From Candidatus Binatia bacterium (GTDB lineage: Bacteria > Desulfobacterota > Binatia > UBA12015), in contig JAIEPK010000142.1 of the NCBI GenBank assembly GCA_019749875.1, forward strand, positions 1 to 40,578: 40,578 bases of DNA, written 5' to 3'. This document shows, piece after piece, positions 1-40,578 of this stretch. The notes beneath the pieces were generated by a model. That model had not been told where the DNA came from. It ran no database searches and saw nothing but the letters and a program-made list of their open reading frames with translations. The stretch's first letter is position 1, and each line of letters opens with the position of its first letter. Both the position numbers and the translations under genes were made by a program.

Positions 1-225
1 TCACCATCCACCCCGGTTGCCTTCCCATACAACACCTCCGTCTTGAGGTGTTGCGACGACCGGTTGAATCCGCCCGGCGTCCAGCTCGCCGAGTGCACCT
101 GCCCGATCGAGAAGACGCCCTTCGAGTTCGTCACGCAGGCTGGACAGGGCGACCCGTCGTACTGCGAGGAGCTGCCGGTCGGCGGCCCGCTGTTCTTCGA
201 TCCGGCCGCCTTCCAGGGGCGCTAG
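1..225 (+). CDS. C-terminal end of an unidentified Cys-rich protein (5' end outside the window)
   Basis: The frame is open from the first base to a TAG at 223-225, giving about 74 residues of a protein whose start lies to the left. The fragment has five cysteines, including a CC pair followed by a CTCP motif, and ends in FQGR. Codon use has the high GC at third positions seen in the certain genes. No family is recognisable from this tail. A hairpin about 20 bases after the stop supports this being a true gene end. Internal TTG or ATG codons are not needed as starts because the frame is open at the window edge. Confidence 0.55.
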   Translation, partial: SPSTPVAFPYNTSVLRCCDDRLNPPGVQLAECTCPIEKTPFEFVTQAGQGDPSYCEELPVGGPLFFDPAAFQGR

Positions 226-243
226 CGCGACAAGCCGTCGTCC

Positions 244-283
244 GTGGGAGGACAGCGCCGTCCGGTGCGCGTGTCCTCCCCAC
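244..283. terminator. Imperfect hairpin after the first gene
   Basis: GTGGGAGGACAGCGC faces GCGCGTGTCCTCCCCAC across a short loop, forming an imperfect GC-rich stem. It sits 18 bases after the stop at 225 and has no T-run, as is usual for terminator-like hairpins in this GC-rich window. Confidence 0.4.
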
Positions 284-849
284 GGCGACGCCGCTCGATC
301 TGCTGTGCGCTCGTGCAGGCCCGACGACGTTCGCGCTCCTCTCGATCGACCGCCTGCTGCCGGTCGGTCGGATCGACTCGTGCTTCGGCGAGGAGAACGG
401 CGTCGGTGGCGGTTACGTCCGGACGGACCTCGGCGGCCGGAATGACCGCCAGCTTTCCTCGAGCGGCGTCCAGTCGTTGAAGCTGCAGGGCGGCGCCGGG
501 CGCCCGGCGTCGATCCGCCTGCCCGCGAGGAGCGACGCTCGCGGGGAGAAGCTGGGCGTGCCTCTGGGAATCGCAGCAGCGCGCGCGTGCTCGACGAACG
601 CGACCTTGCAGTGACCAGCATGGGTGTTCGTCGATGAGCATGGATTGACGCGAAGCACGAACGTCGGATTGCAGCGACCCTTCTCGGTCCGTCCGCGTAC
701 GCCGATCGCCGGATGACGGAGCGATGAACCGCACCGCGCCGGGATACCACGTCAAGCAGCAGCCTCGCGTCCGCGTGCGTCCGCCGCGCGGGGCGCTCTG
801 CAACGTTCGCTGGTCGGAAACCAACCCGTAACGTCCGGCAGATAGGACG
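284..849. other. Region without a supported gene; possible coding remnant near 285-614
   Basis: No ORF here has a convincing start and ribosome binding site. One stretch on the + strand, about 285 to the TGA at 614, shows codon use like the real genes and a non-repetitive peptide (it includes FALLSIDRLLPVGRID), but the same frame upstream is Arg-rich shadow sequence. It may be the end of a decayed gene. The rest, up to the hairpin before 883, should hold the promoter of the next gene; no clear -35/-10 pair is visible. Confidence 0.3.
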
Positions 850-883
850 TGCACCTGCAGAACCTTCGAGAGGAGCAGGTGCA
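850..883 (+). promoter_or_regulatory. Hairpin that puts the ribosome binding site of the 883 gene in its loop
   Basis: TGCACCTGC (850-858) is perfectly complementary to GCAGGTGCA (875-883), with a 16-base loop between. The Shine-Dalgarno sequence GAGAGGAG (868-875) lies at the 3' side of the loop, its last base in the stem, and the A of the ATG is the last base of the stem. In the mRNA this could limit or set the rate of initiation. Confidence 0.4.
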
Positions 884-3800
884 TGGACGCGAGAACCCGC
901 GGCAGCTCACGGACGAGATGGATGGTGGTGATGGCGGCGCTTTGCAGCGTCGCGCTCGCGCCGCGCGCCGGTGCGGCGCCGTTCGCCAGCGGCAACGTGG
1001 TGATCTACCGCGTCGGCAGCGGCAGCGGGAGCCTCGTCAACACGGGCAACCCGGTGTTCGTCGACGAGTACACGCCGAGCGGGACGCTCGTGCAGTCGAT
1101 CGCGCTGCCGACGACCGCGAGCGGTGCGAGCAAGCAGCTCGTCGCGAGCGGCACCGCGAGCTCCGAGGGCTTCTTGACGCGCTCGGCCGACGGCTCCTCG
1201 ATCGTTCTCTCCGGATATGCGGCGAACATCCCCACCACGGGGCTCGCGAGCACGACGGGGGCGACCGTGCCTCGGACGGTCGGCGTCATCGATGCGAACG
1301 GCAACGTCGACACGACGCGCGGGCTCACCGACTTCGCGTCGGGCAACAATCCGCGCAGCGTCGCGAGCACCGACGGAGTCAGCGTGTGGGTGGCCGGCGG
1401 AGCGGGCGGTGTCCGCTACAGCGGCTCGCCGAGCGACACGACGTCGGTCGATCTCACGACCGCCGCCGGGTTCTCAAACGTCCGGCAGGTGCTGGTCCTC
1501 GGTGGCCAGCTCTACGCGTCGAGCGGCAGCGGCACGAACACGTTCCGCGGTGTCGAGACCGTCGGAAGCGGTCTGCCGACCTCGGGCGCGCAGACGGTCA
1601 CGCGTCTCCCGGGCCTGAGCGACACGCTGACCAGCAGTACCTATGGGTTCTTCCTCGCGGATCTCGACGCCGGGGTTGCCGGCGTCGACACGCTCTACGT
1701 GGCGGACGACGCCGCGGCCGCGTTGCGGAAGTTCTCGCTCGTGGGCGGCACCTGGGTGTCGAACGGCATCGTCGGTGTCGACGCTGACGATTATCGTGGT
1801 CTCGCCGCGACGGTGTCCGGCACGACGGTGACGCTCTACGCGACGCGCAAGGGCGGCACCGGTGCCACCGGCGGTGGCGAGCTGGTGACGCTGGTCGACG
1901 CGAGCGGCTACAACGGGGCCTTCGCCGGCACGCCGACGGTGCTCGCGACCGCGGCAGCGAACACCGCCTTCCGCGGCGTCGCGCTCGCGCCGAGCGTGCC
2001 GACGCCGACACCGACTCCGGTGCCGACCGAGACACCGCAGCCGACGCCGACCATCGAGCCGACGCAAACCCCCGAGCCCACCCCGACGCCGACGGCGGAG
2101 CCCACCCAGACCCCGGTCCCGACGCCGACCCCGGTGCCGACCGAGACGCCGCAACCGACGCAGTCGCCGACTCCGACGCCCACGCCGACGCCGACCAGGA
2201 TCGCTGCGTCCGCGTCCGATGACACCTATTCGACGTACTCCGAGACGGCGCTCGACGTCGCGGCACCGCAAGGCGTCCTCGCGAACGACAGCGGCTCACC
2301 GCTGACGATCGTGCGCGGCACGCAGCCGGCCAACGGCAGCGTGACGCTGAACCCGGACGGCTCGTTCCACTACCAGCCGAACACCGGCTTCGTCGGCACC
2401 GACACGTTCACTTACACGATCAGCGACGCGGTCGACCTCTACGAGACGAACGTCGCGCCACTCGCGACGTTCGGCGGCGTGACCATCCGCGGGGACGGCC
2501 ACGGCTCGTCGGTCTACCCAGTGCCGGGCACGACGGACGAGTTCTACGGCCTCGCCGATCGCGGTCCGAACGTCGACGGCCCGAGCGGCAGCAAGGTCGA
2601 GCCGATCCCGAGCTACGACCCGGTGATCGCGCGCTACAAGCTGGTCGGTCACCAGGCGGTCCTGCTCGAGGAGATCCCGCTCACCGACGGCAGCGGCAAC
2701 CCGTACTCCGGCCGCGTCAACTCGCTCGCGACCACCGGCGAGACGATCACCGATCTCGACGGCAACGTCCTGCCGGTGGACCCCAACGGCTACGACCCGG
2801 AAGGCCTCGTGGCGCTGCCGGACGGAACGTTCTGGATCTCCGATGAGTACGGTCCGTTCATCACCCACTTCGACGCGACGGGCCGGCAGATCGGACGCCT
2901 GTCGCCGTTCGATCTGTCCCTGCCGGGCGAGCTCGCGAAGCGCGTGCCGAACCGCGGCATGGAGGGGCTGACGATCACGCCGGACGGCTCGACCCTGGTC
3001 GGCATGATGCAGTCCGCACTGCAGCAGACCGATCTCGCCGGCTTCGACGCGAAGAAGCTCACGGTCGTGCGCATCGTGACGTACAAGCTCGCGACGGGCG
3101 AGACGCACGAGTACGTCTACCTCCTCGACGAGCCCGCGACGCTGAAGACTGCCGCGAGCGAGATCGCGGCGCTGTCCAACACGACCTTCCTCGTGATCGA
3201 GCGCGACGGCAACTTCCTGCCGGGCGCGTACAAGAAGGTCTTCGCGATCGACATCACGAACGCGACCGACGTCGGTCCGTCGAGCACGGTGCCCGGTGCG
3301 ACGTACAGCGCGGGCGCCGGTGGTCTGCTCATCGGCGGCCAGACGCTCGAGCTCAAAGTCAAGAGCAAGAACACGGCCGCGTCGCTGACGACGCTCGCGT
3401 CGCTCGGCATCACGCCGGTGGCGAAGTCGACGTACATCGACGCGGATACCGTGCTGCTCGCGCTCGACCCGCTGGGCCGCTTCTTCGCGCACGACAAGAT
3501 CGAGGGCGTGGCGCCGCTCGATGGCGGCGCGCGCGTGCTCATCACCAACGACAGCGACTTCGGCATCGTCGGGCTGACGAACGCGACCCCGCCGTTCCAG
3601 CTCGCGGCGAAGATCGTGCCGTCGACCGGTGCGCAGGACGGCGGCGAGTTCCTCGTCGTCCTCGTCGATCATCTGCCCGCGCAGACGTCGACGGCGACGG
3701 TGACGATCCAGGTCGATCCCGCGCCGACCCCGACGGCCACGCCGGTGCCGACGCCCAGCCCGGAGCCGACGGCGACTCCGACGCCTGAGCCCACCGCGTC

Positions 3801-4458
3801 GCCGACACCGACCGAGGTGCCGACGCCCGAGCCGACGGCCAGCCCGACCCCGACGACGCTGCCGACGGGGACGCCGACACCGACGTCGACGCCCACCTCG
3901 ACGCCGACGTCGACCGTGGTGCCGACGGCCACGCCGACCTCCGCGGTCGCCTTCTGCGCGCCGCAGCCGATCGGCGGCTGCGCGGCCTCCGCGAAGGGCA
4001 CGATCAAGCTCACCAGCAACGGTGATCCGAAGAAGAGCAAGCTGGTGTTCCAGTGGATCAAGGGCACCGCGACGCTCGCGCAGTACGGTGATCCGATCGG
4101 TGGTGACGCCAGCTACGCGTTCTGCGTCTACGGCGATGATCAGCTGCTGATGAAGCCGCTGGTGACCGGCGACGGCCTCTGGAAGGCCGTCAAGCCGGGC
4201 CTCAAGTACCGCAACAAGTCGACCAACGCCGCGGGCATCGCCTCGGTCGACCTCCTGCAGGGCACGGGCAAGGCCAAGATCGCGCTGGTCGCCCGCGGCA
4301 CCAAGCTCGTCGCGCCGACCGTGCCGCTCGCGGCGGCGACCGACGTCCGGGTCCAGGTGGTCAAGAACCCGGCGAGCGGTCCGGAGTGCTGGGAAGCGCG
4401 CTTCACGGCGCCGTTCAAGAAGAACAAGGCGCCGACGTTCAGCGACGTCCTGCCGTGA
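883..4458 (+). CDS. Large secreted modular protein with phytase-like esterase domain (1191 aa)
   Basis: Start: ATG at 883 after GAGAGGAG with good spacing. Residues 1-32 form a Sec signal peptide ending in AGAA. Residues about 33-370 are a module also found at the front of the next protein ([26 protein letters not shown]). Residues 371-440 are a Pro-Thr linker. Residues about 443-520 resemble a cadherin/VCBS-type Ig repeat ([27 protein letters not shown]). Residues about 525-940 match the esterase-like activity of phytase family ([25 protein letters not shown]), whose members are secreted beta-propeller-like proteins. A second Pro-Thr linker (945-1022) leads to a C-terminal module with four conserved Cys (1023-1191), also shared with the next protein. 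Likely exported and surface-linked or released; phosphate-ester hydrolysis is inferred from the family only. A hairpin at 4463-4497 ends the gene. Confidence 0.88.
1996..2196 (+). repeat. Pro-Thr codon repeat (linker)
   Basis: Degenerate tandem CCG-ACG/ACC codons encode a TPTP/ETPQP linker between the N-terminal module and the Ig-like repeat. Such repeats act as flexible extended spacers and are prone to length change by slippage. Confidence 0.8.
3721..3945 (+). repeat. Pro-Thr codon repeat (second linker)
   Basis: A second tandem Pro-Thr-Glu/Ser codon tract separates the phytase-like domain from the four-Cys C-terminal module. Confidence 0.8.
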
Positions 4459-4462
4459 CCGT

Positions 4463-4497
4463 GGCGGGCGGTGTCGCGCTCTGCGGCACCGCCCGCC
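4463..4497 (+). terminator. Perfect 11-bp GC-rich hairpin
   Basis: GGCGGGCGGTG (4463-4473) pairs exactly with CACCGCCCGCC (4487-4497) around a 13-base loop, 5 bases after the stop of the 1191-aa gene. There is no T-run. It lies between two genes in the same direction, so read-through to the 4552 gene may be reduced rather than abolished. Confidence 0.6.
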
Positions 4498-4551
4498 CGA
4501 CGTCTCCGACGGCGACGATCTCGCCGCGACGAACTCGAGAGGAGCACTCCC

Positions 4552-7500
4552 ATGAGCCGACCGGCGCAGACCGCTACCCGTCCACGCATCGCGATGCTCG
4601 CCGCGATGACGCTGCTGTGCAGCGTCGCGGTGGCCTCGCCCGCGAACGCGGCACCGTTCGCGAGCGGCAACGTCGTCGTCTACCGCGTCGGCAGCGGGAT
4701 CGGCAGCCTCGTGAACACCGGCAGCCCCGTGTTCCTCGACGAGTACACGACCGCGGGCGCGCTGGTGCAGTCGATCCCGTTACCGACGGCGGCGAGCGGC
4801 GCGAACAAGCAGCTCATCGCGAGCGGCACCGCGACCTCGGAAGGCTTGCTCACACGATCGAGCGACGGCACCAAGCTCCTGCTCTCCGGCTACGCGACCA
4901 ATCCCGGCGGTGCGACGTCGCTGTCGACGACGTCGGGGGCGACGGTGCCGCGCACCGTCGGCGTGGTCGATGCGCTCGGCAACGTCGACACGTCGCGCGC
5001 GCTGACCGACTTCGCGACGAGCAACACACCGCGCAGCCTCGCGAGCGTCGACGGCGGCGGTGTGTGGGTCGCGGGCGGTGCGGGCGGCGTGCGCTACAGC
5101 GGGTCGACGAGCGACACGACGTCGTCCGACCTGACGAGCGGCACGCTCGCCAACGTCCGCCACCTGCAGATCTTCGGCGGCCAGCTTTATCTCTCGAGCG
5201 GGAGCGGGACGAACACGTTCCGTGGCGTCGACGTCGTCGGGACCGGGCTGCCGACGTCCGGTGCGCAGACGGTGACGCGACTGGCCGGCTTGACGGACGC
5301 GAGCAACCCGAGCACCTACGGCTTCTTCCTCGCGGACCTCGACGCGGGTGTCGCCGGCTTCGACACGCTGTACGTCGCCGACGACGGCGCCGGCGCTCTG
5401 ACGAAGTTCTCGCTCGTCGGCGGCACGTGGGTCGCGAACGGCACCGTCGGCGTCGACACCGACGACTACCGCGGCCTCGCTGCCACGGTGTCCGGAACGA
5501 CCGTGACGCTCTACGCGACGCGCAAGGCCGGCAGCGGCGCGACGGGTGGCGGCGAGCTGGTCACGTTGACCGATGCCAGCGGCTACGGCGGTGCGTTCGC
5601 CGGCACGCCGAGCGTGCTCGCGACGGCCGCGACGAACACCGCCTTCCGCGGCGTCGCACTCGCGCCGGAGGGCGCCGGTCCGACGCCGACGCCCAGCCCC
5701 GCTGGAACACCGACGCCGACCCCGCTGCCGACCGAAACCCCCGGTCCCACGCCGACCCCCACGGCGAGCCCGGTCCCGACGCCGACGCCGAGCGCGACCC
5801 CGCTGCGCCAGGCCGCGGCGCGCCGTGCCCTGCTGCCCGGCGATCTGCCGACCGGCACCAGCGTCCAGGGACGCGTCGGCGACTACCTGCTGCAGAACGA
5901 CTTCATCCGCGTCGTCATCGACGACATCCCGAACGCGCACGGCTTCGCCGCGACCGGCGGCAACATCATCGACGCCGCGACCGCGACCGGTGAGGATCGC
6001 TTCGCGTCGATGTTCACCTACTTCGACAACAGCTTTGGCCAGCAGGCGCTGTACGACACCATCGAGGTCGTGAACGCGGGCGGCGGCGCGAACGTCGCGC
6101 ACATCCGTGTATTGGGGGCGAGCTCCATCGACTCCGAGGTCGCGGTCGTCACCGACTACCTGCTCGGACCGACCGATCTCGCCGTCACGGTGATCACGGA
6201 GCTGACCAACAACGGCGATGCGCCGGTGACCCAGCTGCAGGTCGGCGACGCGATCCAGTGGGGGCTCACGACCCACTTCGCTCCGGGCTGGAAGAACAAC
6301 AATCGCAACATCCCCGGCGACGGCCACGACATCGGCGGAACGGGACTCGACGCCGCCTGGCTCGCGAGCGACGGCGAGAACGCGTCGTACGGCTATGCCG
6401 CGCCGAGCGGGCTGCTCGACGTCTCGAACGGCTCGTCGTGGACGGATGCCAACGTCGCCTACCTCGACATCCCGGCGGGCGGCGGCAAGGGTTCCTACAC
6501 GCGCTTCTTCATCGTCGGCAGCGGCGACGTCGCCTCGGTGTCGGATGCCGCGCTCGAGCTGCGTGGCGCGACGGTCGGCACGCTGTCGGGCGTCGTTCGC
6601 GAGACCGGCACCAACCTGCCCGTCGCGGGTGCGACGGTCGCGATCACGCGCACGCAGTGCCTCGGCACGAGCGGCGCGGAGTCGTACACGCTCGCGACGA
6701 CGCGCGCCGACGGCAGCTACACCGCCGATCTCGAGCCGGGGTCGTATCGGGTGCTGGTGCAGGCGGTGGGTCGCAGCGGCTCGTCATGCCAGACGGTGAG
6801 CGTCGCAGCGAACGGCGCGACGACGCTCAGCCCGACCGTCGGCCAGCAGGGCGTCCTCGCCTGGAACGTGACGGACACGAACGGCCAGCCGCTGCCGGCC
6901 AAGGTCTCGGTGCTCTACGATCCGCTGACCGCGGATCGTCAGGGGCCCGAGCTCGGCGACTGGCACACGCTCGTCGGTGGCTACTCCGTTCTGTCGGCGT
7001 CGGGCACGGGCTCGGCGGCGCTGCCGCCGGGTGCGTACCAGGTGTGGATCTCGCGCGGCATCGAGTACGACACGTCGGTGCAGTCGGTCGTCGTGCCGGC
7101 GGGCGGCACGGTGAACGTCAACGCGATGCTCACGCGCGTCGTCGACACCACCGGCTACCTGTCCGCCGACATGCACGTGCACGCGCAGAACTCGGCCGAC
7201 TCCGGCATCACGTTCGAGACGCGCGCCCGCGAGGCCGCGGCCGAAGGGCTCGAGATCGTGGTGCCGACCGATCACAACTTCAACTCGGACATGCAGTCGG
7301 CGATCACCTCGACCGGCCTCGGCGCGTGGGTCGCGACGCTGCCCGGCGACGAGGTCACGACCAACGAGTGGGGCCACTTCAACGGCTACCCGCTCACGGT
7401 GAACCCGGCCGACCTCACGCACGGCGGCGCGCTGCTGCCGAGGGGCCTCACGCCGGGGCAGCTCTTCGCGACGCTGCGCACCGATCCGCGCGGGCCGGTC

Positions 7501-10344
7501 GTGCAGGTCAATCACCCGCGTGCCGGCGGCATCGGCTACTTCGACCTGACGGCGTTCAACCCCGTCTCGGGGACGTCGGCGAACCCCGACTTCTCGCTCG
7601 CGTTCGATGCGATCGAGGTCTTCAACGGCAAGCGTCTCTCGCAGCTGCCGACGGTGCTGAACGACTGGTACCGGCTGCTGAACCGCGCCAAGCGGGTCAC
7701 CGGTGTGGGCAACACGGACACGCACATCGTGTTCTCGCAGGAGCTCGGCTACCCGCGGAACTTCGTCGCGGTCGGCACCGACGATCCGGCGACGCTCTCC
7801 GAGGCGACGTTCAAGAGCGCGCTCAAGGGCCAGCAGTCGCTGTTCACCAACGGCCCCTTCGTCGAGCTGAAGGTCGACGGGGCCCCGATCGGTGCGCAGA
7901 TCTCCAACGGCAGCGGCACGGTGAACGCGGCGGTGCGCATTCAAGCGCCGACGTGGATCACGGTCGACACGCTCGACATCGTCGTCAACGGCAACGTCGT
8001 GCAGACCGTGAGCGTCCCGACCACCGGCAACGCGCTGCGCCTCGACGCGACCTACCCGCTGCAGATCACGGCCGACAGCTGGATCGCCGTGCAAGTGAAG
8101 GGCGGCGACTGCCGCGTCGACTCATCGAACAAGTGCTTGACCGGCAACTGCCCGGGCCGCATGGATCCGATCATCCCGCCGCAGTACGGCACCGACCCGG
8201 TCTGTCCGTACGCGCACACCAACCCGGTCTTCGTCGACTACGACGGCAACGGGCAGTTCGACGCGCCCGGCAACGCCGGCGTCAACGTGCAGCCGATCTC
8301 GGCGATCCGGACGGTCGACGCGAACAAGGTGAGCACGCTGCTCGACCAGGTGGTCACGGTGCGCGGCACGGTGACCGTGCCGTCGTACGCGCTCGATCAC
8401 CGCAACAACCTGGTCTACTTGCAGGACGACAGCATCGACACCGCCAACAAGCGCTCGGGAGGCATCGCGCTCTTCCAGAGCAGCCTGATCTCGCCGATCC
8501 TCGACGCCGGTGACGAGATCGAGGTGACCGGAACGATGTCGATGTTCAACGGGCTCACCGAGCTCGCGAGCCCGTCGACCACCGTGCTGCACAGGGGTGG
8601 TCGCGTACCCGACCCGATTCCGCTCACGATCGCGCAGCTGCGCAACGTCGCGAACTCCGAGCAGTGGGAAGGGATGCTGGTGCGCGTGAACGGCCTCACG
8701 ATCACCGGTGGAACCTGGCCGGCCTTCGGCAGCGACGCGAGCATCACCGTCAAGGACTCCTCGACCAGCTCGACCAGCACGCTGCGCGTCGACTCCGACA
8801 CCGACATCGACGGGACGCCGGCGCCGTCGCAGCCGTTCGACCTCATCGCCGTGGTGGGCCAGTTCGACTTCTCGGCGCCGTACGATGGATTCTACCAGCT
8901 GATGCCGCGCAGCCGCGCCGACATCATCGAGGCGGCGAGCCCGGTCGCGATCGTCAACGGGCCCGGCACGTCGAGCGTGACGTCCTGCAGTGCGACCGTC
9001 TCCTGGTACACGACCAAGCCGAGCGACACCCGCATCGACTACGGCACGACGACGACGTACGGCTCCGTTCTCACGGATCCGACGCAGGTCAGCTCGCACC
9101 TCGTTACGCTCGCGGGTCTGCCGTCGGGCACGACGATCCACTACAAGGTGACGTCGGGCGGCGTCTCGTCGCCGGACGTGGTGTTCAACACCGCGAGCTC
9201 GCCGACGCCGTCGATCACGTTCGGGCCGGAGGTCAGCGTGATCGACGCGACCACCGCACAGGTCCGCTGGCAGACCACGGTGCCGACGATCGGCTCGATC
9301 GAGTACGGCCTCGACGGCTCGTACGGCGCGGTGCAGAGCGGGGCGACGGCGCAGACGGTCCACCTCGTCACGCTGACCGGGCTCCGTCCCGGCGCGACGT
9401 ACCACTACCGGGTCGGTGACGCGGCCAGCGCGTGCGGCGGCGGCACGGGCTCGAGCGGGGACGCGACGTTCCGGACGCCGCAGGTGACGGGCTGCCCGGG
9501 CATCGCGATCATCCCGCCGTCGCTGCTCGCCGGCACGCCGAACGTGCCGTACGCGCAGCAGCTGACGGCGCAGGGCGGCACGGCGCCGCACGCGTTCTCG
9601 CTGATCGGAGGGGCGCTGCCCGATGGCTTGACGCTGCATTCCGAAGGGCTGCTCGATGGTGTGCCGACGGTGGCCGGGAGCTTCTCCGTCGTGGTCGGTG
9701 TGACGGACGCGAACGGATGCAACGGCAGCCGGGCGTATCAGCTGAGCACGCTTCCGTCGGCGACGCCGACGCCCGTACCGACCGCCACTCCGATCGCGAC
9801 GCCGACGCCGGCGCCGACTGCTTCCGCGAGCACCGCGTTCTGCGCGCCCGCGCCCGTCCTCGGCTGCGTACAGCCGGCGAAGCGCTCGATCCTGATCAGC
9901 AACTCCGGCACGCCGAAGAAGAGCCGCTTCGCCTTCAAGTGGACGAAGGGGACGGCCACGATCGGTCAGTACGGCGATCCGATCGTCGGCGGCACCAGCT
10001 ACGCGCTCTGCGTGTACAAGGACGACCAGCTGATCATGCAGCCGGTCGTCACCGGTGACGGATCGTGGAGCGGTCTGCCGAAGAAGCTGCGCTACAACAA
10101 CAAGGCGACCAACGTCGACGGCATCAAGCTCGTCGTGCTCAACCCGGGCACCGACAAGGCGAGCATCGTCGTCAACGGCCAGGGCGTGAATCTGGACGTC
10201 CCGTCGATTCCGCTCGCGCCGTCGTCGAGCGTGACGGTCCAGCTGGTGAAGAACCCGGGCAGCGGTCCCGAATGCTGGGAGGCGACGTTCGTGCCGCCCT
10301 TCAAGAAGGACAAGGCGCCGCAGTTCAACGATCGCGAGCCGTGA
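4552..10344 (+). CDS. Giant secreted modular protein with PHP-type metal phosphoesterase domain (1930 aa)
   Basis: Start: ATG at 4552 after GAGAGGAG; the longer open frame to 4471 lacks a good site. Signal peptide 1-34. Residues about 35-372 repeat the N-terminal module of the preceding protein. A Pro-Thr linker (375-417) follows, then a domain of unknown type, then a carboxypeptidase-regulatory-like beta-sandwich (about 674-763). A PHP-type domain has the full metal-ligand set: H875/H877 (HVH), D907/H908 (TDHN), E934 (GDE), H988 (NHP) and D1056/H1058 (DTH). Residues about 1247-1463 look like an OB-fold region (VTVRGTV). Two fibronectin-III/purple-phosphatase-N-like repeats (1464-1643), a He_PIG Ig repeat (1647-1733), a short linker and the shared four-Cys module (1762-1930) complete it. 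Function: exported hydrolase, probably on phosphoesters; substrate unknown. The stop overlaps the next start (GTGA). Confidence 0.88.
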   Translation: MSRPAQTATRPRIAMLAAMTLLCSVAVASPANAAPFASGNVVVYRVGSGIGSLVNTGSPVFLDEYTTAGALVQSIPLPTAASGANKQLIASGTATSEGLLTRSSDGTKLLLSGYATNPGGATSLSTTSGATVPRTVGVVDALGNVDTSRALTDFATSNTPRSLASVDGGGVWVAGGAGGVRYSGSTSDTTSSDLTSGTLANVRHLQIFGGQLYLSSGSGTNTFRGVDVVGTGLPTSGAQTVTRLAGLTDASNPSTYGFFLADLDAGVAGFDTLYVADDGAGALTKFSLVGGTWVANGTVGVDTDDYRGLAATVSGTTVTLYATRKAGSGATGGGELVTLTDASGYGGAFAGTPSVLATAATNTAFRGVALAPEGAGPTPTPSPAGTPTPTPLPTETPGPTPTPTASPVPTPTPSATPLRQAAARRALLPGDLPTGTSVQGRVGDYLLQNDFIRVVIDDIPNAHGFAATGGNIIDAATATGEDRFASMFTYFDNSFGQQALYDTIEVVNAGGGANVAHIRVLGASSIDSEVAVVTDYLLGPTDLAVTVITELTNNGDAPVTQLQVGDAIQWGLTTHFAPGWKNNNRNIPGDGHDIGGTGLDAAWLASDGENASYGYAAPSGLLDVSNGSSWTDANVAYLDIPAGGGKGSYTRFFIVGSGDVASVSDAALELRGATVGTLSGVVRETGTNLPVAGATVAITRTQCLGTSGAESYTLATTRADGSYTADLEPGSYRVLVQAVGRSGSSCQTVSVAANGATTLSPTVGQQGVLAWNVTDTNGQPLPAKVSVLYDPLTADRQGPELGDWHTLVGGYSVLSASGTGSAALPPGAYQVWISRGIEYDTSVQSVVVPAGGTVNVNAMLTRVVDTTGYLSADMHVHAQNSADSGITFETRAREAAAEGLEIVVPTDHNFNSDMQSAITSTGLGAWVATLPGDEVTTNEWGHFNGYPLTVNPADLTHGGALLPRGLTPGQLFATLRTDPRGPVVQVNHPRAGGIGYFDLTAFNPVSGTSANPDFSLAFDAIEVFNGKRLSQLPTVLNDWYRLLNRAKRVTGVGNTDTHIVFSQELGYPRNFVAVGTDDPATLSEATFKSALKGQQSLFTNGPFVELKVDGAPIGAQISNGSGTVNAAVRIQAPTWITVDTLDIVVNGNVVQTVSVPTTGNALRLDATYPLQITADSWIAVQVKGGDCRVDSSNKCLTGNCPGRMDPIIPPQYGTDPVCPYAHTNPVFVDYDGNGQFDAPGNAGVNVQPISAIRTVDANKVSTLLDQVVTVRGTVTVPSYALDHRNNLVYLQDDSIDTANKRSGGIALFQSSLISPILDAGDEIEVTGTMSMFNGLTELASPSTTVLHRGGRVPDPIPLTIAQLRNVANSEQWEGMLVRVNGLTITGGTWPAFGSDASITVKDSSTSSTSTLRVDSDTDIDGTPAPSQPFDLIAVVGQFDFSAPYDGFYQLMPRSRADIIEAASPVAIVNGPGTSSVTSCSATVSWYTTKPSDTRIDYGTTTTYGSVLTDPTQVSSHLVTLAGLPSGTTIHYKVTSGGVSSPDVVFNTASSPTPSITFGPEVSVIDATTAQVRWQTTVPTIGSIEYGLDGSYGAVQSGATAQTVHLVTLTGLRPGATYHYRVGDAASACGGGTGSSGDATFRTPQVTGCPGIAIIPPSLLAGTPNVPYAQQLTAQGGTAPHAFSLIGGALPDGLTLHSEGLLDGVPTVAGSFSVVVGVTDANGCNGSRAYQLSTLPSATPTPVPTATPIATPTPAPTASASTAFCAPAPVLGCVQPAKRSILISNSGTPKKSRFAFKWTKGTATIGQYGDPIVGGTSYALCVYKDDQLIMQPVVTGDGSWSGLPKKLRYNNKATNVDGIKLVVLNPGTDKASIVVNGQGVNLDVPSIPLAPSSSVTVQLVKNPGSGPECWEATFVPPFKKDKAPQFNDREP

Positions 10345-10994
10345 AGCCGGGCCGCGATCTGCGACAGGCGAGGGGCGGCGCGCCGCAAACGCGCCGCGCC
10401 GTGTCGCTGCTCTCGATCGTCGTGATGCTGGCGTTTGCCACGCACATGCCGAAGGCTGCGGCGCACGGCCTGCACTTCCCGAAGCGCGACGCGATCACGC
10501 TCGCGCCGGGACGCGTCAGCGTGGCCGTCGGCCTCGATCTGACCGACGAGGAGTCGCGGCTCGTGCGAGACCGGTTCGACCTCGACGGCGACGGTCGATT
10601 GGCCGAGCCTGAACAGCGAGCGATCGAGGGCTTCCTCGCCGCGCAGGCGCAGCGAAATCTCTGGCTGCGCGTCGACGGGACGCAGGTCGCGCTGCGCGTG
10701 ACGGCACGACAGCTCGCCGGCGGCAGTGACGGCCGCGGTGAGCCAGACGCGCTGGGAATCGAGGTCGTGCTCGAGGGAGAGTTCGCGAGCGCGTCACCGA
10801 TGCGCCTCGAGTTCGGCGATGCCACGCGCGAGCGCCGGCACGACGTCGGCGTCTCGCTCACCGTCGAGAGGTTGATGGTGCTCGCCACATCGGCGGGGCG
10901 ACTCGAGGTCGGCGACGGCCAGCATCAGACCGTGCGCGGGATCCAGCTCGCACCCGCGGTGCCGCTGGTGGTCGATCTCGAAGCGCGACGTTGA
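10341..10994 (+). CDS. Small exported EF-hand protein (217 aa)
   Basis: The GTG at 10341 overlaps the TGA of the 1930-aa gene (GTGA), which indicates translational coupling. Residues about 18-42 form a signal peptide (hydrophobic LLSIVVMLAFAT, then AAAHG). A single EF-hand loop is visible, with D80, D82, D84 and E91 (DLDGDGRLAEPE), so Ca binding is likely. The rest is beta-rich with no recognised family. The coupling suggests it is made together with the giant hydrolase, perhaps as a periplasmic accessory. The ATG codons further in would remove the signal peptide, so the GTG is preferred. Confidence 0.72.
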   Translation: MKPGRDLRQARGGAPQTRRAVSLLSIVVMLAFATHMPKAAAHGLHFPKRDAITLAPGRVSVAVGLDLTDEESRLVRDRFDLDGDGRLAEPEQRAIEGFLAAQAQRNLWLRVDGTQVALRVTARQLAGGSDGRGEPDALGIEVVLEGEFASASPMRLEFGDATRERRHDVGVSLTVERLMVLATSAGRLEVGDGQHQTVRGIQLAPAVPLVVDLEARR

Positions 10995-11013
10995 CGCGTG
11001 TTGTGGGCGAGGT

Positions 11014-11031
11014 CCGTCGCTGGTGCGACGG
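11014..11031 (+). terminator. Short perfect hairpin after the 883-10994 gene run
   Basis: CCGTCGC-TGGT-GCGACGG forms a 7-bp stem with a tetraloop 20 bases after the stop at 10994. It also lies just beyond the stop of the convergent gene at 11045, so it could serve both directions. Confidence 0.5.
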
Positions 11032-11044
11032 CGGTGTACTAGGC

Positions 11045-11371
11045 CTAGACCAGCCACGCGCGGTGGCCGCGGCGTCGGACGGTTGCGACGGCATCGAAGA
11101 GCTGTCGCGCAGCAGCGCGCCCTTCCGTCTGCGCGCCGAGACGGTTCAGCTCCGCGACGGCTTCCTTCGCCAGCTCCAGAAGCTCGGCGGGTACCTCACC
11201 GTCGACCTCGAGATGAAAGCGCGCCGGCCGGGCGACGCCGAGGGCCGCTGGCTCCGCGCTCGCGCCCGTAGCGTTGTGCGTCCGCGCGCTCGCAGCGTCG
11301 AGAGTCGTCCTCGCCGACCATCCGTCGGCCTGCCGGTCCGTGTGCCGCGTCGTTCCAGGAGTGGACTCCAT
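11045..11371 (-). CDS. Small hypothetical protein (108 aa)
   Basis: Start: ATG at 11371, preceded by CGGAGA at suitable spacing; a GTG 15 bases upstream is possible. The N-terminal half is low in structure. The C-terminal half (from about residue 48) reads like a folded alpha/beta unit: HLEVDGEVPAELLELAKEAV, then an amphipathic helix. There is no signal peptide or membrane segment, so a cytoplasmic protein is expected. No family is recognised. Codon use is that of real genes and the opposite-strand reading frames are Arg-rich shadows. Confidence 0.55.
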   Translation of the reverse strand: MESTPGTTRHTDRQADGWSARTTLDAASARTHNATGASAEPAALGVARPARFHLEVDGEVPAELLELAKEAVAELNRLGAQTEGRAAARQLFDAVATVRRRGHRAWLV

Positions 11372-11743
11372 CGTGTTTCTCCGCACTTCGTTGCTCGTGG
11401 ATCTGCGAGAGCGTCAGCCTCACCGTCGATGGACGACATCGGGTCGTGGGATGTTCGTCGTCGGCGTCGCGAAATCCGGGCGGCAGCAGAACGTTCACGA
11501 AGCCGAAACCCGGCATTCGCACTCTTTGATCGCGTCGACGAGACGTGCCCGGAGCAGTTCTCCGGCTCGTCAAGCCGGCGCACGCGAGCTGACCATGCGG
11601 CGCGGACGCAAGCCTGTTGGGCCGCAGCTCCGAGCTGACCCGTGTCTGTAGAGGCGCCGTCGCTGGAGCGGGCGACCGTAGAGATCCACGAGCGCCGGAC
11701 ATTGGTATGAAGACGAGGCAGCTGTTGCGTTCGGGCGTCGCCG
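11372..11743. other. Intergenic region without a supported gene
   Basis: Open frames on both strands are Arg/Ser-rich with no ribosome binding site. The only structure seen is a short hairpin, CCGGCT-CGTCA-AGCCGG at 11562-11578, which could be a terminator for the minus-strand gene that ends at 11744. Confidence 0.4.
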
Positions 11744-12907
11744 TCAGGAGGGCGGGGTGAGCGCGACGTCACTGATCGTCTCCGTGCCGGGCGGCAAGTC
11801 GGCTTCGATCCAGTCGTGATCACGGCCTTCGTGGGTGAGCACGCGTACGAGGATGACTCCGACGCGTCCGGCTGCCGTCGCACGCCATCCGCCGACGAGC
11901 ACCGTTGCACCGGCAGCGGTGATCGCGTCGAGATTCGTGCTCACCTCCCCAGCGTACGGGTGGGACTCGCGCGTCCAGGAGTCTCCACCGTCGACCGTCG
12001 AGAGAATCGCGTCGCCGCCAGTCACGAAGCCTCGAGTCGCGTCGACGAAGGAAATGTCGACGAGCAGCAGTGAGTCGTCGGGGAGCGACGGGAACGCCCA
12101 CGTCTGCCCGTTGTCGGGCGAGTGTATGAGTGCTGGGCCGCCGACGCCCCAGAGGTCACCGCTCTCGAGGCACGTCGCTCCAATCGGAGCCACGAAGTGC
12201 TCGGGGTCGGCCGCGACCGGCTGCCAAGTAGCCCCGAAGTCATGTGAGAGGGCCACGAGCCCCCCCGAGTAGGCGAATCCGCCGGTGAGCGCGGTGCCGA
12301 GAGCGGTCATGCAGATGGTCCGCAGCGAGAAGCTGTAATCCTCCCAGGGGAACGTAGGTCCAGTCCACGTCACTCCACCATCGCTCGTGATCATCGATAC
12401 CGGGTGTGGGCTCGGCGTTTGCTGGCCGCTCACAAAGTACGTCCAGCCGACGGCGATTCCATGGGATGCATCGGCGAACGCCACGGCGTCGAGCGTCCGC
12501 GGTTGAAGTTCAGCGAGCTCGTAATCCGTCCAGGACACGCCCGCATCGTCCGATCGCATCAGTGCGCCGTCCCCCACAGCCACGATCGTCTGCGCGTCGA
12601 TCAGCGCGACACCGAGAAGCCGGCGCTGGTCGTCGGCACTCATCAGACGCTTGACGTTCCACGAGCGGCCGCCGTCCGCCGAGGCTAGAATTGCACCGCG
12701 TCCATCAACCGTTCCGACGGCCCATCCAACTGGAGCGGGCGCGGGAGTTGGGGACGCGATCGAAGGCGTCCTCGACGGAAGCAAACTGCTCGTGGGTGCC
12801 GGAGGCGTCAGCCCCGCCGTCGGCGTCGTCCGGGGCGCGGAGGTCGCGCCGCCGCCGCAGCCACAGAGAAGGCACGTCAGAAGCAAGACCGGTCGTCGCA
12901 GATCCAT
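11744..12907 (-). CDS. Ycf48/BNR-like beta-propeller lipoprotein (387 aa)
   Basis: Start: ATG at 12907; the open frame runs further up, but this ATG begins a clear export signal, MDLRRPVLLLTCLLCGCGGG, with a lipobox-like LCGC, so the mature protein probably starts at a lipidated Cys. A Pro/Thr/Ser-rich spacer follows (about 20-70). The rest carries repeated aspartate-box-like motifs (SADGGRSW, SDDAGVSW, TSDGGVTW, SPDNGQTW, STVDGGDSW) about 45-55 residues apart, typical of the sialidase/Ycf48 type of propeller. Members bind proteins or glycans; some hydrolyse glycans. No catalytic set is evident here, so a binding role is more likely. Confidence 0.78.
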   Translation of the reverse strand: MDLRRPVLLLTCLLCGCGGGATSAPRTTPTAGLTPPAPTSSLLPSRTPSIASPTPAPAPVGWAVGTVDGRGAILASADGGRSWNVKRLMSADDQRRLLGVALIDAQTIVAVGDGALMRSDDAGVSWTDYELAELQPRTLDAVAFADASHGIAVGWTYFVSGQQTPSPHPVSMITSDGGVTWTGPTFPWEDYSFSLRTICMTALGTALTGGFAYSGGLVALSHDFGATWQPVAADPEHFVAPIGATCLESGDLWGVGGPALIHSPDNGQTWAFPSLPDDSLLLVDISFVDATRGFVTGGDAILSTVDGGDSWTRESHPYAGEVSTNLDAITAAGATVLVGGWRATAAGRVGVILVRVLTHEGRDHDWIEADLPPGTETISDVALTPPS

Positions 12908-13310
12908 GCGTTTCCCACCCCTGCGGACATCGACTGTCGATCTCCGCTCTCGCGCGAAATGGACGCTCGGTGTGGCAGACCTTGACCAAGCGGCGCGCGG
13001 CGTCACGAGGATGTCATCTGACGCTTGCGGAGGTCGGCCATCTGAATCCCGACGTCTACGCGCCGAGCGGGTGGATCGGCTCGTGGCCGTTTCGCTTCCG
13101 GCAAGGCTGCTGCGCGAGGGCGGACGCATGCCGGACCCAATCACGCCCGCCGTCGCCGGGTTCGAGACCGACACATGTGAAACTGGCCCCGAAGCATCGC
13201 GGCCGGCGGATGGCGCCGGAGCCGTTCGTGACGTCGCCGTGAAGAGCCGAGCGGTATGCTTGACGATGCTTGGCGCGCCGCGTAGCGTCGATGAGCGAAG
13301 GAGGCCGCAG
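12908..13310. other. Divergent intergenic region, no gene seen
   Basis: This 403-base stretch separates the minus-strand propeller lipoprotein from the plus-strand small membrane gene at 13311 and must hold both promoters. No clear -35/-10 pair, operator palindrome or credible ORF with a ribosome binding site was found. The tRNA-like string GGGTTCGAGACC near 13158 has no cloverleaf around it. Confidence 0.4.
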
Positions 13311-13526
13311 ATGTTCGCACTCGACTCTCTCCCACCGGCGGCGTTGCCGGCGGGTGTCGTCGTCATCGGAGCCGCGACGTTCTGGCTCGTGCTCGTCGGC
13401 CTGTTCGCGGCCGCCGTCGCGGTGCGTGTCGTGATCGCCGCTGCGCTCGAGCTTCTTTCTCTTCTGCGCGAATCGCGTCAGCCCGTGCGGCATCTCCGTC
13501 TCGTCAAGCCGAAGCCTGCGAGCTGA
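13311..13526 (+). CDS. Small single-span membrane protein (71 aa)
   Basis: Start: ATG at 13311 after a strong Shine-Dalgarno GAAGGAGG with 6-base spacing, the best in this part of the window. Residues about 13-48 form one long hydrophobic segment rich in Val, Ala and Leu, followed by a basic C-terminal tail (LRLVKPKPAS). It is probably an inner-membrane peptide with a cytoplasmic basic tail. No family is recognised. The longer open frame upstream to 12651 is a shadow and has no start signal. Confidence 0.6.
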   Translation: MFALDSLPPAALPAGVVVIGAATFWLVLVGLFAAAVAVRVVIAAALELLSLLRESRQPVRHLRLVKPKPAS

Positions 13527-13569
13527 TCGTGCGGCGTGGACGGCGAATCCGGATTGCGCGGGTGGCCCT

Positions 13570-13776
13570 GTGGTGGTTCAACTCCCGGCGATGGTGGACG
13601 AGCGGATTCGCGGAGTCGTCGCTCGCCTCGGCTTGCGGCCCGTTCGTTGCCGCGAGTGCTTCAAGGGGCGAAAACCCGATGGAAGCCGTTGCGGTCGTTG
13701 CGACGGAACCGGCCGGCTGTGGTCCGGAGTCGGATCGCAGGCCGTACCGGATCGGCGCTTGAAGCGGCTCGCCTGA
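13570..13776 (+). CDS. Small DnaJ-type zinc-finger-like protein (up to 68 aa)
   Basis: The distinctive part is CRECFKGRKPDGSRCGRCDG followed by TGRLW: two CxxC pairs with glycines placed as in the Cys-rich zinc domain of DnaJ. A zinc-binding micro-protein is likely; its target is unknown. The start is uncertain: GTG 13570, GTG 13573 or ATG 13591 (61 aa) are all possible and none has a strong ribosome binding site. It follows the 13311 gene by 43 bases on the same strand and may be co-transcribed with it. Confidence 0.5.
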   Translation: MVVQLPAMVDERIRGVVARLGLRPVRCRECFKGRKPDGSRCGRCDGTGRLWSGVGSQAVPDRRLKRLA

Positions 13777-14100
13777 GGCGCGCGTACCGGCGATGCCGGG
13801 CGACGGCGGGCTCCACCGTCATCGCGCGCGTCGCGAGATGCTTCGCGCAGGCTTCGTGAAGCGCACCGCCGCGCGCCGACGCTTGACGTCCTGTGCGGCG
13901 CGAGCGTGCGACCCGGGGCGTTTCGAAGGCAACCATGGAGGGTGTTCGTGGTTTGCGTGTCTGTCGGGAGTGGCGCGTTCCCCGGGTCGCACGTGAGCAC
14001 GTTGGCATGATGGAGTGGCACGCGCGCGAACGGCCCATGAAGTGCACGTTGTACGGTACGCGTCTGCCCGCTCGGCGGGACCGGCGCGGGGCTGGCGCGC
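13777..14100. other. Convergent intergenic region, no gene seen
   Basis: This lies between the end of the zinc-finger ORF and the end of the minus-strand PhoD gene. Open frames are Arg-rich shadows. No strong terminator hairpin was recognised. Confidence 0.4.
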
Positions 14101-16011
14101 TCAACGGGGGGTCGCGACGAACGCGGGCGCAGGGCTGCTCGTCCGCGTCCCGGACGTCTCCTCGGTCGCCATGCCATGCAGCGAGACGGGATCGATCTGG
14201 TTCCGGTACCGAGGTGTGGGGAGCGCCATCCGGTCGTCGCGTGCCCACGTGACCATCTGCATGCCCAGCACGTCCGGCGAGTCTGGCGTCAGCTTGTCTT
14301 GCCACCAGAACTCGAAGAGCGCCCGCTCCGCCGTCAGGTCGACGATGCCGTAGCCGTGGTCGACCCATTCGATGAACTGCATGTTCGGATTGAGCCCCGC
14401 GAGCAGCGATTCGAGCGTGCGTGCACCGGCGACCTGCGCGGCGAACGACCAGGCTTGATTCGAGTGCTTGACGAGCTCGTCCGCGCCGCCGCGCCCCATG
14501 GACGACGGCGCGAACTCCACCGCCACGGAGCCGGCGCGCGAGTTCCAGTCCGACGTGTTGCCGGTCGTCGCGTGAATCCAGCCGGCCCGTTCGTTCTCGG
14601 GTGTCGAGCCGTTCCGCGGATTTCGCAGCAGAGCCCCGGGCTCGTAGTCGGGCACCACGTCCAGGCTCTCGATGACGTCGGAGCCGAGGTTTCCGTGGGC
14701 GTCCCCGGAGACAAAGATCGTCCCGTCGACCGCGACACCGTCCGGTCCGTCACCACGCAGGAACTCGCACAGCGCAGCTCGCTCGCCCGGGTAGTCTGCC
14801 CAGCGCGAGATGCCGAGCTTCGGCAGGCCGGACGAGGCGGGCACGTCTGCCGGTGAAAACCACGCTTGGTTGTTCACCACGCGCCAGGTGACCTCCGCCT
14901 GGTGGCTCGTGCGCAGGCTGCGCGTGATCCACTCGAACTGCGGCCGTCCATAGAGCGTCGGCGTGCCGGTCGGGAGATGGCCCGCGTCGAGCGTGAGCCC
15001 GTGCCCCGGAAGACCGATCTGCGTATCGACGCCGAACACGTCCGCCAACGGCCCGTACGGCAGGTGCCGGTAGACGAGCCGCGTGTCCTCCGGCACCGGA
15101 TAGCTGCCGTCGTCGACGAGAAGGAACTTGCCGGATCCGTCCGCGCGGACCGGGCGCGACGGCGTCCATTCCCAGAAGGCCTGCGTCGTCTGCTCGAGCG
15201 TGGTCATGCTCTTCTGTCCGTCGTAGGGCGTCGCCAGCTCGTTGCCGTAGTCCTCGTCGATGTCGTGGTTGTCCCACACGATGAACCACGGATGCTGCTG
15301 ATGCGCCGAGAGCAGGTTCGGATCTGAGCGCCACAGAGCGTAACGACGACGCAGCTCGGCGAGGTCGAGCCAGTCGCGGTAGTCGGGGAGAGCGGTGTCG
15401 TCGTCTCCGTTCCGGGCGCGTACCAGCTCGTCCTCGTCGGGGTAGTCGTAGATGTAGTCGCCGCAGTGGATCACCAGGTCGAGGTCGTTCCGCTGCGCGA
15501 GGTTTCCGAGCCCGCTCCAGTAGCTGCTCCAGTAGCTCGAGCACGAGAGCACCGCGAAGCGCAGGTTGTCGACCGCCGACGCGGGCGCCGTTCGCGTGCG
15601 ACCGATGATGCTCGTCTGCCCCAGTGCCGAGAAGCGATAGTGGTAGGTCGTCGCCGGCTCCAGACCGACGACGTCGACCTTGACGGTCCAGTCGCGTGCG
15701 GCGATGGCGTCCTGCGCGCCGCGCGCGACGATCTGCTGCAGATCGGGATCGCGGGCGACCTCCCAGGTGACCCGCACGGGGCTTTCGCTCGGATCGACGT
15801 GCGTGACTCTCGTCCAGAGGATCACACGGTCGGCCAGCGGATCACCGGAGGCGACGCCGTGCGCGAACGGCAGCGGCAGCCCGAGCGGAAAGTCGGCCGG
15901 TGCCGTGAGCGTATCCTCGGACGCGGCGTCGCCGCACGCGTTCAAGGACACCGCGGCGATGCCGATGCCCAGGGACTTCAGGAAGTGGCGTCTGTCGAGT
16001 GGTGGAGCCAT
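14101..16011 (-). CDS. phoD: PhoD-family alkaline phosphatase/phosphodiesterase, Tat-exported (636 aa)
   Basis: Start: ATG at 16011 gives a Tat leader with twin Arg at 7-8 (RRHFLKSL), a hydrophobic stretch and LNAC, so the protein may be lipidated as well as Tat-exported. A fibronectin-like PhoD N-terminal domain (about 50-150; ATTYHYRF) precedes the metallophosphatase domain. Metal-site motifs are D185 (HCGDYIYDY), W246-D250 (WDNHD) and D437/H439 (GDAHGN); the SC near 165 fits the Cys ligand of Fe/Ca-type PhoD enzymes. Length is near or above the usual 500-600 for the family. It cleaves phosphomono- and diesters outside the cytoplasm, typically under phosphate limitation; no Pho-box-like direct repeats were recognised upstream. 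An ATG 54 bases further up is possible but not needed. Confidence 0.9.
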   Translation of the reverse strand: MAPPLDRRHFLKSLGIGIAAVSLNACGDAASEDTLTAPADFPLGLPLPFAHGVASGDPLADRVILWTRVTHVDPSESPVRVTWEVARDPDLQQIVARGAQDAIAARDWTVKVDVVGLEPATTYHYRFSALGQTSIIGRTRTAPASAVDNLRFAVLSCSSYWSSYWSGLGNLAQRNDLDLVIHCGDYIYDYPDEDELVRARNGDDDTALPDYRDWLDLAELRRRYALWRSDPNLLSAHQQHPWFIVWDNHDIDEDYGNELATPYDGQKSMTTLEQTTQAFWEWTPSRPVRADGSGKFLLVDDGSYPVPEDTRLVYRHLPYGPLADVFGVDTQIGLPGHGLTLDAGHLPTGTPTLYGRPQFEWITRSLRTSHQAEVTWRVVNNQAWFSPADVPASSGLPKLGISRWADYPGERAALCEFLRGDGPDGVAVDGTIFVSGDAHGNLGSDVIESLDVVPDYEPGALLRNPRNGSTPENERAGWIHATTGNTSDWNSRAGSVAVEFAPSSMGRGGADELVKHSNQAWSFAAQVAGARTLESLLAGLNPNMQFIEWVDHGYGIVDLTAERALFEFWWQDKLTPDSPDVLGMQMVTWARDDRMALPTPRYRNQIDPVSLHGMATEETSGTRTSSPAPAFVATPR

Positions 16012-16419
16012 GGTCTCGTGTCCGTGTCTGCCGCGTGTCGTCGTCGCGCGTTGCCGGTCGGTCATTCGATGGACCGCCTGCAGGAGTCGATCGTTCCGTC
16101 CGCGTGCTCGAAAGGGCCGCAGGCGACCGCGGGCCGTCGGTCGCCTGCGGTACGTTTGCGCTCGGCCGTCGCACACGAAACCGGATGGTGGTGACACGGA
16201 GGCTCGCCCTCGATGAAGTGAACGTGAATCCCGACGACGGCTCTCCCTTTCCCGCAGCCGTCGATCCTTGCCGTGGAGTGCTCCTTGACCAGCGGTCCTG
16301 CGACGTCCGAGGTCCGGGGGAGAGCGCAGCCGCGCCCCTACGCGCCGTCACCTCGGCCGGCAACGGCGTCTTCATCGTCGCACCGCGAGGCCGTCATCGT
16401 CGCCCGCTATCGACGAGGG
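16012..16419. other. Region upstream of phoD, no supported gene
   Basis: It holds the 5' region of the minus-strand PhoD gene. Open frames on both strands lack ribosome binding sites and read as shadow sequence. No recognisable promoter or palindrome was found. Confidence 0.35.
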
Positions 16420-16533
16420 ATGCCGCTCACACACACGGACTTCTTCGTCATGCTCCTCGGCGCCGTCCTCGCGATCGCGACTCATCGGCTGCTTCGCAAG
16501 CCGGGCTCCAAGGACGACCGCTCGTCGATCTGA
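16420..16533 (+). CDS. Possible membrane micro-protein (37 aa)
   Basis: From ATG 16420 a short frame encodes a hydrophobic segment (FFVMLLGAVLAIAT) with a basic, then acidic tail ending at TGA 16533. Only the single-span pattern and codon use support it. GACGAGG lies too close to the ATG to be a good ribosome binding site. The frame is open back to 16273 with low-complexity sequence. It may not be expressed. Confidence 0.3.
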   Translation: MPLTHTDFFVMLLGAVLAIATHRLLRKPGSKDDRSSI

Positions 16534-16590
16534 GGGCGACCCGACGCAGCCGGGCGCGTGCACACCGCACGGGCGCAGCCGATGAGCGGG

Positions 16591-18561
<1,971 letters not shown>

Positions 18562-18578
18562 GAGCACCGAGGTCGCCA

Positions 18579-19430
18579 CTACGAGGCCGAGATCTCGACG
18601 GTGCAAGTCGACGGCAGCGTCCTGCCGGCGATGTCGGCGACATCGCTCGTGCAGCCGAAGTCGCTGGTCATCGGCTCCTCACCGGGGGCAACGCAGTCGA
18701 ACACGATCGACACGAACGGCCCCGCGACGATCGGCTGAGCGAGGCTGATCAGTGACGCCGAGACGGCGTCCTCGGAGCCGTCGCCGGTCAAGTCGACGTC
18801 GGCTCCGTTGAAGAGGCCGGCGATTCCCGTGAGGTTCGAGATGCGCGCGAGCGCCGCGACGCCGAAGCCGGGGATCGCGAATCTGTCCGCTGGGTACGAG
18901 AGCCAAGTGGTCACCCCGGCCGCCTGACCGGCGAAACCGGTCGCCACCGTCAGAACGACGCTCGTACAACCAGTGGTACGCGGTTCCGCCACGGCAGCGA
19001 CGCACCGCTCCTCATCGACCCGGCAGTCGTGCGGGTGTCGCTTGCGGGGCTCGTCGTTGTTCCAGTCGACGGTACGGCAAGTTCGCCTGTCTCGGGTCGA
19101 GGCCACGGGTACGCGACCACAGAACTGATCGAGGCTACAGCCGTTGACGTCGATCGATCGATCCTCACGTGTGCCGAGGCAGACGTCGCGCCGATCCGGG
19201 AGCCCGTCGAGGTCCGAATCCCAGGTCTCGGCGAGGTACGCGTCGTGGAAGCCTTGCAGCTGTACGACCTGCGCGGCGAGGTCGGTGCGCTCCGTCGCGC
19301 AGAGCGCGAGCTGCTCCTCGAGCTGATGAAGCCGCAGCCGGCAGTCATCGGGCTCGCCGCCGCAAGTCTGCGCCAACGCACCGCCCTGCCAGATCAGAAG
19401 GAAAGCCATCGCCGCGGCCCAGCTACGCAT
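18579..19430 (-). CDS. Secreted cohesin-like protein with coiled coil and Ca-binding repeat (283 aa)
   Basis: Start: ATG at 19430 after GGGAGGA. Signal peptide about 1-22 (AMAFLLIWQGGALAQ). Residues about 25-68 look like a coiled coil (LHQLEEQLALCATERTDLAA). Then come a thrombospondin-3-like Ca loop (DSDLDGLPDRRDVC), a Cys-rich stretch (GCSLDQFCGR), and a beta-rich C-terminal half of cohesin-like character (SVVLTVATGF; FVSIVFDC). The cohesin-like label rests on pattern only. It has a homolog in the opposite direction at 19768-20649, which is frameshifted. Its TAG overlaps a GTG that could start the S9 peptidase, so the two are probably co-expressed. Confidence 0.75.
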   Translation of the reverse strand: MRSWAAAMAFLLIWQGGALAQTCGGEPDDCRLRLHQLEEQLALCATERTDLAAQVVQLQGFHDAYLAETWDSDLDGLPDRRDVCLGTREDRSIDVNGCSLDQFCGRVPVASTRDRRTCRTVDWNNDEPRKRHPHDCRVDEERCVAAVAEPRTTGCTSVVLTVATGFAGQAAGVTTWLSYPADRFAIPGFGVAALARISNLTGIAGLFNGADVDLTGDGSEDAVSASLISLAQPIVAGPFVSIVFDCVAPGEEPMTSDFGCTSDVADIAGRTLPSTCTVEISAS

Positions 19431-19767
19431 CGTGTCCTCCCGTACGAGCAATCGACGCGACAGGCACGTGATTTCCCCGCTCTCGCGCAGCCGTTCAGAC
19501 AAACTTCATCGACGAGAGTGGTCGCGCCTCCCGGGCTTGCCCATCTGGTCGCTGTCGGCCGCGTGACCGGTCTCCCCTAGAGTGACTCGCCTCATGCGGA
19601 TCGTGTGCAGCGCGCGATGGAGCAGCGCGCTGCACGGTCCGGTCCGCCGTTCGCGAGTCCGCACGAACGCTCGGCGCGCTCATGGCGGCCCGCCTCATCC
19701 GCGACGTGTCGCGAGAATGCCCGAGGTCGTTCACGGACCCGCAACATCGCCCGTCTCTATTGCCGGC
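19431..19767. other. Divergent intergenic region between two homologs
   Basis: This 337-base space must carry the promoter of the 19430 gene and the former promoter of the 19768 pseudogene. It has no credible ORF and no clear promoter consensus. Confidence 0.35.
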
Positions 19768-20649
19768 ATGATCGGCATCGACGACGTCCGCGCGAGGATC
19801 AGGCCCGGATTGATCGTCCTGACGCTCGCGACAGCCATCGTCGCGAGCGTCCTTCACGCGTCCGCGGAAGAGCCGAGCTGCGAAAGTCAGCTGAGCACGT
19901 TCGAGGCGTGCGTGCATCGATCTGGTAGGCACGATCTCGGGCGAGATCACCGAGCTCTCCGCGCTGCGCGATGCGTACTCCCGCCTCGCCGCCGACACCG
20001 ATCGGGACGGTGAGCCGGACATCGACGACACGTGTGCGGGCACCGGACGAGGGCTCGTGGTCGACGATGCGGGTTGTTCGCTTGCACAGTTCTGTGCTCG
20101 CGCATCGGTGGCCAATGATCGTGAGCGCGCCCGCTGCCGACGCCTGGACTGGAGGAACGACGAGCCCGAGCGAGCGAATCCTCGCACTGTCGGGTCGTCG
20201 ACGGCGCGTGTCGAAATGCGGCACCCGAGCCCGAGACCGGTGGAGCTTGCGCGACTGCGGTCGTCACGCTCGCACTGAGCTTCGAGGTCGAGGAGCCGCA
20301 GGGAGTGACGGCGTTCCTCCAGTACGATCCTTCGCTCGTGTCGCTGCCAGGGCACGCATTCGAAGTGCAGCCCCGCGTCGAGAACGTATCGGGTCAAGGC
20401 GGCCTCCTCCTTGCCGCAGACTCGGACGTCGACGGGGACAATGTCGACGAGCAGCTCGGCGTCGGACTCATCGCGCCCGAGTCGCGGACCGTTCCGTCAG
20501 GGGCGTTCGTTCGAATCACCTTCGACTGCGTCGGTGGCGCGGCGCGTGCGCCTGCCCCCGACGACTTCGCGTGCAGAGGCGAGAGCTCGAACGCGTACGG
20601 TAACGACGTGCCGACCGTCTGTACGGTGGGGATCACTCCAGCGAGGTGA
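19768..20649 (+). pseudogene. Frameshifted homolog of the 18579-19430 cohesin-like gene
   Basis: ATG 19768 starts a signal peptide (LIVLTLATAIVASVLHASA). Near 19915 the homology moves to the next frame (GTISGEITELSALRDAYS; DTDRDGEPDIDDTC; GCSLAQFC; DWRNDEPE). At about 20186 it returns to the first frame (CRVVDGACRNAAPEPETGG; FVRITFDC; CTVGI) and runs to TGA 20649. The three pieces line up along the whole intact homolog on the other strand, including the Ca loop, the Cys positions and the cohesin-like end. The second break fits loss of one G in CGCGACTG, since restoring it gives the expected DCR. One apparent extra base and one lost base cancel, so either this is a young pseudogene or there are two consensus errors in one gene. 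Confidence 0.75.
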
Positions 20650-20706
20650 TCGCATCTGTGCGATCAGGACGCGCGAAGTCGACACGCATGTTGATTGACC
20701 GCATAG

Positions 20707-20727
20707 GTGCCGGCCTGGCCGGCGCCG
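20707..20727 (+). terminator. Hairpin after the frameshifted homolog
   Basis: GGTGCCGG and CCGGCGCC pair (one G-U) around CCTGG, 58 bases after the stop at 20649. There is no T-run. Confidence 0.3.
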
Positions 20728-20946
20728 GTCCCCATGCCCGGCGCCGCCCTCGATCTGATCGACCTGCCGACCGCCGCCGATCACTCGTGCCGTATTCGCG
20801 CCTGAGCCCGAACGCACCTTGTCGCTCCGGTTGGGGTTTCGTCGAATCGCGACGCCGCTCCTGAGATGCGCGGCGATCGCTGACCCTTCACGGAGGCTCG
20901 CGAGGTTGCCAAGGTGGGCTTCACGCGCGAGAGGGGAACCCACACG

Positions 20947-21243
20947 ATGGAGCTTCGCGACCTGTTGATCGGTGCGGCGACGGTTGCTGCTGCCTCGGGT
21001 GCGCTGGCTGGCGGATGCAGCTCGTTGGAGCAGTACTCGATCCGTGTCGCTGAGCGCAGCTGTGCGGCGCTGTCCGTCTGCACGGTCTACGGACCCCAGG
21101 GCAAGTACCTCTCGCCCTGCACGATGAGAGGGCAGCAGACGGTCTATCCGGGCGACCCGAGCTGGCCGTACACCACGCCGGGAGTGTGTGATGCCGTCCG
21201 CGATGGACGGGTCGTCTCGACACGGGACGATCCGAAGCCGTGA
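20947..21243 (+). CDS. Small lipoprotein-like protein (98 aa)
   Basis: ATG 20947 follows GAGAGGGG at a rather long spacing of about 10 bases; a GTG at 20914 would add 11 polar residues before the signal and is less likely. The N-terminus is a hydrophobic Ala/Gly-rich leader ending in LAGGCSS, which fits lipidation at Cys28 or thereabouts. The remainder is short and polar with further cysteines (SCAALSVC, SPC, GVC), suggesting disulfides in an exported protein. No family is recognised. Confidence 0.55.
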   Translation: MELRDLLIGAATVAAASGALAGGCSSLEQYSIRVAERSCAALSVCTVYGPQGKYLSPCTMRGQQTVYPGDPSWPYTTPGVCDAVRDGRVVSTRDDPKP

Positions 21244-21489
21244 ATCTTCGGTCGAAGCCTTCGGTCGTGATGCGTCGGTGTGGGACACACGGCATGCTTG
21301 GGCGCGCGGAGATCGACGGCTCGGACCGTCGACCGTTCAGCCCGGATCGATGGTGGAGGCGCATCGCTCGTCGATCGTGAAGTGATCCCGGCGAAATCCC
21401 GCAGCTCGATGCGCACGCTGAACGAGGGCGTCACGCGAGCGGACGGGGGCCCCCCCGAGGGGACTCGCCGCAGCCCCGTGCGCCGACCC

Positions 21490-22083
21490 TCACCCGAGCA
21501 GCCGGTCCTTCTCGATCGGCGAGTCCGGCAGCCGCTTGATCGGCAGCCGGCACTCGAGCGGTCCGTCGTACCGTCGGTCGGCGATCTTCTCGGGCATGCC
21601 CACGAAGTCGCGGAAGCCGTGCCGCAGCATCTTCTGGCGACGCAGCTTCAGCGGGAGATCCTCCTGCCACACGCGCTCGTTCCAGCGCGCCATCATCGAC
21701 GGCAGCAGCGGTGCCAGCAGCCGACGCCAGCCGCGCAGGAAGAACGTGTACGTCGTCCGGTGGGTGATGTGGTCGGGCGGATCTTCCTCGATGGTGATCT
21801 TGGTGATCGACGGGATGCCGAACAGCCCGAGGTTGATGGTGTACATCGTGTGAGCGTCGTACTTGAGATTGACGTTCATCGCGGTGGACGTGAGGAACGA
21901 GAAGATCGGCACGCGAATGGTCACGAACGCGATGCAGGTGCGCTCGTCCTCGTAGAGCAGGCGGCCCTCGAGCCAGCTCTCGCCGTGCACCACCATGGTG
22001 TGCTCGTGGTCCCACTGGTTCCACCAGCCCACGGCTTCGGAAACCGGAACTTGACGGACGAACCGGCGCTCGACGATCTTCAT
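21490..22083 (-). CDS. START/SRPBCC-like protein with Rieske-oxygenase-type iron ligands (197 aa)
   Basis: ATG 22083 overlaps the TGA of the Rieske gene (ATGA), so the two are translationally coupled. Residues 22-33 read NQWDHEHTMVVH: D25-x2-H28-x4-H33 is the spacing of the mononuclear-iron site of Rieske oxygenase catalytic domains. Near the end, WNERVWQEDLPLKLRRQKML (about 134-153) offers E141/D142 where those enzymes carry the third ligand. The sequence between is beta-rich, as in the START-type fold. By length and order it resembles the catalytic half of a one-component Rieske oxygenase on a separate chain. A plain SRPBCC lipid-binding protein is the alternative. No signal peptide, so cytoplasmic. 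Confidence 0.7.
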   Translation of the reverse strand: MKIVERRFVRQVPVSEAVGWWNQWDHEHTMVVHGESWLEGRLLYEDERTCIAFVTIRVPIFSFLTSTAMNVNLKYDAHTMYTINLGLFGIPSITKITIEEDPPDHITHRTTYTFFLRGWRRLLAPLLPSMMARWNERVWQEDLPLKLRRQKMLRHGFRDFVGMPEKIADRRYDGPLECRLPIKRLPDSPIEKDRLLG

Positions 22084-22400
22084 CCCTCGTACAGCACGGC
22101 GATCACGCCGTCCTGCTCCTCCGTCTCGTAGCGGCGCAAGCAGCCCTTGAAGCCGTTCGACACGCAGCGCCCGCTCTCGATGTCGAACTCCCACGCGTGC
22201 CACTTGCAGCGAAAGCGCCGCGCGGCGAGGTCGACCGCGAACTCGCCCGCGAAGTGCGGGCACACCGACGAGCGCGCGATGATCCGTCCGTCGAGCAGCA
22301 CGGCGGTGACCTCGTCGCGCAAGTCGTCGAGCCAGCGCGTGACGACGCGCGAGCGCTCCAGCTCGTCGCGGCGACAGAGGGGAAAACGCTGCAGCGCCAC
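22080..22400 (-). CDS. Rieske [2Fe-2S] protein (106 aa)
   Basis: GTG 22400 is preferred because GGGAGC lies 7 bases upstream and the resulting length fits a Rieske domain. The open frame extends to 22484, but that extension is Arg/Cys-rich shadow. The cluster ligands are complete: C47-x-H49 (CPHF) and C65-x2-H68 (CKWH), 15 residues apart, as in Rieske ferredoxins and oxygenase N-terminal domains. It would carry one-electron transfer in the cytoplasm. The next gene starts inside its stop codon and has iron-ligand-like residues, so the pair is probably one enzyme or a donor and its partner. A free Rieske ferredoxin for another enzyme is the alternative. Confidence 0.85.
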   Translation of the reverse strand: MALQRFPLCRRDELERSRVVTRWLDDLRDEVTAVLLDGRIIARSSVCPHFAGEFAVDLAARRFRCKWHAWEFDIESGRCVSNGFKGCLRRYETEEQDGVIAVLYEG

Positions 22401-22520
22401 GGCAAGCTCCCGTAGTGCGAGGCCGGCGGGAACGCAACCAACTCGACGCCGGTTCGCACCGCAAGCGCGCCAACCGCACCGCACGCAGACCGCCGTGCCG
22501 CGACGCGCGCGCGCCTCGCG

Positions 22521-22761
22521 TCAGCTCGAACGCGCGGCGACGAGGCGCGCGAACCGCTTCGCATCGCCGACGCGCGGCATGTCGTTGAACAGGACGTAGG
22601 CCGGCGTGCTCGGCTCGGCGTCGAGCAGCATCGGGTGCCGCGCGCGCAGCTCGTCGTCGGTGTACGCGTGCCGCACGCCGCCGCTGCCGTGCAGCCCCCA
22701 GTACACCGGATGCCCGCGACGCGGCCGTGGTGAAGCCGCAGAGCCCGATCCGCACGTCCAT
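22521..22761 (-). pseudogene. DUF72 (YecE-type) gene remnant with the centre missing
   Basis: ATG 22761, with AGGAT upstream, begins MDVRIGLCGFTTA, like the first strand of DUF72 proteins. About 13 codons later the frame changes and the sequence is the family's C-terminal end: HPVYWGLHGSGGVRHAY, then TDDEL, YVLFND and a final helix to TGA 22521-22523. DUF72 proteins are usually 240-300 residues; only about 80 codons remain and the two parts are out of frame (241 bases in total). The junction lies near 22718-22728. The active core of the TIM-barrel-like fold is gone, so no function is expected. Confidence 0.65.
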
Positions 22762-23170
22762 GGCGTGATCCTGTCCCGCACACCTGGTGGTGCGCGGTAT
22801 CCCGAGCGACGTTCGCTGCCGATCGCGAGCTGGCTGGTGCTCATCGCCCGCCGGCGCCGCTGTCGCGGCGGGAGGACAGGTCCCGCATCCGCGGCGGCAG
22901 CCGGACGCGCGACAGCCGAGCCGTGCAAGGACGCGCAGCGCGAAGTGGAACGCTTTACCAAGCGGGCCCGTCCTGGAGTGCGTAGGCCATCGTGATGGGG
23001 CGGGGTTTCGCCGGAAGCCGGGCCATCGGCTCCCGTCAGCCAGCGGCACGCGTCCTGCACGGGGTGACGCGATCCAACCGATCGAGAGTCGCCGTCGCGA
23101 CCGAGCCACGACCTGCGCCGATGTCCGCGCGGTGGTGATGGTCGCGTCGCCGAGGAGGAGGACCGTGTCG
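22762..23170. other. Divergent intergenic region, no gene seen
   Basis: It lies between the DUF72 remnant and the plus-strand gene at 23171. Open frames on both strands are low-complexity Arg/Ala-rich shadows. The only clear signal is the ribosome binding site of the next gene (AGGAGGAGG, 23153-23161). Confidence 0.4.
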
Positions 23171-23890
23171 ATGCGTGCTCTGTTTGCCGTTCTTGCCCTC
23201 GTCGTCGCCCCCGCCGTCGCGGGCGCCCAGAGCGGAGTCCAGTGGACTCGCGACCGCGCAGCCACCCTGGTGTCCAAGGACGTCGGTTCCGAGCGCTGGG
23301 CGATCACCTATCGGCTCGACGACGGCCACGTCACCGGCAACGTGTTCCGCACCGACGGCGGCCCGGCGTCGTTCATCGACTGCGACCGCACCTCGGTCAC
23401 CGACACGGACGCCACCTTCGACTGCTACGGCGCGGACGCGTGCGAAGCCGCACCCTGCCCGGAGTCGCAGTACACGCTGATCCGCAGCGGGATCTCGCTG
23501 CCGATCGCGTTCTTCTTCCCGCCGGGTGATGGTCCTGGCGGCACCGGGACGGTCGCGGACCTGCTCGGCACCTGGCGCTTCACGGTCGACGCGGTGGGCG
23601 GAGGAACGGACACGTTCACCTACCGCTTCGATCGCCTCGAGAACGACGATCGGCGTGCCGTCGGCGAAGAGGTCGGCAGCGGCGACGACATCACGGCGCG
23701 CGCTTCCGGCAACGACATCGAGATGTTCGAGCAGGAGAACGTCGATTGCCGGAAGTACGTCTTCCACTTCGACGGGCTCGATCGCCTCGAGGGCAAGCAG
23801 TCGTTCACGGCGCGCGTGCCGTTCTCGGACGATTGCGACACCTTCGAGATCGGCGACGACCACGCGTTCGTCGCGGAGCGCATCTCGTAG
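23171..23890 (+). CDS. Exported protein of unknown family (239 aa)
   Basis: ATG 23171 or GTG 23165 (two residues longer) can start the protein; both sit well behind AGGAGGAGG. Residues 1-19 form a typical signal peptide (ALFAVLALVVAPAVAGAQ). The mature part is rich in beta-strand pattern, with seven Cys (DCDRTS, FDCYG, CEAAPC, VDCRKY, DDCDTF) and two halves separated by a Gly-Pro-rich stretch (about 115-125). LLGTWRFTVDAV in the second half recalls lipocalin-like folds, but that is weak. It converges on the DyP gene. Function unknown. Confidence 0.72.
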   Translation: MRALFAVLALVVAPAVAGAQSGVQWTRDRAATLVSKDVGSERWAITYRLDDGHVTGNVFRTDGGPASFIDCDRTSVTDTDATFDCYGADACEAAPCPESQYTLIRSGISLPIAFFFPPGDGPGGTGTVADLLGTWRFTVDAVGGGTDTFTYRFDRLENDDRRAVGEEVGSGDDITARASGNDIEMFEQENVDCRKYVFHFDGLDRLEGKQSFTARVPFSDDCDTFEIGDDHAFVAERIS

Positions 23891-23960
23891 CTCGTCCGTA
23901 CCGGATGCGCGCCGCTGCGGCTGCGCGTGTTCGCACCGTCGTGGCGGGGCGCGGGCTGCT

Positions 23961-24998
23961 TCAGATCAGCCCGCGCCCGCCGCGCAGATCGCCGATGCCG
24001 AGCGTGGACGGGACCTCGGCGGCAGGCGTCGTCGAATCCGTGGCGGTGGCGACGGCAGGAGCGTCCGCCGGCGCGTCGGCCAAGCCCTCCAGGACGTCGA
24101 GCGAGGGCGCGAAGAAGTTCGTGCCGCTCACCGGCGTCGTGAAGTCGAGCAGGCGATCGTAGACGCCGTCCGCGTCGGCGACGTACATCCGCACGAGCAT
24201 CTCCTCGGTCACCGAGAGATCGCGCGCGTAGGCGATGAAGTAGGTGCCGGACTCGGAGCTCGTCCCGAAGGCGCGGTTCTGGCGCAGGATCTTCTGCTCG
24301 GCGCCGTCGCGCGTGATCGTGGTCCGCGCCTTGTGGGCACTCGGGGGACACGCGGCGTCGTCGAGCTCGATGTCGTCGGCCTTGGTGCGTCCGATCGCCG
24401 CCTCCTGCTCTTCGGTCTTGCACGCGTCCCAGCGCGCGAAGTCGGTGACGTAGCGCTGCGTCGTGACGTAGCTGCCGCCCGCGTGCTCGGGATCCTCGTC
24501 GGCGACGATCACGAACTGCAGGCGCTCCTCGGTGCCGGGGTTCTCGGTGCCGTCGACGAAGCCGATCAGGTCGCGGCTGTCGAGATAGGCGAACGCGCGC
24601 GTCTCGTCGATCACGCCCACCGCGTCGCCGAGCTTGACGCGGATCACGCGCGCGAGCTCGTGGCAGAAGTCGGCGCGCTCGGCGCGGATGTGGAGCAGCA
24701 GATCGCCCGGCGTCGACGGCGCCGTGCGCGGACCGTCGGCGAGCTCGCGGAACGGGTGCAGCTGTGCGGGACGCGTGCCGCCGGGGACGAGGCGCTCCCA
24801 GGCGTCGGCGCCGATCGCGACGACGCAGGAGAGTGCCGCGCTCTCGTCGCGATGCCCGACGCTGCGCACCAGCGCCGGGACCGCGCTGCAGACGTCGCGG
24901 ACCCGCGCCGCAGCGTCGGCGCCGGGCCCGACGGACAGGGTGAGAAAGAGTGCGCTACGGCCTGGGCCGCCGAGGATCCCGTTCTGCAGTTGAGCCAT
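23961..24998 (-). CDS. DyP-type (YfeX-like) heme peroxidase with C-terminal encapsulin cargo-type peptide (345 aa)
   Basis: ATG 24998 gives the usual N-terminus for the family. The distal GxxDG motif is GFVDGTENP with D149; H222 (SAHK) fits the proximal heme ligand and R239 (ILRQN) the distal Arg, 17 residues later as in YfeX; FGTSSESGTYFIAYARD is also typical. After the domain ends near 304, an Ala/Pro/Thr-rich linker (about 305-331) leads to STLGIGDLRGGRG at 331-343. That matches the LGIG-x-L-[KR]-G peptides that load DyP enzymes into encapsulin shells. There is no export signal, so cytoplasmic. It oxidises dyes or porphyrin-like substrates with H2O2; the natural substrate is unknown. No encapsulin shell gene occurs in this window. 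Confidence 0.92.
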   Translation of the reverse strand: MAQLQNGILGGPGRSALFLTLSVGPGADAAARVRDVCSAVPALVRSVGHRDESAALSCVVAIGADAWERLVPGGTRPAQLHPFRELADGPRTAPSTPGDLLLHIRAERADFCHELARVIRVKLGDAVGVIDETRAFAYLDSRDLIGFVDGTENPGTEERLQFVIVADEDPEHAGGSYVTTQRYVTDFARWDACKTEEQEAAIGRTKADDIELDDAACPPSAHKARTTITRDGAEQKILRQNRAFGTSSESGTYFIAYARDLSVTEEMLVRMYVADADGVYDRLLDFTTPVSGTNFFAPSLDVLEGLADAPADAPAVATATDSTTPAAEVPSTLGIGDLRGGRGLI

Positions 24999-25065
24999 GG
25001 CGGCGCCGTTCTAGCGCACCGGTGCCGGCATGCAACGCGACCGATTTTTGACTTGTCGGAACGCG

Positions 25066-26781
25066 TCACTGCACGGCGGCGACGGCATCGACGATGCCCT
25101 CGCCGTAGAGCCCGTTGTGGGCGCTGGTGCCGTCGCAGACCGCGTTGTAGTCGGACGGGCGGCCCTCGTCGCCGTAGTCCTGGACGCCGCCTGCCGGGCA
25201 GTCGTGATCGGTCGCCGTCGCGAGCAGGATGTCGCGCACGGCGTCGGGTGCGAGCCGCTTGTGGCCCTTCACGGCCTTGCCGTGCTTCTGGATGATCAGC
25301 GCGACCACGCCGGTGACGTGCGGCGCCGCCATCGAGGTGCCCTGCAGGTAGGCGTAGACGCCGCACTTCTTGCCCGACTTGTTGCAGGCCTTGACCGCGG
25401 CATCGCTCAGCGGGTTGCCGTCGCCGTCGGTCAGGCCGTCCGCGATCGCGACGTGCAAGGGATAGGTCGAGAGGATCAGGTTCGCGCTGGTCGCGTACTG
25501 CGGGGTGCCGAAGAAGTCACGGAACCAGCCGCCCGGAGCCGAGATCTCGATGTCGGGGTAGCCATAGCTCGAGTAGTCGGCCTTCGCGGTCGAGGGGCCG
25601 ACCGACGACACCTGGATCACGTGCGGCCCCTCCGACGGCAGGTCGAGGCAGTCGCTCGTGACCAGACGTCCAGCGGCGCTGCCGGCGGGATAGTCGGGGC
25701 TCGAGAAGTCCGTGCGCTGCGCCAGCGCGAGGTTGACGTGCTCGTTGCCCGCCGCCGCGACCAGCGTCACGCCGTGCGCGTGCGCGTACTCGAGCGCGTC
25801 GGTGACGAGTTGCTTGACGAGCGTCTGCTCCGCGAGCTGCTCGGGCGTCACGGCGCCGCCCAGGTAATCGTCGGCCGAATCGCAGTTGTAGAGCCACGGG
25901 TCGACGTAGAAGCTCATGTTGACGACGTCGAGCCCGGCGTCGGCGGCATAGGTCAGCGCCGCGACGGTCTCGTAGAGGAAGAAGTAGCCCGAGTCCTGAC
26001 CCGCGCGGACGTTCACGATCTTGACGCCGGGCGCGACGCCGGCGATGCCGATGCCGTTCTTTCTCGCGCCGATCGTTCCGGCCACGTGCGTGCCGTGGCC
26101 GCCGTCGTCGACGTTCGGCGGGTCGACGCAGCTCGGATCCTCGCACGGGCCGTCGATCGCCGGAATGTCGGTGGTGAAGTTGCGCGACCGCTTCTTGTCG
26201 AAGTTCGGCGCGATGTCGGGATGGCTCGCGTCGACGCCGGTGTCGATCACGCCGACCAGGATCCCGCGGCCGGTCGCCTTGCGGTGCGCGCCGTTCGCGT
26301 TGGCGCCGATCATCTGCATGTCCCACTGCAGCGCGTTGAGCGGCTCTTCCTTCTTCGGCTTCACCGCCTTGACCGTGGCCAGCGCCGCGACACCGAGCGG
26401 ATGCGCGATCGGCGGTCCGGTCACCTCCGGGCGCTCCTCGGCGAAGCGGTGCGGCATGCCGGGCCGCACCGTTCCGACCGCGTGGTTGCGCGCCACGCCG
26501 GTGACCGGTGCGGCGGCGCGAACGTCGTCGAGGAACGCGCTGTACACCGACGACACCAGCGCCACGCCGAGCGCCTCGTTGACGTCGAGCACGGTGCCGC
26601 CGGCGTCGCGGATCGCGGCCGCCGCCTCCGCGGACGAGCCCGCGAAGGTCACGACGTACTCGTCGCCGACGCGGATCGATCCCGCGAGGTGCGCCGGGGG
26701 AGTGGGCTGCGCAGCGGCGGTCGCCGCGAGCCCGGCCAGCGCCGCACCGACGAGGACACCGATCGAACCGATCCGCTTCAT
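25066..26781 (-). CDS. Subtilisin-like serine protease, family S8, exported (571 aa)
   Basis: ATG 26781 follows GGAGAGCAG. Signal peptide about 1-24. Residues about 33-100 look like an I9-type inhibitory propeptide (VGDEYVVTF; AGGTVLDVNEALGVALV). The catalytic triad is complete: D180 (GVIDTGVD), H229 (GHGTHVAGT) and S483 (GTSMAAPH), with the oxyanion Asn at 346 (AAAGNE). An insert with several Cys follows the Asp region (DGPCEDPSCVDPP), and further Cys near the end suggest disulfides. It should act outside the cytoplasm. It stops 67 bases before the DyP start on the same strand; whether the two share a transcript is unclear. Confidence 0.93.
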   Translation of the reverse strand: MKRIGSIGVLVGAALAGLAATAAAQPTPPAHLAGSIRVGDEYVVTFAGSSAEAAAAIRDAGGTVLDVNEALGVALVSSVYSAFLDDVRAAAPVTGVARNHAVGTVRPGMPHRFAEERPEVTGPPIAHPLGVAALATVKAVKPKKEEPLNALQWDMQMIGANANGAHRKATGRGILVGVIDTGVDASHPDIAPNFDKKRSRNFTTDIPAIDGPCEDPSCVDPPNVDDGGHGTHVAGTIGARKNGIGIAGVAPGVKIVNVRAGQDSGYFFLYETVAALTYAADAGLDVVNMSFYVDPWLYNCDSADDYLGGAVTPEQLAEQTLVKQLVTDALEYAHAHGVTLVAAAGNEHVNLALAQRTDFSSPDYPAGSAAGRLVTSDCLDLPSEGPHVIQVSSVGPSTAKADYSSYGYPDIEISAPGGWFRDFFGTPQYATSANLILSTYPLHVAIADGLTDGDGNPLSDAAVKACNKSGKKCGVYAYLQGTSMAAPHVTGVVALIIQKHGKAVKGHKRLAPDAVRDILLATATDHDCPAGGVQDYGDEGRPSDYNAVCDGTSAHNGLYGEGIVDAVAAVQ

Positions 26782-26943
26782 CTGCTCTCCATTTCCCTGC
26801 CCTGATCTCGCCGGCAGGTGGCGACCCTCGTACGTCGTGGATGAGCAGCGGGAGGAAGGACGGTCTCTCTCGGCGTGCGCTCGGCCAGGACGCTACGTCG
26901 TGGCCGGAGACTCGTCAAGCAAGCCGGCGCAGGTCTGCCGCAC

Positions 26944-27794
26944 TCACCGCCGTGTGCCGAAATATGGATTGACGATCGTCATGTACGAGTCGCCGAGATG
27001 CGTCGGAGCGGACGGAACCCCCGAGGTCGGACCCGCGTCGCTGTCGACGATCACCGCGATGGTGACCTTCTTCTCCGGGAAGGAGTACGCCAGCGTGTGA
27101 TCGCCGACGGTGTCGCCGCCGTGGCCGATCGCGGGGCGGTTGCCGTTCAGGCGCGTGTCGTCGAGGATCACCAGTGCTGCACCTGCGCGACCGGCTGCCC
27201 CGTGACGCTCTCGATGATCGTCCCGAGGATGACGTAGTTCGTGTTCGAGGATGCCCACTTGCCCGCTTCGCCCGCGACGAACGAAGGAGGGCGTGCGACG
27301 CGATGTCGAGCAGCTCCCGCGGCGTGTACTTCCGGTGGCGCAAGGAGTCGGCGAGGAAGCCGGGGTCGCCGGTGTAGTCGGAGATCTCGCTCGTGTGGTG
27401 GAGAAGGTGCTGCACCTGCACCGCATCGCCTCCGGGAACGTCGGGGATCCATCGCGTCACCGGGTCGGACAGGGTGAGCAGGCCGTCGTCGACGAGCAGC
27501 AGGACGAGCGACGCGACGTACGTCTTGGTGGCACTGCCGACGAGGTGGAGTGCGCTCGCCGGTACGTCGCGCGACGCGCCACGGGTGAAGTAGCGCGTGC
27601 CGCACGACGCGTCCTTCACGAGCGCGACCGCCCCGACGTCGTCGGGAACGGCGGGGTCGGCGAACGAAGCCGCGATCGCCGCCGTCTGCGCCGGGTCGCA
27701 CGGTGCGGAGGCTGCTGCGCTCGACGCCGGCAACGCGACGGCGGGCGCTGCATCGATCTGCGGCGCCCGCCGTCCGTCGGTCGTTCGTCGCGCG
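26944..27794 (-). pseudogene. Beta-lactamase-family (PF00144) serine hydrolase, broken and lacking its centre
   Basis: Reading down the minus strand, the first piece has the SxxK motif (GSATKTYVASL) and the downstream HTSEISDYTG typical of the family. Near 27290 the frame shifts (PPSFVAGEAGKWASSNTNYV, the region of the YxN motif, here with Ser for Tyr), and this frame stops at 27168. A third frame then carries the HGG motif (GHGGDTVGDHT) and the natural C-terminus to TGA 26944. Intact relatives have roughly 120-180 residues between the YxN and HGG parts; here there are about 25. No start with a signal peptide or ribosome binding site is visible, so the 5' end may be lost too. It lies directly behind phoA. 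Confidence 0.75.
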
Positions 27795-29183
27795 CTACTC
27801 GAGCCCAAGCGCCAGCGACAGGGTGTGGAAGAGCCCGGTCTGGTCGGTCACACCGACCACGTTCGCCGCGCGCGGGCCTTGCGCCGCGATGCGCACCTGC
27901 GTCCCGGTGTGGCTCTGCGAGCGGCCGTGCAGGTTGCTCGCGTAGCTCACGACCATCGGCTGCCCGTCGGCGGTGACGAGCGTCGCGATCGCACCCGGGC
28001 TGTGATCCGACGCCGACTGCGCCTCGACGATCTGGCTCGTGTGACCGTGGTCCGCGCTGACGACGATGAGGGTGTCGGGGTTCTTCGCCGCCCAGTCGAG
28101 CGCGACCTGGATCGCGCGGTCGAGCTCGACGGTCTCGCCGATCTGTCCGCAGGGGTTCTCGGCGTGGTCCTGCTTGTCGATCGACGCGCCCTCGACCTGG
28201 AGGAAGAAGCCGCGGTTCGCGGCCTTGTCACCCTTCACCTTCGCCGACAGCAGCTCGATCGCCCGCGCCGTCATGTCGGCCAGGTGCGGCTCGGTCGCGG
28301 CCCGTGCGGGATTCGACCGCGTGCAGGTGGTCGCGTCGGGGCCGGGGTACGGTGCCGCGCCCGGGCCCGTCCACTCGAGGCTCATGTTGCCCGTGGAGAA
28401 GAGGCCGAGCAGCTTGGTACCCGGCGACGCCGCGTCGAGGCCGGCCTGGTCGGTCACGACGTCGTAGCCGAGCGCTTGTGCCTGCTCGATCACCGTCTTG
28501 CCCGCGTACGGCCCACCCGTCACCGTCTGCGCGAAGCGCTGCCGGCCGCCGCCCAGGAGCACGTCGATGCCGTGCTCGACGGTCTGCTCCGCGATCGAGC
28601 CCAGCCCGCCCGCCTGCTTGGTCTCGTTCGGGCACGTCGCCATGTCGGCCGGGCCCTGGCAGCCGCGCAGGCTGACGTGTGCGTCGAGCACCGCCGGGGT
28701 GGCATCGGTGAGCTCCGCCGTGGTGACGTTGCCGGTCTTGAAGCCCGCCTGCTGCGCCTTCTCGAGGATGGTCGTCAGCGGAGCGAGCGTCACCGGATCG
28801 ACCGACACCGCGTTGTTGTACGTCTTGTGGCCGGTCGCCCAGCCGGTGCCGGACGCGGCGGAATCGGTGACGTAGTCGGGGACGTCGCTGGTGCCCTTCT
28901 TCACCGCGTACGTCGTGTACGCGCCGGTGAGCGGCAGCCCGTCCATTGCGAGCCTGCCCGCAGCGCCCTTCTCGTAGTTGCGCGCGATGGTGATCTCGGA
29001 ATCGCCCATGCCGTCGCCGATGAACAGGATCACGTTCTTCGCGTGCTTCTTCGCGACGATCGCGCGTCGCACGTCGGCGCTGCGGTCGCCGTTCGCCGCG
29101 CCGTGCGCGGTGGTCGTCAATCCCAGGAAGCCCAGGGCGATCGTCGTCGCTCCCAGGTGCGTCAGCCGTCGTTGCATCCTCAT
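27795..29183 (-). CDS. phoA: PhoA-type alkaline phosphatase, exported (462 aa)
   Basis: ATG 29183 follows AGGAG; residues 1-27 form a signal peptide. The active-site set of the E. coli type is complete and nearly collinear with it: D57 (FIGDGMGD), S108 nucleophile (VTDSAAS), R173 (HVSLRGC), E331/D336/H340 (VEGASIDKQDH), D378/H379 (SADHGH) and a His near the end (SQSHTGT). K337 in SIDKQDH is the residue found in E. coli PhoA. It releases phosphate from monoesters in the periplasm or outside, using two Zn and one Mg. Length is normal (450-490). Usually induced by phosphate starvation; no Pho box was recognised upstream. The longer open frame to 29588 has no start signal. Confidence 0.95.
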   Translation of the reverse strand: MRMQRRLTHLGATTIALGFLGLTTTAHGAANGDRSADVRRAIVAKKHAKNVILFIGDGMGDSEITIARNYEKGAAGRLAMDGLPLTGAYTTYAVKKGTSDVPDYVTDSAASGTGWATGHKTYNNAVSVDPVTLAPLTTILEKAQQAGFKTGNVTTAELTDATPAVLDAHVSLRGCQGPADMATCPNETKQAGGLGSIAEQTVEHGIDVLLGGGRQRFAQTVTGGPYAGKTVIEQAQALGYDVVTDQAGLDAASPGTKLLGLFSTGNMSLEWTGPGAAPYPGPDATTCTRSNPARAATEPHLADMTARAIELLSAKVKGDKAANRGFFLQVEGASIDKQDHAENPCGQIGETVELDRAIQVALDWAAKNPDTLIVVSADHGHTSQIVEAQSASDHSPGAIATLVTADGQPMVVSYASNLHGRSQSHTGTQVRIAAQGPRAANVVGVTDQTGLFHTLSLALGLE

Positions 29184-29308
29184 GAAATCTCCTGCGCGTG
29201 TCGTCGGCAGTCGCCCTGATCGTCGACGTCGAGGATTCGACCTCGCCGGCGTCGCGCTCCAATCGGTCGTGCGACCGGGTGTCTCGCGAGCGTGGCTAGC
29301 GAAGCGGC

Positions 29309-29715
29309 ATGACCTGCCGGTTGCGCGGCGGTGAACGCTCGGTGGATCGCCGTGCTTGACGTCCCAGAGCACGGGAGATCGGCCGCGACGCGCTCGGCAT
29401 CGAGCTCGACGTGACCTCACCGTGCCGCGATCGACGCTCGAGCTGGGCGCGCGCGGCATCCGCGTGAACGCGATCGCGCCTGGCTCGACGCTCACCGGCA
29501 TGACGTCGCTCGCGTTCACGCGTCCGGCGATGGAGCAGGGCTTCCTGCGCCACACGCCGATGGGCCGCTTCGGACGCGGCGACGACATCGCGCAGGCGGT
29601 GCTCGGTCTCGCGTCACCGCTCTCGGCGTGGGTGACCGGTCACCTGCTCCTGGTGGACGGCGGCCCATCGCTGCGCGGCCTGCCGCTCTACCTCGAGAAC
29701 CTCACCGTCCCGTGA
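29309..29715 (+). pseudogene. Short-chain dehydrogenase/reductase remnant in three frames
   Basis: Three pieces of one SDR gene follow each other in different frames. About 29346-29366 reads IAVLDVPE (strand beta-2 with its Asp). About 29366-29419 reads AREIGRDALGIELDVTSP (strand beta-3). From about 29431 comes the C-terminal part (LGARGIRVNAIAPGSTLTGM; VTGHLLLVDGG) to TGA 29715. The Gly-rich cofactor loop, the NNAG strand and the catalytic Ser-Tyr-Lys segment are absent, so it cannot be a working enzyme. The start is uncertain; ATG 29309 (MTCRLRGG) may be the old N-terminus. The C-terminal piece alone is open from 29356 but has no start signal. Confidence 0.7.
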
Positions 29716-29767
29716 CCAGCGACCCGCGTGCGGTCTCCCCGAATGCAGCGCGTGCGGCCGCGCCGCA

Positions 29768-29800
29768 GCGCGGTGCGGTGTGCACCGCACCGCACCGCGC
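29768..29800. terminator. Strong bidirectional hairpin, 13-bp perfect stem
   Basis: GCGCGGTGCGGTG (29768-29780) pairs exactly with CACCGCACCGCGC (29788-29800) across 7 bases. An alternative 10-bp pairing exists within it. It lies between the convergent ends of the SDR remnant (29715) and the thaumatin-domain gene (29842). Confidence 0.6.
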
Positions 29801-29841
29801 CCGGACGACGTGGCGACGCCGCCACGCCGCCCGCACACCCC

Positions 29842-32800
29842 TCACGGAGCCCGGTGTCCGCGATCGACCACGTCGAGCGGTACGCACAGCTCCTCGGCGC
29901 CGCCGCGCAGCAACGACGTCACGCCGAAGCGGTTGTTGACGGTGAGGTCGAGCGGTTCGCCGGACGTCGCTCCGGAGCGGCCCGGCAGCTTGACGCCGCC
30001 GCGCGGGATCGACTGCACGGGACCGCTGGCGCGGATGCCGTAGCACGCGACGCTGGTCTGCGACCGGCCGAGCCCGTCACCGATGTCCGCCTCGATGCAC
30101 AGCGAATCGGGCACGTCGCGGATCGCGACGGTGTGCGTGCCGGACGCGTCGGTGTAGGTCGCGTCGACGAGGCGCGGCCGCGCCGGCCCGGACGGCGTGA
30201 CACGGTAGCAGGTGTACGCGTCGAACAGACCGGCGAGCGGCAGATCCGGCGTGGCGCCGGCGGCGCTGGCGGCTCCCGTCGGAACGAGAAGGCGCTCCAC
30301 GCTGCGCGTGTCGAGCGTGTGCGTGCCGATCTCGTCGCTCGCGACGATGCCCTGGCGGCGCGGGTTGCCGTCCTTCGAGCGCTGCGCGACCGGATACGAG
30401 AGCCACACCACGTCGTCGGGGCTGACCTCGCGCGACAGCAGCGCGCGCGGCTGGCCGAGCCGCAGCGTCACGGTCTCGATCCAGTCCGACGCGACCAGCG
30501 TCGACGCCGCCAGGCGCGGGCCGGGCGCGGGCGCCGCGCGGTAGCCGACCGCACGCGACAGGAACGCGGTGCACGCGGGCTCGCCCGCGGCGGTGGTCGC
30601 GACGCCGTCGGCGCGCGCGTTCGATGCCGTCGCGCAGTCGCCGAGCGCCGGCGCCACGATCGATCCGAAGGTGACCGTGTAGCCGACCTCGTTGACGCTG
30701 CCCGCACTCTGGCAGGTGAAGGTGCTCGTCGAGTCGTCGTAGGCGTAGGTGTAGGCGGTCGGGCAGCCCTGCTTCAGGAACACGAGCCAGGGCTGGGCGT
30801 GGTCGTTCCAGGCAGAGTTGTTGTGGTCACCGGCGCACGCGAGGCTCGCCGCCGTCGGCCAGAAGCTCGACAGCGGGGCCTTCGCGCTGGTCGCGCAGCC
30901 GCAGCAGTTGTCGCCGGTCGCGTTGCCGGTGTTGTAGCAGGACGCGGCGTTGGCTCCGGTGCAGCCGAACAGCTGCGACAGCGTGGTGTCGCCCGACTGT
31001 CCGTTCGTGAGCGACGCGCTGCAGTCGAGCGGTCCGTACTTCGTCGCCGGGTTGGCGCAGAAGTCGTTCGCCGCCCACCAGCCACGCAGCTTCGGCCCGC
31101 AGACCTTCATGTACTCCGTCTTGATGCCCGGGAAGAACTGCGTGCCGCAGTACGAGCCCAGCTTGCTGCCGGCGCAGTCGGACGCGTCGTCGCACTGACA
31201 GAAGCCGAGCTCCGGCCCGTCGTTGAACGCGGTCTGCTTGCACTTCCCGCCGCCCCAGTTCTCCGTGCAGTCCGAGTCCGTCTTGCAAGGGTAGAGGCAT
31301 GCGCCGTGCTGCGGAGCGGTGCAGTACGAGGTCTTGGGATTCGTCGGGTCGCTGCCGCTCGGACCGACGCACCCGGTCGGGTTGAAGTCGTTGCCGCACT
31401 GCTGGCCGTTGAACAGCAGCAGCGAGGTGTAGTCGCCGCCGCTCGACGACGGCGAGGCGGGGACGATCGGCTTGAAGTCCCACGAGCAGGCGTCGAGCTT
31501 GCCCGACGCGGTCGCGCTGCCCGCGCCCTGGCACCAGTAGTCGGCGTCCGCGCCGGGCGGCACGGTGGGCTGCGTCGGCGGGATCGGCTTCATCTCGACT
31601 GCGAGATTGACGCCGTCGATGATGGTCACGTCGTAGAAGTCCTTGTCGTTGCTCTGCAGCGTGAACTCCGCGAGCGTGAGCGGCTTGCTGCCGCCGTTCT
31701 CCGGCGGGCATGCGCCGTTCGGTGAGGCGAAGCAGTCCGCGGTCGCGCAGCTCGTGCCGTCGTCCTTGCAGCCGGTGCGCGCGAACACGCCGCCGCTCCA
31801 CCAGACCGGTGCGATCTTGCCGTTCAGGTTCGCCGGCTGCGGCAGGCAGAAGGTCGCCTTCTCGCCCTGGGCGAGCCGGTACGGGTTGGCCGGCGTGCCG
31901 TCGCGCTTCGGCGCGGGCAGCGTCCAGAAGCAGACGTCGCCGTCGCCGGTTTGCGCGCACGTCGCCTCCTCGCCGGCCGCGCCGCAGTCCGCCCCGCCGT
32001 CGTTGCACTTGCAGATGAGCGCGCCCGCGCCGTTGCGCGCGGCGCTCGAGCCCGTCGGGCACGAGATCGTACCGTCGAGGGCGTCGCTGCCGCAGCTGCA
32101 CCGCGTGAGATCTCCCGACACGTGCTCGACGCTGCTGAGACAGCTCGTCTGCGGCGTGATGCAGCTCGGCACGACCGCGCCGCCCTTGCCGCCGATCCAG
32201 ATCACCTCGCTCGCTTGATTGACGAGCTCGAGCGTCCGGCACTGGCCGGGCTTCGGCGACGGACCGGCGCTCGAGCTCGGGCCGGGTGTCGGCGTGGCGC
32301 CGCTCGGCGCCGGAGTCGGCGTCGCACCGCTGGGAACGGGTGTCGGCGTCGCACCGCCGCTCGGCGTCGGGGCAGGTGTGCCGGTCGGCGCCGGCGTCGC
32401 CGTGGGCGTGCCGCCGCCCACCTCGCAGATCTTCGTTCCGTCGCAGCCGGCGGCGGTGAAGCACTGCGTGAACTGGCACTCGTTGGTGTTCGGCGTGATG
32501 CAGTCGCCGGTCGCCTCGCAGCAGAACTTGCCGTCGCCGCAGCCCGCGCACTTGCTGTCCGCGTCGGTGCACGGGGCCGGCTGCGGCACCGGCGTCGTGC
32601 TGCCGACGACGCACAGGTCCGCGATCCGGCAGCTGCCGTTCTGCGAGCACGTCGTCGATGAGCACTGGTCGACGCCGCCGATGCACGCACCGCTGAGCTT
32701 GCAGCAGGTGGCCCCCGGCGAGCAGCTCCGGCACTGCGTGTCGTCCGCGGTGCAGGTCGACGGGTCGTCCTGACCGGATGCGGGCGCCGGCGCGAGCGCG

Positions 32801-32853
32801 AGCCCCGAGCAGATCAGCAGGGACAGCAGGACAGGCAGGATCAAGCGTCTCAT
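29842..32853 (-). CDS. Large secreted Cys-rich protein with a thaumatin-like domain (1003 aa)
   Basis: ATG 32853 follows GAGGA and overlaps the TGA of the upstream 107-aa ORF. Signal peptide about 1-27. Residues 30-150 hold two Cys-rich repeats (SPGATCCKLSGACIGG; GDGKFCCEATGDCITP). A Pro-Thr-Ser linker (about 150-205) precedes a thaumatin-type domain at about 208-715. Its family signs are LELVNQASEVIWIGG, WWSGGVFARTGC, CATADC, LAEFTL, DFYDVTIIDGVNLA and, at its end, CPTAYTYAYDDSTSTFTCQ. The domain is about twice the plant length because of Cys-rich inserts. Residues about 716-1003 form a further beta-rich region of unknown type. Thaumatin-like proteins bind or cut beta-glucans or act on membranes; here the role is unknown, though fungal or algal glucan is a reasonable target. 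Confidence 0.85.
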   Translation of the reverse strand: MRRLILPVLLSLLICSGLALAPAPASGQDDPSTCTADDTQCRSCSPGATCCKLSGACIGGVDQCSSTTCSQNGSCRIADLCVVGSTTPVPQPAPCTDADSKCAGCGDGKFCCEATGDCITPNTNECQFTQCFTAAGCDGTKICEVGGGTPTATPAPTGTPAPTPSGGATPTPVPSGATPTPAPSGATPTPGPSSSAGPSPKPGQCRTLELVNQASEVIWIGGKGGAVVPSCITPQTSCLSSVEHVSGDLTRCSCGSDALDGTISCPTGSSAARNGAGALICKCNDGGADCGAAGEEATCAQTGDGDVCFWTLPAPKRDGTPANPYRLAQGEKATFCLPQPANLNGKIAPVWWSGGVFARTGCKDDGTSCATADCFASPNGACPPENGGSKPLTLAEFTLQSNDKDFYDVTIIDGVNLAVEMKPIPPTQPTVPPGADADYWCQGAGSATASGKLDACSWDFKPIVPASPSSSGGDYTSLLLFNGQQCGNDFNPTGCVGPSGSDPTNPKTSYCTAPQHGACLYPCKTDSDCTENWGGGKCKQTAFNDGPELGFCQCDDASDCAGSKLGSYCGTQFFPGIKTEYMKVCGPKLRGWWAANDFCANPATKYGPLDCSASLTNGQSGDTTLSQLFGCTGANAASCYNTGNATGDNCCGCATSAKAPLSSFWPTAASLACAGDHNNSAWNDHAQPWLVFLKQGCPTAYTYAYDDSTSTFTCQSAGSVNEVGYTVTFGSIVAPALGDCATASNARADGVATTAAGEPACTAFLSRAVGYRAAPAPGPRLAASTLVASDWIETVTLRLGQPRALLSREVSPDDVVWLSYPVAQRSKDGNPRRQGIVASDEIGTHTLDTRSVERLLVPTGAASAAGATPDLPLAGLFDAYTCYRVTPSGPARPRLVDATYTDASGTHTVAIRDVPDSLCIEADIGDGLGRSQTSVACYGIRASGPVQSIPRGGVKLPGRSGATSGEPLDLTVNNRFGVTSLLRGGAEELCVPLDVVDRGHRAP
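32222..32420 (-). repeat. Pro-Thr-Ser codon repeat (linker of the thaumatin-domain protein)
   Basis: Near-identical tandem units read SGATPTP-x-P on the minus strand and link the Cys-rich N-terminal repeats to the thaumatin-like domain. Confidence 0.75.
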
Positions 32854-33173
32854 CTCGGCGTCCTCGATTCGCTGCGCTCCCGGGGGAGCGGTCGTCGCTC
32901 GCGAGCGGCGATCGGTGTCGGCGGCGCGACGGGTGCTGCGTCGTCCGCGGCGCCGTTCTCGCTCAGCAGGCGTCGCATCGCGGCGAGCAGGTCGTCGGCG
33001 TTGTGGAAGCGCGCGCCGCGTCCGGACAGCACGTGCTCGACGCGCCCCGCGCAGCGCGCATCGGAGGCGTCGCTGTCGGCCTGGAAGTGGACGACGAACG
33101 CCTGTCGCGGCGGGAAGAGCGGCTCCGCGGTGGCGGAGGCCGGTGACGGGCGGTGCCCGCGTTCGCGCTGCAT
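32850..33173 (-). CDS. Small protein coupled to the thaumatin-domain gene (107 aa)
   Basis: The frame runs from ATG 33173 to a TGA that overlaps the next ATG (ATGA). The core, QAFVVHFQADSD, then AGRVEHVLSGRGARFHNADD and a short helix, looks like a compact cytoplasmic domain; the two ends are Arg/Pro-rich and disordered. There is no signal peptide and no strong ribosome binding site before 33173. No family is recognised with confidence. The overlap implies that the two are made together, but why a small cytoplasmic protein should precede a large exported one is not clear. Confidence 0.62.
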   Translation of the reverse strand: MQRERGHRPSPASATAEPLFPPRQAFVVHFQADSDASDARCAGRVEHVLSGRGARFHNADDLLAAMRRLLSENGAADDAAPVAPPTPIAARERRPLPRERSESRTPR

Positions 33174-33315
33174 GCGACGCGAGCTAGCGCGTCACGGTGC
33201 GGCGAGTCCCCAGGCCCGGCACACATTACGCACACATCTCGCGGGGGCGCGGCACGGACCGCCTGGGCCGCGGCCGTGCCCCCATACCGGGGCAGGCGAC
33301 CGGCTGTCGCCGACG

Positions 33316-36300
33316 TCAGCGCAGCTCGGCGAGAGCGGCGCGCGCGACGCGCAGATCGGTCGTGTCGGCTCCTTCGCTGAAGGTATCCAGGACGCGGGCG
33401 AGCCGGCCCGCAGCGGTCGATGCGGCATCGCGTCGTGCGAGCAGCCGCGCGAGGCCGACCGTCGCGCGCAGCTCCCACAGCACGGCACCGTGCGCGCGCG
33501 CGACGGCGATGGCGCGCTCGAACGCCGCCTCGGCCGCGTCGCAGCGCCGCGGCGAGCCGGCTGCGACGAGTCGCAGCTCGGCGTCGGTGCGGTGCAGCTC
33601 GGCCTCGTGGCAGCGCTCGCCGGTCCGCGCGGCATGCGCGAACGCGGCGTCGATGCACGAGCGGGCGGCGTTCGCATCACCACAGTCCAGGTACGCGGCC
33701 GCGATCTCCGCGAGATGGATCGAGTCGTGCCAGTGCTCGCCGAGCGCGTTCTTGCCGCGCAGGGCCTCGTGCATGCCGCGTGCGTGCTCGATGCCGGGCG
33801 CGTGCCGGTGCAGCGCCCAGTGCCGGTAGAAGCCCTCCATCGCGCGCGCCGACGGGAACGCGTAGCGCTCCATCCAGACGGCGGCCTCGTCGATGAGGAC
33901 GAGCAGCTCGTCGGGCTCGCGGCGCAGGATGCAGCCTTCCGCCGCGAGCGCGCGTGCCTGGCCGTACGAGAACGGCAGCTCGACCTCGTCGGCGCGCTGC
34001 AGCGCGCGCGCGAACGCCGCGCGTCCCTCGTCGAGCAGGCCGAGCTGACAGAGCGTCGCGCCGAGCAGGCCTTGAATGTCGACCTGCAGGTCGGTCCCGA
34101 ACGGGATCCCGGGCGCCGCCTCGGTTCGCGCCGCGCGCTCGAGCAGCGCGCGGGCCGATGCGAGCTCGCCCTTCTCGAGCTGCACGACGCCCGACCGCCA
34201 CAAGGACTGTGCGGCGAGCTCGGGAGCCTCTCCGGCGACGATCGCGGCCATCTGCTCGGCGAACGGCTCCGCGCGCAGCGGGTCGCCGGCCGCGAGCGCG
34301 ACCGTGCCGAGGCCGATCAGCGCGCGGAAGCGCAGCTCGTGCAGCCCGGCCTCCCGCGCCAGGCCCTCGCTCGCGGCGAACGCGTCGCGCACGGGCGGCG
34401 ACGTGTAGCCGTCGCTCATCAGCAGCGCGTTGCCCAGGATCAGCTGCAGCAGCGCCTCGTGCGCGCGTGCCGCGTCGTCGCCCGTGCGACGCTGCAGGTG
34501 CTCGATCGCCGAGCCGAAGCCCTGTGCCGCGACGCCATATGCGTGGCGTGCCATCGCGTTCCAGGCGACCTGCTCGACGTAGCGTGCGCTGCGCTGCTCG
34601 TCGCCGGCGGCCTCGAAATGCATCAGCAGGCGTGCCGCGCCGTCGCTGCCGGTCGCCGTGCGCTCGAGGTGCTCGCCGATGCGGCGATGGATCTCGCGCC
34701 GCCGCGACGGCGCCAGCCGGTCGTAGAGCACGCGCCGATGGAGCGCGTGCGGAAAGCGGTAGCGCACCGCGCGTGCACCCGGCCGCCGCGTGCGTGTGTC
34801 GCCGACCGGCAGCAGGCGGCCGGCGCCGGCGAGCGCGTGACAGAGATCCTCCACCTCGTCCGTCGTGGCGCCGATCCCGGCTGCGACCGCGTCCACCGCG
34901 AACTCGACGCCGTCGACGCTCGCCGCGTCGAGCATGTCTCGCGTGCGCGGCTCGAGCTTCGCCCACTGACGTGCGATCGCCTCGCGCAGGTCGACCGGCA
35001 GGCTCACCTCGCCGTCGAGATCGCCGTGCAGCCCCCAGGCGGAGCCGTGGCGCCGCAGCACCCCTTGCGCGACCAGGTGCGCGACCAGCGCGCTCAGGAA
35101 GAGCGGATTGCCGCCGGATTGCTCCTCGAGCAGCGGCGCGAGGCGTGCGGCGAGATCGCGGCTCGCGAAGCGGCGCTCGAGGTAGGCGACGAGATCGTGC
35201 ACCGCGAACGGCGCGAGCGCGAGCTCGGTCGCCTGCGTACGCTGCCGGAGCTCGCGCACCAGCGGCACGATCGGATGCCCTTCGACCACGGCGTCGATCG
35301 GTCGATACGTGCCGAGCACGAGCAGACGCGCCGGTGACGGCCGGCCGGCGAGCGCCGTCAAGACGCTCAGCGTCGACGCGTCCGACCAGTGCAGGTCCTC
35401 GAGGATGAGCAGCAGCGGCTGGCGCGCCGCGAGCGCCTCGAGGAGCCGGCTGCCCTCGCGCGCCATGCGTGCTTCGCCGCTGCCCGCCAAGGATCGTTGC
35501 AACGCCTGCAGCTCCGCCCCGGTCGCGAGCCACGGCAGGTGCGCGAGCCAGGCCGGTGCGTGGCGGCGCAGCGCCGCGCGCAGGGCGCTCCGCCGCGGTC
35601 CCGTTCCGAGCTGCTCGAGCGCGTCGAGCAGCGGCAGGTACGGTTCCGCCGTGCCGCTGCGCTCGACGCATTGCACGCGCGCGACCACCGGTGCCGGATC
35701 GCCGGACACGGCGTCGAGCGCGCGCGCGACGAAGGCGTCGACGAGCGTGCTCTTGCCGATCCCGGGCGCACCGGCGACGAACGCCAGCCGGCGCTCGCCG
35801 GCGGCGGCGCGCCGCCACTCCTCGTGCAGAACCTCGAGCTCCGCGTCGCGGCCGACGAAGATCGGCGCGTCGGGGATCGACGTCGGACCCGGTCGGCCCT
35901 GCTCGGGCGTCGGCGGATCGGGCGTCTCCGCCACGGGCGGTGCCGTGACGGTCGCGACGCGCACTTCGGCGACGAAGCGGTAGCCGCGGCGGTGCACCGT
36001 CCGGACGAAGCGAGCGGGCTGCGTGCGGTCGTCGAGTGCCGCGCGCAGCTCGCCGATCACGTTGGTGAGCACGTTCGGCGTGACGGCGGTCTCGGCCCAC
36101 ACCGCGTCGAGCAGCTCGCGCGTGGTGACCAGCTGCCCCGCGCGCTCGGCGAGCAGGCGCAGCACGGCCCACGTCTTCGGCCGCAAGGCGACGATCTCGT
36201 CGCCGCGGCGCAGGCACTGCCCGGCGAGGTCGAGACGAAACTCGCCGAAGGCGAGCAGGCTCGCATCGGACGCGGATGCGCTGTGGGCGGGGCGCTGCAT
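33316..36300 (-). CDS. OmpR-type winged-helix / AAA ATPase / TPR transcription regulator (994 aa)
   Basis: ATG 36300 is the first start in the frame, with no strong ribosome binding site. Residues about 16-113 are a Trans_reg_C (OmpR/PhoB) winged helix (LRPKTWAVLRLLAERAGQLV; TVHRRGYRFVAEV). A linker leads to an AAA/NACHT-like ATPase module: FVGRDAEL at 148-155, Walker A GAPGIGKS at 177-184, and a Walker B-type LLLILEDLHW. The C-terminal half is helical repeats of TPR type. This architecture matches SARP/MalT-like signal-sensing activators, in which ATP binding and a ligand release the DNA-binding domain. There is no receiver domain. The target is unknown; the thaumatin-gene pair lies downstream on the same strand 142 bases away. 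Confidence 0.9.
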   Translation of the reverse strand: MQRPAHSASASDASLLAFGEFRLDLAGQCLRRGDEIVALRPKTWAVLRLLAERAGQLVTTRELLDAVWAETAVTPNVLTNVIGELRAALDDRTQPARFVRTVHRRGYRFVAEVRVATVTAPPVAETPDPPTPEQGRPGPTSIPDAPIFVGRDAELEVLHEEWRRAAAGERRLAFVAGAPGIGKSTLVDAFVARALDAVSGDPAPVVARVQCVERSGTAEPYLPLLDALEQLGTGPRRSALRAALRRHAPAWLAHLPWLATGAELQALQRSLAGSGEARMAREGSRLLEALAARQPLLLILEDLHWSDASTLSVLTALAGRPSPARLLVLGTYRPIDAVVEGHPIVPLVRELRQRTQATELALAPFAVHDLVAYLERRFASRDLAARLAPLLEEQSGGNPLFLSALVAHLVAQGVLRRHGSAWGLHGDLDGEVSLPVDLREAIARQWAKLEPRTRDMLDAASVDGVEFAVDAVAAGIGATTDEVEDLCHALAGAGRLLPVGDTRTRRPGARAVRYRFPHALHRRVLYDRLAPSRRREIHRRIGEHLERTATGSDGAARLLMHFEAAGDEQRSARYVEQVAWNAMARHAYGVAAQGFGSAIEHLQRRTGDDAARAHEALLQLILGNALLMSDGYTSPPVRDAFAASEGLAREAGLHELRFRALIGLGTVALAAGDPLRAEPFAEQMAAIVAGEAPELAAQSLWRSGVVQLEKGELASARALLERAARTEAAPGIPFGTDLQVDIQGLLGATLCQLGLLDEGRAAFARALQRADEVELPFSYGQARALAAEGCILRREPDELLVLIDEAAVWMERYAFPSARAMEGFYRHWALHRHAPGIEHARGMHEALRGKNALGEHWHDSIHLAEIAAAYLDCGDANAARSCIDAAFAHAARTGERCHEAELHRTDAELRLVAAGSPRRCDAAEAAFERAIAVARAHGAVLWELRATVGLARLLARRDAASTAAGRLARVLDTFSEGADTTDLRVARAALAELR

Positions 36301-36635
36301 GGTGGGATCGCGGAACGGCGGCTGGACGTCGATCCTCCTTCATCGGGATGCGAGCGGGCGCGGTCAAGCGGGCAGGGGCCCGGCCGCGCGCCCGGGCGTC
36401 GTCAGGCCGGTCCCGGTCCGAACCGCAGCGTGCACACCGCGTCGGCGTGCGCATCGATCACGGCGTTCGAGGGCACGAGCTACGCGTGCTTCCAAGGCGC
36501 GGTGCAGTAGCGGCCTGTCCGGCGACGGCGCCCGGCGAACGGGCGCGGCGTTGCACGTCCCGATCGTGGCGAGGGTCCGCGCCGCGCCGCTCGAACGAGC
36601 CGACACGGCGCGGACCTCGCGGTCGCGCCGCAGCG
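36301..36635. other. Intergenic region, promoter side of the AAA/TPR regulator
   Basis: It holds the hairpin at 36574-36616 and, on the minus strand, the sequence before ATG 36300. No promoter consensus or ORF with a start signal was recognised. Confidence 0.4.
36574..36616 (-). terminator. Nested hairpin after the TSP3-repeat protein gene
   Basis: GGTCCGCGCCG (36574-36584) pairs perfectly with CGGCGCGGACC (36606-36616), and inside it GCTCG pairs with CGAGC around AA. On the minus strand it starts 20 bases after the stop of the gene ending at 36636. It has no T-run, but it is the most stable structure nearby. Confidence 0.6.
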
Positions 36636-38645
36636 CTACGGCACCGTCACCGTCAGCGACGCCGCCTGATTCGACGGCTCGGGGTCGAGCACCGGGCTCG
36701 ACACGCTCGCGTCGATCGTGATCTGCGCGCCGGCCGCCGGGATCAGGCTGATCGTGCGCGTCTTCGTGCCCGGGCGCCTGCCGGTGCTCACGCGACCGGT
36801 CGAGCACAGGATCGCGCCGGCGCTGCCGCTGCAGCCGCGCGGCAGCTTGAGCGCGTCGAACGGACCGCCGGTGATGGACGCGGCGATGGTCGCGTCGGCG
36901 ATGCGGCTCGGTCCGGCGTTCGTCATGCGCAGCGCGATGCGCATCTTGCGGCCGGCGACCGGCGGGATGCGCGGCCCGCCGATCGCGATGCCGAGATCGG
37001 CGGCGCTGCTCTCGAGGCAGTCGACGATGCCGTTGGTATTGACGTCGGCGTCGACGCTGCCGCAGCCGCACGCACCGGGATCGGTCTTGGCGGCGTCGAC
37101 CGGACACGCGTCGACGCAGTCGAGCGCCCCGTCGCCGTCACCGTCGACGTCCGGCACGCCGCAGCCGCACACGCCGGGATCGATCTTCGCGGGATCGTCC
37201 GGGCAGAGGTCGACGCAGCCGCCCTCGGGCACGTCGCAGCCGCACAGCCCGGGATCGGTCTTCAGCGGGTCGAACGGACAGAGGTCGACGCAGTCCGGCG
37301 TGCCGTCGCCGTCCCAATCGTCCTCGGGCACGCCGCAGCCGCACGCGCCGGGATCGGTCTTCGCGGGATCGTCCGGGCACAGGTCGACGATGACGCTCAC
37401 GTCGTACGTGCCGCTCACGACGGCGCCCGCCGCGTCGCTCGCCTGCAGGCTGAACGAGAACGCGCCGGCCTGGGTCGGCGTGCCGGACAGCACGCCGGTC
37501 ACCGCGTCGACGTGCAGGCCATCGGGCACGGCGCCGCCCGTGCTCTGCACGGTGTACGGCGGCAGGCCGCCGATCACGAGCGGCGTCGCGGTGTACGCGA
37601 CGCCGACGCTCGCCTCGGGCAACGGATCGTCGACCGCGGTGAGGTCGACGTCGATCGCGACGTTCTGCGCGCCGACGAAGCCGCCGATGTCCGAGCAGCC
37701 GTCGATCGGCGCGTCACCGGGCACCGGGCTGTCGTCGTTGACGCAGGGTTGCGCCTCGTTGTTCTCGGGGTCGCGCGGGCCGTTGTACGTGTAGAACTCG
37801 TAGCGCCGGATCACCGAGCGCTTGCCGGCGACGAGCGGATCCTCCTTGACGTCGGCGTCCTCCTGCGCGCCTTCCGCGTTGCCGGGCTTCGACTGGATCA
37901 GCTTCCACTCGGTCTCGATCTCGGTCTCGTCGTCCGGCACGATGCCGCCGGCGAGCCCGAGCAGCAGTGCGTTCAGATCCGCCGGCTGCAGGTCGCGAGC
38001 GCTCTCGACCTTGAAGACCTTCAGCCACTGCGGCTCGCCGTACTGCGCGTGGTTCTCCTCCTCGACGGGCTCGACCTCGGCACGCACGTCCACGCCGCCG
38101 CCCGCCTGCGGGATGACGCTCCACACCGGCACCGGCAGATTGACGGTCTCGGGGACGACGCCGAAGGTGCTGCTCGCGCTGCCGGGATTCGCCGCGACCA
38201 GCCAGCGGTACGTCGTGCGGGTCGGGTTCGCGCTCAGGCTGACGCCGTAGTGCTCGCAGCCGCTGGTCGCGTAGTTGCCGATCGGACCGCCGGAGTAGCA
38301 GTCGTGTCCGCCGGGCGTGATCGCGGCCGGCGCGACCGGCGTCGCCTCCCACTGCGTGCCGTTCCAGTGGCGGTAGCGCACCAGCACGCGCGGGTGTGCG
38401 GGATCCACCGTGGTGTCGAGGATCTCGGGCGTGCCGTAGCGGATGTAGCTGCCGCCGAAGGTGTACGGCACGTCGGCCGGGTGCATGTCCTCGAGCTCGA
38501 TCTCGAAGCCGTGGCACTCGTGTCCGGTGTCGTTCACCACGTCGAAGTTGCTCAGTGTGCCGAAGCTGCTCGCGAAGCTCGTGCGGCCGGCGAGCAGCAG
38601 CAGGGCTGCCGCGAGCGCTGCGATGACCGATCGTCCTCGTCTCAT
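36636..38645 (-). CDS. Secreted protein with He_PIG, thrombospondin-3-like repeats and a CARDB-like end (669 aa)
   Basis: ATG 38645 follows CGGGGGGAC; the frame open to 38960 lacks another good start. Signal peptide 1-25 (SVIAALAAALLLLAGRTSFA). Residues about 26-330 form a domain of unknown type, with FDVVNDTGHECHGFEIELED at its head. A He_PIG Ig repeat is at about 332-420 (GLPPYTVQSTGGAVPDGLHV). Four Ca-binding-type repeats with CPDDPAKTDPGACGCG lie at about 417-545. The end (545-669) resembles CARDB/DUF11 adhesion-type domains (LRMTNAGPSRIADATI). Likely cell-surface or released, Ca-dependent and structural or binding. A sigma54-like promoter lies upstream on the minus strand, so it may be controlled by the divergent regulator at 38991. 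Confidence 0.85.
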   Translation of the reverse strand: MRRGRSVIAALAAALLLLAGRTSFASSFGTLSNFDVVNDTGHECHGFEIELEDMHPADVPYTFGGSYIRYGTPEILDTTVDPAHPRVLVRYRHWNGTQWEATPVAPAAITPGGHDCYSGGPIGNYATSGCEHYGVSLSANPTRTTYRWLVAANPGSASSTFGVVPETVNLPVPVWSVIPQAGGGVDVRAEVEPVEEENHAQYGEPQWLKVFKVESARDLQPADLNALLLGLAGGIVPDDETEIETEWKLIQSKPGNAEGAQEDADVKEDPLVAGKRSVIRRYEFYTYNGPRDPENNEAQPCVNDDSPVPGDAPIDGCSDIGGFVGAQNVAIDVDLTAVDDPLPEASVGVAYTATPLVIGGLPPYTVQSTGGAVPDGLHVDAVTGVLSGTPTQAGAFSFSLQASDAAGAVVSGTYDVSVIVDLCPDDPAKTDPGACGCGVPEDDWDGDGTPDCVDLCPFDPLKTDPGLCGCDVPEGGCVDLCPDDPAKIDPGVCGCGVPDVDGDGDGALDCVDACPVDAAKTDPGACGCGSVDADVNTNGIVDCLESSAADLGIAIGGPRIPPVAGRKMRIALRMTNAGPSRIADATIAASITGGPFDALKLPRGCSGSAGAILCSTGRVSTGRRPGTKTRTISLIPAAGAQITIDASVSSPVLDPEPSNQAASLTVTVP
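37030..37395 (-). repeat. Four TSP3-like CP-DP-K-DPG-CGCG repeats
   Basis: Four unequal tandem copies encode CPDDPAKTDPGACGCG, CPFDPLKTDPGLCGCD, CPDDPAKIDPGVCGCG and CPVDAAKTDPGACGCG, two of the intervals with DGDG loops. Copies are similar at DNA level (GGGATCGGTCTT...GTCGACGCAG), which would favour gain or loss by recombination. Confidence 0.8.
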
Positions 38646-38720
38646 GTCGTCCCCCCGATCCCTGCACTTCGTTCGCGCTGCGTTGGCCGGGACGGTCTCG
38701 CCGCCGGCGCGCGGGCCGAG

Positions 38721-38736
38721 CGCAAGCGCGATGCCA
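38721..38736 (-). promoter_or_regulatory. Sigma54-like -24/-12 promoter for the gene starting at 38645
   Basis: On the minus strand the sequence TGGCATCGCGCTTGCG matches the sigma54 consensus TGGCACG-N4-TTGCW at 13 of 16 positions (counting the four N), with GG-N10-GC exact. It predicts a transcript start near 38709 and a leader of about 64 bases. Confidence 0.45.
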
Positions 38737-38790
38737 CCGCCGCAGCGGGCCACCGCACCATGATTCCCCCGCGGACGTCGCGCCGTTCGG

Positions 38791-38804
38791 GGGGCAATTG
38801 CCCC
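38791..38804. promoter_or_regulatory. Perfect 14-bp palindrome between divergent genes
   Basis: GGGGCAATTGCCCC is a perfect palindrome midway in the divergent region between 38645 and 38991. A second, shorter one, GGTGCGCACC, lies at 38844-38853. Placement 55-130 bases from both sigma54-like elements fits an activator binding site; which protein binds is not known. Confidence 0.45.
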
Positions 38805-38918
38805 TCGGGGGCATCGCACCCTCGTCCGGTCGTCCCTCGAATGGGTGCGCACCTTGAGGAATCCGCGCACCGGACCCATATTGACGGCCGTTGCCGGGTG
38901 CGCGCGGCGGCGGAGACA

Positions 38919-38934
38919 GGGCACGAGCGTTGCT
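38919..38934 (+). promoter_or_regulatory. Sigma54-like -24/-12 promoter for the NtrC-family regulator
   Basis: GGGCACGAGCGTTGCT differs from TGGCACG-N4-TTGCW only at the first base, with GG-N10-GC exact. It predicts a transcript start near 38945, about 46 bases before ATG 38991. Confidence 0.6.
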
Positions 38935-38990
38935 CCCCGGCCCGCCTTGCCCGAGCGCACATGCGCGACGGCCCATCAGCAAGACACCCC

Positions 38991-40379
<1,389 letters not shown>

Positions 40380-40392
40380 AATGCTCCGGTTC

Positions 40393-40408
40393 CGGCACAA
40401 TGTCCGCA
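40393..40408 (+). promoter_or_regulatory. Possible sigma54-like element before the last gene
   Basis: CGGCACAATGTCCGCA keeps GG-N10-GC and the GGCAC block but has CCGC rather than TTGC at -12, so it is a weak match. It lies 14 bases after the stop of the regulator and about 26 bases before ATG 40435. Confidence 0.3.
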
Positions 40409-40434
40409 TCCCCGAGGGCGAGAAGAACCACGTG

Positions 40435-40578
40435 ATGATCCCAGCACGACGCAACGCGGCCGCCACGCCGCGCGCCGCCGCGATCGCGGCGCTGACGGTA
40501 TTCTTGACGTTGCTCGCCGGCGTGCGCGACGGCCGCGCGGGCGGCAGCTCGCCGGTGCTCGCGCTCACCGCGGCCGAT
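40435..40578 (+). CDS. Start of an exported protein, cut by the right window edge (48 codons seen)
   Basis: From ATG 40435 (GTG 40432 is also possible) the frame stays open to the window end. The first residues form a signal peptide: a basic start (IPARRNAAATPRAAA), a hydrophobic core (IAALTVFLTLLAGV), then a polar stretch. GAGGGCGAGAAG upstream may act as the ribosome binding site. It follows the sigma54 regulator by 55 bases and has a weak sigma54-like element in front. The product cannot be identified from this part. Confidence 0.5.
   Translation, partial: MIPARRNAAATPRAAAIAALTVFLTLLAGVRDGRAGGSSPVLALTAAD

What the first reader, a model, noticed from the sequence alone, without database searches (positions are those of the whole stretch)
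23961..24082. DyP peroxidase carries an encapsulin cargo-type tail, but no shell gene is nearby
The last 15 residues, after an Ala/Pro/Thr linker, contain LGIGDLRGGRG. Encapsulin-loaded DyP enzymes of actinobacteria and proteobacteria end in LGIG-x-L-[KR]-G after the same kind of linker. In most known family 1 systems the shell gene is adjacent; here the flanks are a subtilisin-like protease and an unknown exported protein. Either the shell is encoded elsewhere in this genome, or the tail is a relic, or a different compartment uses it. That the peptide is a working cargo signal is inferred.
Basis: partly seen in the sequence, partly recalled or inferred. Interest (0 to 1): 0.72.

Follow-up and report, generated by a model that had tools for sequence, protein, structure and literature searches.

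The report
Peroxidase tagged for a distant nanocompartment
The peroxidase carries a standard C-terminal address tag for an encapsulin protein shell; the shell gene is elsewhere in the same genome beside an iron-storage enzyme bearing almost the same tag, so the peroxidase is most likely a second, separately encoded cargo of a known kind of bacterial nanocompartment.

Summary
A DypB-like (P-class) DyP peroxidase (window 23961-24998, minus strand) ends in an Ala/Pro/Thr linker plus LGIGDLRGGRGLI, a textbook family 1 encapsulin targeting peptide. No shell gene is nearby, but the genome has one family 1 shell on another contig (C370). It overlaps an encapsulated-ferritin (EncFtn) gene ending ALGIGSLKGGSSL. 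These two proteins are the only ones found in the genome with the motif at a C-terminus. The shell keeps the known peptide-binding residues. The same glycogen synthase-shell-EncFtn order lies in a 963-kb contig of a family member, so C370 is native.

Across 148 genomes of the class, all 9 intact tailed DyPs sit in genomes with a shell. Two members of the tailed clade have lost the tail, one by a TAG just before a still-readable LGIGSLR, and neither genome has a detected shell. Untailed DyPs form a separate clade.

Best reading: the DyP is an unlinked secondary cargo of an EncFtn shell, a role reversal of M. tuberculosis, where DyP is the core cargo and a ferritin is secondary. Two relatives show the same arrangement. 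It is a new member of a known kind. Loading itself was not tested.

The parts
23961..24998 (-). DyP peroxidase gene, P-class/DypB-like, 345 aa (P0001)
   Evidence: residues D149, H222, R239 and N241 align with the DypB haem-site residues of 3QNR
24003..24074 (-). Ala/Pro/Thr-rich linker between the enzyme fold and the targeting peptide
   Evidence: sequence; outside Pfam Dyp_perox_C
23982..24002 (-). Core of the targeting peptide, LGIGDLR (L333, I335, G336, L338, R339)
   Evidence: these positions correspond to L340, I342, G343, L345 and K346 of the Klebsiella DyP peptide, each shown essential for loading (PMC10960027)
25066..26781 (-). Upstream neighbour, subtilase (not part of the system)
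   Evidence: Peptidase_S8; no homologue in the few kb around the DyP of G077 or G083 or on the 12.4-kb G009 contig
22787..23890 (+). Downstream convergent neighbour of unknown function (not part of the system)
   Evidence: no Pfam match; no homologue near the DyPs of the relatives

Best explanation
The DyP is an unlinked secondary cargo of the genome's single family 1 encapsulin. The shell operon (EncFtn gene overlapping the shell gene, contig C370) makes a 60-subunit-type shell. EncFtn (core cargo) and DyP (secondary cargo) both dock by LGIG[S/D]L[K/R] tails into the same groove on the inner face of the shell as it assembles. The ferroxidase stores iron; the peroxidase probably consumes peroxide inside or next to the iron-loading compartment. 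Shown here: both tails, the shell, the conserved pocket residues, and tail-shell co-occurrence. Inferred: binding, co-packaging in one particle, T=1 size, and the physiological coupling.
For: Family 1 shell in the same genome, over both curated cut-offs. EncFtn directly upstream, over both cut-offs, ending ALGIGSLKGGSSL, with a GTGA stop/start overlap. The shell contig is native: same gene order in G001 on a 963-kb contig, 81% shell identity, and GC 70.8% against 70.4% for the window. Only two proteins in the genome were found ending in the motif. All residue positions essential in the Klebsiella alanine scan are kept. The shell keeps R34, D38, T217 and D229, with I230 replaced by Leu. Tail and shell co-occur: 9 of 9 intact tailed DyPs have a shell in the genome; 0 of 2 tail-cut members and 1 of 28 untailed genomes have one (Fisher p 5e-8 over all, 0.018 inside the tailed clade). 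DyP and EncFtn-shell are also unlinked in G077 (DyP on contig C1 at 154 kb, shell on C2 at 573 kb) and G083 (C6 and C2).
Against: No binding or expression data. The closest relatives of the shell lack the DyP (G001, G012), and the same-genus genome G013 has neither shell nor DyP, so the partnership is not obligatory. The shell lies outside the DyP-operon shell clade, so its fit to a DyP hexamer is inferred. The tail has Asp where most peptides have Ser. The genomes are related, so the Fisher values overstate independence.
Confidence: 0.86

Rival explanations
1. The tail is a relic: the DyP once sat in a shell operon and now works free in the cytosol.
For: The gene is unlinked and has no conserved neighbours. 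Relatives show decay does happen: G009 has a TAG before the tail and no detected shell; G051 has neither tail nor shell.
Against: Here the shell is present and the tail is intact. The related unlinked DyPs of G077 and G083 also keep intact tails in genomes with shells, while shell-less members of the clade have lost theirs.
Confidence: 0.07
2. The shell contig C370 is a contaminant of the assembly and the DyP's own shell is missing from it.
For: The genome is a 680-contig assembly with 3.6% contamination, and C370 is only 8.4 kb.
Against: Same gene order and 81% identity in the same-family genome G001, and matching GC. The same unlinked pairing occurs in the 100%-complete genomes G077 and G083, which have only about 20 and 10 contigs.
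Confidence: 0.04
3. The DyP is loaded into the genome's family 2 (SrpI-like, cNMP-domain) shell instead.
For: Such a shell exists on contig C128.
Against: Family 2 cargo is proposed to load through large N-terminal domains (PMC8346489); this DyP has no N-terminal extension and carries a family 1 peptide. The C128 neighbours are a PLP-dependent cysteine-synthase-like enzyme and a hexapeptide transferase, pointing to sulfur metabolism.
Confidence: 0.02

Closest known systems
Mycobacterium tuberculosis Cfp29 encapsulin (DyP core cargo; BfrB and FolB secondary cargos)
   Same: One family 1 shell for a DyP and a ferritin-type protein, one of the two encoded away from the shell (PMC8229669); shell homologous (7P1T/7BOJ).
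   Different: Roles reversed: here the ferritin-like protein is operonic and the DyP is distant. In M. tuberculosis the ferritin is a bacterioferritin with a different tag.
Myxococcus xanthus EncA with EncB (core), EncC and EncD (secondary, unlinked)
   Same: Ferritin-like core cargo in the operon and secondary cargos elsewhere in the genome, with similar C-terminal peptides (PMC8229669; PMC10960027).
   Different: No DyP among the cargos named; the M. xanthus shell is a distant relative (E 2e-13).
Haliangium ochraceum / Rhodospirillum rubrum EncFtn encapsulins
   Same: EncFtn gene next to a family 1 shell; H. ochraceum tail GSLGIGSLR (PMC10960027); EncFtn assignment by PF22277 and TIGR04535.
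   Different: No DyP partner is described for them in the passages read here.
Rhodococcus jostii DypB and Klebsiella pneumoniae DyP encapsulins
   Same: Closest solved DyP (3QNR, E 1e-94) and closest solved shell (8U50, E 1e-81); same peptide logic.
   Different: In DyP-operon systems the DyP gene precedes its shell; those shells, with the Klebsiella one, form their own clade apart from this genome's shell.

Membership tests
Family 1 encapsulin system (shell) | HK97-fold family 1 shell protein in the genome | tested here: met
   PF04454 E 1e-88; NCBIfam NF041155 encap_f1, 323 bits against cut-off 100
Family 1 encapsulin cargo | C-terminal targeting peptide after a flexible Ala/Pro/Gly-rich linker | tested here: met
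   LGIGDLR with the five essential positions kept
Family 1 encapsulin core cargo | Shell gene adjacent | tested here: not met
   Shell is on contig C370, the DyP on C667; hence secondary, not core, cargo
Family 1 encapsulin secondary cargo | Targeting-peptide protein encoded outside the shell operon of a genome that has a shell | tested here: met
   definition from PMC8229669
Family 1 encapsulin secondary cargo | Physical encapsulation in the shell | not testable with these tools
   needs co-expression and purification
DyP peroxidase, P-class/DypB-like | Dyp_perox fold with haem-site Asp, axial His and distal Arg | tested here: met
   PF20628, PF04261 and TIGR01413; D149, H222, R239 and N241 align with DypB
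EncFtn core cargo (partner) | EncFtn domain plus targeting peptide next to the shell gene | tested here: met
   PF22277 123.8 bits (cut-off 27), TIGR04535 130.6 bits (cut-off 125); tail ALGIGSLKGGSSL

The most novel reading that the evidence does not exclude
A DyP peroxidase and an EncFtn ferroxidase share one shell particle in this bacterial class: a DyP lineage that left the DyP-type shell was re-adopted as a mobile satellite of EncFtn-type shells, joining iron storage with peroxide removal. In relatives that lost the shell, the tag decays while the enzyme is kept.
Probability: 0.4. Interest if true: 0.52.

Novelty: new member of a known kind. Interest (0 to 1): 0.36.

Why it matters
Secondary cargos of encapsulins are known but rarely examined; a 2021 review says natural encapsulation of secondary cargos had been shown only for M. 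xanthus (PMC8229669). This class offers natural comparisons: one DyP lineage that is unlinked and tailed where an EncFtn shell exists, and de-tailed where the shell is gone. That makes cargo-shell partner switching and the need for an iron-plus-peroxide compartment testable.

Tried and rejected
The named-genome scan for DyP relatives returned only Arthrobacter sp. UM1 (tailed) and a Rokubacteria MAG (untailed), so the class could not be named; a guess (Binatota) gave no encapsulin papers. A wider phylum sample (395 genomes, strict E-value) found no further DyP of this lineage. Remains of the tail or shell in G051 were sought downstream and not found. The G009 TAG could be a sequencing or assembly error; reads were not available. 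A conserved DyP neighbourhood was looked for and not found. Structure prediction was not used, because homology to solved DyP and shell structures is strong and a shell-peptide complex cannot be predicted with the single-chain tool.

Full report
OBSERVATION. The ORF 23961-24998 on the minus strand encodes a 345-residue DyP peroxidase. Pfam and NCBIfam place the enzyme in residues 5-301. The nearest solved structure is DypB (3QNR, E 1.2e-94). Residues D149, H222, R239 and N241 align with the DypB haem-site residues (their roles in DypB are from general knowledge). After the fold comes an Ala/Pro/Thr-rich linker and the end STLGIGDLRGGRGLI. From composition, the chance of L-G-I-G-x-L-[KR] in the last 20 residues is about 3e-6.

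THE SHELL EXISTS. A search of the own genome with the family 1 shell model gives one hit, contig C370 3383-4135, E 3e-88. It passes the NCBIfam equivalog model for family 1 encapsulins (323 bits, cut-off 100). Directly upstream, with a GTGA stop/start overlap, lies a 130-aa EncFtn (PF22277, TIGR04535) ending in ALGIGSLKGGSSL. A degenerate motif search of the genome gave 15 sites. Only the EncFtn and the DyP have the motif near the end of a recognised protein; the one other near-terminal site is a 37-residue chance frame.

IS THE SHELL CONTIG NATIVE? The genome is a 680-contig assembly, so contamination had to be considered. In G001, of the same family, the same glycogen synthase-shell-EncFtn order lies on a 963-kb contig with 81% shell identity. 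GC is 70.8% for C370 and 70.4% for the window. The contig belongs.

DO PEPTIDE AND POCKET MATCH? In the Klebsiella DyP encapsulin, alanine scanning showed that peptide residues L340, I342, G343, L345 and K346 are each required, and that shell residues R34, D229 and I230 matter most while D38 forms a salt bridge (PMC10960027). The DyP tail has L333, I335, G336, L338 and R339 at those places. The C370 shell has R34, D38, T217 and D229, with Leu for I230. The one unusual feature is Asp in place of Ser at the fifth position of LGIGSL. Binding remains an inference.

CO-OCCURRENCE IN THE CLASS. In 148 genomes of the class, 21 have a family 1 shell and 53 have a DyP match. I read the C-termini of the close DyP relatives. 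A tree of 41 DyPs splits into a tailed clade (12 rows) and an untailed clade (29 rows), with 100/100 support. All nine genomes of the class with an intact tail have a shell. Two members of the tailed clade lack an intact tail, and neither genome has a detected shell. Of 28 genomes of the class in the untailed clade only one (G052) has a shell, and that shell has its own fragment of a tailed-type DyP beside it. Fisher p is 5e-8 over all and 0.018 inside the tailed clade; relatedness makes these optimistic.

TWO ARRANGEMENTS. Six genomes of one family (G037, G040, G044, G062, G066, G070) have the textbook DyP-shell operon. The window's DyP forms a separate subclade (100/99) with those of G009, G077 and G083. 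In G077 and G083, complete assemblies of about 20 and 10 contigs, the DyP is intact, ends in LGIGSLRPR or LPIGSLRAGR, and lies on a different contig from the shell. There too the shell is paired with a tagged EncFtn. The shells of the DyP-operon type, with the Klebsiella shell, form one clade (100/100), and the EncFtn-type shells of G000, G077 and G083 lie outside it. So this DyP lineage accompanies EncFtn-type shells. Its neighbourhoods share no other gene between genomes, within the few kb compared.

A NATURAL LOSS. G009, of the same family as the window's genome, has neither a detected shell nor EncFtn. Its DyP (67% identical) has a TAG right after the fold, followed by a still-open EEANAAEVAADSEGGDGTLGIGSLRAPR and a stop. 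The likeliest reading is a recent loss of the tag after loss of the shell; a base error in that assembly, or a shell in a missing part of it (96% complete), is not excluded. G051 is a second case: tailed clade, no tail, no shell.

HOW IT MOST LIKELY WORKS. The shell and EncFtn are co-translated and assemble. The DyP, made elsewhere, is captured by the same luminal groove. Secondary cargos not encoded in the shell operon are an accepted feature of family 1 (PMC8229669), with M. xanthus EncC/EncD and M. tuberculosis BfrB/FolB as examples. Here the DyP is secondary and the ferritin-like protein is core, the reverse of M. tuberculosis. A peroxidase inside or beside a ferroxidase compartment could remove peroxide during iron loading; that is inference. 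Whether one particle holds both cargos is unknown.

VERDICT. The finding is real and its main question is answered: the shell is elsewhere in the genome. It is a new member of a known kind, with a modestly interesting swap of core and secondary roles and a useful natural loss series.

Noticed in passing
L143 (G000:C128) 2357-4024: The same genome also encodes a family 2 encapsulin with a cyclic-nucleotide-binding domain (PF19307 and PF00027), next to a PLP-dependent cysteine-synthase-like gene and a hexapeptide-transferase gene, so this organism has two different encapsulin systems.
   Followed up: partly
L027 2370-2520 (G009:C170): In-frame TAG between the DyP fold and an intact targeting peptide in a genome without a detected shell; possible snapshot of tag loss, or an assembly error.
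   Followed up: partly
L025 (G012:C198:6239-6919): G012 has a second, very divergent family 1 shell-like protein (57.9 bits to PF04454) besides its EncFtn-type shell.
   Followed up: no
window 4471-10344, 14101-16197, 27795-29588: The window holds a PhoD-like phosphatase, a classical alkaline phosphatase, and a very large protein with phosphatase N-terminal and carboxypeptidase-regulatory-like domains, suggesting a phosphorus-scavenging neighbourhood.
   Followed up: no
window 29842-32853: A 1003-aa bacterial protein with two thaumatin-family matches (PF00314), an unusual domain in bacteria.
   Followed up: no
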